A DNA stretch of 64,000 nucleotides from Aquimarina spinulae (GTDB lineage: Bacteria; Bacteroidota; Bacteroidia; Flavobacteriales; Flavobacteriaceae). The stretch spans positions 1,973,501 to 2,037,500 of the forward strand of contig NZ_CALSBP010000002.1 in assembly GCF_943373825.1 (NCBI RefSeq). Direction: 5' to 3'. The translations under genes and the position numbers were made by a program. Numbering within the stretch: position 1 is the first letter of the stretch; every line of letters begins with the position of its first letter. This document shows positions 1 to 64,000 of the stretch, piece by piece. A model generated the notes under the pieces. That model was not told the DNA's origin, did no database searches, and saw only the letters and a program-made list of their open reading frames with translations.

Positions 1-33
1 TCTCAACTCTTCTCGTAACCTATTGTTTTTCAT
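1..33 (-). CDS. Start of a leftward gene cut by the window edge
   Basis: Only 11 codons are visible on the minus strand, starting at the ATG at 33 (MKNNRLREELR). The charged start resembles short DNA-binding regulators of mobile elements, but this is too little to identify a family. It is divergent from the helix-turn-helix gene at 131, leaving about 97 bp for a shared control region with a palindrome. Confidence 0.35.
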   Translation of the reverse strand, partial: MKNNRLREELR

Positions 34-78
34 AGTTTTTTGTCTAAAATTTGCTTCAGATATCTAAACATATAATTG

Positions 79-90
79 ACTTTGCAAAGT
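79..90. promoter_or_regulatory. 12-bp perfect palindrome between divergent genes
   Basis: ACTTTGCAAAGT is a perfect palindrome in the gap between the leftward start at 33 and the rightward start at 131. Its place between divergent genes suggests an operator, perhaps for one of the nearby helix-turn-helix proteins. The operator role is inference. Confidence 0.35.
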
Positions 91-130
91 ACAATGACCT
101 AAAAGAGTATTCATTAAATCAAAAATCATA

Positions 131-406
131 ATGAAAGGAAAATTCATTGTATTCGAGAAAAAAGCTTTTTATAAGCTAGTAGAAGAAGTTGTACAAAGGG
201 TAAAGAAAACCGAAAAACCCGATAAAGACAAACAGACTTCGGATTGGGTTAGTGCAATAGAAGCCAAAAAGCTACTTGGTATAAAGAGTAATGGTAAATT
301 AAGAAAGCTTCTATATGATAATCATATTGTTGCTTCACAGCATGGGCGTACTATTTTATACTCCAAAAAGAGTATTCTGGCCTTTTTAGAACAACATAAA
401 ATCTAA
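131..406 (+). CDS. Excisionase-type helix-turn-helix protein
   Basis: This 91-residue basic protein has a lysine-rich N-terminus and a C-terminal half (about residues 37-88) like the MerR/excisionase helix-turn-helix domain of Bacteroidota mobile elements: an AKKLLGI-type helix, then a turn and recognition segment, ending in the 'ILYSKKSILAFLEQ' pattern seen in such proteins. It probably binds DNA at an element end or promoter. It is 19 bp upstream of a second small helix-turn-helix gene and precedes the primase gene, an order common in integrative elements. The exact role (excision, replication control or transcription) cannot be told from sequence. Confidence 0.7.
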   Translation: MKGKFIVFEKKAFYKLVEEVVQRVKKTEKPDKDKQTSDWVSAIEAKKLLGIKSNGKLRKLLYDNHIVASQHGRTILYSKKSILAFLEQHKI

Positions 407-425
407 CTCTAAATGATAGAATGAT

Positions 426-656
426 ATGAAAACATTTATCAGAACGGAGACAGAACTTATTAATCCTGAAGCTGATTATTATAGTCTTAGTGAAATCAGA
501 AAGCTATTCAATCCTCCTATTTCTTATGTAACCATATGGAGATGGCAAAAGAGTGGAATTCTAAAATTGACTCCGTATGTATACGGTAACAAAAAGTATT
601 ATCATATAGATGAAGTTAACCAGGAATTAAAAAGACATAAACAGTTAAAGAAATAA
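426..656 (+). CDS. Small excisionase-like helix-turn-helix protein
   Basis: A 76-residue protein. Residues about 18-65 fit a MerR/excisionase-type winged helix ('SLSEIRKLF', then 'SYVTIWRWQKSGILK', then 'YHIDEVNQELKR'). It is likely a DNA-binding accessory factor of the mobile element. It differs clearly in sequence from the upstream 91-residue protein, so this is not a tandem duplication. It is co-directional with the primase gene 82 bp downstream and probably shares its transcript. Confidence 0.7.
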   Translation: MKTFIRTETELINPEADYYSLSEIRKLFNPPISYVTIWRWQKSGILKLTPYVYGNKKYYHIDEVNQELKRHKQLKK

Positions 657-738
657 TACTACGGGGTGTCTTATGTGGTATTTAGAATGATATGCCAGAA
701 TATCTTAAGGCATCCCAAAAACTTTAAAAACAAAAAAG

Positions 739-2868
739 ATGAACCCAGATATATTAACAAAAGAAAATATCTTGAATAAAGTAAACTTGCAAGATGCTTT
801 TAATCATTACTTGCAACCATATCATAAGAAGGGAATTCTCAAACAAGGGAAACACATCTCTAATCCATTTTTAGCGAACAAGCAAAAAACTCCTTCTTTC
901 AATATTTATAACACTGGTCCTAACAACTGGCGATTTAAAGATTTTGCAACCGGGGACGAAGGAAGCATTTTTGATTTGGTAATGCGATTAAAACAATGTG
1001 ATTTTAAGGAAGCTCTTATGATCATCAATAAAGACTTTAGTTTGAATCTTACTTATGAAACTCCCAGAGTAGATTTTGATATTCAATGTAAGCAACAATG
1101 GCAAGCTATTGATTTAGAATATTGGTTAACTTATGGCATTACTGCTCCTATATTGAAACATTTTAGCGTATACCCAGTAGAAAAATATTGCAGATTAAAT
1201 AGCCAAGGAAAACGTATTTCTTTTAATTCTTCCTCACAAAATCCTATGTATGGATATAAAATTTCTAGTGACTGTTATAAGATCTACTGTCCGCTTTCAG
1301 CTCGCTTTCGTTTTGCGTGGCTGGGTAATAAACCTGAAGCGTATATCTTTGGGTATAAGCAACTGCCTAAAACAGGAAATCGTGTATTTATTACTGGTGG
1401 AGAAAAAGACGTGCTCTCACTTTATGCTCGCAATGAACCTGCTATTTGCTTCAATAGTGAAACAGCCAATCCTCCTCCAAAAATTATTGATAATCTTAAG
1501 GCTCGATTTAAAGAGGTTATTGTTTTATACGATATAGATCATACAGGGATCTCGCAGTCTATCAAACTCTCTAACAATTATGGTTTACAACGAATGATAC
1601 TGCCAGAAAAATTAATGGAGGATAAAGGAAAAGACATTGCTGATTTCTATGCGCTTGGTTACAACTTAGATGCTTCTGATATTAAAATAGAAGCTTCAGA
1701 ACCACTCCCAGAAATACAACTATTATCTACAAAAACACTTGCAAAAGAAAACGACTATATACCATTATTATTGAAAACTCAGAAAGTGCTTACCGAGCGC
1801 AAAGCGAAACTAATTCATAAAGTACCTCCTCTACTCTTTCATAAAGATATAGGAATTCTATACCCTAGAACCATCAATGTAATACAAGGAAAAGCGGGTG
1901 TACATAAAAGCAGATTAGCAGAAACCATTTGCAGTGCTTTGATCAAAAAAGAATCCTGGGATAGTGATTTATTACACTTTAGAAAAAACGCACAACAAGC
2001 AGTAACCATTTGCTATGTAGATACCGAACGTAACCTTACAGAGCAATTTCCATATGCTTTACAACAAATATTAAAAAAAGCAGGACATCAAAGAGAAGAT
2101 ACACCAGAAGATTTTGACTACATTTCATTATTGCAAATTCCTAGAAAGGATCGGTTTTCAGCTCTCACATCCTACATAAAAAGAGTAAAACAGATGTATG
2201 CCGGTCACGTGATTATAATACTGGATGTAATTACAGACTGTATACAAGACTTTAACAGGTCGAGCGATAGTATGCAGCTCATAGATTTAATGAACGACAG
2301 TATCAACTCTGAAGATGTTACTTTTCTGGCACTTATTCATGAAAACCCGGGTAGTACAGATAAAGCCAGGGGGCATCTTGGTACAGAATTACTTAACAAA
2401 GCAACTACGGCAATTCAGATTGGATTTGAAAAAGATAGCAACAGACGACCTACGGACTTGATTGTCTTGAATATATTAAAGTTTAGAGGTGGAAGACGTC
2501 CTGAACCTTTTTACATAAAGTATTGTGAACAAACCAATGGACTTGTAGAAGCAGATGCTGATCTTATTGATGAATCTGCAAGATCCAGAAGAACAAAAGC
2601 AGATCTTTTTGAAATTCAACAACAGATATCTCGATTGTTAAGAAGTTCCATTCAAGGTAAAACATTGGTAGAAGAACTTGCCTCTTATTTTGATTGTAGT
2701 GAACGAACTATTCGAGAGCGCTTACAGGAATGTATTGATAAAAGAATCCCAATACCTAACGGAAAAGGTATTCCTTCTGTACTACAAAAGAAAAAAGAAG
2801 GAAAGGAAGTGTTTTATAGCCTTGCTCCTATTAAAAGAGGACAAAAACAAAAGACTCTAGAACTATGA
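739..2868 (+). CDS. Mobile-element primase/helicase (Toprim + RepA-like ATPase)
   Basis: This 709-residue protein combines a DnaG-like N-terminal part (about 30-105, 'TPSFNIY...WRFKDFATGDEGSIFDLVM') lacking the usual zinc cysteines, a Toprim-like domain (about 215-270, 'FITGGEKDVLSLYA' and 'VIVLYDIDHTG'), and a RepA/AAA_25-type ATPase (about 375-590). The ATPase shows a Walker A-like GKAGVHKSR near 382, a strand ending in YVDTERN and a Walker B-like 'IIILDV' near 492. The C-terminus has a winged-helix stretch ('LVEELASYFDCSERTIRERL'). Such fusions initiate replication of integrative or plasmid-like elements in Bacteroidota. It directly precedes an inverted-repeat region that could be its origin. 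Helicase activity is inferred from family. Confidence 0.8.
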   Translation: MNPDILTKENILNKVNLQDAFNHYLQPYHKKGILKQGKHISNPFLANKQKTPSFNIYNTGPNNWRFKDFATGDEGSIFDLVMRLKQCDFKEALMIINKDFSLNLTYETPRVDFDIQCKQQWQAIDLEYWLTYGITAPILKHFSVYPVEKYCRLNSQGKRISFNSSSQNPMYGYKISSDCYKIYCPLSARFRFAWLGNKPEAYIFGYKQLPKTGNRVFITGGEKDVLSLYARNEPAICFNSETANPPPKIIDNLKARFKEVIVLYDIDHTGISQSIKLSNNYGLQRMILPEKLMEDKGKDIADFYALGYNLDASDIKIEASEPLPEIQLLSTKTLAKENDYIPLLLKTQKVLTERKAKLIHKVPPLLFHKDIGILYPRTINVIQGKAGVHKSRLAETICSALIKKESWDSDLLHFRKNAQQAVTICYVDTERNLTEQFPYALQQILKKAGHQREDTPEDFDYISLLQIPRKDRFSALTSYIKRVKQMYAGHVIIILDVITDCIQDFNRSSDSMQLIDLMNDSINSEDVTFLALIHENPGSTDKARGHLGTELLNKATTAIQIGFEKDSNRRPTDLIVLNILKFRGGRRPEPFYIKYCEQTNGLVEADADLIDESARSRRTKADLFEIQQQISRLLRSSIQGKTLVEELASYFDCSERTIRERLQECIDKRIPIPNGKGIPSVLQKKKEGKEVFYSLAPIKRGQKQKTLEL

Positions 2869-3400
2869 CCTCTAAATAACGGAAGTTAGAAATGCGCACA
2901 TATATAGTATTTCTAACTTCCGTTATCCTTAACTTTCTGAAAAACAAGAATTCACCATCATTAAGAAATAAATCCTGCTTTTCTTATTTCCAATGTGCAT
3001 TTTCTTATAATTACATATGTTAAAGACAAACTGAAGTATTGTAAATCAAGTTAATACACAGATAACACACATTAGTTATATGTTAATCCGTATTGTATGG
3101 GATACAATGTATTTTGGTCTAAATTCAATTTAAAATAATCTATATTAATTTGGGGTAAGACACATTGGAAACTGGAAATAGCAGCTTAGCAAACTTTTAA
3201 TATTAAGTTTTTAATTTCCAACACTTTATACTCAATAGAAATCGGAAATCCTATATATGTGCGCATTTCTAGTTTCCAAATATCAATTTTTATGATCGAT
3301 TTATTCTAAAACGTATGAAACAACATTAACTTAGGTTAACTTGGTTTCGTCCTCAATATTCTAACTGTTTCTATCATTATTTTTATTTTAAAATTAGAAG
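2869..3400. repeat. Gene-free region with nested long inverted repeats (candidate origin)
   Basis: No coding gene is visible here. Positions 2881-2907 match the reverse complement of 3251-3277 at 25 of 27 bases (shared core GAAATGCGCACATATATAG). Inside that, TTTCCAATGTG at 2987-2997 is exactly reversed at 3161-3171 (CACATTGGAAA). The stretch is very AT-rich and follows a replication-type primase gene. Nested inverted repeats beside a Rep gene are typical of origins or transfer origins. That this is an origin is inference; no DnaA boxes or classic iterons were recognised. Confidence 0.5.
2876..2926. repeat. Perfect 18-bp stem hairpin after the primase gene
   Basis: Arms 2876-2893 and 2909-2926 are perfect reverse complements (ATAACGGAAGTTAGAAAT on the left), with a 15-nt loop containing GCGCACATATATAG. 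It starts 7 bp after the primase stop. It lacks a T tract directly after the stem, so it is not a classic terminator. The loop plus left arm recur inverted at 3251-3277, which favours an origin or protein-binding role. Confidence 0.75.
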
Positions 3401-3754
3401 ATGATAGAACAAATAAAAGATCTGCTAACAGGAGAATTCTTTACTCCTACTCGTAGTGATCAACGTTTTGCTACCAGAGAAAATCAAATCCGGTATAACA
3501 ACCTTAAAGCGCGACAAAAACGAAGAGCCAAAGCCGATATCGATAAAGCATTAGATGCCAATCGTAATATTCTTAGAAAAATTTTAAATAATAAAGAAGA
3601 AGTTATTAAAACACATGATTTTTTATTAGGAGCTGGATTTAATTTTGGAATCACAACTCATAAAATGAACAAAGAAGGAAAGCTTTGGAGTTGTGTGTAT
3701 GAATATGCTTTACTGCATTTAGGAGATGATCGGTTAAAAATAACTAAAATATAG
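3401..3754 (+). CDS. Hypothetical basic protein of the mobile element
   Basis: A 117-residue protein with no family recognised. The N-terminus (about 10-60) is rich in arginine and lysine ('RYNNLKARQKRRAKADIDKAL'), predicted helical. The C-terminal half is more ordered ('GAGFNFGITTHKMNKEGKLWSCVYEYAL'). It begins a co-directional block of four tiny genes spaced by a few bases, in which the next three encode one-helix membrane proteins. The tight layout suggests one functional unit of the element. Confidence 0.6.
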   Translation: MIEQIKDLLTGEFFTPTRSDQRFATRENQIRYNNLKARQKRRAKADIDKALDANRNILRKILNNKEEVIKTHDFLLGAGFNFGITTHKMNKEGKLWSCVYEYALLHLGDDRLKITKI

Positions 3755-3767
3755 CCCATAAAATCTC

Positions 3768-4004
3768 ATGAAACATCCAAATATTATAGACTGCTATAAA
3801 CTTGATCTCATCAAGGATATCCCTCTAGAGCTTGACTTACTCACCCAACATAGAGATCGGTTATTATTAGATAATCAAAAACTTAAAAAGATAATACTTG
3901 CTTTAGGTATAGGGTTTGGCTGCATTATTATCTATAAAATTATTACAGCAAATGGAAAGAAACAGAGAAAAAATGAAGAAGAGGTATACTTCGAGAATGA
4001 GTAA
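3768..4004 (+). CDS. Small single-pass membrane protein
   Basis: A 78-residue protein with a helical N-terminal half (about 18-40, acidic and basic, coiled-coil-like), one hydrophobic segment at about 42-60 ('IILALGIGFGCIIIYKII') and a short charged tail. It starts 13 bp after the previous gene, and its 3' end overlaps the likely start of the next gene. No family is recognised. Confidence 0.55.
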   Translation: MKHPNIIDCYKLDLIKDIPLELDLLTQHRDRLLLDNQKLKKIILALGIGFGCIIIYKIITANGKKQRKNEEEVYFENE

Positions 4005-4203
4005 AGATAATATTAATACGTTTAGAAAATTCTCAACACAAGGTGATGATTTTCTAAACAAACCAATAGTAAAAACTGTTGCTAAAACCATTCTGATTTC
4101 TGGAGGTATTTTTGGAGTGCTCTACATATCCAAATATTTCTTTAGTGTTACTGCAAAAATGATCAAGTCATTTAAAGAAATGAGAAATGCTTGTAAAGAA
4201 TAA
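3997..4203 (+). CDS. Small single-pass membrane protein
   Basis: The proposed start at 3997 gives 68 residues and overlaps the upstream stop by 8 bp, a normal coupling arrangement. In-frame ATGs at 3952 and 3973 (the latter after a purine-rich stretch) are possible. One hydrophobic segment ('TVAKTILISGGIFGVLYISKYFF') follows a polar N-terminus. No family is recognised. It sits in the block of tiny membrane-protein genes. Confidence 0.5.
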   Translation: MSKDNINTFRKFSTQGDDFLNKPIVKTVAKTILISGGIFGVLYISKYFFSVTAKMIKSFKEMRNACKE

Positions 4204-4226
4204 TCTATCACTCAATAACGTCTCTT

Positions 4227-4394
4227 ATGAACCCCAATACAATGAATAAATTAGTAGAAAATACCCCAAAACCTGATACCGTTGCCACCGTTGTAAAAGT
4301 TATTTTTGGTGCTTTTCTTTTAGTACGTATTATAAAAACAAGTGTAGAATTGTACTATACTTTAGAAGATCGAAAAACGAATAAATGTGAATAG
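4227..4394 (+). CDS. 55-residue single-pass membrane protein
   Basis: ATG at 4227 to TAG at 4394 encodes 55 residues (start MNPNTMNKLVENTPKP). A hydrophobic segment lies at about 20-36 ('VATVVKVIFGAFLLVRII') and the tail is polar. It continues the series of tiny co-directional membrane-protein genes, 23 bp after the previous stop. The consistent layout, rather than any homology, supports it as a real gene. Confidence 0.5.
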   Translation: MNPNTMNKLVENTPKPDTVATVVKVIFGAFLLVRIIKTSVELYYTLEDRKTNKCE

Positions 4395-4506
4395 TTATGA
4401 TGTTATCGTTATTTCAATTTTCCCCAACGTTGCACTAATCATAAAAGCACCTTTACTCATTGTAGTGCTTACTAATACCTTTGTATGAAAGATGGATATA
4501 AAAAAC

Positions 4507-4530
4507 AAAGAGGCGGTCTTTTTTTTTGTG
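4507..4530 (+). terminator. Weak terminator-like hairpin
   Basis: AAAGA/TCTTT (4507-4511 and 4517-4521) form a short stem with a GGCGG loop, followed by a run of T. It lies about 110 bp after the last tiny gene and could end that transcript. The stem is only 5 bp, so the call is weak. Confidence 0.3.
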
Positions 4531-4532
4531 TG

Positions 4533-4564
4533 TTCCATCCTGAAATAAGTTGACATAAATTTGA
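4533..4564. repeat. IS-end-like repeat, copy 1
   Basis: The segment beginning TTCCATCCTGAAATAAGTT matches 21622-21653 (TCCCATCCTGAAATAAGTT) and stays similar for about 32 bp. This looks like the terminal sequence of an insertion element, but no transposase is present. The two copies lie in the same orientation about 17 kb apart, flanking the RHS-to-integrase segment. Confidence 0.45.
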
Positions 4565-4590
4565 TTTATTTATGAAACATTACACTTTGA

Positions 4591-5298
4591 TTACCATTCA
4601 TATTCAATTTTAAATACACTTTTGGTTCGAGGGTCAATAAAAAAAGAAAATAAATTGTTTTGTTTTTCTCGTTCAAAAAAACCATAGATTTTAAAAAAAG
4701 TAAAATTGTTATCATTAGTAGTATGAAATGTAAATCCTGTAATGGTACTATTCTTTATTTCTCCATAATCCTCATCTATTTTTTTTATACCACTTATCAA
4801 AAGATCAACATCAAAATTAAAAAGCGGGTGTATGTCAATTACTGATTTTAAAACGCTATAATCCTTGTTTTTTAATAAATTTCTTATAAAATCAGTCTTT
4901 TCCATACAACTCATTACAGTTAAAAGTTTTTCCCGACTATACTCATATTTTTTCAAATCTCCTGAGTAATTAACTGATACCTTGTATTTATCATACTCCT
5001 TTCTTTCTTTTTCTGAGATTAAAGAATAAAATACTAACACGATGTTAGAAGGAGGTAAATATTTATATTCACTGAAGTCAGATAAAGCAGAACTTTTATC
5101 CACACCTATTTGAAAAAAATGACTGTTTTTATCAGTTCCTATCGAAATAACCTCCTTAGAATAAGAAATATTACCCCCATATATAGAAGCTATGCTATCT
5201 AATGCTTTTTTCTCACTAGTACTCACTTCAATTTGAGGGAGAGATGTATTACAAGAATAAATAACTAGCAAAAATAAAATAACAAAAAAATGTTTCAT
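4591..5298 (-). CDS. Putative lipoprotein, paralogue of the next gene (RHS-associated)
   Basis: A 235-residue protein with a lipoprotein signal (hydrophobic stretch ending in 'VIYSC', Cys16). No family is recognised. It is a diverged paralogue of the product of 5405-6106: both share 'LDSIA..Y.G', 'YKYLPPSNI' / 'YKHLPPSNI' and 'YDKYK', and similar C-terminal strands. It lies last in the leftward RHS operon and is noticeably more AT-rich than the RHS genes. Duplicated small genes behind an RHS tail are typical of immunity or accessory genes in polymorphic toxin loci. That role is inference. Confidence 0.6.
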   Translation of the reverse strand: MKHFFVILFLLVIYSCNTSLPQIEVSTSEKKALDSIASIYGGNISYSKEVISIGTDKNSHFFQIGVDKSSALSDFSEYKYLPPSNIVLVFYSLISEKERKEYDKYKVSVNYSGDLKKYEYSREKLLTVMSCMEKTDFIRNLLKNKDYSVLKSVIDIHPLFNFDVDLLISGIKKIDEDYGEIKNSTITGFTFHTTNDNNFTFFKIYGFFEREKQNNLFSFFIDPRTKSVFKIEYEW

Positions 5299-5404
5299 GA
5301 TTTTTTAAATATTAAAAGTGAATATTATTTAAAAATACAAAAGGTGCAGAATTAACCACACCCTTTATAAAATATCAATAATTAATTTTAAAAATATTAA
5401 ATCC

Positions 5405-6106
5405 TTACCATTTTAAATCCATCGCTATAACATTATAATCTACTGTATTTATATAGAATGTAAATAAAGAACTCTCATCCCCTCTTTTCAAAATTCCATA
5501 TGTTTTAACAAATTCTTTGCCAGAGTCAGTTTTGTTAAAATTGAAACCAGTAATTATAAACCCTTCTATGTCACCTTTTTTTTCATCAATTGATTTAGCC
5601 AATTTAATAAAATCATTTGTGTCAAATTCAAAAATATCATGGTGAGTTTCTAAATCTATTTGGTTATAATCCTTATTTTTCCAATAATTACAAAATCTAA
5701 TTGTTTTATCATAACATGACCTTATCATAGAAAGTTTCTTAGAAGAATACTCATAAGCTCTTAAACCATCTTCATATTGAAGATTAATTTTGTATTTATC
5801 ATATTGCAACTGGTTTTGTTTGAAAAAGTAATCTAAAATATATGCAATATTTGAAGGAGGTAAATGCTTATAATACTTATAGTCTTCAAGTGTAGTGCTT
5901 TTCTCGATATTTAGCTCAATATAATTTATTTTTTTACCATTATCAATAGAAAAACCTCGATAAAGATCGATTTTACCATCATAAGTTTTTGCAATACTAT
6001 CTAAAACAAGTTCATCTATTTTATTTTTGTTTTTTATGTTCTCATTTTTCTGACATGAAACAAATGTTAAAAACACTATAAAAACTGTATAAAAAATATT
6101 TCTCAT
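5405..6106 (-). CDS. Putative lipoprotein, paralogue (RHS-associated)
   Basis: The start at 6106 (MRNIFYTVFIVFLTFVSC) is chosen over an upstream in-frame ATG at 6124 because it places the lipobox Cys at residue 18 and begins right after the upstream gene ends. About 233 residues. Diverged paralogue of 4591-5298 with the shared 'YKHLPPSNI' and 'YDKYKI' motifs. Likely exported and lipid-anchored. Possible immunity or surface accessory protein of the RHS system. Function unknown. Confidence 0.6.
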   Translation of the reverse strand: MRNIFYTVFIVFLTFVSCQKNENIKNKNKIDELVLDSIAKTYDGKIDLYRGFSIDNGKKINYIELNIEKSTTLEDYKYYKHLPPSNIAYILDYFFKQNQLQYDKYKINLQYEDGLRAYEYSSKKLSMIRSCYDKTIRFCNYWKNKDYNQIDLETHHDIFEFDTNDFIKLAKSIDEKKGDIEGFIITGFNFNKTDSGKEFVKTYGILKRGDESSLFTFYINTVDYNVIAMDLKW

Positions 6107-6107
6107 A

Positions 6108-6470
6108 TCATAAAGTTTGTTCAACTATGTTTTTTAAATCATAATCATTATTAGGAATAAAAAAGAATTTAATCCCATTATCCAAGCTAACATAACAAAA
6201 GTAAAAAAAGCATGTAATATTTTTTATTTTAGAAATATCGATTTTTTTCTTTTTAAATAATCCTTTATAAATCAATACAGAATCTTGTACAAAGATGTTT
6301 TTTAATAATTTTCCTAAAGCAAATATAATTAAAGATGCACCAGAAGTAATAAACACTGAAAAATAATCCTGTCTGTATATAAAAAATATTGTCATCAATA
6401 GAAAAATAATACTTTTAAAATATGCAAAGCATTTATAAAAATTTGTAAAATAAAAACTAACTCTTTTCAT
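6108..6470 (-). CDS. Small membrane protein behind RHS gene (possible immunity protein)
   Basis: A 120-residue protein with two hydrophobic segments ('IIFLLMTIFFIY' and 'FSVFITSGASLIIFAL', about 20-55) followed by a soluble tail with alternating strands (about 60-115) resembling small PH-like membrane proteins. It starts 6 bp after the stop of the giant RHS gene, the classic place for an immunity gene of a polymorphic toxin. Homology was not recognised, so immunity is inference from position, size and AT-richness. Confidence 0.6.
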   Translation of the reverse strand: MKRVSFYFTNFYKCFAYFKSIIFLLMTIFFIYRQDYFSVFITSGASLIIFALGKLLKNIFVQDSVLIYKGLFKKKKIDISKIKNITCFFYFCYVSLDNGIKFFFIPNNDYDLKNIVEQTL

Positions 6471-6476
6471 GATAAT

Positions 6477-9400
6477 TCATTTTTTTACCGAGGCGCTTCC
6501 TTTAATAACACCTTCAAGTTCTATATCAATAGTAACAATAGCACCGAAACTAAAACTTACCCCTTTACTTCTTGAAACTTCCACCTCTGCATCTTCTGGT
6601 CTATAAGTAACATCTCCTATAGTAGATATACCTATAGCTTCAAAATACTGATTAGATTCTACACCATCTTTAGTCCTAGTATGCCCCCCTTCTATTCCTG
6701 ATTCCCCAAGAATAAAACCATTTGTTGTAAAACCATATGTAGAATCATTTGAATCATCTTTTTCTAAATAATCAACAGTAGTTTTCACAAAGCTTTCTCC
6801 TTTTTCATTAACTCCACTTTCATAGCCTAGTTCTAAAATTTCAACAGATCCTGCATTAATATCAACCCCAGCTAAACCTTTATAACCTAATACAATTCTG
6901 TTTCCGCTACTAATTTTTAAATTTGCATTAACTCCTATGTCACCCTTAAGTCCATTTTTAACCATGTTATTTGTTGCCTCTCCTGTTGCTGCAACAATTG
7001 CTCCAGCTTTATTATATCCTTTATCTGCAAGGTACATTCCTGCTTGTGTTGATTTTTCTTGAATATAATTCCCCGCTGATCTAATAGTTGACGCTGCTTT
7101 TTTACCTAAATTAACAAGCCATTTTGGAGGATCAATTGAGCCTTGTGGCATCATACCGTCAGGATCAATAAAAAAGATAGGGTTATCAAATCCATAGTTA
7201 TATGGCGAATGTCTTCTCATCTGTTCTGCTAATGGATCAAGATTCATCCATCTACCTAATGTAGGATCATAGTTACGTGCTGTAATATCTATCCAGCCAA
7301 GGTTTAATTCGTCTTGTTTTTCTTTACCACCAAAACCATAGTTATGATTTCTTCCTCGTAATGTTTCATTAATGCCTCTCATTTTTAATCCAAAAGGATA
7401 ATAATTCTTCTCTTGTACGATTTCATCTTGTGTGATAACGCCATCTTTATTAGCATCTTTATACGAGAGTCTTACATTTTGAAGATGATCGCGATACTGG
7501 TAAACATATTTATAGCCATCGGCTTCATGTTCTACAATACCCTCTGAGTGATTAAAAAACTCTAAATTACTGTTTTTGTAGACATAATTGCCAGCATATT
7601 CTGTAAAAATCTTACCATTAGTTGTTGTTGCAATCTTTTTAAGCTTTGTCCCAGTAGCATCATATATATAATTAATATATTCTGCACCTCCATTAACATT
7701 AATTCTGGTAGGCAAATTTAAGTGATTATATACTATTCCGCTGATATTTTTATTATTATCTACGGTCATGTTTCCATTAGAGTCATACGCATAATCATTA
7801 CCTGTATTGCTACCATCTTTAAAACCAAAAGTTGTATTTCCGGTATCCGCTACTTTTAAGAGTTTATTACCACTATCATAAGCATATGTCAGGATATCCA
7901 TATCTCCAAAAGAATTAGCTGCTTCATTAAGATTTCCTTTTCGGTTTAAGGAGAGGATGTTTCCAACTTTATCATAAGTAATACCACTTAAGTTATAGTT
8001 GCCATCACTGCTGATTCCTTCTGTGATTCGGTTTAAAGCATCATACTGATATCCATAAGCACGTTTGGTATTGTCATTTGCTGTTTTCCAGATAGTTTCA
8101 CTAATGTTACCATTGTAAAGGGGCGTTGCTCCCAGGTTCTCTGTAGTGGTGTTATAATTAATGCCGAATGCGAAAAGCTTGTTCCCAAGAGTAGTATTAG
8201 GATCGTTGATCTTGGTAAGCCAACCCCGTACATTATAGGTATAATCCACCTCTTGTAATCCTCCCCCTGTTTTCTTACGTTCTAACTGTCCTAAAGCATC
8301 ATAGGTATTTTGAACAATAGTTTCAACTGCTTGAGTATTGATCTTTTGGGTTTGTATCAACAGCCTACCCATGTCATCATAGGTAAATGTATCTATCGTT
8401 ACAATGGCAGCATTGCTGTCTTTGATGTGTCTAGTAGTAGTTTCTTCTACCTTACCTACAAAATCAAGATCACTTTCTACGATATCGGTAGTGTTTAAAT
8501 ATTCATTCTTACTAGCTACATAGATAGGCCTTGATTTATTGTCATAATAGGTAACCGTAGTTGTCCAATATGAGGTATCTAATATTTTTACTAAACTTCC
8601 GGTTGCCAATGTTTTGGTTTGATCTGAAACTGCTTCTCCATAAATAGTATTCGGCTTTATAAAAGCTTGCTGTGGAGTAGTTCCCAAAAATGCATAGTCA
8701 TCATAGTAATTAATTGTTAATACCTCACCTGCAAGGGCTTTTGGATAACCACCATCAGTATAGTACATATCTACTCCTCCGATGCTAACCTTAGCTCCTC
8801 TGGTTACCCATAGCTCATCTGCATAGCCATTTGCTTCGATTTGTAATTGTTTACGATCTTTTCCTGTAATACTGATTTTACCGGTGTAGGCTACTCTTCT
8901 AAACGGATCATATTTGGTAAATAACCAGGTATTGTCTGCTTTTAGATTCGCATCCTGAGTCAGAATAGGCTGGTCTAGTTTATTATACACAATATACTCC
9001 CAATCCTTACCTGGGATCTTCTTTTCGATAAGCCTATTACGATTATCATATTTGTATTGATAACACAATTCAGATAACTCGTTCTCTGATACCCCATCTG
9101 TTACATTTACTTTAGGCGAAATCACATAGGTAAGTTTGCTAAATCTATCGTAAACATAATAAGTGTCGTGTGCTGCTCCTGCATTATAAGTTCGCTTTAA
9201 AACCACTCTACCTTGCTTATCCTTGTATTCTTTGGTCGTATGATTATGACCATCTGCCGCAGTCCAGTTCTCATCTTTGGTGATGGTAACATACAACTGA
9301 TTGGCAGGGTAAAAACCATCTTGTACTAAGCCCGGGGTTTCTGTATCACCAGGATTGGCAAAATTTACCTTAAAAGCAACCACTTCATTTGCGATATTGG

Positions 9401-11273
9401 TATCCCAATTAAATTTAATGGTATGATCTGTATCACTATCTTTATTAGCCTTCCAATCCTTACCCGGGGCTCCCTGTTCTACTACTCTGTTAAGAGGAGA
9501 AGCTTCAAACACACTCTCTGAATAGGCATTAAAATCCTCATGACCTTTTGCTACTCCAATAAAATCATCAGCGTACTTAGTTTCATAATACTGGTTAATA
9601 TCGTTAACAATATCAACATCTTTATAACTCCCAACGCTAGTATTCGATTCAAAAGGCAAGTATTGTTTGTCTTGCCTGCCATACTCATCATACCCGATGT
9701 GGGTTACAATATCTTTACCATCGGGTGAAGCTTTGATCGCGATTTGCTGTTTTGTTCTACCCAATCCATCAAAATAAGTAACACTCTCTATCACATCTTT
9801 ATTATAATCTAGCTCATCCGGTGAGGTCATGGGTTCTTGATACACCCGGGTAAATACATAGTTCTCATTAGAGAGATGAAGCTGGTGAGGAATAAAAATA
9901 CAGCCTTGTTGAGGGCCTGATTTTTCTGGACATTGATCATTATTATTCAATACATATCCCGCAGGTTGGATACACTGTTGTTTTAAAACATTAGGATCCC
10001 CAAAACCATCACCATCGGTATCTGCATACCAAACCGTATTAGGGTGGATGGCGGCACTACCATCATCACAATCTCCCAGGGGTTTTACCGTTAAACTATA
10101 GCCACTACCTGGATGAGCACATTGGGTTTTGGTCGTACTGGCAAAACCATCACCATCACTATTCTTATACCAAACTGTATTAGGATGAATGGCTGCATTA
10201 CTATCATCACAATCCCCCAGTGGTTTTACCGTTAAGCTATATCCAGTTCCGGGATTACTACATTGTGTTTTGGTCGTACTGGCAAAGCCATCACCATCAC
10301 TATTTTTATACCAAACTGTATTAGGATGGATAGCTGCATTATTATCATCACAATCTCCCAGGGGTTTTACCGTTAAACTATATCCAGCTCCGGGATTGGT
10401 ACATTGTGTTTTGGTAGAGGTTGCAAATCCATCACCATCACTATTCTTATACCAAACCGTATTAGGGTGCATTGCTGCATTATTATCATTACAATCTCCC
10501 ACGCTTCGGGAGTATCCTGTCGGTTGGCTACACTGTCGTTTTACCGCTCCCAAATCAGAGGCCGTTCCCCAGCCATCACTATCACCATCAGGATACCATA
10601 CCGTATTGGGGTTTAAACTACTATCGCCATCATGACAATCGGTCACCGGTAGTACTGTACGGGTATACCCTGCTCCGGGGCTACTACATTGCTTTTTTGT
10701 TGCAATCGCAAAACCATCACCATCACTATCCTTATACCATACTGTATTAGGGTGTATGGCACTACTGCCATCATTACAATCACTACTATTGGTTACATAT
10801 CCAGAGGGTTGTACACTGCGATAGGTGCTTATACCAGGATGACCATATCCATCGCCATCGGCATCTCTATAAAAATGTCGAGGAGCAATATTGGTAATCA
10901 GACTGGTACTGTCATCTCTATCACTATTATTGGTCACATAACCAGAAGGCTGTACACTACGATAGGTTACTATATTGGGATTACCCCAACCATCTCCATC
11001 GGCATCTCTATAAAAGTTCTTAGGTGGGATATTGGTAATCCATTGATTATTATCATTAATATCTCCATATTTAGAAACATATCCACTGGGAATGGTAAGC
11101 TGGCAGGTTTTGTTGTTATAATTACCCCAACCATCACCATCGGCATCACGGTAAGAAGTAATACCACAATCTCCCAGAACAGGATCTCCACCCCCAAACT
11201 GGGAGAACATCATTGTACTGCTCATCATTACAATAAGCATTATTATATACTGTTGTATTTTAGTATTTCTCAT
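6477..11273 (-). CDS. Secreted RHS/YD-repeat protein with N-terminal calcium-binding-like repeats
   Basis: This 1598-residue protein has a Sec signal (residues 1-25), then nine MopE-like metal-binding repeats (about 35-450, 'D.DGDGFG...GDCDDNNAAIHPNTVWY'). A long YD-repeat region follows ('YDEYGRQDKQ', 'YDALGQLERK', 'YDKVGNILS'), then the conserved RHS core end near 1350-1385 ('RNYDPTLGRW', 'SPYNYGFDNP', 'DPDGMM'). The last roughly 210 residues are variable and match no toxin family I know. Family members are surface or secreted shell proteins that often carry C-terminal toxins. It lies 8 bp downstream of a second RHS gene and 6 bp upstream of a candidate immunity gene. Confidence 0.85.
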   Translation of the reverse strand: MRNTKIQQYIIMLIVMMSSTMMFSQFGGGDPVLGDCGITSYRDADGDGWGNYNNKTCQLTIPSGYVSKYGDINDNNQWITNIPPKNFYRDADGDGWGNPNIVTYRSVQPSGYVTNNSDRDDSTSLITNIAPRHFYRDADGDGYGHPGISTYRSVQPSGYVTNSSDCNDGSSAIHPNTVWYKDSDGDGFAIATKKQCSSPGAGYTRTVLPVTDCHDGDSSLNPNTVWYPDGDSDGWGTASDLGAVKRQCSQPTGYSRSVGDCNDNNAAMHPNTVWYKNSDGDGFATSTKTQCTNPGAGYSLTVKPLGDCDDNNAAIHPNTVWYKNSDGDGFASTTKTQCSNPGTGYSLTVKPLGDCDDSNAAIHPNTVWYKNSDGDGFASTTKTQCAHPGSGYSLTVKPLGDCDDGSAAIHPNTVWYADTDGDGFGDPNVLKQQCIQPAGYVLNNNDQCPEKSGPQQGCIFIPHQLHLSNENYVFTRVYQEPMTSPDELDYNKDVIESVTYFDGLGRTKQQIAIKASPDGKDIVTHIGYDEYGRQDKQYLPFESNTSVGSYKDVDIVNDINQYYETKYADDFIGVAKGHEDFNAYSESVFEASPLNRVVEQGAPGKDWKANKDSDTDHTIKFNWDTNIANEVVAFKVNFANPGDTETPGLVQDGFYPANQLYVTITKDENWTAADGHNHTTKEYKDKQGRVVLKRTYNAGAAHDTYYVYDRFSKLTYVISPKVNVTDGVSENELSELCYQYKYDNRNRLIEKKIPGKDWEYIVYNKLDQPILTQDANLKADNTWLFTKYDPFRRVAYTGKISITGKDRKQLQIEANGYADELWVTRGAKVSIGGVDMYYTDGGYPKALAGEVLTINYYDDYAFLGTTPQQAFIKPNTIYGEAVSDQTKTLATGSLVKILDTSYWTTTVTYYDNKSRPIYVASKNEYLNTTDIVESDLDFVGKVEETTTRHIKDSNAAIVTIDTFTYDDMGRLLIQTQKINTQAVETIVQNTYDALGQLERKKTGGGLQEVDYTYNVRGWLTKINDPNTTLGNKLFAFGINYNTTTENLGATPLYNGNISETIWKTANDNTKRAYGYQYDALNRITEGISSDGNYNLSGITYDKVGNILSLNRKGNLNEAANSFGDMDILTYAYDSGNKLLKVADTGNTTFGFKDGSNTGNDYAYDSNGNMTVDNNKNISGIVYNHLNLPTRINVNGGAEYINYIYDATGTKLKKIATTTNGKIFTEYAGNYVYKNSNLEFFNHSEGIVEHEADGYKYVYQYRDHLQNVRLSYKDANKDGVITQDEIVQEKNYYPFGLKMRGINETLRGRNHNYGFGGKEKQDELNLGWIDITARNYDPTLGRWMNLDPLAEQMRRHSPYNYGFDNPIFFIDPDGMMPQGSIDPPKWLVNLGKKAASTIRSAGNYIQEKSTQAGMYLADKGYNKAGAIVAATGEATNNMVKNGLKGDIGVNANLKISSGNRIVLGYKGLAGVDINAGSVEILELGYESGVNEKGESFVKTTVDYLEKDDSNDSTYGFTTNGFILGESGIEGGHTRTKDGVESNQYFEAIGISTIGDVTYRPEDAEVEVSRSKGVSFSFGAIVTIDIELEGVIKGSASVKK
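9920..11175 (-). repeat. Nine tandem MopE-like coding repeats
   Basis: Within the RHS gene, about nine repeats of 40-47 codons encode Asp/Gly-rich motifs (DGDGxG, DCxDxxxxxHPNTVWY) of the putative metal-binding MopE / thrombospondin type 3 kind. Repeats 6-8 (roughly 10045-10480) are almost identical at DNA level (repeated 'TGGGGGATTG'/'CAGGGGTTTT' blocks on the plus strand), pointing to recent expansion by slippage or recombination. Confidence 0.8.
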
Positions 11274-11281
11274 TGTTTTTC

Positions 11282-14200
11282 TTATTTTTTATACCCGTAT
11301 TTGTTCTCTGAAATCAGCTTCCCTGCATCATCCTTTACATATTCCAATCTATTGAAGGTATCATAGCTATAATGCATAGTATATCCTTTGGGATCGGTAA
11401 CAGAGGTTACCCCTATCAGTGGGTCATAGGTATAGGAAGTGATCTGTGCACCTGCAAAATAAGGATGTGCCCGAAGCTGAGCCACCAGATCTCGCATGTT
11501 TTGCTCTTTTGCGGTAGTATCTTCACTGTTTGAAACCGTTTTTAACTGATCAATCAAACTCGTTACTGCTTCTGGCACAACCGTATAACTGGATTTTACA
11601 ACCTTGGCAATAGGGAAACTATCCTGATACCCCCAGATATAAATAAGGTGACTCCCCTCTGATTGTTTTACCTCTAAGGGATTCCCTTTGGCATCATAAG
11701 ACAGGTATTCGATACGATCTTCCAGGGCCCCTCCTGATTTAGAAGCTTGAATCGCCTTGGGTAAGGTCATACCATTCCAAACCTTATATGTCGTACGTTG
11801 TACACTTACTTGTTGATCCCCTACCCAGGTTTCTTGCTGGATAGGCGCTCCTATACGATGACCACTACTCTTTTTAAGAGTACCTATTGCGGTGTACTCC
11901 TCGGTAGTAAGAGGTGCTCCAAGAGCGGTAGCAGAGGTTACATCATCTGCAAAAAAACGTTTAGAGGTTATCATCTCTCCAAAGCTATTGGTAGTGGTAG
12001 TTGCTATAGGGATGGTTCTCCCCTGATACCCTATATCATAAGTATACTGAGTCGTCGTTTTTACATCTCCCGATGGATAATATGTTGTTTGTTCTCTACC
12101 AGAGGGTAAATAGCGTTCACTGATGTTATCATATCTTGCATGTTCATTAAGATCTCCAACCTTACCCATCATCAGGTTTTGTGTTCGTAAATCATCGGTA
12201 GGGCTATAGATCGTTTTTGTGGCTTCAACTATGGTGAACTTATCTGTTGATTTCTCATATCGATACTGTTTCTCTTCTAATAACTGACCTCTACGATGTG
12301 AATAATCTGTTGCAGGAACCATCAAATTACCAATACCATCAAATACATTAGTAGCATTAATACTCCCATCTGCACTGTAGCTATAGATGTACTGGGTTTT
12401 TCCATTTTCTTGACCCTGAGTATACTCGGTAACATTAGTATAATTTACATGAGAACCACCTTGACCATTGAGTGGAAAAATTGCATTTGACCGTAAAACA
12501 TCCTGGCTACAGTCACTAAAAGGGATCCTACGCGATACAAAAACTGGAGGGTTTAAAGACCTGCCACTAGATACTGTAGCATCATCAAACTTTTGATAGT
12601 CATATTTTTTGCTGTTAATCATGGCATTATCATGATCCATAAACTGGATTTCTTTTATCCGTAAGCCTCCAACTATTGCTTCATTGGCCTGGCTTGCATT
12701 AATGGCTATTTTTTGAGTAAAAGCAATACTCACAGTATTCCCCGTTTGAAATGGACCATTTTCAATTTTTATGGTATAGCTACCAGCAGATAAACGCTCA
12801 ATACCGGTCTCATTGGCGGTATTAAAAGTCGTTATAATAGCATCGTCTTTATATAAACGTATCGCCGGGCAATCGTTGTTACTGTATTGACAGGAGGTTT
12901 CTGCTGCTACACTATAATAGGCATCAGTAGATTCACTAAGGGTAAAGGTGGTAGAAAAAGTAGCCCCGGGTTGTGAAGCGTCGTTATGCAACTGGGCTCC
13001 TGGGATTTGTTGGTCTACCATTTTGGTTCCTATAAAAAAATCTTGATTCCCTGATAAGGTATTGGATTCAAAAATAAACTTGCTTTTTCCTCCTGTGGGA
13101 TAAACAATCTCTTCTAACAATAAAGCCTTGGTATGCAATTCACTTACGGTTCTATCTGCTCCTGCTACTTCTACAGCAGAAGTATAAGGAACATACACAA
13201 TACCAGGATATAGTTTAGCATTATTGACTCCGTTATAATACCCCCATAAATCCTGTGAAAACGAAAAACGCTCTGGCAATTGATGGGCCTGGTTATAGGT
13301 AAAACGATGAACTTTATTGTCTGTACTACCTTTTTGTTGGGTGATGGTTTTAAGATAAAGACGCTTGGTACGCTGATCTGTATCGCCATAATTCAATAAA
13401 TGCTCCATACCCCCGGGAGAAGTAAAATAGCCTTGTTCCAACACATATCGATCAATAGTAACATTGTTGCTATCTAACAGTTTGACCCCGGTAAGCGCTT
13501 TGTCATTTTTAAGATCTATACGAGTATCATTATATTCTAAAACAATACTGCCTTGAGTAGTCGTGATAGATGATAAATAGGTAGGGGTATACTTATCTTC
13601 TGTCAAAGAAACAGGCTCTGCTGCAGTACTGCTACTACACGATGATCCAACTCCTATTAAATTTTTACTTTGCCCCGTTATATTCCAATAGGTAATCTGC
13701 TGAGTCCCCTTGGTATAGTTAAAATTGATTTGATTCCCACGATAATCAGAAATCTGAGTTAAGTACCATCCCGTAGTATGTTCTATAATTCTTGAAGGTA
13801 AATTAGTTGCTTGCGAAAAAAAACGGGTCTCCTTGATTTCAGCTACCTGTTGAGTAGTTCCGGGAATCTCTCCAAAACTATAGAGCACTCCTTCTGGCGT
13901 GGTCACCTGCCATCCTGAAATGGTAATCCCATCCCGAAGCGCCACAATCTTTAAATCACTCTTTTGATGCATAACGATAGTACCGTTCTGATTAAAAAAG
14001 AACTTGCCGGACAACCCGGCGACATTAATATGGTAGACATCTGATTCAAAATCCTGGTTGTCTGATATGGCGGATTGAAATAATTGTGCCCGCCCATTGG
14101 CATCCTGGGCAAAATAATGATCAATTGTGTTACTGGTATTAATAAAGCCTTCGGTGTGGTCATCGGCAATACCGCGAACCTGGCGGGAGATCATACCTCC

Positions 14201-14479
14201 ACCATGAAGTGACCAGCCCAACCCCACTCGGGAAGCCATCTCACCTACTCTAATCCCTGAAGCATGATAACTCACAGAAACCGAAGCACTCAACATGCCC
14301 TCGGAGATACTGGCTAGCGGAATCGAAATATTAGGAGTACCTGTAAAAAGACTCACAGGCACATCAAGATACTTACCCATAGCGGCTACCTCTGGAGTAG
14401 GAGGAGCCAGATCTGGTAACTCCTGGCCCGACATCACAGCACTCAGCATAAAAACAAAGAATAAAAGTTGTTTTTTCAT
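11282..14479 (-). CDS. Secreted RHS/YD-repeat partner protein
   Basis: The start at 14479 (MKKQLLFFVFMLSAVMSGQE) is preferred because it opens with a Sec signal; the frame runs open 78 nt further upstream. About 1065 residues. The N-terminal part ('TGTPNISIPLASI', 'VSVSYHASGIRVGEMASRVGLGWSLHGGGMISR') is the signature start of Bacteroidota RHS/YD proteins. The C-terminus carries YD motifs ('YDPLIGVTSVTDPKGYTMHYSYDTFNRLEYVKD') but no DPxG toxin junction. It probably pairs with the downstream RHS protein as two halves of one shell, as the 8-bp gap suggests. The role in export or display is inference. Confidence 0.85.
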   Translation of the reverse strand: MKKQLLFFVFMLSAVMSGQELPDLAPPTPEVAAMGKYLDVPVSLFTGTPNISIPLASISEGMLSASVSVSYHASGIRVGEMASRVGLGWSLHGGGMISRQVRGIADDHTEGFINTSNTIDHYFAQDANGRAQLFQSAISDNQDFESDVYHINVAGLSGKFFFNQNGTIVMHQKSDLKIVALRDGITISGWQVTTPEGVLYSFGEIPGTTQQVAEIKETRFFSQATNLPSRIIEHTTGWYLTQISDYRGNQINFNYTKGTQQITYWNITGQSKNLIGVGSSCSSSTAAEPVSLTEDKYTPTYLSSITTTQGSIVLEYNDTRIDLKNDKALTGVKLLDSNNVTIDRYVLEQGYFTSPGGMEHLLNYGDTDQRTKRLYLKTITQQKGSTDNKVHRFTYNQAHQLPERFSFSQDLWGYYNGVNNAKLYPGIVYVPYTSAVEVAGADRTVSELHTKALLLEEIVYPTGGKSKFIFESNTLSGNQDFFIGTKMVDQQIPGAQLHNDASQPGATFSTTFTLSESTDAYYSVAAETSCQYSNNDCPAIRLYKDDAIITTFNTANETGIERLSAGSYTIKIENGPFQTGNTVSIAFTQKIAINASQANEAIVGGLRIKEIQFMDHDNAMINSKKYDYQKFDDATVSSGRSLNPPVFVSRRIPFSDCSQDVLRSNAIFPLNGQGGSHVNYTNVTEYTQGQENGKTQYIYSYSADGSINATNVFDGIGNLMVPATDYSHRRGQLLEEKQYRYEKSTDKFTIVEATKTIYSPTDDLRTQNLMMGKVGDLNEHARYDNISERYLPSGREQTTYYPSGDVKTTTQYTYDIGYQGRTIPIATTTTNSFGEMITSKRFFADDVTSATALGAPLTTEEYTAIGTLKKSSGHRIGAPIQQETWVGDQQVSVQRTTYKVWNGMTLPKAIQASKSGGALEDRIEYLSYDAKGNPLEVKQSEGSHLIYIWGYQDSFPIAKVVKSSYTVVPEAVTSLIDQLKTVSNSEDTTAKEQNMRDLVAQLRAHPYFAGAQITSYTYDPLIGVTSVTDPKGYTMHYSYDTFNRLEYVKDDAGKLISENKYGYKK

Positions 14480-14665
14480 AAAAGTAATTTTTGTAATGAT
14501 TATTTTTTTATGGTCATACCTATTCTTACCATATGTATAAATCAGTAAGAATAGCACAATCCATGATTATTAGTTTGATATTAAGAATTGTTGTTTTTAC
14601 AAAGGTTACATAAGTTAAATTGCAGTCTTTTTGTTTTCATAGTTAGATAATTATATAGTTAATAT

Positions 14666-15046
14666 TTAAGTACTCCGTGTGCAATAATACACCATGCCAG
14701 TTTCATTTTTCGGGACTGGGTAAAAAAAGCTAAAAGTTTTTTTATTTATATTTTCTACCATAGTATACATATGATTCACAGTGGTTTTATTGGAATAAAA
14801 ACCACAGGTGAATTTGACCGATTCTGCATAATAATACTGCTGTGAAGAGGTGTCGAATTCTACAGGGGCATTAAGTTGTTTCATGATAAAAAGGGTGCGG
14901 TATAGTTTGGTTTTAGAGATCTTTAACTTTGCTGCCAGTTCCATAGGAGATCCGGCAGCATTAAGACGGATCAGTTGATCAATACGTTGTATCAATTCGA
15001 TTTGTTTTAGCATGATATTCATAACTCTAAAGTTTTTCGCGTTCAT
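14666..15046 (-). CDS. Helix-turn-helix protein upstream of the RHS operon
   Basis: 126 residues from 15046; in-frame starts at 15022 and 15013 are equally plausible. Residues about 15-60 form a DeoR/HTH_11-type helix-turn-helix ('IELIQRIDQLIRLNAAGSPMELAAKLKISKTKLYRTLFIMKQL'-like spacing), followed by a short domain with aromatic residues. It is co-directional with and about 190 bp upstream of the RHS operon, so a regulator of that operon is likely. No close family was recognised. Confidence 0.6.
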   Translation of the reverse strand: MNAKNFRVMNIMLKQIELIQRIDQLIRLNAAGSPMELAAKLKISKTKLYRTLFIMKQLNAPVEFDTSSQQYYYAESVKFTCGFYSNKTTVNHMYTMVENINKKTFSFFYPVPKNETGMVYYCTRST

Positions 15047-15140
15047 TAAAAAATCATTGCTATAGGCATAAGCAGGTGTTCACTATCGGTAGATTATGGG
15101 AAACGGGGCATGATGTTTTGGGGAAACATCAACAGTGAGG

Positions 15141-15362
15141 TTATTCATAATAGCCTGAGCCTGCATCATAGAGGTCATCTTCTTCTTCATACTCATCATC
15201 ACCGTACCAAATTTTATCATATTCAGCACGGTCAACTCCCAGAGGATAGTTATGTCTAGTTTCATAGTGTGATTCCTTATCCTGTATCAGTTTATCTTGC
15301 AGTAGGGCAATGGTTAAAGAGAGCATTGATATAATGATGGCTAGTAGCATTACGTTTTTCAT
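15141..15362 (-). CDS. Small membrane-anchored acidic protein
   Basis: A 73-residue protein with an N-terminal hydrophobic helix (about 4-22, 'VMLLAIIISMLSLTIALL') and a strongly acidic, tyrosine-rich tail ('GDDEYEEEDDLYDAGSGYYE'). It starts 3 bp after the stop of the 57-residue gene upstream, so the two are coupled. No family is recognised. An overlapping reading frame at 15083-15265 is a shadow. Confidence 0.5.
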   Translation of the reverse strand: MKNVMLLAIIISMLSLTIALLQDKLIQDKESHYETRHNYPLGVDRAEYDKIWYGDDEYEEEDDLYDAGSGYYE

Positions 15363-15365
15363 AAT

Positions 15366-15539
15366 TCAAATGGTTTTTGTGATATCATTTACAAAAGCAT
15401 ATATTTTAGCATAGATCATCACCTGTTTTGGGTTATCATTTAAAAGTTGGTACATAAACTCACCAGTATCAATATGCAATGCTTTTAAAATGCCATTGAG
15501 CATATCTGGTGGTATATCATTTATATCGTCTGGTAACAT
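15366..15539 (-). CDS. 57-residue hypothetical protein
   Basis: ATG at 15539 to TGA at 15366 encodes 57 residues (start MLPDDINDIPPDMLNGILKA). It is mostly helical and soluble, and ends 3 bp before the start of the next small gene. Support comes from tight coupling and a plausible amino-acid composition. No homology was recognised. It belongs to the small leftward gene set between the RHS operon and the CI/Cro-like genes. Confidence 0.45.
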   Translation of the reverse strand: MLPDDINDIPPDMLNGILKALHIDTGEFMYQLLNDNPKQVMIYAKIYAFVNDITKTI

Positions 15540-16157
15540 ATTTTCTTAATTAAAAAAGGATACAGGAGTAACCTCAATGGGGTATTACACAAACTCAACT
15601 TTAATTATGATTTGGATTACTCCTGTTTTTCCTTTTATCTAAGTAGGCAACACATACACTGATGGTTGTTTACTGTTCGTTTTTTTAGATTATTATTTTT
15701 TTCAATAAGAATACAGGAGTAGTACAACGTAATAGTTTTCTATACGGCTACATATCATAAATGAGGTACTATGTAATTGTGAACATACTCCCATATTCCT
15801 TTTGTACTTTTTGAAATTATGACGAGAGAAGTGTTAGTACGTCCAAGTTTGGGAAAGGATATTTAAAATGGTTTTTAGCTATAAAAAGCTAAACTGGTTT
15901 TAGATGATGATTTATCTCATAGTCTTTTGATTTCTGGCTTCTGACTTTTACATTTATAATTCGTTATTCAGTATTTATTTTGATATTAGGGTGCTGTACA
16001 GATATGAGAAATAAGCATGGCCGTTCCATAAAAAAAATGACTACCCTTAGTAATTATATACGAAACGGTACCATGCTTATATGAGTCTTACAAGTACTCG
16101 ATATTCCTTAGTGCTTATACAAAATTTAGCTTTACTATACTAGTTACTTCTTTTTCA
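15540..16157. other. Gene-free stretch with inverted and dispersed repeats
   Basis: No gene is supported. ACAGGAGTAA (15562-15571) is reversed at 15617-15626 and followed by a T tract, a terminator-like structure with a long loop. ATAAGCATGG (16011-16020) is reversed at 16071-16080, with further pairing of CCGTT/AACGG. A segment near 15926-15976 (TTCTGGCTTCTGACTTTTAC, then TTCGTTATTCAGTATT) recurs in similar form near 51111-51152, a dispersed chromosomal repeat. Confidence 0.5.
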
Positions 16158-16427
16158 CTATGAAACTGCGGTCATATATAGAGGGTTACCTATATTTATC
16201 GTTTCAATACATAATTTTGATTTTTTAATTATTTTAGCGACTTCAAGGGCGGTACTACCATTGTAGAACTTTTCTTTTATCCATATGCGAAGAAGAAGTG
16301 CATAGCCTCTATGCTCCTTTACACAAGTTTTGAAAAGTTTTGGGTCTATAAACAAATAGTTAAATACCCTTTCTTCAAAAAACTTAAATTGATTTGGTTC
16401 TAAAACACACTTTATATTCTCTTTCAT
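16158..16427 (-). CDS. Hypothetical 89-residue protein
   Basis: A soluble 89-residue protein, predicted mostly helical ('FFEERVFNYLFIDPKLFKTCVKEH', 'ALLLRIWIKEKFYNGSTALEVAKIIKKS'). The segment 'STALEVAKIIKKSKLCIE' resembles a helix-turn-helix, but too weakly to claim a family. It is 19 bp downstream of the Cro-like gene and probably in the same leftward transcript, which implies an element function. Confidence 0.5.
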   Translation of the reverse strand: MKENIKCVLEPNQFKFFEERVFNYLFIDPKLFKTCVKEHRGYALLLRIWIKEKFYNGSTALEVAKIIKKSKLCIETINIGNPLYMTAVS

Positions 16428-16446
16428 AATACTTACTTATTTGGGG

Positions 16447-16725
16447 TTACATTAATCTTTCTAACTCTTTCTCTAATTGTTGCAAAAACATTTTACTATT
16501 TTCAATAGTTTGTTTTTGGTGAGAAATTGCAATTCGTATCATATCTTTAAGTATTTGCTTATTTGGATCTTTTTTTCTCCTATCTCTTATATTAACAATT
16601 GTATTATAATGAACATTGTGTTCTTTTGCTATAGCTTTTATCTGTGATGCGGTTAGTGTATCTTTTAATAATTTAGATAGTAAACCACTTATAGGAGTAC
16701 GACTGCTTATTGCCATATCTTTCAA
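16447..16725 (-). CDS. Cro-like helix-turn-helix protein
   Basis: A 92-residue protein. Residues about 24-50 form a helix-turn-helix ('LTASQIKAIAKEHNVHYNTIVNIRDRRKKDP'-type spacing), followed by a long C-terminal helix with coiled-coil character. It is divergent from the CI-like repressor gene at 16890, with an inverted repeat in the gap. That layout matches the lysogeny-type switches of integrative elements. An alternative start is Met4 at 16716. Confidence 0.6.
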   Translation of the reverse strand: MKDMAISSRTPISGLLSKLLKDTLTASQIKAIAKEHNVHYNTIVNIRDRRKKDPNKQILKDMIRIAISHQKQTIENSKMFLQQLEKELERLM

Positions 16726-16821
16726 GAATTTTTTTACATGTTAATTCAATAGCATACAAATCATAAATTGTTAATACTGTTTTCATATATTTGTTTCTTA
16801 GTTATTGTTTTACAGTGTTAA

Positions 16822-16865
16822 AAATACGAAATAAAATTCGCATATACAATATTTATTTCGTATTT
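16822..16865. promoter_or_regulatory. Inverted-repeat operator between CI-like and Cro-like genes
   Basis: AAATACGAAATAAA (16822-16835) is exactly reversed at 16852-16865 (TTTATTTCGTATTT), with a partial ATTCG half-site between. It lies 24 bp upstream of the repressor start at 16890. Two half sites of this length spaced by 16 bp fit a dimeric repressor binding site; autoregulation by the CI-like protein is inference. Confidence 0.55.
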
Positions 16866-16889
16866 ATTATAATTCACACAATATTTATT

Positions 16890-17330
16890 ATGAAAATAGG
16901 CGATAGAATAAGGAAAGTAATGGAGTTCAAAAACATGAACTACAGATCTTTAGGTATTTTACTGGATTATTCAGATGGCCAAACTAGAAATATCATGATA
17001 AATAAATCTGTTCCGAAAATTGACTTTGTACAAAACCTATTACGCGCTTTTCCTGAAATAAATGTCAACTGGCTGATAACTGGTGAAGGTAGAATGCTTG
17101 ACGATGTATCAGAAAACCAAAAGGTTACAGATTACAGTAAACTAGATAATATAGAACTAATCAAACATCTTCTTGAAAGAAAAGATGAACTCATCCAAGA
17201 TGAGACTTTTAAAGACTACGTAAGAATGGTTATGGAGTTAATCATGGCAGATGATGAAAGAGAGAAGAAAAACAAGGCCTTGGAGGAACTAAAAGAAATT
17301 GCTATAAAGAAGTATTCGAAAAGAAGTTGA
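16890..17330 (+). CDS. CI-like phage/element repressor
   Basis: The start at 16890 (MKIGDRIRKVMEFKNMNY) is chosen because it begins the helix-turn-helix domain; a longer reading frame upstream runs through the operator. 146 residues. Residues 1-70 fit the CI-type fold ('IGDRIRKVMEFKNMNYRSLG', then 'FPEINVNWLITGEGRML', the typical end of this domain in Bacteroidota repressors). The C-terminus is a charged helix with no LexA-type protease domain, so RecA-driven self-cleavage is unlikely. Confidence 0.75.
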   Translation: MKIGDRIRKVMEFKNMNYRSLGILLDYSDGQTRNIMINKSVPKIDFVQNLLRAFPEINVNWLITGEGRMLDDVSENQKVTDYSKLDNIELIKHLLERKDELIQDETFKDYVRMVMELIMADDEREKKNKALEELKEIAIKKYSKRS

Positions 17331-17432
17331 TTTTTTTATAGTGGTTGTTGTTTAAGAAGAATATTAATAATTCTAGATGATCATCTCTTATAAATTAATT
17401 TAAATGAGATAGTGTCTACTATTAACATTTTT

Positions 17433-17711
17433 TCAAAAAGAGAAATCATGTATAATTTCATGGTATAGCTCATTAAATTCACTTTCGGTGTAGTAATTAG
17501 GGTTCTCTTTCAAAATTTCTACCAACACCTCCAATTCAATACGCTGCTTTCTTTCAATGTTATGCAACTTAGAATTGTTTTTCATTTCCTTTCTGATTTC
17601 TTCTTTAACTTCCTTTCGTATAACCTTTGGACTATCATCAAAAAACTTTCTTTGTTCAGATGTAGTATATTTTCTAGGCTTCAATATCTCGAGTAATTTT
17701 TTTAACATCAT
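17433..17711 (-). CDS. Highly charged hypothetical protein
   Basis: A 92-residue, lysine/glutamate-rich protein, predicted helical ('KEVKEEIRKEMKNNSKLHNIERKQRIELEVLV'-like pattern). Family unknown. Its start is 8 bp after the stop of the four-helix membrane protein upstream, so the two are probably co-expressed with the small lipoprotein at 18644. Confidence 0.5.
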   Translation of the reverse strand: MMLKKLLEILKPRKYTTSEQRKFFDDSPKVIRKEVKEEIRKEMKNNSKLHNIERKQRIELEVLVEILKENPNYYTESEFNELYHEIIHDFSF

Positions 17712-17719
17712 TTATCCTA

Positions 17720-18508
17720 TTAAATATTATCGGTTACTCTTTTTAAATCTTCATGAAATTCATCTATACAATCATCTACTAGCTTACCAGATTTGTAAGG
17801 TTTTCCTGATTCCTCAGCATACATCGCTTTAAAAATCATGTCTTTATAATATATTCTTTTAACCCTTTCAATAAAAGAAAGCTGTCTATAAATAATTTGA
17901 TCTTTATAAGTATAATATTTGACGAGAAAATATGTAAAAGCTGCAAAGAACGAAGCAGCTATAACAAGAATCAAAACATATTTGTTTTGAGTAAAATCTT
18001 TTTGAGTGAGAAAAATGAGATGAATAAACCAAAATCCTGAAACCAATATTCCTGTAAGTGAAACAAAATGAAATTTGAAAGTACTGCCCCTGGAGAAATC
18101 GTCGTGTAAGGATTTACAACTAAAAAAGAAAAGCGCGGTCACTAACCCAAAAACAAATATCCAGAAATGAAAACTAGATCTACCCCGAAAAGAATGATCT
18201 CTATTGATTTGACGTTTCTCTGCATTTATTTTAGCAACATTTTGTTTAGAGGTTTTAACTAGGTCAGTAGCTAAAACGTAATATTGTTCAATATCAATTT
18301 TCCTATTTTTTAGATCTTCCAAATATTGATTCTGTAAATCATTCCTACGATTTATTTCTACTGAGTACTTTTGATTATTTAATGGGACTAATTTAGATTT
18401 AGCGTTAAAAAAAACATGGAATAAAGAAAGGGTGACTAGCATAAAAGCCATCACCCCTTTTATAAATGGTAATATTTTATTATTGTCCTTCTCTGTGATC
18501 GTCTTCAT
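17720..18508 (-). CDS. Four-helix membrane protein
   Basis: The reading frame is open from 18568, but the small lipoprotein gene upstream ends at 18480. Met at 18508 (MKTITEKDNNKILPF) is therefore the most economical start, giving 262 residues; 18520 is an alternative. One hydrophobic segment lies near the N-terminus, then a charged helical domain, then three more segments ('WIFVFGLVTALFFFS', 'LTGILVSGFWFIHLIF', 'ILVIAASFFAAFTYFLV') and a soluble tail. No family is recognised. Operon with a small lipoprotein and a charged protein, perhaps an envelope-associated defence or stress unit. Confidence 0.5.
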   Translation of the reverse strand: MKTITEKDNNKILPFIKGVMAFMLVTLSLFHVFFNAKSKLVPLNNQKYSVEINRRNDLQNQYLEDLKNRKIDIEQYYVLATDLVKTSKQNVAKINAEKRQINRDHSFRGRSSFHFWIFVFGLVTALFFFSCKSLHDDFSRGSTFKFHFVSLTGILVSGFWFIHLIFLTQKDFTQNKYVLILVIAASFFAAFTYFLVKYYTYKDQIIYRQLSFIERVKRIYYKDMIFKAMYAEESGKPYKSGKLVDDCIDEFHEDLKRVTDNI

Positions 18509-18644
18509 CAATGGTTCCATCGTCTCCTGGGTCAGTGAGTTGTAATTCTGTTTCGCTGATTTCATCATTTAGTGTTTGTCTTTCACAGCTACTCATAAAA
18601 AAAATTAAAAATAGCACGCTGAATAAAATTATAACATTCTTCAT
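18480..18644 (-). CDS. 54-residue acidic lipoprotein
   Basis: ATG at 18644 to TAA at 18480 encodes 54 residues. A hydrophobic stretch ends in 'FMSSC' (Cys20), followed by a short acidic tail ('TDPGDDGTIDEDDHREGQ'). It is the same size and design as the lipoprotein gene at 53987-54145 beside the TPR kinase (52 residues, Cys20, acidic Gly-rich tail). Both are followed by a membrane-protein gene, and both have TACGG/CCGTA palindromes upstream. Function unknown. Confidence 0.65.
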   Translation of the reverse strand: MKNVIILFSVLFLIFFMSSCERQTLNDEISETELQLTDPGDDGTIDEDDHREGQ

Positions 18645-18841
18645 CTGATAAATATTTTAAGGTTTGTTACCCTAAAATACTATTAAATAAGGAGATTATC
18701 CTTTACCAAATGATAATTGAGTTTATTTTTTTTAGACTGATTTGGGGAAGTACTATAGAAATAGTAGAATCAATCCAATTTTATTTTAATATTTATCTTT
18801 TAAAAACAATCAAATATAATAAAGATGACAGCTTTTTCAAA

Positions 18842-18856
18842 TACGGTTTTACCGTA
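18842..18856. promoter_or_regulatory. TACGG-N5-CCGTA palindrome
   Basis: TACGGT TTT ACCGTA is a perfect palindrome with 6-bp arms, about 200 bp upstream of the small lipoprotein start at 18644. It belongs to a set with the same core at 18954, 50304 and 54313 and a degenerate copy at 50715. Confidence 0.45.
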
Positions 18857-18953
18857 AACAGCTGATTTTGTGAGAGTAAAACAATAGTACAACACTGACA
18901 TATAGGTTTTTATAAAGTCATAAATTTTTGAAAAAAATTTACAACCCTATCTA

Positions 18954-18971
18954 TTTACGGGAACCCGTAAA
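18954..18971. promoter_or_regulatory. TTTACGGG-AA-CCCGTAAA palindrome
   Basis: An 18-bp palindrome with 8-bp perfect arms around AA, the strongest member of the TACGG/CCGTA set in this window. It is about 310 bp upstream of the lipoprotein gene at 18644. Its symmetry fits a dimeric regulator such as a LuxR-type protein; which regulator binds is not known. Confidence 0.5.
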
Positions 18972-19642
18972 CATTGGGATAACGCTTTTATTTGTATCAC
19001 TGTGATTCCAAAATTCCCCTTTTACAAATAATGTGATAGCTTCCTAAAAGCATGTACGGTTTCCTTTCTTTTTTAGAGTGTTTGGTTACTTCAATCTAAT
19101 GGTCATATAAGTGAAGGTTTAAAGAAATAAAAAAAAGAGCTATATCTGAATATTAACTACATAGAAACTATGTTCAATAGCACAGGTTTCTACGATAGAT
19201 TTGAGAATGACAAATTCGAATATATTCTAGAAACTCAGAACAACAGAATATAGGGTCATTAGTTATAGGTCTTTTACAATGATAGGCTCTTTGAAACAGA
19301 ATGAAAGTTTAGGTTCCTTATTTAGCTTATAGGTATATATGATCGAACAAGTTCTAAAAGTAAGAACCGATTTGTCTTTGGTTTATGCTTCTAAAAACTA
19401 TTGTCTTTTAAATTTAATAGGTGCTCCCTCTCAATTAAGCATATCTCTATTTATAGAGAATATTACAGACATCAATCTTGATTATTCATTCCGCCTTCAA
19501 CAAAATTTATATGCTAACTTTAAAAATATATAGTAACTTAGCAATTAGAAAAATTTAGGCAAACGGCCGCTACAAGCCGAGCAAAATATAAACCGCCGTA
19601 TTGACCGACGCTACAATCGGATTTATGGTTACTTAATGAATA

Positions 19643-19963
19643 ATGCTTAATTTAAAAAAAGATGATAAACTCATCGAGTTAAAAGAAGTATGTGAAAAAC
19701 TAAAATTTAAAGACATTCGTACCGCTATCAAATGGTGCAAAAAAACAGGGATACCTGTTATCCCCAGAGGGAAACAAAAGCTTACTTATAAATTTCTTGT
19801 TGACATAGAATTAGATAGAGATATTGTAAAATTTCTTAAATCTGAATATCCAAAGTCCTGGAAAGAAATGTATACATTTTATCTTGACAATGACAAACGC
19901 GGGTATGTGTTAGCAATAGAAGAATATAAAGTTTCTTCAAGAATCGAAGGAATAGTAAAGTAA
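19643..19963 (+). CDS. Hypothetical element protein near the integrase
   Basis: A 106-residue protein. The N-terminal half ('LIELKEVCEKLKFKDIRTAIKWCKKTGIPVIPRGKQKLTYK'-type layout) resembles the helix-turn-helix of excisionase-like proteins. The C-terminal half is helical with aromatic residues. It is convergent with the integrase gene, only 38 bp apart. Genes next to tyrosine integrases are often excision factors; that role is inferred. Confidence 0.55.
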   Translation: MLNLKKDDKLIELKEVCEKLKFKDIRTAIKWCKKTGIPVIPRGKQKLTYKFLVDIELDRDIVKFLKSEYPKSWKEMYTFYLDNDKRGYVLAIEEYKVSSRIEGIVK

Positions 19964-20001
19964 ATTGTTATTCTCTGAAATTAGAACAATATAGATGATG
20001 C

Positions 20002-21222
20002 CTAAAAGTTTAAGATCTTTTCTAAGGCATCATCTGTATCTTTATGAATAAAATTTCCTTGATACCCAATAGTTGTTGTTAAATGTCCATGCCTATATAA
20101 CTTTTGCAGCATTTGCAGAGGCACTTTATCCCCAGCTATATTACCGAAACTATGCCTTGCAATATGATTCGTTATTTTTTTATCAATCTCGGCCAATTCA
20201 GCTATATCAGAAAGATTATTATTAAACTTTTTAGTTGCTGTTTTTATTTTTGCATACATATCTCTTGCATCTTTGGCATTTGCATTTTTCAATTCAGGAA
20301 AAATATAGTCGTTACCCTTTTTCTGATCTTTCCTATAAATTTCTAAAATAGAAATAACTTTTTCTGGCAATTTAATCGAAACCACTTTATTGTTTTTGCC
20401 CATTTTATAATACAGCCTATCTTGTTTTATATCACTCCATTTCATTTTTAAAACATCTGCTATTCGTATTCCAGCAAGATAAAACGAAAAAAGAAATACA
20501 TTTCTAGTATGTGCTATGGTTGTTCCTTCTTGTAAATCAAGATTTTCAATTCTTCGTATTTCAGACTCATCTAATCCTATTTTTAAAGTCTCAGGAAGTT
20601 TTATTCTAATTTTATCGGTTCCAAATGGATAATACTTTCTATCTACAACTCCCATTTTAATAGCTCTATTATAAAGTAATCGAATCAATATCAAAATATT
20701 CATTATTGACCTTTCACTAACAGTTTCTTTAGCCTGTAAATGATACTTAAAACGGTTTAATAAAGTCTCATCGATTTCATTAAAAGTTAAATTTTCATTT
20801 CCTGTAAATTCCAAAAAGCTGTTTACTTTGCTGTTGTCTGAAATTGCTCGATTGTGCTTTTTAGCCTTTCTTAAATTTTTAACATGTTCATCAGCAACCT
20901 GAAAAAAAGTTACAGTTTCAGTAACCCCTTTAATCTCATCAATAATTTGTCTAGCTGTAAATGATTTTTTAGTTGCCTCATACTCTAATATAAGATCCTC
21001 TATTGAATCAAACTTTTTCCTGATAAGTCTATTTAATTGATGATGTTTCGGATTTTCACTTGTTACTACCCTTGCTTGATCATCCCACTCATCAATACTA
21101 TTTAGGTTAGTCAAGTATAAATAATTCTGTTTGCGATCTTTAGTTACTCTAATTGCTACTCTAAATATCTTACCTCCCAAGCCATCACTTTTGGGATGTA
21201 GTAGTACTTTAATTGTTGCCAT
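20002..21222 (-). CDS. Tyrosine recombinase / integrase
   Basis: The start at 21222 (MATIKVLLHPKSDGLGGKIF) is preferred over the open frame from 21321, because it matches the usual N-terminus of Bacteroidota integrases. About 406 residues. It has an Arm-binding N-terminus, a SAM-like core-binding domain (about 100-190) and a catalytic domain with an Arg in 'LAGIRIADVLKM', a HxxR box in 'ITNHIARHSF' and a likely nucleophile Tyr in 'TTTIGYQGN'. It lies about 180 bp from a tRNA-Leu 3' fragment and reads away from it, as expected for an integrase at the right end of a tRNA-integrated element. Confidence 0.9.
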   Translation of the reverse strand: MATIKVLLHPKSDGLGGKIFRVAIRVTKDRKQNYLYLTNLNSIDEWDDQARVVTSENPKHHQLNRLIRKKFDSIEDLILEYEATKKSFTARQIIDEIKGVTETVTFFQVADEHVKNLRKAKKHNRAISDNSKVNSFLEFTGNENLTFNEIDETLLNRFKYHLQAKETVSERSIMNILILIRLLYNRAIKMGVVDRKYYPFGTDKIRIKLPETLKIGLDESEIRRIENLDLQEGTTIAHTRNVFLFSFYLAGIRIADVLKMKWSDIKQDRLYYKMGKNNKVVSIKLPEKVISILEIYRKDQKKGNDYIFPELKNANAKDARDMYAKIKTATKKFNNNLSDIAELAEIDKKITNHIARHSFGNIAGDKVPLQMLQKLYRHGHLTTTIGYQGNFIHKDTDDALEKILNF

Positions 21223-21399
21223 AATATGAATATTGAGTCCAAATATAACGAATAAACTCAACCAAAAGGTCATACATAGGTCATACTTTTTGTGTTTTTC
21301 GTTGATTTTTAACATTTTCAAAAATCATATAAACCTTTTACATACAATACTTATGATGACATTTAAACACATTAGAAATCATTAGAAATCAAAAAATAA

Positions 21400-21456
21400 T
21401 AGACTTAGGATCTAGTGCCGCGAGGTGTGAGAGTTCGAGTCTCTCCGCCCGCACCA
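21400..21456 (+). tRNA. 3' fragment of tRNA-Leu(UAG): attachment site
   Basis: Positions 21400-21456 match the anticodon arm (loop CTTAGGA, anticodon TAG), variable arm, T arm (GAGAGTTCGAGTCTCTC) and acceptor 3' strand ending in CGCCCGCACCA of a bacterial tRNA-Leu. The 5' half (acceptor 5' strand and D arm) is missing and replaced by AT-rich element sequence. It is therefore not a functional gene but the 3' duplicate left at one end of an element integrated into tRNA-Leu. Confidence 0.75.
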
Positions 21457-21591
21457 AAAAATAAAAGCTTCTCAGAAATGAGAGGCTTTTTTTATGCCTA
21501 AAAGCCTAAGCTACTTGCAAGAGACGAGAAGTTTATCCTGAGCCTGGTCGAAGGGAGTCTCTCCGCCCGCACCAAAAAATAAAAGCTTCTC
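21437..21591 (+). repeat. Duplicated 37-bp tRNA-end/terminator repeat
   Basis: A 37-bp sequence (GAGTCTCTCCGCCCGCACCA plus AAAAAATAAAAGCTTCTC) occurs at 21437-21473 and, identically, at 21555-21591. The second copy follows a dispersed chromosomal repeat (TATCCTGAGCCTGGTCGAAG). A third degenerate copy is at 22283-22314. Tandem remnants of this kind suggest repeated insertions or deletions at the same tRNA site. Confidence 0.65.
21465..21493 (+). terminator. Terminator behind the tRNA-Leu fragment
   Basis: A 10-bp stem (AAGCTTCTCA / TGAGAGGCTT, one G-T pair) with GAAA loop is followed by a T run. It probably was the terminator of the tRNA-Leu gene. Confidence 0.7.
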
Positions 21592-21611
21592 TTAATCGAG
21601 AAGCTTTTTTT
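21582..21611 (+). terminator. Second copy of the tRNA terminator
   Basis: A 10-bp stem AAAGCTTCTC / GAGAAGCTTT with loop TTAATC is followed by TTTT. It belongs to the duplicated tRNA-end repeat. Confidence 0.65.
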
Positions 21612-21621
21612 GTTTAGGTTG

Positions 21622-21653
21622 TCCCATCCTGAAATAAGTTTGCACAAAATTGA
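21622..21653. repeat. IS-end-like repeat, copy 2
   Basis: TCCCATCCTGAAATAAGTT and following bases match the copy at 4533. Here TTTAGGTTGTC just before it (about 21614-21623) is reversed near 21743-21755 (GACAACCTATAAA), so about 140 bp may form a small element remnant with inverted ends. No transposase gene is visible. Confidence 0.4.
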
Positions 21654-21925
21654 CTTATCAGGAAACACTAACAAAAAGTCTACTTAACGCTATTATAATT
21701 TAGATTTTAAATTAGGAGTGGTGCCAGTTAGAAAAAGGCGAGACAACCTATAAATAAACCTAGAAGGCTTTCTGCTTTATTGATTGTTAAATGCTTTTTA
21801 TTAAACGAAAAAAAATTAAAACGTATTTTACGTCTACTCTTAAAGAGTTTTTTTATTGGAATTATTAGTGACTTTGTTTATCTTTTGGTGTCTCAATATA
21901 TATAACAATAAAACCATATTATACA

Positions 21926-22273
21926 ATGAAAAAGATTCTTTTAATTTTAGCGGTAGTATTAACAGCTAGTTTTACCTCTATAGATAATAATGATATCGTA
22001 GAAGCACAGGTAACTTATAGCGGGCAATCTGATAAAGCGTATTATTTTACTAATAAGGATACGGGAAAGGTACTCGAATTTACTTTTGTAAGTAAAAAAG
22101 CGATATCTAAGTATGATTTAAGTACAAAAAAACTTACCGGAAAAGAGTTTATAATTACTTATGAAATTGATAACATAGAAATTGTAAGCAAAGATACACA
22201 AGTAAAAAAATACAAGAAACGTTTAATTCTTATCGATATAAAGATGACAGAAAACGAAGTAGTCAATAACTAA
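21926..22273 (+). CDS. Hypothetical exported protein
   Basis: A 115-residue protein with a Sec-like N-terminus (residues 1-19, 'MKKILLILAVVLTASFTS'). The mature part has alternating strands ('AQVTYSGQSDKAYYFTNKDTGKVLEFTFVSKK') and lysines. No family is recognised. It stands alone between the tRNA-end repeats and a strong terminator. Confidence 0.65.
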   Translation: MKKILLILAVVLTASFTSIDNNDIVEAQVTYSGQSDKAYYFTNKDTGKVLEFTFVSKKAISKYDLSTKKLTGKEFIITYEIDNIEIVSKDTQVKKYKKRLILIDIKMTENEVVNN

Positions 22274-22282
22274 TAATATCTT

Positions 22283-22314
22283 AGGTGAGAGAGTTTGAAT
22301 CTCTCTGTCTGCCC
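22283..22314 (+). repeat. Degenerate tRNA-Leu 3'-end copy
   Basis: AGGTGAGAGAGTTTGAATCT and the following CTCTGTCTGCCC resemble the T arm and acceptor end of the tRNA-Leu fragment at 21400-21456 with several changes. It is a third, decayed copy within 900 bp. Confidence 0.5.
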
Positions 22315-22320
22315 AAAACA

Positions 22321-22366
22321 AATAAGAAACCTGTAAATAATTGATTTACAGGTTTCTTATTTTTTA
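22321..22366 (+). terminator. Strong terminator with 18-bp perfect stem
   Basis: Arms 22321-22338 and 22344-22361 (AATAAGAAACCTGTAAAT / ATTTACAGGTTTCTTATT) with loop AATTG are followed by T residues. It lies about 50 bp after the small exported-protein gene. Because the stem is preceded by A and followed by T residues, it may act in both directions. Confidence 0.75.
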
Positions 22367-22852
22367 CCCAAATCTTTCACCTATATTATTATCAGCACTT
22401 TATAGGTTTTTATGATTATGAATAATTATACTTGTCCATTTATGAAGTAAAAAACGGACTAATTACTAGTGTACAGTTTGCAAGAGAATGATGGTATAAA
22501 AATTAAGCTAAAACTCAGAAAATATGATTTATTGATAATTACCTCTATATAAGCGCTACAGCTTAAGTTTCTACTGCTATTTTTATCCTTAAGGATAAAA
22601 AAACTCTCCACATCAAAGGATCTGGAGAGTTTACATTAACACTATGGTTATAAAACAAAAAACACGTTTTATTATTTTAATAAAGTATACTTTAATTTCT
22701 AGTTTCCTCTTTCAGTACTCTCATTGACGACCTTGATAAAATGAGGTTTATCATAATTACTAGTACATCCTCTATGATGTAATATCTATCATCCTTTTTA
22801 CGCGAAAATGAAATTGAGGTAAAAAAATAAAAAATAAAGCAAAAATCTATTT
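22362..22852. other. Gene-free stretch with a 22-bp perfect palindrome and hairpin
   Basis: No gene is supported. TTTTTATCCTT followed at once by its reverse complement forms a perfect 22-bp palindrome at 22580-22601. It is directly followed by a 9-bp stem (AAACTCTCC / GGAGAGTTT, 22601-22632) that could terminate leftward transcription. The rest is AT-rich without recognisable features. Confidence 0.5.
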
Positions 22853-22917
22853 CTATTTAGATTCATTCTTAATAAATTTGCAGCAAATATATAATTATTT
22901 TAATTCAATCTAAATAA
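22853..22917 (+). promoter_or_regulatory. Promoter flanked by two Fur-like palindromes
   Basis: The -7 box TAAATTTG (22873-22880) fits the Bacteroidota TAnnTTTG consensus. It is bracketed by two 23-bp imperfect palindromes of the form TTATTTAGA...TCTAAATAA, at 22853-22875 and 22895-22917. The first overlaps the promoter, the second follows the expected start of transcription. The same double arrangement precedes the HmuR-like gene at 49664. Iron regulation through Fur or a similar metalloregulator is inferred from the genes controlled. Confidence 0.6.
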
Positions 22918-22946
22918 GGATTAGTAATTTTTTAAAATATTCAAAA

Positions 22947-23852
22947 ATGAAACGATTAACACTTTCATCACTTTTACTATTAGTTGTAGTATGTACGATA
23001 ACTGCACAGGATAAAAAAAAACAAGATAAAAATGCTATAAAAAAAATGTGCGGTTGCTATGAAGTAACCTTCAATTTTGCAGAAACTTTTCAATATAGCA
23101 ATGATTCTCTTTATAAGCCTTCAAAAACAAAAATTGCCAAAGGGTTAGAATGGGCTCAATTGGTTGAGGAGGATAAAAACAAGATTTCTATTCAGCATCT
23201 ATTACAAGTAGGTGATCCTTCAAAACCTCATATTGTAAAACATTGGAGACAAGATTGGATATTTCAAAACACAGATTTCTATATGTTCAACGGTAATAAT
23301 TCCTGGAATTATGAAAGTAAACCTAAATCTGATGTAAAAGGGCAATGGACTCAAAAAGTATATCAGGTAGACGATAGTCCTCGTTATGAAGGCTCTGCAA
23401 CCTGGGTACATGTAGATGGAAAAAGTTTTTGGGAAAACACAACAGATGCCCCACTACCAAGACGAGAGTATACTAAAAGAAGTGATTACAATGTAACTGT
23501 TAGAGGAAACAGACATGAGATTACCAAAAATGGTTGGATACACGATCAAAACAATGATAAAGTAATACGTGAAGCAGGTAAAGCTGATGTTATTTTGGCT
23601 AAGGAAAAAGGATTTAATACATATGTAAAAGTAGATGACAATAAATGCAAAGCTGCTGCAAACTGGTGGAAAGAAAACAACCAAAAATGGGCTTTAGTTC
23701 GTAATAAATGGGAAAAAGTTTATGGTAGAAACGCCAATTTAGTATTAGAAGCCAAAGTAGATAACAAACCACTATATAAACATCTATTTTCTGATGAATA
23801 CACAAAAGAACAAGATATTAATAAAGTCATTGAATCTTTTGTAGTTCAATAA
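22947..23852 (+). CDS. DUF6607-type exported protein of an iron/haem operon
   Basis: A 301-residue protein with a Sec signal (1-20) and a conserved tryptophan-rich body ('CGCYEVTFNFAETF', 'HWRQDWIFQN', 'GQWTQKVYQVDDSPRYEGSATW', 'AANWWKENNQKW'). I recognise it as a DUF6607-like protein, a family commonly found beside TonB receptors in Bacteroidota. Probably a periplasmic or surface accessory factor. First gene after the Fur-like promoter; the receptor follows 48 bp later. Biochemical role unknown. Confidence 0.75.
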   Translation: MKRLTLSSLLLLVVVCTITAQDKKKQDKNAIKKMCGCYEVTFNFAETFQYSNDSLYKPSKTKIAKGLEWAQLVEEDKNKISIQHLLQVGDPSKPHIVKHWRQDWIFQNTDFYMFNGNNSWNYESKPKSDVKGQWTQKVYQVDDSPRYEGSATWVHVDGKSFWENTTDAPLPRREYTKRSDYNVTVRGNRHEITKNGWIHDQNNDKVIREAGKADVILAKEKGFNTYVKVDDNKCKAAANWWKENNQKWALVRNKWEKVYGRNANLVLEAKVDNKPLYKHLFSDEYTKEQDINKVIESFVVQ

Positions 23853-23900
23853 CAACAATCATGACCGCAACCACAACCACAATAAATAAATAATATAATC

Positions 23901-26354
23901 ATGTCAGTCTTTAAAAAATTACCCCTATTACTACTTCTATGTAGCTTAAATTTGATGTATAGTCAAGCCACTATACAAGGCGTTGTAAAAAGTGAATCTG
24001 ATGAGGCGATTCCTTATGCAAATGTATTCATTCAAGGAACCAGTCTAGGTGTACAAGCACAAGAAGATGGTACTTTTACGATTACCAATGTTCCTTTTGC
24101 CACTCATGAGATAGTAGCTAGTGCTGTTGGATATAATGAACTTAGTCAAAAGACAGCTATATCAGGTGATATATCAGGTCTTGTTTTTGTATTGCAAAAT
24201 GATACTCAGCTAGAAGAAGTTGAACTTTTTGGCTCTAGAAATAAAAGAGCAGAAAAATTAGAAACACTCACCAGACTACCTTTACAGCCCAATGAGCAGT
24301 TACAGAGTATATCTGTACTGTCTCATAAACTTATTGATCAACAAAATGCATTAACGCTAAGCGAGGTTACCAAAAATGTTGCTGGTGTTTATACATTTGC
24401 TACATACGGAAATATAAGAGAAAGTATGTCTTTAAGAGGATATAGAGGTATTCCTTTATTAAAAAATGGAGTTAGAATCAATTCAGATTTCAGAGGAGTT
24501 GGTGTTATTACCGATATGGCAGGTGTTGATAATATTCAGGTATTAAAAGGGATTTCTGCAATTAGTCAAGGTTTAGGAGGTGATTTGGGTTCTGTAGGAG
24601 GAGTCATAAATGTTGTAACCAAAACTCCTAAATTTTATAGCGGAGGTGAAGTAAGTTTAAGACTTGGCAATTTCGGCAAAGTACGCCCCACATTTGATTT
24701 TTATGGTCCTTTAGATAAAAAGGAAACCATTGCTTTTAGAGTAGCAGGTTCTTACGATAGAGCAGATAGTTATAGAGTAAAAGTGAATTCGGAGCGTTTT
24801 TATATAAACCCTTCCCTTGCATGGAAACCCGATGAAAAAACCTCTATCGTTCTCGAAATGGATTATATGGATGATAGTACAACTCCAGACCAAGGGACCA
24901 TTAATTTAGGAGATTACGCAACAAACAATATTTTAAAATTGTCAAATGATAAGTTTTTAGGTTTCGAATCTGATAGAAATAATTCTGTAAACACCACTTA
25001 TGCAGTACGTTTTGAGCGAGAAATAAATGATGACCTAAGCATAAAAGCGGGGTATTTTGCTTCTGATTTAGAAACATATGCAGAGACTTCTTATGCTTTT
25101 CAGGGAGGCGGAAGAACTGGATTACCAGAGCTACCTAACACACAGAGATATCGAGAGTATTATGCTCAGGGAAGGAGTGATAAAAATAGTGTTTTACAAA
25201 TAGATTTGGTTGGTAAAGACATTAAAACAGGTTTTTTAACACATACATTTCAGGTAGGAGTAGATTACAGAAATACTACTTTTGATAATACGGCTTATAC
25301 GGCTAACTACCCAGACAATGATAACGACCCAGATAATGATCCTCCTACGTATATAGATATCATCGATGTCACTCAACCTATCAATAATATTTTACCTAAT
25401 GGTGTTACGGTAACACCAAACCCTGCAAGAGCTACAGGATCTAAAACAAAGTCATATGGATTTACTGTCCAGGATAAAATTTCTGTTACCAAATGGGCTG
25501 ATCTCTTTTTAGGATTGCGATATACCACATTAGAAAGAACTAAAGGTAATTTTATAGGAAGAAGTTTGACCGGAGCAAAACGCGATGATGCCTTTAATCC
25601 TTTAGTAGGATTAAATATCAAACCTACAGAAAATATTATTATTTTTGGCTCCTATGCCAGTAGCTCTAACCCTATGACTTCTTTTTACCGGGATGTTAAT
25701 GGTAAAGAGTTAGGCACAGAACGTTGGGATCAATTTGAAACAGGTATTAAATCGGTATGGTTAAATAAGGCTTTACGTTTTAACGTAACCTATTTTTCGA
25801 CTTATAGTAAAAACTTAAACTTGCAAGCAATTGACCCAGCAGGTAATTTCTTAGGATATTATTTACAAGGAGGAGAAGATACCAGAAATGGTGTTGAAAT
25901 AGAATTAATAGGTAGAGTATTGCCTAATTTAGAAATAATAGGAGGGTATTCTTACTTAGATGCCAAATATAAAAATCATGCATCTTATTATTTTAATTCT
26001 AGTCCTATAAATACACCTAGGCATACGGCAAATTTTTGGGTACGTTACAACTTCAAAAAATATGTAAAAGGTCTGTCTTTAGGTGCAGGAGCTTATTATC
26101 TGGGAGAACGCCCACATAATGTATGGTCCAGAAATTACACACATACCGGAGTAGTTCCTGGTGTTAGGCCTTTTGATTTAAAAGCATATACTACGGTAAA
26201 TGTACAAGCATCATATAAATTTAATAGTAAATTAAGTTTAGATGTTTTCGGAAATAATGTTTTTAATGAAATTGGATATAATGCATACCGTACAGTATAT
26301 CTTAACAGGATTCAACCTGCTAGTTTTGGGACGGTATTGCGATATAAATTTTAA
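23901..26354 (+). CDS. TonB-dependent receptor (iron/siderophore type)
   Basis: An 817-residue outer-membrane receptor with a signal peptide (1-23), a carboxypeptidase-like N-terminal domain (about 24-105, 'IQGVVKSESDEAIPYANVFIQG'), a TonB plug (about 125-235, 'SMSLRGYRGIPLLKNGVRI', 'GGVINVVTKTP') and a 22-strand-type barrel ending in 'GTVLRYKF'. The FhuA/FecA-like plug suggests ferric-siderophore or similar iron-complex uptake. The downstream PepSY-flavodoxin reductase supports iron reduction after import. Substrate not identifiable. Confidence 0.9.
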   Translation: MSVFKKLPLLLLLCSLNLMYSQATIQGVVKSESDEAIPYANVFIQGTSLGVQAQEDGTFTITNVPFATHEIVASAVGYNELSQKTAISGDISGLVFVLQNDTQLEEVELFGSRNKRAEKLETLTRLPLQPNEQLQSISVLSHKLIDQQNALTLSEVTKNVAGVYTFATYGNIRESMSLRGYRGIPLLKNGVRINSDFRGVGVITDMAGVDNIQVLKGISAISQGLGGDLGSVGGVINVVTKTPKFYSGGEVSLRLGNFGKVRPTFDFYGPLDKKETIAFRVAGSYDRADSYRVKVNSERFYINPSLAWKPDEKTSIVLEMDYMDDSTTPDQGTINLGDYATNNILKLSNDKFLGFESDRNNSVNTTYAVRFEREINDDLSIKAGYFASDLETYAETSYAFQGGGRTGLPELPNTQRYREYYAQGRSDKNSVLQIDLVGKDIKTGFLTHTFQVGVDYRNTTFDNTAYTANYPDNDNDPDNDPPTYIDIIDVTQPINNILPNGVTVTPNPARATGSKTKSYGFTVQDKISVTKWADLFLGLRYTTLERTKGNFIGRSLTGAKRDDAFNPLVGLNIKPTENIIIFGSYASSSNPMTSFYRDVNGKELGTERWDQFETGIKSVWLNKALRFNVTYFSTYSKNLNLQAIDPAGNFLGYYLQGGEDTRNGVEIELIGRVLPNLEIIGGYSYLDAKYKNHASYYFNSSPINTPRHTANFWVRYNFKKYVKGLSLGAGAYYLGERPHNVWSRNYTHTGVVPGVRPFDLKAYTTVNVQASYKFNSKLSLDVFGNNVFNEIGYNAYRTVYLNRIQPASFGTVLRYKF

Positions 26355-26364
26355 ATTAAAAAAA

Positions 26365-27858
26365 ATGAAAACAATAAAATTAGTAACCGCATTTCTTTTG
26401 TTTGTAAATGTTTTACAGGCTCAGACAAAAAATGTTTTTTTAGAAAGAGAATTCTGGAAAACTAACCCTTCAATAGAAGTTATAGATCAGAAAATAACAG
26501 AAGGTAATGATGCAACGGCATTAAATAAAAATGGATTCGATGCTGTAGTATATGCTATTTTGGGAAACGCAGATAATGCAATAATAAAACACTTACTATC
26601 TAAAAAAGGGAATGATGTTAATAAGTTAACCCATGATAAAAGAACCTATGTGTTTTGGGCAGCTTATAAAGGAAATCTTGAATTGGTAAAACATCTCATT
26701 AATAATAATGCCAGATTAGATTTAAAAGATTCACACAATTTTTCACCATTAACTTTTGCTGCTGTCGCAGGACAAACTAATACAGAAATCTACGATGTAT
26801 TTATAAAAAACGGGATTGATGTTAAAAGTGATTTAGATGAAAAAGGAGCCAATGCTTTATTACTATTAATTGGTCATTTAAAAGATTTTGAACTTGTAGA
26901 TTATTTTGCAAGCAAAGGGCTTAACCTTGATAGCGTAGACAACCATGGAAACGGAGCTTTTAACTATACAGCTTATAAGGGCAACAAAACCATGTTGGAG
27001 TTATTAATAAAAAAGGGATTGCCATATAAAAATCCAAGTGCCAACGGGGATAACGCTATTTTGGCAGCTACTATAGGCTCACGTAGCGGTTATAATCCAT
27101 TGAGTTTTATCAAGTACTTAGAAGGTTTAGGCATTAACCCGAACATTACTAATAAAGATGGAATAACACCACTGCATAACATCGCTTATGGTAATAAAGA
27201 CTTAAACACATTCAACTACTTTTTAGATAAAGGGGTAAATAGTAATCAAAAGGATGATAAAGGTAATACTCCTTTGTTAAATGCATCTCATAACAATACC
27301 TTAGAGGTAATAAAATTATTGGTAAAAAAGACAAATGATATAAATACCACTAATAAAGATGAGCATTCTGCATTAACCAATGCAATAAAAAACAACACAA
27401 TAGATGTGGTTGATTTTTTAATTAGTCAAAAAGCCGATGTAAATGTAATCGATTCTAAAGGAAATAATTTGGTGTACTACACACTAAAATCGTATAATCC
27501 CAACAAGGTTGATCAATTCAAAAAGAAAATAGCCGCTTTGACTAAAAAAGGATTTGATATTGCCAAGCCTCAAAAAAACGGAAATACATTATATCATTTA
27601 GCCATAGAGAAAAACGACCTGGAATTATTAAAAATGATTCCTGATTATAATATCGATATCAATGCTAAGAATAAAGAGGGAATTACAGTCTTACATAAAG
27701 CAGCAATGAGTGCTAAGAATAATAAAATCTTAGCCTATTTATTATCGATTGGAGCCGATAAGACTATTAAAACTGATTTTGAAGAATCTGCATTTGATTT
27801 GGCAAGTGAAAATGAAGTATTAAAGGGAAACAACGTAGATTTAAATTTTTTAAAATAA
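26365..27858 (+). CDS. Exported ankyrin-repeat protein
   Basis: The start at 26365 (MKTIKLVTAFLLFVNVLQAQ) gives a signal peptide and 497 residues; a longer frame upstream overlaps the receptor gene. From about residue 60 to the end there are roughly a dozen ankyrin repeats ('NGFDAVVYAILGNADNAIIKHLLSKKG', 'DGITPLHNIAYGNKDLNTFNYFLDKG'-type). Ankyrin arrays are protein-binding scaffolds; in this operon it may link the receptor to periplasmic partners. It starts 10 bp after the receptor stop. Confidence 0.8.
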   Translation: MKTIKLVTAFLLFVNVLQAQTKNVFLEREFWKTNPSIEVIDQKITEGNDATALNKNGFDAVVYAILGNADNAIIKHLLSKKGNDVNKLTHDKRTYVFWAAYKGNLELVKHLINNNARLDLKDSHNFSPLTFAAVAGQTNTEIYDVFIKNGIDVKSDLDEKGANALLLLIGHLKDFELVDYFASKGLNLDSVDNHGNGAFNYTAYKGNKTMLELLIKKGLPYKNPSANGDNAILAATIGSRSGYNPLSFIKYLEGLGINPNITNKDGITPLHNIAYGNKDLNTFNYFLDKGVNSNQKDDKGNTPLLNASHNNTLEVIKLLVKKTNDINTTNKDEHSALTNAIKNNTIDVVDFLISQKADVNVIDSKGNNLVYYTLKSYNPNKVDQFKKKIAALTKKGFDIAKPQKNGNTLYHLAIEKNDLELLKMIPDYNIDINAKNKEGITVLHKAAMSAKNNKILAYLLSIGADKTIKTDFEESAFDLASENEVLKGNNVDLNFLK

Positions 27859-27859
27859 A

Positions 27860-28354
27860 ATGAAAAAAATAGTAACATTTAGACTGTTTCCGATAATAGC
27901 ATTTGCCATTTTTACAGTATTTGGGTTTAAAAGTACTACAGATAGTAGTCCTTATAAATGCATGATACAAATGACAAATTACACGGGAGAAGGTGCATAT
28001 ATAGTTATTTCTTTATTAGACCCGAACGGAAACTACGAAAAAACACTATTTGTACAAGGTGATGATGAAGAATGGTATCATGATATTACAGATTGGTGGA
28101 AATTCTATGGAAAAAAACGTCAAGACATTGATGCGATCACAGGAGCAACTGTAAGTGGCGGTGGACGATCTATCAATATTATTGAAATTGAAAACGATAA
28201 GATAGACTCTGGCTATAAAATACGTTTTGAAACCGCTGTAGAAGATCAAGAGTATTATAAAGATGATGTAGAGTTTGAGTTAACATCGGAAACTGTAAAA
28301 AGTAAAATTGAAGGAAAAGGATTTATACGATATATTCGTATGATGCCACAATAA
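27860..28354 (+). CDS. DUF2271 protein with flavinylation-like motif
   Basis: A 164-residue protein with an N-terminal hydrophobic segment (about 8-22) that exports or anchors it. The core ('EEWYHDITDWWKFYGKKRQ', then 'DAITGATVSGG' at about 92-102) matches the DUF2271 family, whose DxxTGATxS-type motif resembles the site where ApbE attaches FMN to a Thr or Ser. Known family context: extracytosolic electron transfer with PepSY membrane proteins. It begins 1 bp after the ankyrin gene and precedes the PepSY reductase. Actual flavinylation is inference. Confidence 0.75.
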   Translation: MKKIVTFRLFPIIAFAIFTVFGFKSTTDSSPYKCMIQMTNYTGEGAYIVISLLDPNGNYEKTLFVQGDDEEWYHDITDWWKFYGKKRQDIDAITGATVSGGGRSINIIEIENDKIDSGYKIRFETAVEDQEYYKDDVEFELTSETVKSKIEGKGFIRYIRMMPQ

Positions 28355-28366
28355 CAATACGATTAA

Positions 28367-30568
28367 ATGACGATTTCAATTTGGAGATATAGCCACCTTG
28401 CTTTGGCTATATCTTCATTTGCTTTTATACTTATAGCCTCTTTAACAGGGATTATTTTAGCATTCGAACCTATATCGAATCAGCTAGAGCCTTATGCTGC
28501 AAACAACACAAAAAATCTCACTCTTGCACAAACCATAACAGTATTACAAAAACATTATGGTGAAATAATTGAAATTGAAATCGATAATAATGATTTTGTG
28601 TCAGCCTCAGTAATTACCAAAGAAGGAGACAACAAAACCCTTTATGTCGATCCTTTAACGGGTAAAAAGGTAGGCGATATTATCGAAAAAGCTCCTGTTT
28701 TTAAGTTTGCGACCAACCTACATCGTTCTTTATTTCTAAAAAGTACTGGTCGTTTTTTTGTGGGACTAGTTTCTTTTATATTATTTTTAATTGCAACAAC
28801 CGGAGTTCTTTTAATTATTAAAAGACAACAAGGTATACGTCGTTTTTTTTCTAAAGTTATAAAAGAGAATTTTGAACAATATTACCACATACAAATAGGT
28901 AGATTAACATTAATTCCTATCATTATAATAGCCCTAACTGGTGTATACTTGTCACTAGAAAAATTTTCACTGCTACCATCCAATATCGTTAAACATCAAA
29001 TAGATTTTGAGAATATAAAAGAAACCCCCAAACAGCAAATCAAAGATTTTGAAGTTTTTAATCAAATACGGTTAAAACATGTTAGAAAAGTAGAATTCCC
29101 CTTTTCTGATGATCCCGAAGATTATTTTCATATAAAACTATCTGATAGAGAATTGAATATTAATCAAGTTACAGGCGAAATATTAAGCGAAGTAGCGTAT
29201 CCTTTTAATACATTACTATCACATTGGAGCTTGGTGTTGCATACAGGTCAAGGAAGCATATTATGGTCTGTCATACTACTTATTTCCAGCTGTTCTATTT
29301 TGTTCTTTATGTATTCAGGTTTTTTAATGACTATAAAACGAAGAAAGAAAAGCCTAGTACTAAAAAATGTGTATCATAAAGACAAATCCGAATACATCAT
29401 TCTGGTTGGTTCAGAAACCGGAAATACATTTAATTATGCAAGACTCTTCTATGATGCTTTAATTGATTTGGAAAAAACAGTCTTTATTTCAGAATTAAAC
29501 AAGTATTCCTCCTATAAAAAAGCAGAGCATTTAATCGTATTTACAGCAACTTATGGTAAAGGAGAACCTCCTACCAATGCGAAAAGTTTTGAGCAATCTT
29601 TTAAAAAAATCGAACCCAAAAAAGAAATGAAATTTTCGGTTGTTGGTTTTGGTTCATTAGCGTATCCAGATTTTTGTAAATATGCGATAGACATTGACAA
29701 AATGTTACAATCTCACCCAAAATTTAAATCGACTACAGAACCATACCCTATAAACAATCAATCTTATGAATCTTTTAAAGATTGGTCTTTAAAATGGGGA
29801 GAAAAGATTGATTTACCAATACAGGTAAAACAGTTACAAAAGGCCACAAAATCTAAAAATAATAAACGGTTCTCTGTTGTTCATAGATCCCCACTAAATA
29901 TTGACAATACATTTATACTGCGTTTACGTCCAGAAGAGAAAATACGGTTTACATCAGGAGATCTGCTAGCTTTTTATCCAGAAAACGATGCTGTCGAACG
30001 CCTATACTCTATTGGTAAAATTGATGACGATATTCTTTTGAGTATTAAAAAACATGAATTTGGTATATGTTCGACTTATTTTAGTGAGCTTAACAAAAAC
30101 GATAGCATAACGGCATCAATAAAGCGAAATCCTGATTTTAATTTCCCAACCTATGCAAAAGAGGTTATTATGATTGCAAACGGAACAGGAATAGCTCCTT
30201 TTTTAGGAATGATTAGTAAAAACAATAAGAAAGTAAGAACACATCTATTTTGGGGAGGAAGAAATAAACAATCTAATGAATTGTATAACGAAATAATTCA
30301 GGACAGTTTAAAAAACAATAATTTAACTACATTTTATCCTGCCTATTCAAGAGCTCAACCAGAAAAAATATATGTACAACATGTACTAAAAAGAAATAGT
30401 AATCTAATCACAAAAACATTAGATAAAAACGGAGTTATCCTAATTTGTGGGTCTGTTATTATGCAAAAAGAGGTTATTAATCTCTTAGACAAAATATGTA
30501 AAGAAGTTAATAATAAACCAATACGTTATTATCAAAATAAAGGGCAACTTAAAATGGATTGTTACTAA
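28367..30568 (+). CDS. PepSY-flavodoxin-NADPH reductase fusion (ferric/flavin reductase)
   Basis: 733 residues. The N-terminal 330 residues form a PepSY membrane region with four hydrophobic segments and conserved histidines ('HLHRSLFLKSTGRF'-like, 'HWSLVLHTGQG'). A flavodoxin domain follows (about 345-490, 'ILVGSETGNTFNYARLFYDAL', 'FTATYGKGEPPTNA'), then a sulfite-reductase-type FAD/NAD(P) module (about 505-733, 'ERLYSIGK', 'MIANGTGIAPFLGMI'). It likely moves electrons from cytosolic NADPH through FMN/FAD to membrane haem and then to periplasmic acceptors such as ferric complexes. Last gene of the operon, convergent with the glycosyltransferase gene. Confidence 0.85.
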   Translation: MTISIWRYSHLALAISSFAFILIASLTGIILAFEPISNQLEPYAANNTKNLTLAQTITVLQKHYGEIIEIEIDNNDFVSASVITKEGDNKTLYVDPLTGKKVGDIIEKAPVFKFATNLHRSLFLKSTGRFFVGLVSFILFLIATTGVLLIIKRQQGIRRFFSKVIKENFEQYYHIQIGRLTLIPIIIIALTGVYLSLEKFSLLPSNIVKHQIDFENIKETPKQQIKDFEVFNQIRLKHVRKVEFPFSDDPEDYFHIKLSDRELNINQVTGEILSEVAYPFNTLLSHWSLVLHTGQGSILWSVILLISSCSILFFMYSGFLMTIKRRKKSLVLKNVYHKDKSEYIILVGSETGNTFNYARLFYDALIDLEKTVFISELNKYSSYKKAEHLIVFTATYGKGEPPTNAKSFEQSFKKIEPKKEMKFSVVGFGSLAYPDFCKYAIDIDKMLQSHPKFKSTTEPYPINNQSYESFKDWSLKWGEKIDLPIQVKQLQKATKSKNNKRFSVVHRSPLNIDNTFILRLRPEEKIRFTSGDLLAFYPENDAVERLYSIGKIDDDILLSIKKHEFGICSTYFSELNKNDSITASIKRNPDFNFPTYAKEVIMIANGTGIAPFLGMISKNNKKVRTHLFWGGRNKQSNELYNEIIQDSLKNNNLTTFYPAYSRAQPEKIYVQHVLKRNSNLITKTLDKNGVILICGSVIMQKEVINLLDKICKEVNNKPIRYYQNKGQLKMDCY

Positions 30569-30597
30569 TTCTTAATCCAGTCACTAACAATTATATT

Positions 30598-32286
30598 TTA
30601 ATGATTTTGAATTTTTAAATAGCCATATTTTAATAGCCACATGATGTGTTTTCCTACTTTTTCTGAAGATATCGTATCACTCTTTATTTGTTTCTTCAAC
30701 ATACCAAACTCCTGACTTGTATAACCTCCAAAGGTACTTAGCACACTATATAAAATAGGGGTCGAAAGATGATTAAACGAATCGTAATAAGAAATAAGAG
30801 ATTCTTCCTTACTAACTATTCTTTTCCCTTGTTCAGAAAGGATTATTTGTGTGGTATCACTTATTCTTTTTGAAGCATAATGATTGAAATTTTTATAAAA
30901 GGCCGGAATCTCATATGTTTTAATAAAATCTATAGTTGCATTCTGTTTACTGGCTCTTTCTAATTGTTTTTCCCAAAGTTGTTCGTGTAAGTAAATACTA
31001 TTTTTCCAGTCATAAATTTTTAAAGCTCGTTCTCTAGAGTTTTTACTCATTTTTAAGCATAGAGATGGAAAATCCAAAAGCATTTGCAATGCTTGTTGAT
31101 AAGCTTCCAAATCAATAGCTACAGTCTGGGCAAACTCAAAATGATCGATCAGATTGTAATTATCGTACATCCCTGATTTTAGTGTTATTTCCTCATCCAG
31201 ATCACACATATACGTAGGAATCAAGAAACCAGTTTCACCATGTTTTACGGTATCTTTATACCCATTCCAATCAGATACCACCTGTGGTACTCCACAAGCC
31301 ATAGCTTCTATAGGAGTAATGCCAAAAGTTTCCTGGATATTATCTGCAGGAGAAACAAATACATCTGCACAAGAATGATATAAGTGACGTTTGGATACAG
31401 GCAAGGGCCTAATTAAAATGATATGGTCATTTAATTGAAGGTCATGAATACATTCATCAATGATTTTGTTAAAAATATCTTCTCCGGCTCCCCCGAGTGC
31501 TAGCCTTATTTTCTTTTCAGGATTGTTCTTTATAAGATTTTGAACAACCAATAATAATGGTAGTAAATCTGCTTTATCAAGCGGTGAAATTCTTCCAATC
31601 CATAATATAATAAATGCGTCTAATGGAAGTCCAAGTTCACATCTCACCTCTTTTTTATCTCTTGGTTTAAAAATAGTAGTATCGATTCCTATAGGAATTA
31701 CCTCTGTATTACCTTTAAAACTTAAATCGATGTTATGTGAATCTTTTAGCCTTTCACTAACATGATCAAAAATAGTGTTCAATGCTTTTTGGGCTGCTGT
31801 GCTGGTACATATCATCGTATCATAATCATATGTTTTTTTCAACAGAATTTCTAAATACCAATCATGTAAAAGATATTGATAACTTAATACATGAAAAGTA
31901 GCACTTATCGGATAGGCTTTTGCGCTATATCGATTTCGCAAAGAAATTGCTTTAGAGAAGTCTGCATCAGTTTCATGCCAGATATCAAAATCAAACGTAC
32001 TATTTTTCTCCTTTATATCATTAATATCCTTAATTGTAATAGATATATCTTTTCGCTGATTACCAATATCTAATAATTTCCTACGATCATTAAAGGTGTT
32101 TTTAAAAAAATCGAAAGTTTGATAAAATTGATAATTCCTTGGTTTACCATGTACAAGTAATCCCTTTAGAAAATCATTCACAGCGATATCTCTTCCGAAT
32201 ATAGTTTCTCCTTCTTTAACAGGAGGGTAACTATTAAGATATATCCCTAGATCATTTTTTTTAACAGCAGACTTCTTTGTCATCAT
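30598..32286 (-). CDS. GT4-family glycosyltransferase with C-terminal extension
   Basis: 562 residues. GT-B fold features: 'IILWIGRISPLDKADLLPLLLVV' (about 220-245) and the donor-site signature 'FVSPADNIQETFGITPIEAMACGVPQVVSDW' (about 310-342) with the paired Glu residues. The last roughly 110 residues are beyond the usual GT4 end and finish with a winged-helix-like segment ('KVGKHIMWLLKYGYLKI'). It overlaps the asparagine-synthetase-like gene by 4 bp (ATGA), so the two are translationally coupled. With the 46-residue peptide gene upstream, peptide glycosylation is a reasonable hypothesis; polysaccharide work is the alternative. Confidence 0.8.
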   Translation of the reverse strand: MMTKKSAVKKNDLGIYLNSYPPVKEGETIFGRDIAVNDFLKGLLVHGKPRNYQFYQTFDFFKNTFNDRRKLLDIGNQRKDISITIKDINDIKEKNSTFDFDIWHETDADFSKAISLRNRYSAKAYPISATFHVLSYQYLLHDWYLEILLKKTYDYDTMICTSTAAQKALNTIFDHVSERLKDSHNIDLSFKGNTEVIPIGIDTTIFKPRDKKEVRCELGLPLDAFIILWIGRISPLDKADLLPLLLVVQNLIKNNPEKKIRLALGGAGEDIFNKIIDECIHDLQLNDHIILIRPLPVSKRHLYHSCADVFVSPADNIQETFGITPIEAMACGVPQVVSDWNGYKDTVKHGETGFLIPTYMCDLDEEITLKSGMYDNYNLIDHFEFAQTVAIDLEAYQQALQMLLDFPSLCLKMSKNSRERALKIYDWKNSIYLHEQLWEKQLERASKQNATIDFIKTYEIPAFYKNFNHYASKRISDTTQIILSEQGKRIVSKEESLISYYDSFNHLSTPILYSVLSTFGGYTSQEFGMLKKQIKSDTISSEKVGKHIMWLLKYGYLKIQNH

Positions 32287-33926
32287 ATTATTACTAAATT
32301 TTCATTTTGTTTAGCAACCAAAGAACGCATGGTATATTCTAATGCTATTACTGTGTAAAAATCAATATTTGAATATTTGCTCGCTCCTTTATCATTAATA
32401 TGTTCTTGATAAGCATTTATGAATTTTTTCGGTTCTATATACCCTAAATCTGCCAAATACGAATTTTTAAAAAGCTTATTTACCTGATATTTTGATTGTT
32501 GCAATGCATGAAACATGACAGGGCCAAAATCTTCTGGTTTTTTGGGGTGGGTAATCTTTTTAGAGCAACCAGATTGTGCGAGAAATTCTCGTTGTAATCT
32601 TCGATTTTTTCGCCAGGAAAAAGGAAGGCTTCTACAAAAATTAATAAGTTCGGGAGTACAATAGGGGCTTACTGGCCAAATATTATTAGAAAGATATACA
32701 GGAGAACCATATGCCACAGCTTCTACAGATGAATCAGGCATTAATGATTTAGGTGCTCTTTTTATCGAATTTACTGTATCAGAGTATGTTTCATATAAAT
32801 CATCTTTTATAAACAAAGGCACTTCATTTCTTTGTAAATGCGCACTAGACATATATGATTTTTTGTCTTCGTTATCCATTTCATTCCAATAGGGAAAAAA
32901 TAATTCATCACCGCCAAAGCCTGTAAATAACAGATCATTTTTATTTTGTTTGGCCAAGGATAACAAATGATTAAATGCGGCATGATAACACCCTTCCCAA
33001 GGAACCATTTCTGCATTAGTTATCCTATAACTATTTCTAGAAAAAGGTAAAAAATCTTCAATATGTATGCTTGTATCGTCATATCCAAACCTGGCAATAA
33101 ATTCATTTCTTCGCGATATTTGAGCACCTTTATATTCGTCCATTACCAGCAAACCATAAGTTTGTAACTTAGTAGATGTTAAAGACGAAGCTATAATAGA
33201 GATAATCCCAGAATCAAGACCACTACTCAATTCTGTCGATATGGTTTTTACATCATTATGTATCCACCGTTTCATAGAATGATTAAGAATTTCTTTAAAC
33301 ATCCCAACAACATCGGCATCGGGTTTAAGCTCTCTAGCAAAAGGTTGTTCGAGAGATAGTGGATATGTAATTTCTAAAGTATCATTCCCACTCCAATGTG
33401 CTACAGATCGCTCTGTTAGTCTATGCATTTTCGGGAATATTGTTTTTTTTGAATATGGTCTGTAGTATGTAATAAGATAATGAGAGGCTAATTCTTTATC
33501 TAATGTTAGCGAAGAAAGATGTTTGTAATGTTCTTTGGGATTCCAATGCCCTAATAATTTATTATTACTTTCTACCAAATAGATTGGGGCAACTCCCCAT
33601 TTTCCTGTATGAATAGTAATGGTATTGCTATCTATTAAAAGAGAAATATAATGCAGTGACCACTGTCTAAGGTTTTTTGTTACTTCATGAAACTCGTTAT
33701 CACAAACAATACGTAATGTACTCTTTTTAGTTTCTTTAGTTATTATCTGGGCATTACGTTCTCTAACAACAAATAGATATTGTGTTCCATTAGTAATAGC
33801 AAAAGATTCTAACGATTGATGTGTAAATGGTTCTATACTACTCTCATCAAAACACCATCCTTTTGGTGTTGCAGCACAAGGATAAATAATATCTTTTATA
33901 TCAATCGAAAAACTAATCATAAGCAA
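32283..33926 (-). CDS. Asparagine-synthetase-like enzyme without glutaminase cysteine
   Basis: 547 residues. The C-terminal domain has the ATP pyrophosphatase loop SSGLDS (234-239) and 'GFGGDEL' (336-342), as in asparagine synthetase, beta-lactam synthetase and lasso-peptide cyclases. The N-terminal part keeps a degenerate glutaminase-like fold but starts MLMISFS, lacking the catalytic Cys2, so glutamine is not the nitrogen donor. Expected chemistry: adenylation of a carboxylate and amide formation. It follows a peptide gene and is coupled to a glycosyltransferase. Start at 33926; Met3 is an alternative. Confidence 0.8.
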   Translation of the reverse strand: MLMISFSIDIKDIIYPCAATPKGWCFDESSIEPFTHQSLESFAITNGTQYLFVVRERNAQIITKETKKSTLRIVCDNEFHEVTKNLRQWSLHYISLLIDSNTITIHTGKWGVAPIYLVESNNKLLGHWNPKEHYKHLSSLTLDKELASHYLITYYRPYSKKTIFPKMHRLTERSVAHWSGNDTLEITYPLSLEQPFARELKPDADVVGMFKEILNHSMKRWIHNDVKTISTELSSGLDSGIISIIASSLTSTKLQTYGLLVMDEYKGAQISRRNEFIARFGYDDTSIHIEDFLPFSRNSYRITNAEMVPWEGCYHAAFNHLLSLAKQNKNDLLFTGFGGDELFFPYWNEMDNEDKKSYMSSAHLQRNEVPLFIKDDLYETYSDTVNSIKRAPKSLMPDSSVEAVAYGSPVYLSNNIWPVSPYCTPELINFCRSLPFSWRKNRRLQREFLAQSGCSKKITHPKKPEDFGPVMFHALQQSKYQVNKLFKNSYLADLGYIEPKKFINAYQEHINDKGASKYSNIDFYTVIALEYTMRSLVAKQNENLVII

Positions 33927-34056
33927 AAAGATGAGACTGTCTTAAAAATCTCTTTTTATACTATTTTGAGTCTAATGATTCAATACATTCCTGCTATAAT
34001 CTATTTGACAAATAGGATTGTTTACATTTTTAAAGCAGCCTCATCTTATATTTATG
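33927..34056 (-). other. Spacer between peptide and synthetase genes with inverted repeat
   Basis: AAGATGAGACTG-like sequence next to the synthetase start (about 33929-33940) is reversed near 34032-34047 (CAGCCTCATCTT). On the transcript these could pair to form a long-range stem that modulates read-through from the abundant peptide message into the enzyme genes. Weak but typical of precursor-enzyme spacing. Confidence 0.3.
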
Positions 34057-34197
34057 TTATCCATTCTTTTTACCTTGAGCATCTCTGTCTCCATCTCTTT
34101 TTCCTCTCAATTCTATCATTGAAGAGTTTCTTTCTGGAGAGAAAGTTTTGTTCTTAAAAAGATCTTCTCCCGTAGGAATATTACTGTTAATTTTCAT
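34057..34197 (-). CDS. 46-residue candidate RiPP precursor peptide
   Basis: ATG at 34197 to TAA at 34057 encodes 46 residues: a leader-like half (MKINSNIPTGEDLFKNKTF), then SPERNSSMIEL, and a polar C-terminus rich in Gly, Asp, Arg and Lys ('RGKRDGDRDAQGKKNG'). It lies 130 bp upstream of the asparagine-synthetase-like gene on the same strand and has a well-spaced promoter. A Gly followed seven residues later by Asp would allow a lasso-type ring, but no B1/B2 leader-binding or protease genes are nearby. Precursor status is inference from size, composition and context. Confidence 0.55.
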   Translation of the reverse strand: MKINSNIPTGEDLFKNKTFSPERNSSMIELRGKRDGDRDAQGKKNG

Positions 34198-34231
34198 AAT
34201 ATAAAGTTTTAATAATTAATGATTTATATCA

Positions 34232-34261
34232 TAAATGTAACTTATCCATGATAGATAACAA
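34232..34261 (-). promoter_or_regulatory. Bacteroidota promoter for the peptide gene
   Basis: On the minus strand, TTG (complement of 34259-34261) is followed by exactly 19 bases and then TACATTTA (complement of 34232-34239). This matches TTG-N19-TAnnTTTG except for the last base. Transcription would start about 30 bp upstream of the ATG at 34197, which supports the 46-residue gene as real. Confidence 0.55.
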
Positions 34262-34424
34262 ATACGTATTTATACCTGAAATTTTAAACCTTTGAGTACT
34301 ATTTATAAAATAATTGAGAAAAAGTATTTTATATAAAATGATGATATTCTAAAAAACAATTCTATAGGATTTGTGAGTTTACTTTTGCAAGTATTTTGCT
34401 TATAATAGTATAATCAAATCAAAC

Positions 34425-34458
34425 AAAAAAAACCTGACAAGTTAAACTCATCAGGTTT
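34425..34458 (-). terminator. Terminator of the DUF6438 gene
   Basis: An 8-bp stem AAACCTGA / TCAGGTTT (34430-34437 and 34451-34458) is followed, on the minus strand, by a run of T (plus-strand A tract at 34425-34432). It lies about 115 bp after the stop of the leftward gene at 34573 and separates it from the peptide operon. Confidence 0.65.
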
Positions 34459-34572
34459 ATAAATAGACACTAAATTAAGGGCAACCTTTACAAATCAAAT
34501 CATTACTACTTATTATTAACCCCTTAATTTCCTCTATTTTTAAAGATATCTAGTTCAAGGCCTACCCAAAAA

Positions 34573-35028
34573 CTATCCTTCTTTATTTCCACCACTTTCG
34601 TAACCCATTGTGATGTTATCTATTGCATTTTTTAATGTAGTATCAATTTCTTTTAGGGCACCATCAATTCTAGAAGAATAATATTTATATTCTTTACCAT
34701 TAAAACGTAATGTAGTAATTGGCTTATCTCTCACTTTTTTAAAAGCCAAACCTTCGTATGAGTCTTTATTCAACATCGTTTTTAACGCTCTAAATTCCTG
34801 TTCTTCTAGCTTAGCTTTTATATTTCCTTTTACAGAAACGTGATGTATTCCCGAGTAAGAAACCGAGCCATCTTCATATATCCATACATCATACACCGGG
34901 CATTTTCCCATACAAGATCCTTTTGAATAATATACTAGTGCTTCATCTTCTGAAGTATTTGCAGTAGCATTTTTGGTGGATTGACAAGAAAAGCTTACCA
35001 TTATTAGTATTATCATTACATATTTCAT
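34573..35028 (-). CDS. DUF6438 lipoprotein
   Basis: 151 residues with lipoprotein signal ('MVSFSC', Cys15). The core 'VYYSKGSCMGKCPVYDVWIYEDGSVSYSGI' followed by 'KPITTLRFNG' matches the DUF6438 family of Bacteroidota cell-surface or periplasmic proteins. Two conserved cysteines in 'CMGKC'. Function unknown. It is 63 bp downstream of the metallopeptidase lipoprotein gene and probably in one transcript with it. Confidence 0.7.
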   Translation of the reverse strand: MKYVMIILIMVSFSCQSTKNATANTSEDEALVYYSKGSCMGKCPVYDVWIYEDGSVSYSGIHHVSVKGNIKAKLEEQEFRALKTMLNKDSYEGLAFKKVRDKPITTLRFNGKEYKYYSSRIDGALKEIDTTLKNAIDNITMGYESGGNKEG

Positions 35029-35091
35029 GCGCTATCTTTTTTAAGTAGTAGTGGTTTGAATGATTAAATCACTACTACAGTTTTTATCATT

Positions 35092-36084
35092 TTAATGCTT
35101 GTGAATACCACAGTGTGTTTTATTTTTATTACCAAAAGTATTTGCATTTTTCCATGATCCGGGAAGAGGTAGGAAACTTCTGCTACTTTTTGAGATATTG
35201 CCTCTTATATAATTTCTAAGCTTTATCATCTCTGCATTATCATACATCATTTGTATCTTTTTTTCTGCTCTACTGCTTCCATTTGCTCCTCCTGCTCTGG
35301 TCACAAACGTAGCAAAGACCTCTGCGATATCTTCTCCGGGATTAGTAGAAGCATATTGCGTTACATAACGCTCTTTATATTTATCATAAAATTTTTGTGC
35401 ATCACTTTCATTATTCACCTTTCGAAATTCTTCCCAGATATCAGCCCAATGATTTTGATATAGCTTATTAATATTAGAATTATCTCTGGAGCACCCTTCT
35501 CCTGTAAAGAAATTTTTGCAATCGCCTTGAGATACAGAAGAATCAACCTGCACTTTATCCAAAGTGATGATATGTCCAAATTCGTGCACTATAGTATATG
35601 CCAGTTCTCCTCCTGCATTAAATCCTCCTTGATATGCAAAATCTATCGCAATACCCATCTGCCACTTCGAGAGGTCTTGTGTTCTTTCTACTACATATCC
35701 AGCGGTTCCATCATTTTCGCCAGCAAAAATTACAAACTCACTCATTCTTGATCTATAATCGGGCGGAACAATCTTTTTTACTAAGTCCCATATTTCCTCA
35801 TGCTTTTTAGTATCCTTTTGAAACTCTAATAATTTCCCGGTTACTTTATAATCTTTTTCTTTTATGATTTTATCGCCATCAATTTTATAAAGAGTTATAC
35901 TTCCACCATCACCATTAGTCTCACTATCAGTTCCTGTATCACCACCAGTAGTACCTGGGGTATCTGTATTCGGATTCGGTTGTGGACCGGCTGCATCATC
36001 ATCTTTACTACAGGATTGAATAGAAATTGTCGCTATACTCAGAAAAATGATCAGTATATAATTCCATCTTTTCACGTTGTTCAT
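35092..36084 (-). CDS. Zinc metallopeptidase lipoprotein
   Basis: 330 residues. Lipobox 'ISIQSC' with Cys25, then a low-complexity Asp/Thr/Gly linker (about 28-62), then a zincin domain with HEFGH at 167-171 and a downstream 'NPGEDIAEVFATFV' that likely supplies the third ligand region. It resembles the putative zinc-binding metallopeptidase lipoproteins of Bacteroidota. Probably surface-exposed; substrate unknown. Confidence 0.8.
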   Translation of the reverse strand: MNNVKRWNYILIIFLSIATISIQSCSKDDDAAGPQPNPNTDTPGTTGGDTGTDSETNGDGGSITLYKIDGDKIIKEKDYKVTGKLLEFQKDTKKHEEIWDLVKKIVPPDYRSRMSEFVIFAGENDGTAGYVVERTQDLSKWQMGIAIDFAYQGGFNAGGELAYTIVHEFGHIITLDKVQVDSSVSQGDCKNFFTGEGCSRDNSNINKLYQNHWADIWEEFRKVNNESDAQKFYDKYKERYVTQYASTNPGEDIAEVFATFVTRAGGANGSSRAEKKIQMMYDNAEMIKLRNYIRGNISKSSRSFLPLPGSWKNANTFGNKNKTHCGIHKH

Positions 36085-36320
36085 GTTTTATTTTGGGTTA
36101 AAAATTAAACGTCCTTTCTTACACAACAGTGAACTTCTAAAACACCCTATTTTTTTATTTACTTTTTTTTAAAATCTTCTATATTTTTTTTAGAAATAGG
36201 GTAAAAGCAAAATATACTGTTGTTATAGTATATGGAGATATCATTACAATAAAAGCTTAAGTAGAAGGCAATCAAAGAAAGAAAAAACAACATCTTTCTA
36301 TACTTTTTCTTTAAATACCG

Positions 36321-36328
36321 TAGTTTTG
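36321..36328 (+). promoter_or_regulatory. -7 promoter box for the sigma factor gene
   Basis: TAGTTTTG fits TAnnTTTG and lies 24 bp before the ATG at 36352. No clear TTG is found 19 bp upstream, so the -33 element is weak. Confidence 0.45.
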
Positions 36329-36351
36329 AAAAAAAGCTAAGTATTTCTAAG

Positions 36352-36870
36352 ATGTCAGAAAAACAAAAGTCTGTTTGTGATGAAAAAAACTTTAGGATGA
36401 TTTTTGATAATCATTCTGAAGTGATCCTGAATTTCATTTATTATAAATGTGGAGATATGAAACAGGCAGAAGATATAACACAGGATGCTTTTGTAAAACT
36501 TTGGAAAAATTGCAAGAAAGTACTTTTTGATAAAGCAAAGTCTTTTTTAATGAAAGTAGCTCAAAATGCTTTTTTTAATGAATTAAATCACGAAAAAGTA
36601 ATCTTAAAGTATAATCAGCAAAGCTTCTCTTCTATTCAATATGATTATAGCCCAGAGTTTTTAATGGAGGAAAAAGAGTTTATGGTAAAATTACAACGTA
36701 GTATTTCTGAACTCCCGCCAAAGCAAAGAGAAGTTTTTCTATTAAGCAGAAAAGACAAGAAAACCTATAAAGAAATTGCCGAGATTATTGGGTTAACCCA
36801 AAAAGCGGTAGAGCGAAGAATGCACTTGGCATTATTAGAATTAAGAGAAAAATTAGGGCGCACGGTTTAA
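36352..36870 (+). CDS. FecI-like ECF sigma factor
   Basis: 172 residues. Region 2 ('FRMIFDNHSEVILNFIYYKCGDMKQAEDITQDAFVKLWKN') and region 4 ('LPPKQREVFLLSRKDKKTYKEIAEIIGLTQKAVERRM') are clear. It directs RNA polymerase to a small regulon, usually the receptor gene of the same locus. The FecR-like gene follows 15 bp later and the TonB receptor after that, the standard FecI-FecR-FecA surface-signalling order. Confidence 0.9.
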   Translation: MSEKQKSVCDEKNFRMIFDNHSEVILNFIYYKCGDMKQAEDITQDAFVKLWKNCKKVLFDKAKSFLMKVAQNAFFNELNHEKVILKYNQQSFSSIQYDYSPEFLMEEKEFMVKLQRSISELPPKQREVFLLSRKDKKTYKEIAEIIGLTQKAVERRMHLALLELREKLGRTV

Positions 36871-36885
36871 CAAGAGAACAAAAAA

Positions 36886-37794
36886 ATGGAAAAGTCAGAT
36901 AACATAGATGTTTTTTTAGCCAAATGGGCCAGCGGTGAATTATCCGAAGAAGAAATCAATGCTTTCAAAAAATCTAAAGATTATACTTTATACGAAACTA
37001 TTCTCGAAGGAACAAAGTTACTTGAAGTCCCCACAGTAGACAGAGAAAAACTTTTTGATCGTATTCAAGAAGATGTCTCTAAAGAGAAAAAAGTAATCTC
37101 TTTGATTCCTGGATGGGCATATGCAATCGCTGCAAGTATTGCACTAATCCTTGGGTATACTCTATTTTTTAATCAAAACATTACACATCAATCCGGATTT
37201 GGTGAACGACTAGCAATAACACTTCCTGATGGTTCTGAAGCAATTTTGAATGCTAAATCAAAACTATACTATAAAAAAGGAAGCTGGGAAAATACCGAAC
37301 GAATCGTATTTTTAGATGGAGAAGCCTTTTTTAAAGTGAAAAAAGGAAATACATTTACCGTAAAATCTGATCATAATTCTGTTTCAGTATTAGGCACGCA
37401 ATTTAACGTTAATGCTTCTTCTAAATTTTTTGAGGTGATCTGTTATGAAGGTAAAGTAAAAGTAGAAAATGGAATTTCTTCGAAAATTATTACCAAAGGA
37501 CAAGCAGTAAGAAGTATTGATTCATCATTCGAAGAATGGGAATTAAATGACACCGCTCCTTCATGGACTTCAGGAGAAAGTAGCTTTGTCAATACCCCAT
37601 TACAGCAGGTGATATCTGCTCTCGAAAAACAATATAAAATTACTATTAAAAGTGAGCGCATTGGTGTCGATCAGCGATACAGTGGTGGGTTTGCCCATGA
37701 TAATTTACAAAATGCTTTGCATACTATTTTTGATGCAATGGATATTAAGTTTATTTTTATAGACAAGAATACTGTAGAATTGTCTAAAGAATAA
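36886..37794 (+). CDS. FecR-like anti-sigma factor
   Basis: 302 residues. A cytosolic N-terminal part (about 1-80) is followed by one membrane segment ('GWAYAIAASIALILGYTLFF', about 83-102), then the periplasmic FecR domain ('ITLPDGSEAILNAKSKLYYKKG', 'FLDGEAFFKVKKGNTFTVKSDHNSVSVLGTQFNVNA') and the DUF4974-type C-terminus ('LQQVISALEKQYKITI'). It transmits the receptor's signal to the sigma factor. Its stop is directly followed by the receptor ATG. Confidence 0.9.
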   Translation: MEKSDNIDVFLAKWASGELSEEEINAFKKSKDYTLYETILEGTKLLEVPTVDREKLFDRIQEDVSKEKKVISLIPGWAYAIAASIALILGYTLFFNQNITHQSGFGERLAITLPDGSEAILNAKSKLYYKKGSWENTERIVFLDGEAFFKVKKGNTFTVKSDHNSVSVLGTQFNVNASSKFFEVICYEGKVKVENGISSKIITKGQAVRSIDSSFEEWELNDTAPSWTSGESSFVNTPLQQVISALEKQYKITIKSERIGVDQRYSGGFAHDNLQNALHTIFDAMDIKFIFIDKNTVELSKE

Positions 37795-40353
37795 ATGAAA
37801 TACCACTTTTTATTGCTTATTTCTCTTTTTTTTCTAACTGCAAATGCTCAAGAAAAAAAGAAGGACATACATTATATTGACCTCTCATTAGACGGTTTTC
37901 TAACCGAAATGGAAGGGCTTTTTGATGTGAAATTTTCTTATAATACTTCGTCATTCACAGATATAGTGATCACGATAGATCAAAACGCTATATCATTAAA
38001 CGAAATTATAGCTATTGTATCCGATCAATACCCAATACATTTTACACAAGTTGATGAGCGATACTACGTTGTTAAACTTAATAAAACAACTCCTTTTTGT
38101 GGATATCTTACCGATGAAACCCACACTCCTATTGAGGGAGCTACTATACTTAACGAAGTAAAAAAATCAGGGACCTCATCTGATGATAAAGGCTTTTTTT
38201 CTTTAAAAGACAATAGCGTATCAGACACTTTAATTATTTCATACCTTGGATATAAAACCATTGCTATCCCTCTTAAAAAAGTAATCAACAAGAAATGTGA
38301 CACCTATATTCTATCTCCCGAAGATTTTGTGTTAAACGAAGTTATAATAAAGGAATATCTAACCTCTGGAATAGTAAAAACCAGAGATGGTTCGGTTAAA
38401 ATTCAACCTAATAATTTAAATATAATTTCGGGATTATCTGAGCCCGATATTCTGCAAAATATTCAACTGTTGCCTGGGATAGAAAGTCCGCTAGAAACCG
38501 CTTCAGGAATTTATATAAGAGGTGGTACTCCCGATCAAAACCTAATTCTATGGGACGGTATTAAAATGTATAATTCTGATCACTTTTTTGGACTTATTTC
38601 TGCTTTCAACCCATACATCACCAAAGATATTACTATATACAAAAGTGGAACCCAGCCTATTTATGGAGATCGTGTCTCGGGAGTTATTGATATCAAAACA
38701 GATCAAACTGTACCCGATAAAACACACGGAGGTATAGGAATTAATATGACTCATGCCGATGGATATTTAAAACTTCCTATTTCTAAAAAAATCGGGGTTT
38801 TACTATCGGCCAGAAGATCTATTACCGATGTTATTGATACTCCAACAATTAACACCTACTCTAACCGGGCTTTTCAGAACACAAGTATTACTGATAACAG
38901 GTCTATTTTTGATCCCGAATCTTCAGAAAGTAAAGAGCTATTTTATTTTACCGATGTAACCTTAAAATTAATTGCCAATCTTTCTAAAAAACACGATATC
39001 TCTATTTCTAATTTGTTTACTCAAAACAAACTTGATTATTCTTTTAAGGATTCTCAATTTGCAGATATGTCACAGGATAAACTTGCTATTAAAAATTTTG
39101 GAACAAACATTTCCTGGGATAGCAAGTGGGGTTCGCGATTCTCTACAAAAACACAATTTTCATATTCTGAATATCTACTCGAGTACCAGGGAAGGAACCT
39201 CTTTATTAATCAAGATCTAACTATAGAAAAAGAAAATGCCATCGAAGAATATGGACTATTATTTCATTCTGACTGGACTATTAATCCTCATTTCACTTTT
39301 TCTAATGGATATCAATTCTACTATAACCGAACAGCATTTTATCTAAGAGAAAATGATGCTGAAGTCGGAAATTATCAAGAGAATCCTACTCATAGTTTTT
39401 ATTCTCAATTACAATATAGTGCTCCCCAAACTTGGCTGGTTAGCTTTGGCCTAAGAGGAAATTATTACGCCGCATTACAATCTGCTTTTATCGAGCCCAG
39501 ATTCTATGTAGAACGAAAAATAGGAAAGCATTTTAGGGTTAAAGGATCTGCAGAAGTCAAAAATCAATCCATTAGTCAAGTGATTGAGTTTGCCACTTTT
39601 AATTTTGGCCTCGAAAATCAGTTATGGGTTGCAGCACAAGAAGATGATATCCCATTGTTGAGAAGTCAGCAATACACGCTGGGCACTCTTTTTCATAAAA
39701 AAAACTGGAATATCGAAATAGATACCTATTACAAAAAGATAAAAGGACTTACTTCGCTAACCAGAGGGTTTGAGTCTACTTCGGGTGACCTGTCTGAAGG
39801 AGAAAGTATCTCTACGGGAATAGATTTATTAATTAAAAAGAAAGCGGGTAAGTACTCTACCTGGCTTGGGTATTCATTTTCTGATACCGAGTTCACATTT
39901 AATACGCTTAATCAAGGTAAAGCTTTTAAAGGAAATAATAATATCACGCATTCTGTTTCGTGGTCTCATGCTTATCAGTGGAAGAAATTTCAGTTTTCGT
40001 TGGGGTGGAAATATCGTACCGGTACTCCATATACTCCTTCATTAGGGCTTACAATAGTAGATGATCTGCCCATTGTTCAATACGGTGCTATAAACTCTAA
40101 GTCGCTACCCGATTATCATAGACTGGATTTTTCTGTAGTATATGATTTTAACTGGTCATCAAAAAACGATAGAATAAAAAGCCGCCTGGGCTTCTCTTTA
40201 TTAAATCTATATGGAAGGAAAAATATCTTAGATCGAAGTTATCCGCTCTATCAATTAACAGATAGTGAAAATAATATTTCTTATGAATTAAGAGAAGTCA
40301 ATAAATCTTCTTTAAATATCACTCCTAATGTTACGTTTAGACTAAGTTTTTAA
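37795..40353 (+). CDS. TonB-dependent receptor with STN signalling domain
   Basis: 852 residues. Signal peptide (1-18), STN domain (about 25-95, 'FLTEMEGLFDVKFSYN', 'LNEIIAIVSDQYPIHF') that contacts FecR, carboxypeptidase-like domain (about 100-170), plug ('LLPGIESPLETASGIYIRGGTPDQNLILWDGI') and barrel ending in 'NITPNVTFRLSF'. FecA-like by order and domains. Substrate unknown; the neighbouring protease genes could hint at peptide or protein-derived ligands, but this is only context. Confidence 0.9.
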   Translation: MKYHFLLLISLFFLTANAQEKKKDIHYIDLSLDGFLTEMEGLFDVKFSYNTSSFTDIVITIDQNAISLNEIIAIVSDQYPIHFTQVDERYYVVKLNKTTPFCGYLTDETHTPIEGATILNEVKKSGTSSDDKGFFSLKDNSVSDTLIISYLGYKTIAIPLKKVINKKCDTYILSPEDFVLNEVIIKEYLTSGIVKTRDGSVKIQPNNLNIISGLSEPDILQNIQLLPGIESPLETASGIYIRGGTPDQNLILWDGIKMYNSDHFFGLISAFNPYITKDITIYKSGTQPIYGDRVSGVIDIKTDQTVPDKTHGGIGINMTHADGYLKLPISKKIGVLLSARRSITDVIDTPTINTYSNRAFQNTSITDNRSIFDPESSESKELFYFTDVTLKLIANLSKKHDISISNLFTQNKLDYSFKDSQFADMSQDKLAIKNFGTNISWDSKWGSRFSTKTQFSYSEYLLEYQGRNLFINQDLTIEKENAIEEYGLLFHSDWTINPHFTFSNGYQFYYNRTAFYLRENDAEVGNYQENPTHSFYSQLQYSAPQTWLVSFGLRGNYYAALQSAFIEPRFYVERKIGKHFRVKGSAEVKNQSISQVIEFATFNFGLENQLWVAAQEDDIPLLRSQQYTLGTLFHKKNWNIEIDTYYKKIKGLTSLTRGFESTSGDLSEGESISTGIDLLIKKKAGKYSTWLGYSFSDTEFTFNTLNQGKAFKGNNNITHSVSWSHAYQWKKFQFSLGWKYRTGTPYTPSLGLTIVDDLPIVQYGAINSKSLPDYHRLDFSVVYDFNWSSKNDRIKSRLGFSLLNLYGRKNILDRSYPLYQLTDSENNISYELREVNKSSLNITPNVTFRLSF

Positions 40354-40366
40354 ATGAAATGGTTTA

Positions 40367-43300
40367 CTATCGCATCAATGAGAAATTAGCGGTAAACTCT
40401 TTTAATACACCGTTTTCTTTATACACTACTTTGAACCAATAATCTGCTGAAAATAATCGCTTCCCGTTATAGGTGCCATCCCATCCTGCACCTCCAGGTT
40501 GCAATACCTTTATTAATTTCCCAAATCGGTTAAAAATATATAGATTTTCAATTTCTATGGCCCCACAGCCACTGGTATTAAGATTCCAGGTATCATGAAT
40601 CCCATCTCCATTAGGCGTAAAATATTTGGGATATCCCATAATACAGATTTCAATTGTATCACAACCACAGCCATCAATACTACATACTGTTATTTGATGA
40701 GCTCCAGGGGTTAAATCTTCAAAAACATTACTATCCTGAAAAATACCTCGATCCAGGCTATATTCATATGTACCTTCACTTTCTACTTCTACCGTCACGC
40801 TGTTATTTTCTGAAAATGCCTGCACACTTTGTGCACTAATAACCGGAGGTGTTCCTTCCAAAATCGTAATCATAAAACTAGATTCATTATTACACTCTGG
40901 TATACCAGCATAGATATAGATCATTTGCGAACTGTAAATCTCGGTACCGGCATCTAATTGTGTACCTGTTGCGTTACTGCCGGTATAATACGTTCCATTG
41001 AGAATGACCGGCAATTCATATGCTCTACAGATTTCAATATCATCTAAGGTGGTTATTTCTGGGGTATTAGTTATGCTAACATTTTGTGATGCACTGCCTG
41101 TACAAATATCGGTAACTGTTACAGTATAGCTACCTGATTTGGTAGTTGTAAGCGTATTTGAGGTTTCGTTGGGAATAACATTACCATCTAACTCCCAAAC
41201 ATAAGTAGCAGCAGTACTAAACGTTCCTACAGCAGCAAGCGTAGCTTCACCTGAACATGTTTGTTGAGTTACTGTCATATCTACTACTAAGGCATTGGTA
41301 ATCGTAACTGTTTTGGTAACACTACCTGCACAACCGTCAGTAACCGTGAGCGTATAATCACCTGATACAGTAGCTGTAAGCGTATTTGAGGTTTCGTTGG
41401 GAATAACATTACCATCTAACTGCCAAGCATAAGTAGCTGCAGTACTAAATGTTCCTACAGCGGTAAGCGTAGCTTCACCAGAACAGGCTTGTTGAGTTAC
41501 TGTCATATCTACTACTAAGGCACTGGTAATAGTAACCGTTTTGGTAACACTGCCGGTACAACCATCAGTAACCGTGAGCGTATAGTCACCAGATACAGTA
41601 GCTGTAAGCGTATTTGAAGTTTCAGTTAATGGATTACCATCTAACTGCCAAGCATAAGTAGCTGCAGTACTAAATGTTCCTACAGCTGCAAGCATAGCTT
41701 CACCAGAACAAGACTGTTGAGTTACTGTCATATCTACTACTAAGGCATTGGTAATTGTAACTTTTTTGGTAACACTGCCAGAACAACCGTCAGTAACCGT
41801 GAGCGTATAATCTCCTGATACAGTAGCTGTAAGAGTATTTGAAGTTTCGTTGGGAATAACATTACCATCTAACTGCCAAGCATAGGTAGCTGCAGTACTA
41901 AATGTTCCTACAGCAGCAAGCGTAGCTTCACCAGAACAGGACTGTTGAGTTACTGTCATATCTACTACTAAGGCACTGGTAATTGTAACTGTTTTGGTAA
42001 CACTGCCGGTACAACCATCAGTAACCGTGAGCGTATAGTCACCAGATACAGTAGCTGTAAGCGTATTTGAAGTTTCAGTTAATGGATTACCATCTAACTG
42101 CCAAGCATAAGTAGCTGCAGTACTAAATGTTCCTACAGCAGCAAGCGTAGCTTCACCAGAACAGGACTGTTGAGTTACTGTCATATCTACTACTAAGGCA
42201 CTGGTAATTGTAACTGTTTTGGTAACACTACCAGCACATCCATCGGTAACCGTGAGCGTATAGTCACCAGATACAGTAGCTGTAAGCGTATTTGAAGTTT
42301 CAGTTAATGGATTACCATCTAACTGCCAAGCATAAGTAGCTGCAGTACTAAATGTTCCTACAGCAGCAAGCGTAGCTTCACCAGAACAGGACTGTTGAGT
42401 TACTGTCATATCTACTACTAAGGCACTGGTAATTGTAACTGTTTTGGTAACACTACCAGCACATCCATCGGTAACTATTAAGGTATAATCGCCTGATGCA
42501 GTAGCTGTAAGCGTATTTGAGGTTTCGTTAGGAATAACATTACCATCTAACTCCCAGGCATAAGTAGCTGCAGTACTAAATGTTCCTACTGCCGTAAGCG
42601 TAGCTTCACCGGAACAGGACTGTTGAGTTATTGACATATCTACTGCTAAAGCAGTAATCTTAACTGTAAAATTACTACCATTCGAACCCGAACAACCATT
42701 ACCATCAACGATACGCACATAAATTGTATCATCACTGGTTACTGTATAGGAGGTAGGGTTTGTTATAGGGTTTACTCCATTATCAGCATTTGTTTCTGTG
42801 GTATAATAACTTACAGTAAGTCCCGTTTGGCCATTAGTTGCCAGAGCATCATTAACTGTAAGATCAAATTCTGCTTGACCATTTTGATCTGCACAAGCTT
42901 CCAGATCTTTTACAGGACCTACCTGTAGTCCCCCGCTTAAATTCACTTCGATCTCATCTTCTCCCGGGCATTTTGCTCCGGTAACAATAACGGTATAGGT
43001 ACCTGATTGGGTTGCCGTAAGTGTTTTTGTATTTTCATTAGGAATAGGTATTCCATCTAATTGCCATTCAAATTGCATTGAAGAATCAAAAACTCCCTGA
43101 GCAGTAAGTGTTGTTTGTTGTGCGCATGTATTGATATCTGGTCCAAGATCTACTTTAAAATCTCCAAAAATACTGTTTTGTATAAATACTCCTCCATCAA
43201 ATTGATGATCTCCTCTATCCGCAATTACTAATTTTAAAGTATACGTTTCTCCCGGAGTTACTTTGGATGTAGCTGTTAATAGTGTTGTACGACCGTCAAA

Positions 43301-46300
43301 CTCTATAGGAGAATTAGTTCTTTTTTCTATAGAGTTCCAATGGCTTACATAAAATTCTGGAAAAGAATTAGGATCAATACAATTTGCACTAGGGTTATCA
43401 TAAATAGTTTTGGCACTTACTGGTAGGTTTGTACCAGGAATTAATGCTATATTTTTGCCTTCATGTGCAAAAAGAGTGTTATCTTTTTTCCTGTCGGGAG
43501 TAATTCCAGGGCCTTTAATAATAAATGCAAAACCATCCTGATAGTCTAAGTTACCTGAATTTTCAAAACACGAGTCGTCTTCATATTCATCTGATGCAAA
43601 TACATAATCAAAAGATATTTTGTCTACTGCAGGAATAAATGTAAATGTAATACTGGTCGCATTAAAGGTTGCAAAAGAATTCTCTAATCTATCATCCAAA
43701 ATCTCTTTCAAGTCTGAATCTCCAGTCCAGCTTGCATCTCCAAATGAAAAATTGCCTCTTTCATTGGGCCCTTCTACCTCTGATGCAGATCCTGAAGTGA
43801 GTACAATTCCTTTTTTTAAAGGAAAAGAGTGTTCTACATTTTCATCGGTTGTTCCTCCATATGTAAAATAGCCATAACTATTTCCGTGATTGGGCGTAGA
43901 TCCTGATACCACTTTAATATCTGTTACCCCTCCTGCACAACCTCCTATTAGTATATCCTCTGCAAGTTCTTCTAATGACAAATTCGAATTTGGATCTCCC
44001 ATAGGATGTACATCAATAGGTACTAAAACCGGATTAGTAGTTAATGTTGTAAAAATAGCCGAAAGGCTATAGGCAGACTGATCCCCCCCACATATACTAC
44101 TCACCCTTACCAGATAGGTAGTGCTTAATGTTAGCCCGGTAAGCATAACCGGTGTTGTAGTGGTTGGCAGATCAATCCAATTGGTAGCATTTTGTTCTTT
44201 ATACTGTACATTATAAGTCGCATTGGGTACCGCAGTCCACGATACAAGTGCAGTTGTCGTAGTAATACTTCCTAAGGGAACTGATACTCCTGTAGGGACA
44301 GTCGCATTACATACCGGGGCATCTGTAGTAAACGTTTCAGAAGATGTATATCCCGAAGTACTAGTATCAGGACATTTGCTTTGTATCTGTACTTCGTATT
44401 CTGTTGCAGGATCTAATCCAGTAAGCGAATACGGAGGAGAGGTTACTGATACTTCTGTCCAGTTAGTATCTCCTGTTTTTCGATACCGTAAATCATAAGT
44501 TGCATCGGTAACCAGATTCCAGGATATTTCTGCCGTAGTATCGGTAATTGTAGCTACTGTTAATCCTGTGGGAACGGTTGCCATGCAATTATTCTGTCCT
44601 GTAATCGTAAAATCAGCATTAGAAATATCATAAAAAATATTACCTGATCCGCGAATCATAATCCTGTTGGTCGTTCCGGGAAGATTCGGCACGGTAATAC
44701 TTGCCGTTCCTGTATTGGGTACTGTAGCAATGGTATTGGTATAGGTATATCCTCCATCGGTAGACAATAGGATGATTACATCGGTTGTGTTGATCCCGTT
44801 AGCTGTAGTACCTGCAACATCCCAGGTTACTGTTTGTGTACTATTTGCAGCCCAGGTTACGGCAGTATTAGGAGCCGTTACCAGAAAAGGCCCTGTATTA
44901 GCTACTGTGACCACCATGTCATCACTATTGTTCTGACCACCTGCAGCATTATTGTCCCTTACTGTAAGCCTAAAATTCATGGTTCGGGCGACTGTGGGGA
45001 TTACTCCCCATGTGGGTGCCAGGTTCCCAGCAATCACTGCCGGTAGACTGGGCATATATCGATCAGGAGCTGTACTCGGTGGTATTGACCTAAACATCGG
45101 TCCCTGAGTAGCAGTGGGTAAAATCGGCACAGCCCCCTGCTCATTATCCATCTGCTCCCAGGCATAGGTAAGGGCATCGCCATCAGGATCAGTACTATCT
45201 CCTTCGAGGATAAAAGCAGTCCCATAGGGTATCGTATGATCACTACCTGCACTGGCAGTAGGTGCTGTATTACTGATATTAGTTAATATTCCGCAACTAG
45301 TAGAGGAAATATAATCATATATATTATGAAGACTAATCGCATGAAAGTAATCATCACTATTATTTTGTACATTTTGAGGAGAACAAATCCCGGCATATGC
45401 CATAATGGTTGTACCACTTCCAGGCTCAAAAGCAGTAGCTGCATTTTGGTTTCCACCACCACAAGCTCCTGTTGTTCCATTAAACGTATGAGGAGCTCCG
45501 AACTGGTGTCCCAACTCGTGAGCTACATAATCAACATTAAAGGCATCACCTATTGGGTTTTGACTACCTGTTACTCCTGCTGCTTTTCTAGAACCACATA
45601 CAACCCCCAAACCAGCAACACCACCACCACCTGTACTAAACACATGTCCAATATCATAATTTTCACTTCCGATATTGGTATTACATATTGATGGATTTTG
45701 GTTAATCAAACTGGGGTCATTAGAAGTAAATCCATCTCCGGGAGTTAAAAATATAATTTTTTCATTATCAGGAATAATCTCCATAGTAATTGCAAGTTCT
45801 CTTTCAAAGATTCCGTTCACCCGTGTCATGGTAGTATTCATTGCCCCAAGAACAATTCCTTTTTTTACAACATCGGTAGCTCCGCCTTGTCCGGCAGCAT
45901 TCACATGATATTGTGCATACTCTCCATTACAGGCAAGTGCCAAGCGGTATTTTCTATGTATTCCATCATTGGCATTTCTTTGTCCATAGAGATTTCTCTT
46001 TGTAGCCGTTTTGGATTGTACGGTTTCTTCTACTTCACAACTAAACTGCGATAAATTTGCCGGCAGATCTCTTTTAGAAAACGCCATGTAGTACTGTTTG
46101 TCTTTGTTATAAGGATCAATATATATAGTGCCTTGCGGCATACCCAGAATCATCCCATGAAATCCTAATGAGGTCACACTAAGTGCAATGGTAACAGAAG
46201 CGTCCTCGAGAGCAACTCCCATGTAGGATTTGATATCAGGATATTTTACTGCCAAATCAGGATGTAGTATCGAGGCTTCCTGTATTTTAAATTTGATAAG

Positions 46301-46564
46301 CTGACCATTCTGATCAGGAAATTCGACAATCAATCCTGCTGCTCTAGAAGCAGTATTTCTGTCTGGAGCTTTTTGCAGATGAGTAGTAAAAGATTTTAGA
46401 TCAAGATTCAGCAGGGTATAATGATCTGGATCAACATTGTTGTTTGTTTTGGAAATATTTCTGAACTGAGGAAACGATACAATATCCCAGTATTTGGATT
46501 GTGAAAAAGCAGATACAGAAAAAGCAAAGACTAATATTGGAAATAGAGTGTTCCTTATCATCAT
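40367..46564 (-). CDS. Secreted reprolysin-like metalloprotease, T9SS type B sorted
   Basis: 2065 residues. Signal peptide (1-22), propeptide-like region, then an M12B-type zincin domain with HELGHQFGAPH (H349, E350, H353, H359). After it come a dockerin-like/PKD region, two fibronectin type III domains (about 660-880), a calcium-site-like lectin domain, seven Ig-like repeats of about 75 residues, and a C-terminal gliding-motility-associated domain ('YFTPNGDGIHDTWNL', 'IFNRFGKLIKVL', 'WDGTYNG') that targets type IX secretion. Likely a surface-attached or released protease used in degrading proteins. It is convergent with the receptor gene, 13 bp apart. Confidence 0.85.
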   Translation of the reverse strand: MMIRNTLFPILVFAFSVSAFSQSKYWDIVSFPQFRNISKTNNNVDPDHYTLLNLDLKSFTTHLQKAPDRNTASRAAGLIVEFPDQNGQLIKFKIQEASILHPDLAVKYPDIKSYMGVALEDASVTIALSVTSLGFHGMILGMPQGTIYIDPYNKDKQYYMAFSKRDLPANLSQFSCEVEETVQSKTATKRNLYGQRNANDGIHRKYRLALACNGEYAQYHVNAAGQGGATDVVKKGIVLGAMNTTMTRVNGIFERELAITMEIIPDNEKIIFLTPGDGFTSNDPSLINQNPSICNTNIGSENYDIGHVFSTGGGGVAGLGVVCGSRKAAGVTGSQNPIGDAFNVDYVAHELGHQFGAPHTFNGTTGACGGGNQNAATAFEPGSGTTIMAYAGICSPQNVQNNSDDYFHAISLHNIYDYISSTSCGILTNISNTAPTASAGSDHTIPYGTAFILEGDSTDPDGDALTYAWEQMDNEQGAVPILPTATQGPMFRSIPPSTAPDRYMPSLPAVIAGNLAPTWGVIPTVARTMNFRLTVRDNNAAGGQNNSDDMVVTVANTGPFLVTAPNTAVTWAANSTQTVTWDVAGTTANGINTTDVIILLSTDGGYTYTNTIATVPNTGTASITVPNLPGTTNRIMIRGSGNIFYDISNADFTITGQNNCMATVPTGLTVATITDTTAEISWNLVTDATYDLRYRKTGDTNWTEVSVTSPPYSLTGLDPATEYEVQIQSKCPDTSTSGYTSSETFTTDAPVCNATVPTGVSVPLGSITTTTALVSWTAVPNATYNVQYKEQNATNWIDLPTTTTPVMLTGLTLSTTYLVRVSSICGGDQSAYSLSAIFTTLTTNPVLVPIDVHPMGDPNSNLSLEELAEDILIGGCAGGVTDIKVVSGSTPNHGNSYGYFTYGGTTDENVEHSFPLKKGIVLTSGSASEVEGPNERGNFSFGDASWTGDSDLKEILDDRLENSFATFNATSITFTFIPAVDKISFDYVFASDEYEDDSCFENSGNLDYQDGFAFIIKGPGITPDRKKDNTLFAHEGKNIALIPGTNLPVSAKTIYDNPSANCIDPNSFPEFYVSHWNSIEKRTNSPIEFDGRTTLLTATSKVTPGETYTLKLVIADRGDHQFDGGVFIQNSIFGDFKVDLGPDINTCAQQTTLTAQGVFDSSMQFEWQLDGIPIPNENTKTLTATQSGTYTVIVTGAKCPGEDEIEVNLSGGLQVGPVKDLEACADQNGQAEFDLTVNDALATNGQTGLTVSYYTTETNADNGVNPITNPTSYTVTSDDTIYVRIVDGNGCSGSNGSNFTVKITALAVDMSITQQSCSGEATLTAVGTFSTAATYAWELDGNVIPNETSNTLTATASGDYTLIVTDGCAGSVTKTVTITSALVVDMTVTQQSCSGEATLAAVGTFSTAATYAWQLDGNPLTETSNTLTATVSGDYTLTVTDGCAGSVTKTVTITSALVVDMTVTQQSCSGEATLAAVGTFSTAATYAWQLDGNPLTETSNTLTATVSGDYTLTVTDGCTGSVTKTVTITSALVVDMTVTQQSCSGEATLAAVGTFSTAATYAWQLDGNVIPNETSNTLTATVSGDYTLTVTDGCSGSVTKKVTITNALVVDMTVTQQSCSGEAMLAAVGTFSTAATYAWQLDGNPLTETSNTLTATVSGDYTLTVTDGCTGSVTKTVTITSALVVDMTVTQQACSGEATLTAVGTFSTAATYAWQLDGNVIPNETSNTLTATVSGDYTLTVTDGCAGSVTKTVTITNALVVDMTVTQQTCSGEATLAAVGTFSTAATYVWELDGNVIPNETSNTLTTTKSGSYTVTVTDICTGSASQNVSITNTPEITTLDDIEICRAYELPVILNGTYYTGSNATGTQLDAGTEIYSSQMIYIYAGIPECNNESSFMITILEGTPPVISAQSVQAFSENNSVTVEVESEGTYEYSLDRGIFQDSNVFEDLTPGAHQITVCSIDGCGCDTIEICIMGYPKYFTPNGDGIHDTWNLNTSGCGAIEIENLYIFNRFGKLIKVLQPGGAGWDGTYNGKRLFSADYWFKVVYKENGVLKEFTANFSLMR
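41070..42650 (-). repeat. Seven tandem repeats in the protease gene
   Basis: About seven repeats of roughly 225 bp encode Ig-like units ('TVTQQSCSGEATLAAVGTF', 'TYAWQLDG', 'SGDYTLTVTDGC'). Units 2-6 are nearly identical, differing mainly in a short 'NPLTETSN' versus 'NVIPNETSN' segment that alternates, evidence of recombination among repeats. Confidence 0.85.
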
Positions 46565-46942
46565 AATTACTGTAAAAATTTATATCAAATTATATAGGTA
46601 GGTTTCGAAGAGTAATAAACTTATGGGTTAGAATTAAGGTTAGAGTAAGCAGATAATTTTGTGAGCGCAAACATAGCTCAACCACAGAAATCACAAAGTA
46701 AAAATGAAGTTTTGTGACGAATACCCAAGAAATAGGGGCGAATTTTTAATTACTTAATAACATGATTTTTATGCTTTTGCATCAAAAAACAGTTTACATA
46801 TATGTAAATCACATATTAATCTCAATTTAGAAGTAGTATAAACTTGCTTCATAAAAAAAACCGGTAAAATTTGATTTTACCGGTTTCATCTAAATAGTTA
46901 ATTCAATATACACATTATATAATTGAATTGGGGTTATGTGTA
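46565..46942. other. Intergenic stretch with the hmuY-operon terminator
   Basis: No gene is visible. It holds the upstream region of the protease gene and, at its right end, the terminator described at 46853-46886. The rest is AT-rich, and no clear TAnnTTTG with TTG spacing was identified for the protease. Confidence 0.5.
46853..46886 (-). terminator. Terminator of the HmuR/HmuY-like operon
   Basis: A 13-bp perfect stem AAACCGGTAAAAT / ATTTTACCGGTTT with loop TTG (46858-46870, 46874-46886) is followed on the minus strand by a T tract. It lies about 55 bp after the hmuY-like stop. Confidence 0.8.
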
Positions 46943-47560
46943 TTACTCAAAAGAGGTTTCTCCTTTGTTAGGATTATACACATAATTAAATGTATAATAT
47001 TGTGACTTTTTAGAAGTATCTTCATCCTGATAATAACTCAGTATTTCTACTTTTGCATAGTTACCGTTACGGGTTTTAAAAACAAGTATTTTTCCAGGGA
47101 TTGGAGAGATCAAATGAGTTGGAGGTCCTGCATAATTATACCAACCATTATCACTTCCTGTAGGGATCGCAAATGCAGCATCTGCATCTTGACTAAAAGT
47201 TACATCTTTTGCACTGGTTACCCCTGCAAATGTCCCGGTAACTATTGCTGCTCCTACATTACCATTACGTGAGGGTTCTTCTGCAACACCAGTAACTGTT
47301 CCTCCATTAATTGCTATGGTAGTACCTCTAAATGCAACATCCCAATCGGTATCACTGGTAGTTATTTTTCCTGTTTCAAAATCAAATTTGGTAAATGCTC
47401 CTCCTATAGGGTTTCCAGTTCCCTGACCGCCTGTTTGTATAGCCTCAAGGTTAGAAATTTTCTCAGATTTAACAGGTACAGGAGTAGGTGCATCATCATC
47501 GCTGCTACACGAAATAAGTACTGTACTAAGTACTAAAAATAATATTGATAATTTTTTCAT
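46943..47560 (-). CDS. hmuY: HmuY-like haem-binding lipoprotein
   Basis: The start at 47560 (MKKLSILFLVLSTVLISC) gives a lipoprotein signal with Cys18 and 205 residues; the longer frame overlaps the receptor gene. The body ('KFDFETGKITTSDTDWDVAFRGTTIAINGG', 'GWYNYAGPPTHLISPIPGKILVFKTRNGNYAKVEILSYYQ') fits the HmuY family of surface lipoproteins that capture haem and hand it to a TonB receptor. It is 19 bp downstream of that receptor gene, as in other HmuR-HmuY loci. Confidence 0.85.
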   Translation of the reverse strand: MKKLSILFLVLSTVLISCSSDDDAPTPVPVKSEKISNLEAIQTGGQGTGNPIGGAFTKFDFETGKITTSDTDWDVAFRGTTIAINGGTVTGVAEEPSRNGNVGAAIVTGTFAGVTSAKDVTFSQDADAAFAIPTGSDNGWYNYAGPPTHLISPIPGKILVFKTRNGNYAKVEILSYYQDEDTSKKSQYYTFNYVYNPNKGETSFE

Positions 47561-47579
47561 TGTCATGACATTTAAAATA

Positions 47580-49664
47580 TTAAAATTGATAGTTAAGTTT
47601 TGCATATAATTGTATCCCTGGTAAAGTGGGAATGTTATCTTCGGTATAATCAAAAAGATTGTTTGCACCTATTTGTAGTGTAAAATTTTCGTAAAAAGTC
47701 TTACTGGCTGCAATATTTGCTGTCACAAATCCATCGACAAAGCTGGTGTCATAATCATCTATAAGGTCATTACCGTTAGTGTCAAACAAGGCGTATTTAC
47801 TTCTATATAACAGCCTTAGATTTATATTCGCTTTCGCGGAAACGATATCATAAAAAACTTTAAAGTTCGCATTATGCCTCGAGCGATTCACAAGTCCAAA
47901 ATATTCTGATCTTGAGACTACAACTGTTTGGTTAGTTTCGGGATCACGAGCAAATACTTCGCCATTTTTTACTTGTTTTTCTTTTTCTTTATCAAAAGCG
48001 TAGAGTAGTTGGTAACCGGCGCTCAATCTTACATTATCGATTATTCTATAGTTGGTATTAAACTCTATACCTGTCGTGTATATTTCATCAAAATTGAAAT
48101 AGCTAAACACATTTTGCCCATTAGTTTTACGAGCGATAACACGAGTATCGATTAGATTTTTAATATCGTTTCTAAAGAAATTGAGTTCTGCATTCCATCG
48201 CTTTTCATTATAAGTTAATCCTGCATTATATCCTATAGAGTTCTCTGCTTCGAGGGGATCTTGTAATGATGATTCGGGAACAACCACATCAAGAATTTGA
48301 CCCTGAGCTTGTAGTTCATTTAATTTTTCTAAAGCCACATTATATCCTAGTACGGTATACCCCACCGCAGAGTTTGTAAAATCAAAATAAAGCTGTCTAA
48401 AATCCGGAGCTTTAAAACCATATCCTATAGAAGCTTTGGCAGCCAATGCATCTGTGATTTTATACCGCAATGCAAGCTTAGGACTAAACTGGTTATTATA
48501 TTCTGAATGATTATCAAAACGTGCTCCCGCAATGACGTTTAATCGCTCAATAAAGTTTACATCATATTGAGCATACACATACTGAGAGTTAAAATCTACT
48601 TGTGTATCAAAAAAAGTACGATCTAACTCATCGTATTGAAAACCTACCCCAAGAGTAAGCTTGCTTCTATCTTTAAATACGTAGGTAGTTCGTATTTCTG
48701 GCCGCAATAAACGCTGATCAAAATCACTATTGCTTACTATATCTCCAGAACCAGAGTCTACCAGTTCTTCTTTGGCATTGTAATTCGTATAATAAAACTC
48801 GTATTGAGTAGTTAGATCATCACTCCATTTGTGATCGAGACGTATGTGACTGTTCCATTCTTGTTCCTCGCTATCTCCTTCAAAACTCGTAGTATTAGCT
48901 GTGAATCCTGCATCCTGGTATTGCGTATATAAACGACCCGACAGAAATAACGAAAACTGATCAGAAAAATCATAATATAACCTGCCATTAAATGTATAAT
49001 TCTCGAATGGATTTACAGTTTGCCCTGCAGTATCAGGAGTGAGATCATAGCCTTCGCTAGAAAATCGGTTTGCAAAAATACTATAACCAAGTTTCTTAAT
49101 ACGTTGCTTAATATTTACATTAATATCCTGCTGGGTATAACTGCCTATTCGATAAGAAGCATTTCCCGATAGCACATCACTTTTTGGTTTCTCGGTAATG
49201 ATATTAATTACGCCTCCCAAAGCTTCAGAACCATAAAGGCTACTAGATGGCCCCTTAACGACTTCTACTTGTTTTATATTACCAACGGTTAACCGATTTA
49301 CATCAAAGTTTCCTGCTTTTCTACCAACCAGAGGAACACCATCTATAAGAATTAAAATATAGTCTGAAGCAATCCCTTGTATTTGCACCCCTTCAAAACC
49401 GCTTTCATCGGCAACAGTTATAATCCCTGTTTGCTCATTTAGAATTTCATTAAGTCTAATGGTACCTGATTGCTTAATTGTTTCCTGAGAAACAATAGTA
49501 ACGGGTAAAGGCAGAGAAGAAAGCTGTCTTTCTGTTCGGGTAGCGGTAAGAACTACTTCTTGTAGCTCATTAACCAAAGTAGTATCTATAGTTTTTTCCT
49601 GCGAATATCCACTTACAATAACAAAACCTGCTAAAATGCAGATTATCAGATTCTCAAATCTCAT
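47580..49664 (-). CDS. HmuR-like TonB-dependent haem receptor
   Basis: 694 residues. Signal peptide (1-21), plug (about 40-155, 'ELQEVVLTATRTERQLSSLPLPVTIVSQETI', 'GVINIITEKP') and barrel ending in 'QLYAKLNYQF'. Size and the HmuY-like partner support haem uptake. Histidine ligands of haem receptors were not checked by alignment. Its promoter is flanked by two Fur-like palindromes, matching those at the iron operon near 22.9 kb. Confidence 0.9.
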   Translation of the reverse strand: MRFENLIICILAGFVIVSGYSQEKTIDTTLVNELQEVVLTATRTERQLSSLPLPVTIVSQETIKQSGTIRLNEILNEQTGIITVADESGFEGVQIQGIASDYILILIDGVPLVGRKAGNFDVNRLTVGNIKQVEVVKGPSSSLYGSEALGGVINIITEKPKSDVLSGNASYRIGSYTQQDINVNIKQRIKKLGYSIFANRFSSEGYDLTPDTAGQTVNPFENYTFNGRLYYDFSDQFSLFLSGRLYTQYQDAGFTANTTSFEGDSEEQEWNSHIRLDHKWSDDLTTQYEFYYTNYNAKEELVDSGSGDIVSNSDFDQRLLRPEIRTTYVFKDRSKLTLGVGFQYDELDRTFFDTQVDFNSQYVYAQYDVNFIERLNVIAGARFDNHSEYNNQFSPKLALRYKITDALAAKASIGYGFKAPDFRQLYFDFTNSAVGYTVLGYNVALEKLNELQAQGQILDVVVPESSLQDPLEAENSIGYNAGLTYNEKRWNAELNFFRNDIKNLIDTRVIARKTNGQNVFSYFNFDEIYTTGIEFNTNYRIIDNVRLSAGYQLLYAFDKEKEKQVKNGEVFARDPETNQTVVVSRSEYFGLVNRSRHNANFKVFYDIVSAKANINLRLLYRSKYALFDTNGNDLIDDYDTSFVDGFVTANIAASKTFYENFTLQIGANNLFDYTEDNIPTLPGIQLYAKLNYQF

Positions 49665-49666
49665 TT

Positions 49667-49727
49667 TTATTTAGAATGTTTCTTAATAGAGTGCAAATAT
49701 ATATTTATTTTTATTTATTCTAAATAA
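49667..49727 (-). promoter_or_regulatory. Promoter flanked by two Fur-like palindromes
   Basis: On the minus strand the -7 box TATATTTG (complement of 49694-49701) matches TAnnTTTG. Palindromes TTATTTAGA...TCTTAATAG (49667-49689) and TTATTTTTA...TCTAAATAA (49705-49727) bracket it. They match the 23-bp motif pair at 22853-22917. Iron- or haem-responsive repression is the natural reading. Confidence 0.6.
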
Positions 49728-51262
49728 ACTTAACTATTTTTGTCATTAATTTACAGAAATAACCTACACGCTATGAAAACAACATTTTGTACATTTTTAG
49801 AAATATCACTATGATTTGTAGCAACTACTTAAGTAGAAAAAACAATTGAGATGTGATGCCATTAAAGAGAGGTGTGGTTGTTACAAAGTTGTATGTAGAG
49901 ATACCGAAACATTTGCTACCGTGATCGATTAAGAAAAAACCAGGTTATTCAGACGGCCTTTTTTGTTACTAGTATATGTAACAAAATATATGATTACCCG
50001 ATTACCCCACTTTCGGACCTCACAGAGATGCTGAAACAAGTTCAAATAGGCTCGTGAGGTCTGATAAAAAGACCATTATCAATACAACTCAATCTTTAGT
50101 TTATGCTAACAAAGAATCCTTAAAAATAGATCCTAAACAAATTTCAACAAGCCATTTATATACTTACCTCTATACCGTAACTTCTTACAACCAACAGTAT
50201 AAAACACGCAATATAAATCACTGAATTATAGATTTTTATACTAGTATTATGGGATTTAATATGGAAATAGCACAAAAAATATTTAAAAAAAAGGAGAAAT
50301 ATCTTACGGGAAACCGTAATTATTTGAAAGCTTCTTACTATATTGTGCTTTAGGAAAATAGAACTACTAAAAAAGATAAAATAGTTCGTTTTATATTTTT
50401 AGACACAAATTATCGATTAGAAATTATATATAAGGATTTAGGGTTAAATCATTCAGAAATCATATCCTTTTTTGAGCTATTTACTCTAAAAATATCCTTA
50501 TAATGGTTGGTTTACATTAAATCAATCGTTATTCAGACCCTGCTTTTGTTGGCTCGCCAAAGTTTTACAATTGCGGGGTTGTTTCTGTTTTATAACTACC
50601 TATTTAGTAGCTTTTTACGATTGATCAATAACTATAATTGCTGCTCTTTTTAAGCCAACAATCTCAGTTATTTTAAGTATTACCTCAAATTTAAAGCTAA
50701 TAAACGACAATTCCTTGTGGATTTCCGTAATAAAAGCGTTAAACTAATGTGAATCTGGCATTTAAAAAATTTAAATATCTGATTTTGAGATTTTTACACT
50801 TACAACATCTCATCGTATTATCTGGTAGGTATTATTTTCCAATTCGTTAAAGTACTTCAGCATAGTCCTTAATCTCCAAGAATTCAGGATACCAAAGGGT
50901 ATTAGTGTTCTTAATATAAGTTGTCTGTCATCCTGGACTTGATTCGGAATCTACTTTGGAGTAACGTTTTCGCTATGGATCCCAGCCTATAGTTTATCCT
51001 GAGCCATGCCGAAGGGCTGGGATGACAAAAAGTATTGAAATGAAGACTTTACCCTTCGACAAACCTGTCCTGAGTTTATCGAAGGGCTTAGGGTGACAAA
51101 GAATGTTGAATATCGAATACTGAATAACGAACTGTCGAATGAAAAATGTAAAACTCTAAATATAAAAGTAACCTCTATAACCTGAATGCTTTAAATTCTA
51201 AATATTAAATGCAAAAATTGAAAGAAGAGTACATCTAGCATTCGACTTCTGGCTTCTGGCTT
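49728..51262. other. 1.5-kb gene-free stretch with repeats
   Basis: No gene is supported on either strand. It carries a TTACGG-GAAA-CCGTAA palindrome (50304-50319) and a degenerate relative (50715-50730). A GGACCTCAC...GTGAGGTC repeat spans 50015-50063. Dispersed chromosomal repeats (GGATCCCAGCC...GGCTGGGATGAC, about 50977-51026; CCTTCGACAAACCTGTCCTG, about 51053; TTCGACTTCTGGCTTCTGG at 51242) follow. The many short frames and dispersed repeats look like decayed sequence. Confidence 0.5.
50304..50319. promoter_or_regulatory. TTACGG-GAAA-CCGTAA palindrome
   Basis: A 16-bp palindrome with 6-bp arms, same core as sites at 18842, 18954 and 54313. It sits in gene-free DNA about 950 bp beyond the end of the LuxR-type regulator gene, so any target gene here is unclear. 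Confidence 0.35.
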
Positions 51263-51931
51263 CTACAAAAGCCCTAAATCTTTGGTCATTGCTACCAGGT
51301 GAATGGCATTTTTTGCTTTAAAATTATATTTCAATTTATTAAGTCGCTTCTCTATAGAGCTGGTACTATTTGGAGAAATTTGATTTTTCTTAAAATGATT
51401 CCCTATCTCTTCCTGGGTGAGGCCATCAGACAAATGCTTTAATAATAAAATGTCATAATCCTGGAGTTCGAAAACATTATTCTTACTCATTGCACTTTCT
51501 AACTGTGGGGATACGTATCGAATGTTGTTAAACACATCGGTAACCGATTTTACCAATTCGTTTAGTCCATAGCGTCCTTTGCATACATAGCCATCTATGC
51601 TCTGTTCTGCAAAAAACGATTTAATTTTACCGGGTCTATCTTCCATAGAATATATAATAACTTTAACATTAGGTTGGATCTCTCGTATGGCTTCTACAAG
51701 TTCAATCCCCGAAGCCAATTTTCGTTCTCTGTGACTCTCTTTAAACGAAAGATCTGTGATCAACAGATCAAATGGGGTATGATCACTAATTGCTCTTCTA
51801 AATTTTAGCAGAGCATCATCACAATATTGTGCTTGCTGTATTTCATCAATCCCAGTTCTTTCTCGAAGAATATGCGCGATACCATGGCTAATACTACCAA
51901 GATCTTCTGTGACTAAAACTTTCTTAAACAT
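51263..51931 (-). CDS. LuxR/NarL-type response regulator
   Basis: 222 residues. Receiver domain (about 3-130) with acidic pair E9/D10 and phosphoacceptor D60 in 'DLLITDL', and a C-terminal GerE-like helix-turn-helix (about 155-220, 'LLKHLSDGLTQEEIGNHFKKN', 'SSIEKRLNKLKYNFKAKNAIHLV'). Partner of the kinase whose gene ends 16 bp upstream. It probably activates target genes, possibly those with TACGG/CCGTA palindromes. Confidence 0.85.
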   Translation of the reverse strand: MFKKVLVTEDLGSISHGIAHILRERTGIDEIQQAQYCDDALLKFRRAISDHTPFDLLITDLSFKESHRERKLASGIELVEAIREIQPNVKVIIYSMEDRPGKIKSFFAEQSIDGYVCKGRYGLNELVKSVTDVFNNIRYVSPQLESAMSKNNVFELQDYDILLLKHLSDGLTQEEIGNHFKKNQISPNSTSSIEKRLNKLKYNFKAKNAIHLVAMTKDLGLL

Positions 51932-51947
51932 AAGCTCTATATTATAA

Positions 51948-53903
51948 TTAATTCGGAAAATTTATCTTCGCTTTAAAGCCTTTTCCTTTTGCTGAATCAA
52001 AGATAAATGATCCCCCGATCGTTTTTATACGGTTTTCCGTATTTTGGAGTCCGTTACTATATATTATTTCTTCTGCGGCTACGCCAACACCGGTGTCAGC
52101 ATACGTGATTACTACACCTTTGGGTGTTTTCTTAAATGTGATCGCCACCAGTTCGGCATGACTATGTTTTTTCATATTTACCATTAATTCTTGTAAAGTA
52201 CGGTGTACAATAATCTTTTTTTCTGGGTTTATCGCCTGCCAGTTGATCTCATCTATGTCTTTAATAATAATCTTGGTACCATTGGTACTATAACTACTTA
52301 ACATACCATTAAGTTCGGTAGCATATTCCTCTCCTGTTTTAAAACTATTATGCTCCCTAGAGATATCCCGGGTGGTATTGTATATTTCTTCTAATTTATC
52401 TAATACCCCAGGGTCATTCTGATCATTCTGCATCTGCATCATCACCTGGTATACATCATTGGCCAACTCATCATGTAGTTTTTTAGAGATTCGCGCTTCT
52501 GCATTATATACCTCTCGTATTTTTTCTCGCCGTAGTCGTTGTCTATATAAATAGAACACTACTCCCCCTATTAAAAAAACAAATAGCGTACTAAACAAAT
52601 AAATCACCTGTTGCCGTTCTTTCCTGGCGGTCTCTGCTTTTAGGATCAGGTTCTCGTTGGTGAGTTTATCGTTTTCATATCGGGTTACCGCATAGATCTC
52701 CCGGTTGCTTTGGTTTACTTCTTGTATTTTTTTATGAATTCGGTCATACTCCTTTGCTTCTTCATTTGTTTTTTCTTTTAGTTTAAAAATATACCCTAAA
52801 GCTTCAAGAAGCAATTCGAGGCTATGTTGTTGTTTTGCATTATAATAAGCCGCTTCAGCATACTTCAACGCTTTGGTTTTATCTTTCTCAAAATAATATT
52901 TACTCAAATGTATATTACTCGTAACCAACCCTATAACATCATTGCTTTCTGTTCTTATTTTTAATGCTGTAAGTAATAATGTTTCAGAATTCTTATTTTC
53001 TTTATCCTCTAACCATTGTATATATGCAAGATTACTCAAAACCCTAGCGTATTCTCTTTTATCTTGTTGTACTATAGGATCGGAAACCAATATATTCAAC
53101 ATTGCTATTGCTTCTTCATAGTAGCCCTGGTTTGCTAATATTAGAGCTTTTGTATTTTTAAAAATCAAAATATTTTTGGTCCCTATAGTTTTTATCGATA
53201 TACTGTCTTTACCCAGATTTAGTGCTTTCTCATTATATTTAAAAGCTTCCTTATAGTTTTTTTGCTTCCTATTTGCTACAGAAATAATATGGTATAAACC
53301 GGCAAGGTTTTTTAAGTCAGAAGTGCCTTCTAAATATATTACACCATCGATCGCTGTAGTTTTACTCCCTGAAAAATCTCCTAAAGAGGTTTGAATGTTG
53401 GCCATTTGAAGTAAGTATCTACCGATCTTAACCTTATCATTGATAATCCTCGAGATCTTAAATCCCTCATTATAATATTTAAAAGATTCGGCTAAATCAT
53501 TATTTTTCTTGTTATATAGACCTAGTTTGGTTAACGCATTTGTAATAAAAAAGGTATCTCTATTTTGTCTCGCCAAGTCATATAATTGATGAGAATATAC
53601 AATAGCACTATCATATTGTTTAGCTTTACTAAGCAACCATGTTTTTTGTCTTAATCCTTTATATATCAATGAATCTTTTTCTGATAAAAAAGCACTTTCT
53701 AAGAATGAACTGACATGATACAGGCGTTTGTCTATAGATAATGAATCTACATTACTTAATGTATAGTTTTGGGTCATATTATCTAACTGCCTTTGAGGCA
53801 AAGAATTTTGTGCATTTAATTGACTAAAGGCAAATACAATAACACCGAATATAAGCCCCTTCACTATTCTAAAAGAGAGGAAATTGACGCGCCAAAGTTT
53901 CAT
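51948..53903 (-). CDS. TPR-containing HisKA_3 sensor kinase
   Basis: 651 residues. N-terminal signal or anchor (about 12-30), tetratricopeptide-like repeats (about 90-400) outside the membrane, one membrane segment (about 433-453), then a NarX-type kinase core with phosphoacceptor H477 in 'SKKLHDELAND' and an ATPase domain ('ELMVNMKKHSHA', 'DTGVG', 'GLQNTENRI'). Typical Bacteroidota LuxR-coupled sensor. A small acidic lipoprotein gene precedes it by 83 bp and may encode its signal or partner. Confidence 0.85.
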   Translation of the reverse strand: MKLWRVNFLSFRIVKGLIFGVIVFAFSQLNAQNSLPQRQLDNMTQNYTLSNVDSLSIDKRLYHVSSFLESAFLSEKDSLIYKGLRQKTWLLSKAKQYDSAIVYSHQLYDLARQNRDTFFITNALTKLGLYNKKNNDLAESFKYYNEGFKISRIINDKVKIGRYLLQMANIQTSLGDFSGSKTTAIDGVIYLEGTSDLKNLAGLYHIISVANRKQKNYKEAFKYNEKALNLGKDSISIKTIGTKNILIFKNTKALILANQGYYEEAIAMLNILVSDPIVQQDKREYARVLSNLAYIQWLEDKENKNSETLLLTALKIRTESNDVIGLVTSNIHLSKYYFEKDKTKALKYAEAAYYNAKQQHSLELLLEALGYIFKLKEKTNEEAKEYDRIHKKIQEVNQSNREIYAVTRYENDKLTNENLILKAETARKERQQVIYLFSTLFVFLIGGVVFYLYRQRLRREKIREVYNAEARISKKLHDELANDVYQVMMQMQNDQNDPGVLDKLEEIYNTTRDISREHNSFKTGEEYATELNGMLSSYSTNGTKIIIKDIDEINWQAINPEKKIIVHRTLQELMVNMKKHSHAELVAITFKKTPKGVVITYADTGVGVAAEEIIYSNGLQNTENRIKTIGGSFIFDSAKGKGFKAKINFPN

Positions 53904-53986
53904 TCCTCTAAGATACTAAATTAAATTCGGTGCATGCAGTAAATTTACTGCATGCACCGAATTTAAAATCATCAATATCTTACAAA

Positions 53987-54145
53987 TTATTGACCACCAC
54001 CACCATCTTCTGATTCAACTTGTCCATCTTCTGTTCCAACTGTCTCAATAGAGATATCTTCTGTATCGTTAATATTATCTGCAGTACAAGATGCAAGGTT
54101 TGCCGTGATAAATAGGGTCATAAGTAGGTATAAAAAAGTTCTCAT
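53987..54145 (-). CDS. 52-residue acidic lipoprotein
   Basis: ATG at 54145 to TAA at 53987. A hydrophobic stretch ends in 'NLASC' (Cys20), followed by a short acidic tail ending in Gly-Gly-Gly-Gly-Gln. First gene of the operon with the TPR kinase and regulator. It is strikingly similar in design to the 54-residue lipoprotein at 18480-18644. A role as a small ligand or modulator of the sensor is a guess from position. Confidence 0.65.
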   Translation of the reverse strand: MRTFLYLLMTLFITANLASCTADNINDTEDISIETVGTEDGQVESEDGGGGQ

Positions 54146-54473
54146 AATATTTAATTTTTTTAAGATTTAACATGGGGATTGCTGCCTGGTTCTACACCAG
54201 GGATTTGGGATAGCAATCAAATAGTGCGGGAATATTCCCTCGTTTTTTCGGAAAGTTGAAATCCGGTGCGGTAGTGTTTAGCCACTTTCCTTTTGAGCTT
54301 TTACCATCGCGCTACGGATTTCCGTAACATCTAAATCCATACATTTACTATGTTAGCAAAATGAAACTGGAACTAATTGTTGAAGCGAATTTATAAAGAC
54401 CCCAAGTCTATATCCGTAAACAATTCCAAGGATTCCAAAGATTCCATTGAAATCCTAAAGATTCCAATAACCT
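54146..54473. promoter_or_regulatory. Divergent control region with palindrome and leader hairpin
   Basis: No gene is visible. TACGG-ATTT-CCGTA lies at 54313-54326, with another half site (TCCGTAAA) at 54413-54420. A two-tier hairpin (GATTGCT/AGCAATC outer arms at 54177-54183 and 54212-54218; CCTGGT/ACCAGG inner arms) lies in the likely leader of the leftward lipoprotein gene. The region separates the leftward kinase operon from the rightward gene at 54474. Confidence 0.45.
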
Positions 54474-55028
54474 ATGCCTATGAGAACAAAAACAAGTGTG
54501 ACGTACAAGAATGAGATTCTTGAAAAGTACAAAAGGGAAAAAGGAGGAGAAATGAACTGTTATCTCCAGGAACCCACCCGAAAACAAATTAAAGAAGCCT
54601 GCTTATGGCTGTTAAACCGTAGAAAAGAGAAGTATGATGAAAGTATTCTAAATCGCTTTTTTCAATTTGAAGAAGGAGAAAATAAAGCATACGCTATCGA
54701 ACGTGTTCACGGTGACAAATTTAAACCCATTATCAATTTTTTAACAGGAGAAACAAAATCAACCACTCCTGCTAATCTAGAGTTAATCGCATGGCTTATC
54801 GATTTTAAGCCAAGACCATTATCTATGTATTTAAAATCAAATACCGAGAATGAAGTAACATTACGTGAATCGTTTCAGAAAAAAGAAAATGCCTACTACC
54901 TTAAAAATGAAAACCAAGTTGTAGATATTATTCCTGAGACCAAAGTGATCGAAAAAACAGATAAGAGTATTACCATTATCTCTCAGATCAATCCCACGCT
55001 TAGGATTACGACTATCGTATCCTTATGA
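54474..55028 (+). CDS. Hypothetical 184-residue protein
   Basis: Soluble and basic, no family recognised. The N-terminal half is helical ('RKQIKEACLWLLNRRKEKYDESILNRFFQFEEG'). The middle ('GDKFKPIINFLTGETKSTTPANLELIAWLIDFKPRPLSMYL') looks like an ordered domain; the C-terminus is strand-rich. The start at 54474 could equally be Met3 at 54480. It lies opposite the kinase operon across a shared control region, so co-regulation by that system is possible. Confidence 0.55.
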   Translation: MPMRTKTSVTYKNEILEKYKREKGGEMNCYLQEPTRKQIKEACLWLLNRRKEKYDESILNRFFQFEEGENKAYAIERVHGDKFKPIINFLTGETKSTTPANLELIAWLIDFKPRPLSMYLKSNTENEVTLRESFQKKENAYYLKNENQVVDIIPETKVIEKTDKSITIISQINPTLRITTIVSL

Positions 55029-55233
55029 TGAGGGATCCCGTAAAAAGACCCGTTAAACTTGTACTAAGTCAAGTCTAGTATAAGTAGAACAAGTCAACAA
55101 TAACCAGTGTAGTCATAGGGTGTCTGTCAAAATGTAATTGGAAAAACATGATTTTATAATCATTGACAAGGCCCAGACTAGCATTTTTTAACAGAGTTTA
55201 TTCAAGGAATAGGATCAACTCAACCCTAAGTGT

Positions 55234-55290
55234 AAGACCCCATAGGTATATACTGAACATGATTCGGTATTCCTGTGGGGTCTTTTTTAA
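55234..55290 (+). terminator. Terminator or attenuator with 13-bp arms
   Basis: AAGACCCCATAGG (55234-55246) pairs with CCTGTGGGGTCTT (55272-55284; one mismatch), followed by TTTT. The loop is 25 nt. It lies about 205 bp after the gene ending at 55028 and is the likely end of that transcript. Confidence 0.65.
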
Positions 55291-55336
55291 TGATGAATAT
55301 TGGTTATCGACCGTAGTATATACTTTCAATTTAACC

Positions 55337-55369
55337 AGACCTCACAGGTCTCTGAGACCTGTGAGGCCT
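55337..55369. repeat. REP-like palindrome, copy 1
   Basis: AGACCTCACAGGTCT, CTG, then AGACCTGTGAGGCCT: 15-bp arms with one mismatch, flanked on the left by TTAACC. The same unit lies inverted at 56831-56863, and a degenerate copy overlaps the 3' end of moeB. It is a dispersed palindromic repeat of this genome. Confidence 0.75.
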
Positions 55370-55431
55370 AAAATCCTACCAGATGTCTACAAAACTTTTC
55401 AAAATAGAGTTTCGCTAATCAAATTTCGCTC

Positions 55432-55439
55432 TATCTTTG
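55432..55439 (+). promoter_or_regulatory. -7 promoter box of the Moco operon
   Basis: TATCTTTG matches TAnnTTTG. With TTT in place of TTG 19 bp upstream, it should start transcription at about 55445, exactly at the left arm of the inverted repeat that bounds the leader. Confidence 0.55.
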
Positions 55440-55446
55440 TATACAT

Positions 55447-55608
55447 AGTTTCTGGTCGTAAACAGGCGGTTTTTAGGATTTGAATTATTTTTGATGGAAT
55501 TTTGATTTTCTTTTTTGACACAGATGCCTTAGCATCAGGTGATAAAAATAAATTGAAATTGCGCAAAAAGAAACAAATCTAATAGTGATCTATTTACGAC
55601 CAGAAACT
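55447..55608 (+). ncRNA. Candidate structured leader RNA of the Moco operon
   Basis: A perfect 16-bp inverted repeat (AGTTTCTGGTCGTAAA at 55447-55462; its complement at 55593-55608) closes a 162-nt leader. The leader begins at the predicted transcription start and ends 16 bp before the moeA ATG. Inside is a small hairpin GATGC-CTTA-GCATC (55525-55538). A long closing stem around a compact domain, sitting before a biosynthetic operon, is the layout of a riboswitch. I do not recognise the known Moco RNA motif. A MITE-like insertion is an alternative. Confidence 0.45.
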
Positions 55609-55624
55609 AGTAACGAAATTACCT

Positions 55625-56800
55625 ATGATAGCTGTAGAAAAAGCCCTTGAACTCATCAATAATAGCATCAAAAAAACAGATGTTATCACTACAATACCTA
55701 TATCAAAAGCATCGGGATATGTACTGGCAAAAGATGTTATGTCTCCCATCAATATGCCGCCTTTTAGACAATCTGCAATGGATGGATATGCATTGGGATC
55801 TGTCGAAGAGAAAAAATTTGACCTAATCGGCGAAGTAAAAGCCGGCGACGATACCGATCCTAATCTCGAGCAAGGTAAAGCGATTAGAATTTTTACCGGT
55901 GCCCCAGTACCATCAGGAGCAAAGGCTGTTATCATGCAAGAAAAGGTAGACATACAAAATAACCAGGTACTATTACAAGAGACTGTACTGCCTAATGCCA
56001 ATATTCGCCCTCTTGGAGAGCAAATAAAAAAAGGAGATATCGCACTTCCAGAAGGGACTACAATTACTGCTGCCGGTGTAGGATATCTCGCGTCTTTGGG
56101 AATTACCCATGTGCAGATCTATCAAAAACCTTCTATAGCAATCATCGCTACAGGAAATGAATTAGTACCACCGGGCCAAACTCTTAAATATGGACAAATC
56201 TATGAGAGTAATTCGATCATGCTATCGACTGCTTTGACTAAAGTAGGATTTGATGATATATCGTATTTTAAGGTAGAAGATGAATATGATATTACTCTTG
56301 CTCTTTTAGAAAATACAATAGCTCACTATGATGCGGTTTTAATTTCTGGTGGAATATCGGTTGGGGATTATGATTTTGTAGGTAAAGCACTAAGAGCACT
56401 AGATGTTGATGAAATTTTTTATAAAGTAAAGCAAAAGCCAGGAAAGCCGCTTTATTTTGCCAAAAAACAAGGTACAACCATATTTGCGTTACCCGGCAAC
56501 CCTGCTTCTTCACTAAGTTGTTTTTATATCTATGTACTACCTGCATTACTCAAAATCTCTGGATATAAAGAATATGGCTTAAAACGAACATCTGCTATTT
56601 CTAATCTCAAATACACAAAAAAAGGCCAAAGAGCAGAGTTTTTAAAAGCACATACCGAAGAAAACAAAGTAACCATCCTTGACGGACAGGCATCTTCTAT
56701 GTTACGATCTTTTGCCCAGTCCAATGCCTTGGTTTATCTTCCCGAAAACGTAACAGAAGTTAATATTGGTGATACGGTACAGGTGATCAATTTGCCATAA
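55625..56800 (+). CDS. moeA: Molybdopterin molybdenumtransferase MoeA
   Basis: 391 residues, the usual MoeA length. N-terminal 'SPINMPPFRQSAMDGYAL', 'RIFTGAPVPSGAKAVIMQE', and the MoCF-binding core 'TGNELVPPGQTLKYGQIYESNS', 'ISGGISVGDYDFV', 'LPGNPASSLSCFYIYVLP' are classic. It inserts molybdate into adenylylated molybdopterin in the cytosol. First gene of a rightward operon containing the rest of the pathway. A REP-like palindrome lies on each side of this gene. Confidence 0.95.
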   Translation: MIAVEKALELINNSIKKTDVITTIPISKASGYVLAKDVMSPINMPPFRQSAMDGYALGSVEEKKFDLIGEVKAGDDTDPNLEQGKAIRIFTGAPVPSGAKAVIMQEKVDIQNNQVLLQETVLPNANIRPLGEQIKKGDIALPEGTTITAAGVGYLASLGITHVQIYQKPSIAIIATGNELVPPGQTLKYGQIYESNSIMLSTALTKVGFDDISYFKVEDEYDITLALLENTIAHYDAVLISGGISVGDYDFVGKALRALDVDEIFYKVKQKPGKPLYFAKKQGTTIFALPGNPASSLSCFYIYVLPALLKISGYKEYGLKRTSAISNLKYTKKGQRAEFLKAHTEENKVTILDGQASSMLRSFAQSNALVYLPENVTEVNIGDTVQVINLP

Positions 56801-56830
56801 AATCCTCGAGTATATAAGGTAATTAGAATT

Positions 56831-56863
56831 AGACCTCACAGGTCTTAGAGACCTGTGAGGTCT
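56831..56863. repeat. REP-like palindrome, copy 2 (inverted)
   Basis: AGACCTCACAGGTCT, TAG, AGACCTGTGAGGTCT: perfect 15-bp arms, flanked on the right by GGTTAA, the reverse of the TTAACC flank of copy 1. It may also act as a terminator-like structure after moeA, but no T tract follows. Confidence 0.75.
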
Positions 56864-56931
56864 GGTTAAGCTTATACCATTTTTGATCTAAAAAATCTTT
56901 TAAAAGAAAAACATCTCTAAAAAAATCGTTG

Positions 56932-56939
56932 TATCTTTG
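56932..56939 (+). promoter_or_regulatory. -7 promoter box before the ModE-like gene
   Basis: TATCTTTG matches TAnnTTTG, 22 bp before the ATG at 56961. It is followed by AAAACC-TAAC-GGTTTT (about 56940-56955), a 6-bp-arm hairpin ending at the translation start that could affect initiation. This suggests the genes from here on have their own transcript besides read-through from moeA. Confidence 0.5.
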
Positions 56940-56960
56940 AAAACCTAACGGTTTTATGAT

Positions 56961-57296
56961 ATGGATTACGTAATAAAAAGTAGAATTTGGATAGAATCTG
57001 AGCACGGTGTGTTTTTGGGTGAAGGAAGAGTAAAGTTATTAAAAGCGATCGCACAAACAGGTTCATTAAGCAAAGCTGCCAGTGCGTTAGAAATGTCATA
57101 TAAAAAAGCCTGGAACTTATTAGACAGCATGAACAAATCTACCAAAGAACCTTTGGTGATTACTTCTACTGGTGGTAAAGGCGGTGGTGGTGCAAATCTT
57201 ACTCCGTATGGTAAGAAAGTTATTGAAACATTTGATCACATTAATCAAAAATGCTGGGAGTTTCTGGATAAAGAGCTAAAACAAATCTCACTATAA
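56961..57296 (+). CDS. ModE-like winged-helix regulator (DNA-binding domain only)
   Basis: 111 residues. LysR/ModE-type winged helix ('GRVKLLKAIAQTGSLSKAASALEMSYKKAWNLLDSMN', 'STGGKGGGGANLTPYGKKVIETF'). Full-length ModE has C-terminal molybdate-binding (TOBE) domains; here they are absent. It may still control Mo metabolism, sensing by other means, or act as a simple regulator of this operon. ATG at 56961 is chosen because an ATG at 56956 is out of frame. Confidence 0.8.
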   Translation: MDYVIKSRIWIESEHGVFLGEGRVKLLKAIAQTGSLSKAASALEMSYKKAWNLLDSMNKSTKEPLVITSTGGKGGGGANLTPYGKKVIETFDHINQKCWEFLDKELKQISL

Positions 57297-57312
57297 CCAT
57301 TTTAATATTTAT

Positions 57313-57897
57313 ATGAATGATCCAAGAAACATAACAGGAATTATTCTTGCCGGAGGAAAGAGCTCTAGAATGGGAAGAGAGAAAGGATTAATTCTACTCG
57401 ACGGTAAACCTTTTATTCAACATAGTATTGATGCATTGCGTCCATTGGTTAATACCATACTTATCGTTAGTAGTAATTCTGATTATGATGGTTTTGGAGT
57501 CAACAGAGTTGAAGATATTATAGTTGAATCTGGGCCATTAGCAGGGTTGCACTCTGGATTAATGCATAGTAAAACAGAACATAATTTGGTTATTAGCTGT
57601 GATGTTCCTTTAGTGACAACCGAATTTTTAAAAAAACTGCTATCCTATAAAAAAGAAGATTACGATATCGTTCAATTTGAAGCTAATGGAAAAAGTATTC
57701 CACTAATCGCATTATATAAAAAACGATGTGCAGATCGATGTCAGGAATTACTAACGAATGGAGAGCGACGTTTACGTAAACTCGTTTCAGCAGTAAAAAC
57801 AAAAACCATTACCGTACTTGAAAAAGAGCGTCTTTTGGTAACCAATATGAATACCGTTGAGGATTTAAAAACAATTACAAATGCAATTGACCATTAA
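57313..57897 (+). CDS. mobA: Molybdenum cofactor guanylyltransferase MobA
   Basis: 194 residues. The nucleotide-binding signature 'GIILAGGKSSRMGREKGL' (9-26), 'VEDIIVESGPLAGLHSGL' and 'VISCDVPLVTTEFL' are diagnostic for MobA, which adds GMP to Mo-molybdopterin to make the bis-MGD cofactor of DMSO-reductase-type enzymes. Its 3' end overlaps moaD by 17 bp, so the two are coupled. Confidence 0.9.
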   Translation: MNDPRNITGIILAGGKSSRMGREKGLILLDGKPFIQHSIDALRPLVNTILIVSSNSDYDGFGVNRVEDIIVESGPLAGLHSGLMHSKTEHNLVISCDVPLVTTEFLKKLLSYKKEDYDIVQFEANGKSIPLIALYKKRCADRCQELLTNGERRLRKLVSAVKTKTITVLEKERLLVTNMNTVEDLKTITNAIDH

Positions 57898-58117
57898 ATA
57901 TTTTGGTATGCTGGCCGAGGCCACAACAACTAATGAAGAATACTTACAAACCGAGGTTTGTTCGGTTTCTCAATTAGTAAAAAAGCTAAAAAATCAATAC
58001 CCAAAATTAGATAATACTGATTTTAAAGTGGCTATTGATCAACAATTAGTTGACCAAAGTCATATTATTAACTCAGAAGTAGAAGTAGCTTTGTTGCCGC
58101 CATTCGCTGGTGGATAA
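57881..58117 (+). CDS. moaD: Molybdopterin synthase small subunit MoaD
   Basis: 78 residues with ubiquitin-like fold pattern ('MQLTIKYFGMLAEATTTNEEYLQT') and the C-terminal Gly-Gly ('LLPPFAGG') that is adenylylated and thiocarboxylated to carry sulfur. The partner enzymes MoeB and MoaE are encoded next. It overlaps mobA by 17 bp. Confidence 0.93.
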   Translation: MQLTIKYFGMLAEATTTNEEYLQTEVCSVSQLVKKLKNQYPKLDNTDFKVAIDQQLVDQSHIINSEVEVALLPPFAGG

Positions 58118-58140
58118 TTTAATTATTCAAAATATAGATC

Positions 58141-59247
58141 ATGAATTCGTTTAATCCCAGATATCATAGACAAATCATCTTACCCGAGATCGGTACTGCT
58201 GGTCAGGAAAAACTAGATACTGCTAAAGTATTAGTTATCGGTGCGGGTGGACTGGGGTGTCCTGTATTACAATATCTTACAGCGGCAGGAGTAGGCACAA
58301 TTGGTATTGTTGATTTTGATACTGTAGATATCTCTAACTTACACCGCCAGATTTTATATGGCACCGATTCTTTGGGAACAAATAAGGCCGTAGCAGCAAA
58401 ACAGCGCCTTATAGACCTTAACCCTACAGTAACTATTAATACATATACAGCAAAATTAACTCCAAAAAATGCCATATCTCTTTTTTCTGAGTATGATATT
58501 ATTGTTGATGGGACTGATAATTTCTCTACCCGATACTTAGTTAATGATGCTTGTATTATCACCGATAAACCGCTGGTATACGGAGCTATTTTTAAGTATG
58601 AAGGGCAAGTATCTGTATTTAATTATCAAAATGGTCCTTCTTATCGATGTTTATTCCCCGAACCTCCAAAAGCAGGAAGCGTTCCTTCTTGCTCAGAGAT
58701 AGGTGTTCTGGGAGTATTACCGGGTATTATTGGTAGTATGCAAGCCAACGAGGTTCTTAAAATTATTTTAGACCTGGGTGATGTGCTTAACGGAAAACTG
58801 TTAATGTACAATTGCTTAACTACACAATTCTCATCTTTTACTATTAACCGAGTTGCAGCAGAAGTATCTAAAGTACTTGATTCTGCAAATCGATTTGAAA
58901 CTAATGATTATGACTTTTTTTGTGGTGTGAAGCAAATTTCAGAAATCACTGCCCAGGAAGCTTTTTTAGTAAAAAATGCCCAATTTATAGATGTTCGTGA
59001 GACTCATGAACAACCAAAAATTGAATATTTGAACCCTATTTATATCCCATTGGATAGTCTTAAACAAAAATCAGATACTATCTCTAAAGAAAAAGAAACG
59101 ATAGTTTTTTGTCAATCCGGTATTCGAAGTAAAAGAGCTTTAGACATCTTACTTCAAAATGGATTCGAAAACATATCTCATATAAAAGGAGGAGCTATTG
59201 CTTTACATGAAATTATACCAGACCTCACAGGTTCTGAAAATCTATAA
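58141..59247 (+). CDS. moeB: MoeB adenylyltransferase with rhodanese domain
   Basis: 368 residues. ThiF/E1-like domain (about 1-245) with 'VLVIGAGGLGCPVLQYLTAAGVG', 'DFDTVDISNLHRQILY' and 'DGTDNFSTRYLVND'. A C-terminal rhodanese domain (about 265-360) has the active Cys in 'VFCQSGIRSKRAL'. It adenylylates the MoaD C-terminus; the rhodanese part can supply sulfur, so one protein covers both steps. The final nine residues (PDLTGSENL) are encoded inside a degenerate copy of the REP-like palindrome. Confidence 0.92.
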   Translation: MNSFNPRYHRQIILPEIGTAGQEKLDTAKVLVIGAGGLGCPVLQYLTAAGVGTIGIVDFDTVDISNLHRQILYGTDSLGTNKAVAAKQRLIDLNPTVTINTYTAKLTPKNAISLFSEYDIIVDGTDNFSTRYLVNDACIITDKPLVYGAIFKYEGQVSVFNYQNGPSYRCLFPEPPKAGSVPSCSEIGVLGVLPGIIGSMQANEVLKIILDLGDVLNGKLLMYNCLTTQFSSFTINRVAAEVSKVLDSANRFETNDYDFFCGVKQISEITAQEAFLVKNAQFIDVRETHEQPKIEYLNPIYIPLDSLKQKSDTISKEKETIVFCQSGIRSKRALDILLQNGFENISHIKGGAIALHEIIPDLTGSENL

Positions 59248-59256
59248 GGTCTAAAG
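59218..59256. repeat. Degenerate REP-like repeat over the moeB stop
   Basis: CCAGACCTCACAGGT followed by a decayed second arm (ATAAGGTCTAAA) matches the REP-like unit at 55337. It spans the end of moeB, so the repeat now supplies its last codons and stop. Confidence 0.55.
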
Positions 59257-59288
59257 ACACTTGGATTAAAAAAATCTAAAAAATAACT

Positions 59289-59732
59289 ATGGAAAAAAAG
59301 AAACCAAAAAATGTATTTGTGCAAGGTGCTATTTCCTCAGAATTTATAGGAACATCTATTGCAAAGCATCAAACTAAAACCAGTATAGGAGCCCATAACA
59401 TATTTCTGGGACAGGTTCGTGCAGATGAAATTGATGGTAAGAGGGTTACGGCTATTGACTATACTGCTTATGAAGAAATGGCAAATCAAAAATTTCATGA
59501 AATACGAGAAGCCGCTTTTGAAAAATTTGACCTCACTTGTATGCATATTTACCATAGTTTAGGAACGGTAAACGCTGGAGAGATTTGTCTTTTTGTGTTT
59601 GTGTCTTCCCCGAGAAGAAAAGTAGTTTTTAAAGCTCTGGAATATGTAGTTGAAGCTATTAAAGCAGATGTTCCCGTTTTTGGAAAAGAGATTTTTGAAG
59701 ATCAAACACATCAATGGAAACAAAATAGTTAA
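59289..59732 (+). CDS. moaE: Molybdopterin synthase large subunit MoaE
   Basis: 147 residues, MoaE size. 'GAHNIFLGQVRADEIDGKRVTAIDYTAYEEMA', 'HIYHSLGTVNAGEICLFVFVSSPRRKVVFKALEYVVEAIKADVPVFGKEIFED' carries the conserved basic and lysine active-site residues. It transfers sulfur from MoaD to precursor Z. Near the other pathway genes, same strand. Confidence 0.93.
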   Translation: MEKKKPKNVFVQGAISSEFIGTSIAKHQTKTSIGAHNIFLGQVRADEIDGKRVTAIDYTAYEEMANQKFHEIREAAFEKFDLTCMHIYHSLGTVNAGEICLFVFVSSPRRKVVFKALEYVVEAIKADVPVFGKEIFEDQTHQWKQNS

Positions 59733-59829
59733 AACTTCAAAAGATAAAAACACAAATTTCAAAATTAAACTTTGGTTCTTGTTTTTTGAAATTTGGTATT
59801 TGAGATTTTAAATTTATTATTAAAAAAAC

Positions 59830-60741
59830 ATGGTAGACATCACTCATAAAACATCTACGCTGAGAATTGCAACAGCTCAGGCAATTGTAAAGGTTAGTAA
59901 ATCCGAAACTATAGAGGCTATAGAACAAGGTACTGTTCCAAAGGGAGACGTATTTGCAATGAGTAAGGCAGCAGGGTTGCTTGGTGTAAAAAAGACTCCG
60001 GATTTACTTCCGGATTGCCATCCATTACCAATTGAATATACTGGAATTGAGTATACCATTGATGGATTAGAAATCACAGTTTTGGTTACTATAAAAACGA
60101 TTTATAAAACCGGTGTAGAGGTAGAAGCTATGCATGGAGCAAGTATTGTAGCTCTAAATATGTATGATATGCTAAAACCTATTGATAAAGGTGTCGAGAT
60201 TCATCATATCAAATTACTCAATAAAAAAGGAGGAAAATCTGATTATAAAGATAAATTTAGAAGAGATCTTAAGGCTGCTGTTATTGTTTGTTCTGATACT
60301 ATTTCTGAAGGAAAGAAAGAGGACAAAGCTGGTAAAGCTATCATCGCAAAACTAGAACAATGTGAAGTTGATATTTTAGATTATGTAATCATCCCCGATG
60401 AGGCCGAAATCATACAGGAAAATGCAAAACAATATCAACAACAAGGAGCAGATCTTATTATTTATACCGGAGGTACCGGTCTCTCTAAACGAGATGTCAC
60501 CCCAGATGCTTTACGACCGCTTTTAGACCGAACTATTCCCGGTATCGAAGAGGCTGTACGTAAATATGGACAAGATCGTATGCCCTACTCTATGCTATCT
60601 AGAAGTGTAGCAGGAACAATTAAAAACGCCCTGGTATTAGCATTACCAGGTTCTACTAATGGAGCAAAAGAGTCTATGGATGCTATTTTTCCTGAAGTAT
60701 TACATGTGTTTAGAATTTTAAAAGGAGCGAGACATGACTAA
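59830..60741 (+). CDS. moaCB: MoaC-MoaB fusion (moaCB)
   Basis: 303 residues. MoaC (about 1-155: 'VDITHKTSTLRIATAQ', 'DCHPLPIEYTGIEYTI', 'VEVEAMHGASIVALNMYDM') makes precursor Z together with MoaA. A MoaB/MogA-like half (about 158-303: 'AAVIVCSDTISEGKKEDKAGK', 'IIYTGGTGLSKRDVTPDAL') adenylylates molybdopterin. Such MoaCB fusions are known in Bacteroidota. The stop overlaps the moaA start by 8 bp. Confidence 0.92.
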   Translation: MVDITHKTSTLRIATAQAIVKVSKSETIEAIEQGTVPKGDVFAMSKAAGLLGVKKTPDLLPDCHPLPIEYTGIEYTIDGLEITVLVTIKTIYKTGVEVEAMHGASIVALNMYDMLKPIDKGVEIHHIKLLNKKGGKSDYKDKFRRDLKAAVIVCSDTISEGKKEDKAGKAIIAKLEQCEVDILDYVIIPDEAEIIQENAKQYQQQGADLIIYTGGTGLSKRDVTPDALRPLLDRTIPGIEEAVRKYGQDRMPYSMLSRSVAGTIKNALVLALPGSTNGAKESMDAIFPEVLHVFRILKGARHD

Positions 60742-61738
60742 GTCAAACATACTTACCGATACCTTTGGCAGAAAACACAATTACCTGCGTATTTCGCTCA
60801 CCGAGCGATGTAATCTTCGATGTACCTATTGCATGCCTGCAGATGGTATTCAATTATCTCCCAAAGATCATCTTATGACCTATGAGGAAATTTATACCAT
60901 CGCCAAAGAATTTGTAAGTATGGGTGTTACCAAAATTCGGTTAACAGGAGGGGAACCCTTGATACGCAAAGATGCTGCTCTTATTATGGAAAAACTCTCC
61001 TCACTTCCTGTTCAATTAACATTAACTACCAATGGCGTGATCGTGGATAAATTTATAGATCACTTCAAAAAATGTGGTATTAAAACTCTTAATGTTAGCC
61101 TGGATTCTCTCGATACTCAAAAAAATAAAGAAATTACCCGTAGATCATATTTCGAAAAAGTATATCAGAATATCATTTTATTAGTTAAAGAAGGTTTTGT
61201 GGTAAAAGTGAATTGTGTTTTGATGAAAGGTTTTAATGATGATGAAGTTATTGATTTTATTAATTTAAGTAAAAACCTACCTGTACATGTTCGATTTATC
61301 GAGTTTATGCCTTTTGATGGAAATCAATGGAATATGAATAGACTGGTTTCTTTACAAGAGATTCTTTCTAAAGTACATTCTAATTTTGAAAAGAATGATA
61401 TTGTAAAACTCCAAGATGCCCCTAATGACACTACAAAAAGTTATCAGATAAAAGGATATCAAGGCACTTTTGCTATCATAAGCTCTGTGACCAATCCATT
61501 TTGTGATGGTTGTAATAGAATACGTCTAACTGCAAACGGGCAGATAAAAAACTGTTTATTCTCTTCAAAAGAATCAGATATTTTGACCACGTTAAGAGCG
61601 GGAAAATCAATAATCCCTATCATCCAAAAGGCAGTACACACCAAATTTAAAGTACGTAGCGGGATGGATACACTGGATAAATTTAACCAATCAGATATAC
61701 ATTCTAATAATCGTAGCATGATTGCCATTGGAGGTTAA
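60734..61738 (+). CDS. moaA: GTP 3',8-cyclase MoaA
   Basis: 334 residues. Radical SAM cluster CxxxCxxC in 'ERCNLRCTYCMPADG', 'IRLTGGEPLIRKD', and the second C-terminal cluster in 'NPFCDGCNRIRLTANGQIKNC'. The C-terminus ends in Gly-Gly, as needed for activity. It starts GTP conversion to the pyranopterin precursor with MoaC. Last gene of the operon; overlaps moaCB by 8 bp. Confidence 0.95.
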   Translation: MTKSNILTDTFGRKHNYLRISLTERCNLRCTYCMPADGIQLSPKDHLMTYEEIYTIAKEFVSMGVTKIRLTGGEPLIRKDAALIMEKLSSLPVQLTLTTNGVIVDKFIDHFKKCGIKTLNVSLDSLDTQKNKEITRRSYFEKVYQNIILLVKEGFVVKVNCVLMKGFNDDEVIDFINLSKNLPVHVRFIEFMPFDGNQWNMNRLVSLQEILSKVHSNFEKNDIVKLQDAPNDTTKSYQIKGYQGTFAIISSVTNPFCDGCNRIRLTANGQIKNCLFSSKESDILTTLRAGKSIIPIIQKAVHTKFKVRSGMDTLDKFNQSDIHSNNRSMIAIGG

Positions 61739-61759
61739 TCTAAAATATTTTCGACTATA

Positions 61760-62740
61760 ATGAAGGTAAATATGAAACAATTATTATTACTAATTCTCAT
61801 ATTAATATTAAATTCTTGTAAAGCTCAAGAATCAATTATTGTGGAAAAGAATAAAATTGATTGGAAGGATTACCCAATTCTTTTTCAGGATAAAGAGAAA
61901 ACCAAATTCATTGAAAAATTTCATTTTCTCAAAAATATCGAGATGTTTGAAATTACATACCTAAGTGATGGTTTAAGGATTCAATCTTTTGCTGCAATTC
62001 CTATAAAAGAAGGAAAATATCCAGTAATTATATATAATCGGGGTGGTAATAGAGATTTCGGAGCATTACAACTTTTTAAAGGAAAAGCAAAACGTCCAGT
62101 CGCCTACTATTTTTCAAAATTAGCAAACGAAGGCTATGTGGTAATTGGTTGTAATTATAGGGGTTGTGGAAAAAGTGAAGGAAATGATGAATTTGGAGGG
62201 CAAGATGTTAATGATGTCATCAATCTAATTCAAGTCGTAAAAGAAATCCCCGAAGCAGATACCGAAAAGATAGGAATGTATGGCTGGAGTAGAGGAGGAA
62301 TGATGACTTACCTAGCATTGCCAAAAACAAATCAAATTAAGGCAGCAGTTGTTGGGGGAGCACCTTCGGATATGACAATAATTGATAGGCCGAATATGGA
62401 AACAAACGTATATTCAGAATTAATTCCAGATTACTGGGATAATAAAGAAGAAGAGCTAAAAAAAAGATCTGCTTATTATTTTGCTAATAAATTCTCAAAA
62501 AACATACCAATTTTGCTCTTACATGGAAATTCTGACTGGCGAGTAAAATCTACTAATTCACTTAAACTTGCATTGGAATTTGATAAAAACAGAATCCCAT
62601 ATAGATTAAAAATATTTGAAGGAGGCAGTCATGGCCTTCGAGAATTTAGAAATGATGTTGACAAAGAAGTATTAAGTTGGTTTAATAGATTCTTAAAAAA
62701 CAATGAACCTGTTCCCAATATGGAATTGCATAGAAATTGA
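61760..62740 (+). CDS. S9-like alpha/beta hydrolase lipoprotein
   Basis: 326 residues (Met5 at 61772 is an alternative start). Lipobox 'ILILNSC'. Alpha/beta-hydrolase features: nucleophile elbow 'GWSRGG' (Ser near 175), Asp in 'LLHGNSDWRV', His in 'EGGSHGL', consistent with prolyl oligopeptidase-like (S9) esterase/peptidases. Likely acts in the periplasm or at the surface. It follows moaA by only 21 bp but has no evident link to cofactor synthesis. Confidence 0.8.
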   Translation: MKVNMKQLLLLILILILNSCKAQESIIVEKNKIDWKDYPILFQDKEKTKFIEKFHFLKNIEMFEITYLSDGLRIQSFAAIPIKEGKYPVIIYNRGGNRDFGALQLFKGKAKRPVAYYFSKLANEGYVVIGCNYRGCGKSEGNDEFGGQDVNDVINLIQVVKEIPEADTEKIGMYGWSRGGMMTYLALPKTNQIKAAVVGGAPSDMTIIDRPNMETNVYSELIPDYWDNKEEELKKRSAYYFANKFSKNIPILLLHGNSDWRVKSTNSLKLALEFDKNRIPYRLKIFEGGSHGLREFRNDVDKEVLSWFNRFLKNNEPVPNMELHRN

Positions 62741-62875
62741 ATATGGTCGAGAAAATGTGTAATATTCTACTAAAAAAAGCTATTCCTTATATACACTATT
62801 AGACCAACATCATGACGGATATCATAGTTATTTTATGCTATCTGATTTATTTTTAGAACTATAAATCTTTTACAC

Positions 62876-63715
62876 ATGAAAAACATCCTTCTTCCCACCG
62901 ACTTTTCAGACAATGCCAGAAATGCAATACATTATGCTGTAGAGTTTTTTAAAAATGAACTTTGCACTTTTCACCTCTTTAATGTACAGAAAGCATCTCA
63001 TTATACTACAGATGATTTAATGGCTGCTCCAGCTAATACTACAATACACCAATCGGTAATTAGCGATACTAAAAAGAAACTTAGTCAAATGGTCAAAGAA
63101 CTAACCGACCAATATCCAAATCAAAACTATACATTTAATACCATTACCGACTATGATGTCTTTATAGATGCTATACGACAAGTGGTTAAATCTAAGAATA
63201 TCGATATAATCATTATGGGAACAAATGGTGCTACAGGAGCATCAGAGGTGGTTTTTGGCAGTAATACACTTAATGTTATTCGCAAAATAGACTGCCCTAT
63301 AATAGCCATTCCTCAAGGGCATAAATTTAAAGATCCAAAAACCATTTTATATGCTATAGACTACTGGGATCATTTTAACACAGAAGGTATCGAGCCTTTA
63401 ATGGATACTATTATAAAACATAAATCTTCTTTACGGGTTCTTAAAATCAAAGAAGATGATACTATTACTGTAGCCGATTTTGATGACAAAAAACATATGA
63501 AGGAGTTTTTTAAAGAAATAAATCATACATTTCACTCTATTATTAATGTACCAACTGCTTTAGCTATTAATAGTTTTGTGCAAATCATGGATATTGATAT
63601 GACGGCTATGTTTATCAAAAGAGAAACATTTTTAGATCGATTTTTTAAGGGGTCAGAAACCTCTAAAATAAGTTATGGAACAAGAGTGCCTCTTTTAATT
63701 ATGCACAGCCAATAA
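62876..63715 (+). CDS. Tandem universal stress protein (UspA family)
   Basis: 279 residues. First Usp domain (about 1-145) with 'NILLPTDFSDNARNAIHYAVEFF' and the ATP-binding pattern 'IIMGTNGATGASEVVFGSNT'. The second, more diverged domain (about 150-279) lacks a clear glycine-rich site. Family members bind nucleotide and help survive stress. It stands alone with about 135 bp upstream. Confidence 0.85.
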   Translation: MKNILLPTDFSDNARNAIHYAVEFFKNELCTFHLFNVQKASHYTTDDLMAAPANTTIHQSVISDTKKKLSQMVKELTDQYPNQNYTFNTITDYDVFIDAIRQVVKSKNIDIIIMGTNGATGASEVVFGSNTLNVIRKIDCPIIAIPQGHKFKDPKTILYAIDYWDHFNTEGIEPLMDTIIKHKSSLRVLKIKEDDTITVADFDDKKHMKEFFKEINHTFHSIINVPTALAINSFVQIMDIDMTAMFIKRETFLDRFFKGSETSKISYGTRVPLLIMHSQ

Positions 63716-63739
63716 ATCTTATAAAACTCATACAATAAA

Positions 63740-64000
63740 ATGTTATTATATATTGCTACTACGCTTTATATCCTGCTGGGAATTTTTATTGTTATACGAC
63801 TGCTTTTAAATGGAATGCGGCCTACTAAAACATTGGCTTGGCTTCTTACTATTTTTACGATTCCTGTTGGTGGCATCTTTTTGTACTTAATGCTTGGTAG
63901 AAATCGTAGAAAAAATAAATTATTCCGATTAAAACATACACCAAAAGTAACTTCATACATCGCAAAAGCATTGGATCAATATTCTTCAATAACAGAAGAA
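63740..64000 (+). CDS. Cardiolipin synthase, N-terminal part (cut by window end)
   Basis: ATG at 63740 with 87 codons to the window end. Two hydrophobic segments ('YIATTLYILLGIFIVIRLLL' and 'AWLLTIFTIPVGGIFLYLMLG', about 4-55) followed by basic residues are the PLDc_N domain found at the start of cardiolipin synthases. The catalytic HxK motifs would lie beyond the window. Start 24 bp after the Usp stop. Confidence 0.7.
   Translation, partial: MLLYIATTLYILLGIFIVIRLLLNGMRPTKTLAWLLTIFTIPVGGIFLYLMLGRNRRKNKLFRLKHTPKVTSYIAKALDQYSSITEE

What the first reader, a model, noticed from the sequence alone, without database searches (positions are those of the whole stretch)
30598..34261. Possible new RiPP pathway: 46-residue peptide, asparagine-synthetase-like enzyme, glycosyltransferase
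Seen: an unlisted 46-codon gene (34197 to 34057) with a TTG-N19-TACATTTA promoter, then an asparagine-synthetase-like enzyme with an intact ATP loop but no glutaminase cysteine, then a GT4 enzyme overlapping it by 4 bp. Known: ATP-grasp-independent synthetase-like enzymes of this kind close lasso rings or form lactams. Inference: the peptide is modified by amide formation and glycosylation. The missing lasso B1/B2 genes make it either non-lasso or dependent on distant genes.
Basis: partly seen in the sequence, partly recalled or inferred. Interest (0 to 1): 0.78.

Follow-up and report, generated by a model that had tools for sequence, protein, structure and literature searches.

The report
Peptide-ring cassette without leader protease
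A marine bacterium carries a small three-gene cassette that probably makes a modified peptide by linking a lysine to an aspartate six residues further on, and the same peptide-plus-enzyme pairing turns up in soil, plant-associated and actinobacterial relatives, pointing to a peptide natural-product family that seems not to have been described.

Summary
In this Aquimarina-like genome a 46-codon gene (34197-34057, minus) precedes an asparagine-synthetase-like enzyme (32283-33920) and a GT4 glycosyltransferase overlapping it by 4 bp. A same-species genome lacks window 30576-34416, the stretch with these three genes.

The peptide-enzyme pairing is old. At 21 of 21 loci examined (Bacteroidota, rhizobia, Xanthomonas, Streptomyces; some near-identical) a small ORF within 300 nt upstream contains K-x5-D, against 15 of 242 control ORFs. 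K..D at spacing 6 occurs in 10 of 10 precursor families; other spacings 1-12 in at most 3. The enzyme lacks the glutaminase Cys. Lasso B2 protease: 0 of 18 genomes or plasmids over the cut-off (the plasmid hosts' chromosomes were not searched).

Best reading: a RiPP pathway in which the enzyme activates the Asp and the Lys side chain attacks, closing a 7-residue lactam without prior leader cleavage. No chemistry is shown. Glycosylation of the peptide is only inferred; the predicted Aquimarina core has no Ser/Thr. Ten searches of an open-access library found no description of this family.

The parts
30576..34416 (.). Presence/absence cassette holding the three genes; absent from a same-species genome (G064), whose two flanks align 17 bp apart
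34232..34261 (-). Bacteroidota-type promoter-like box TTG-N19-TACATTTA (consensus recalled)
   Evidence: motif at chance level by count; kept in L006
34057..34197 (-). 46-aa precursor peptide MKINSNIPTGEDLFKNKTFSPERNSSMIELRGKRDGDRDAQGKKNG
34060..34101 (-). Predicted core: Lys33 to C-terminus, K-RDGDR-D (Lys33/Asp39) plus 7-residue tail AQGKKNG
   Evidence: K-x5-D conservation
33921..34056 (-). Intergenic stretch with a predicted RNA hairpin between precursor and enzyme (possible attenuator or stabiliser; perfect in L006, long-looped here)
32283..33920 (-). Asparagine-synthetase-like enzyme, 545 aa, no N-terminal Cys, intact ATP loop; proposed Lys-Asp lactam synthetase
33210..33230 (-). Codons 231-237 LSSGLDS, pyrophosphate loop
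30598..32286 (-). GT4 glycosyltransferase, 562 aa, E319 and E327 invariant in the alignment, plus a C-terminal part of about 115 residues of unknown role; overlaps the enzyme gene by 4 bp

Best explanation
A RiPP biosynthetic unit. The 46-aa peptide is the precursor: an N-terminal leader with a [E/D]-x-[L/V]-F-like motif and a C-terminal core K-x5-D-tail. The asparagine-synthetase-like enzyme, whose glutaminase half is dead, adenylates the Asp side chain with ATP; instead of ammonia, the epsilon-amine of the Lys six residues upstream attacks, giving a Lys-Asp isopeptide and a 7-residue ring with a short tail. Because the amine is a side chain, the leader need not be cut first, which would explain the absence of a B2 leader peptidase. 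Tailoring varies: GT4 here, APH-type kinase with or without GNAT in rhizobia, a methyltransferase or ABC transporter in Streptomyces. Shown: gene pairing, conserved K-x5-D, predicted enzyme fold, missing Cys, no B2 in the genome. Inferred: the reaction, ring, leader function and tailoring.
For: Small upstream ORF with K-x5-D at 21 of 21 loci, against 15 of 242 control ORFs, 189 of which have any small ORF upstream. K..D at offset 6 in 10 of 10 precursor families (grouped by eye), other offsets 1-12 at most 3. In 2000 shuffles K..D offset 6 reached at most 7 of 10, and the best of all pairs and offsets at most 9. In the three Q1 precursors the Asp is the only Asp, and in two of them the Lys is the only one besides Lys2. 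Enzyme fold: AF2 pLDDT 91; nearest solved chains TsnB9, AsnB, beta-lactam synthetase, carbapenam synthetase and human ASNS over nearly the whole length; two of these close lactams (recalled). No Cys at position 2 in the aligned members; the organism's own AsnB begins MCG. No Transglut_core3 over the cut-off in any of 18 genomes or plasmid records. The empty site shows the three genes present or absent as one unit. Core codons change mostly synonymously. Predicted hairpin between precursor and enzyme genes: of 14 intergenic stretches taken (from 22 loci counting the window), 2 were too short to fold, and 11 of the other 12 had z of -2.2 or lower against mononucleotide shuffles.
Against: No product known. 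The Lys of the AsnB motif QKEQF (its catalytic role is recalled) aligns to Pro, Thr, Arg or Lys in this family, so the reaction could differ. Precursors of different families are otherwise hardly alike. In Rhizobium a second Lys (KGGKPGD) and in L013, L027 and L028 a second K-x5-D make the donor ambiguous. In L017 and L026 the annotated small ORF is not the one with the motif, in L019, L022-L025, L027 and L028 no small ORF is annotated there, and in L026 I moved the enzyme start upstream. The loci were chosen by me: 18 of up to 54 matching plasmid records and 3 Bacteroidota; most of the 42 enzyme homologs could not be placed in context. The test restricted to 6 annotated or first-read families is weaker: 6 of 6, reached by K..D-6 itself in 2 of 5000 shuffles but by some pair and offset in 320 of 5000. 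A B2 gene on the chromosomes of the plasmid hosts is not excluded, and B1 was not searched.
Confidence: 0.6

Rival explanations
1. Lasso-like peptide: an unlinked protease cuts before the Lys, and the alpha-amine of Lys1 joins Asp7, a 7-residue ring with threaded tail.
For: Ring of 7 and a tail of 6-8 residues in 11 of 15 precursors resemble small lassos in size (recalled); weak NCBIfam similarity to lasso cyclases (37-38 bits, cut-offs 300 and 525).
Against: No B2 in the own genome and none over the cut-off in 17 other genomes/records, though host chromosomes of the plasmids were not searched; Thr at the penultimate leader position 0 of 15; residue before Lys is not conserved; an alpha-amine nucleophile would not require Lys.
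Confidence: 0.13
2. The enzyme amidates or nitrilates a carboxylate (Asp to Asn, or C-terminal amide/nitrile) with free ammonia, as other AS-like RiPP enzymes do, or forms an aspartimide.
For: AS-like amidation and nitrilation in RiPPs are known, and PesC can use ammonia (PMC13060819, sections 9 and 10 read). The conserved Asp could be the target.
Against: Glutaminase Cys is absent; the C-terminal residue is not conserved; amidation does not explain the invariant Lys at -6.
Confidence: 0.15
3. The small ORF is a regulatory leader or unrelated peptide and the enzyme has a small-molecule substrate, with the GT acting on that or on cell-surface sugars.
For: GT4 relatives are BshA/MshA-like small-molecule transferases; no immunity or export gene in the cassette; the hairpin after the ORF could be attenuation.
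Against: Codons 27-46 change mostly synonymously; K-x5-D kept across phyla; 21 of 21 linkage.
Confidence: 0.06

Closest known systems
Lasso peptide pathways (A, B1, B2, C)
   Same: Short precursor followed by an AS-like enzyme without glutaminase Cys; predicted lactam to an Asp side chain; ring plus short tail
   Different: No B2 in the genome; no penultimate Thr; invariant Lys six residues before the Asp; the window enzyme is far below the lasso cyclase cut-offs
Graspetides (for example corallotide, Lys9-Asp13 isopeptide, PMC13097080, passages seen)
   Same: Proposed Lys-Asp side-chain lactam made on the precursor
   Different: Graspetides use ATP-grasp ligases with an acyl phosphate; here an AS-like, presumably adenylating, enzyme of unrelated fold
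Nitrilobacillin PesC and other AS-like RiPP amidation enzymes TsrC, ScdTA (PMC13060819)
   Same: AS-like enzyme acting on a ribosomal peptide
   Different: They bring ammonia to the C-terminal carboxylate; PesC also needs prior hydroxylation by an MNIO. That paper says about 300 AS-like RiPP candidates remain uncharacterised; this family may be among them
Beta-lactam synthetase and carbapenam synthetase (1jgt, 1q15)
   Same: Same fold; dead glutaminase half and intramolecular lactam chemistry (recalled)
   Different: Small-molecule substrates; 10-15% identity

Membership tests
RiPP (general) | Gene-encoded short precursor linked to a modifying enzyme | tested here: met
   21 of 21 loci examined; cassette
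RiPP (general) | Modified, leader-cleaved product | not testable with these tools
   needs mass spectrometry
Lasso peptides | AS-like cyclase C without glutaminase Cys | tested here: inconclusive
   no Cys, but 37-38 bits against cut-offs 300 and 525 for the window enzyme
Lasso peptides | B2 transglutaminase-like leader peptidase (PF13471) | tested here: not met
   none in the own genome at E<=1; 0 of 18 genomes/records over the cut-off, 3 sub-threshold matches
Lasso peptides | B1 leader-binding protein (PqqD-like) | not tested
   no search made; only three genes in the cassette
Lasso peptides | Conserved Thr at penultimate leader position (abstract of PMC10368454 as listed) | tested here: not met
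   0 of 15 if the core starts at Lys
Lasso peptides | Threaded topology | not testable with these tools
   NMR or digestion assay needed
Graspetides | ATP-grasp ligase in the gene cluster | tested here: not met
   the synthetase is PF00733 and the other enzyme a GT; only these genes in the cassette
Graspetides | Side-chain to side-chain lactam or lactone | not testable with these tools
   predicted from K-x5-D only
Glutamine-dependent asparagine synthetase | N-terminal catalytic Cys | tested here: not met
GT4 glycosyltransferases | GT-B fold with E-x7-E motif | tested here: met
   E319 and E327 invariant in 21 rows; AF2 pLDDT 87 and BshA/MshA matches over about residues 9-446

The most novel reading that the evidence does not exclude
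A distinct RiPP class spread over Bacteroidota, Pseudomonadota and Actinomycetota in which an asparagine-synthetase-fold enzyme makes a Lys-Asp side-chain macrolactam (K-x5-D) on the uncut precursor, convergent with ATP-grasp graspetides and mechanistically between lasso cyclases and amidotransferases, with exchangeable tailoring (glycosyl, phospho, acetyl, methyl).
Probability: 0.5. Interest if true: 0.87.

Novelty: new variant of a known kind. Interest (0 to 1): 0.76.

Why it matters
If true, it adds a leader-protease-free use of the asparagine synthetase fold to close peptide rings, gives a simple search rule (AS-like enzyme plus small ORF with K-x5-D and a short tail) for finding more, and offers a two-gene system for making lactam peptides. 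It would also put a peptide of unknown role next to quorum-sensing genes on some symbiotic plasmids of rhizobia.

Tried and rejected
Lasso membership: tested by NCBIfam, B2 search and penultimate Thr; not met. B1 (PqqD) was not searched, nor were the chromosomes of the plasmid hosts. Graspetide membership: other enzyme family. More loci: the genome search over family, phylum, order and class draws (397, 395, 395 and 395 genomes, overlapping) gave only the own genome and, in the family draw, G371; the genus gave 3 of 66. A viral scan gave one weak match that I did not follow. The genome-contig scan gave one relative. The precursor search gave three peptides, two of them already known. Most of the 42 enzyme homologs are known only as proteins; I read loci for the window, P0002 (L006), P0004 (L012) and P0005 (L013) only, so the precursors of the others are untested. 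Of up to 54 plasmid records I fetched 18. tblastn of the GT against plasmids at E 1e-40 found nothing. Promoter motif alone: chance level. GT C-terminal part (about 447-562): not covered by the structural matches shown; I did not model it alone, so whether it binds the peptide is open. Mobile-element ends at the cassette: no obvious repeats seen by eye at the empty-site junction. Literature: searches listed nothing that describes this family; most listed papers were seen only as titles and abstract beginnings, and the library is open-access only. Of the papers opened I saw outline with abstract, passages and sections 9 and 10 of PMC13060819; passages of PMC12710340, PMC9266682, PMC13352647 and PMC13097080; outline with abstract of PMC12670498. 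PMC10368454 was seen only in search listings.
Full report
What is there. The window lies in an Aquimarina-like genome (the enzyme is 98% identical to an A. megaterium protein). On the minus strand, a 46-codon ORF (34197-34057) is followed after 136 nt by an asparagine-synthetase-like gene (ATG 33920, stop 32283) and a GT4 gene (32286-30598) that overlaps it by 4 bp. The window region 27003-41000 aligns to a same-species genome, G064, in two pieces that end at 30575 and restart at 34417 and lie 17 bp apart there, so the missing stretch 30576-34416 holds these three genes and no other ORF that I take for a gene. In two congeners the cassette is kept while the neighbours on one side, a different side in each, are elsewhere or missing. 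Three of 66 genus genomes carry the enzyme; the GT was found in 2 of the 58 genus genomes drawn, both with the enzyme, and also beside it in L006.

The peptide is a real gene. Relatives L006 and L012 keep the frame, with three and four amino-acid changes; between window and L012 there are 9 synonymous and 6 non-synonymous changes over about 27 and 111 sites, and codons 27-46 hold five of the synonymous but one of the non-synonymous changes. In another genus (L013, G371) the peptide has diverged to 61 aa but keeps PTGxDLFK and K-x-x-G-x-RDAxGKK; a further copy, P0165, keeps KGSGTRDA.

The pairing is wider than the genus. tblastn of the enzyme against 72,556 plasmid records found 49 records, all below 60% identity, in Rhizobium, Bradyrhizobium, Mesorhizobium, Aminobacter, Streptomyces and Xanthomonas; two further family members as queries matched 50 and 54 records. 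I fetched 18 of these. Counting mechanically, all 21 loci examined (18 plasmid, 3 Bacteroidota, the window itself not counted) have a 25-100 aa ORF within 300 nt upstream that holds K-x5-D; of 242 other ORFs of 200 aa or more in the same loci, on both strands, 189 have some such small ORF and 15 one with K-x5-D. Several loci are near-identical, so I grouped precursors by eye into 10 families: all 10 have K..D at spacing 6, and no other spacing from 1 to 12 exceeds 3. In 2000 shuffles the K..D-6 count reached at most 7, and the best of all residue pairs and spacings at most 9. Caveats: in L017 and L026 the ORF with the motif is not the annotated one; in L019, L022-L025, L027 and L028 no small ORF is annotated there (the gene tables are incomplete); for L026 I took an in-frame start upstream of the annotated enzyme start. 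The restricted test on 6 annotated or first-read families is weaker: 6 of 6, reached by K..D-6 in 2 of 5000 shuffles but by some pair and spacing in 320 of 5000.

How it most likely works. The Asp is activated with ATP (inferred from the family), and the invariant Lys is the amine. If an alpha-amine were used, as in lassos, a protease would be needed and Lys would not be required; no such protease gene was found here, and the lasso leader Thr is absent (0 of 15). The ring would have 7 residues, with a tail of 6-8 residues in 11 of 15 precursors. The N-terminal part, with a D/E-x-L/V-F-like motif in Bacteroidota, Streptomyces and Rhizobium precursors, is probably the recognition leader (inference; seen by eye). 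Between precursor and enzyme I folded 12 of the 14 intergenic stretches taken (two were too short): each has a predicted hairpin, 11 with z of -2.2 or lower and L016 with -1.2; in GC-rich genomes that is weak evidence. It fits a precursor made in excess of the enzyme.

Tailoring. The Aquimarina GT has a normal GT4 body and an extra C-terminal part of unknown role. Its acceptor is open: the Aquimarina core has no Ser or Thr. An acyl-homoserine-lactone synthase gene lies near the enzyme in 5 of the 18 plasmid loci, which suggests population-density control there. The function of the product is unknown; nothing here says whether it is an antibiotic, a signal or a metal ligand.

Known or not. The nearest published systems are lasso peptides, graspetides and AS-like amidation/nitrile enzymes. 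PMC13060819 states that about 300 AS-like RiPP candidates are uncharacterised (section 9). Ten literature searches of an open-access library listed no account of a K-x5-D precursor with a lone AS-like enzyme; subscription papers are not covered, and most listed papers were seen only as listings.

Noticed in passing
L018 (X. sacchari plasmid) 46-2115, 5360-7126, 9812-11785: The AS-like gene has two S9 peptidases nearby (best NCBIfam match Dpp5, 471 and 61 bits, cut-off 900; also Atxe2 lasso isopeptidase, 81 and 53 bits, cut-off 400) and an oligopeptide:H+ symporter; possible peptide uptake and opening.
   Followed up: partly
L029 (R. johnstonii 3841 pRL10) 5941-7041: The enzyme gene is annotated shorter than relatives (366 aa against about 530) although the precursor ORF is present; six other Rhizobium plasmids match only about 30% of the query: apparent decay.
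   Followed up: no
G000:C1 about 1373391-1375160 (L004): A second divergent Asn_synthase-like protein (589 aa) without Cys at position 2 near a contig end in the same genome.
   Followed up: no
L020 1082-3974 and L031 1-1193: Radical SAM genes lie a few kb upstream of the Mesorhizobium/Aminobacter peptide locus.
   Followed up: no
window 36352-40353: Sigma factor, FecR-like and TonB-dependent receptor genes in a row, separate from the cassette (names by eye).
   Followed up: no
window 40367-46564: 2065-aa protein with repeated domains and what looks like a gliding-type secretion C-terminus (by eye).
   Followed up: no
window 30601-30948 (GT residues about 447-562): Conserved C-terminal part ending HIMWLLKYG in the GT alignment, shared with GT4 homologs from other phyla; possibly peptide-binding, not modelled alone.
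   Followed up: partly
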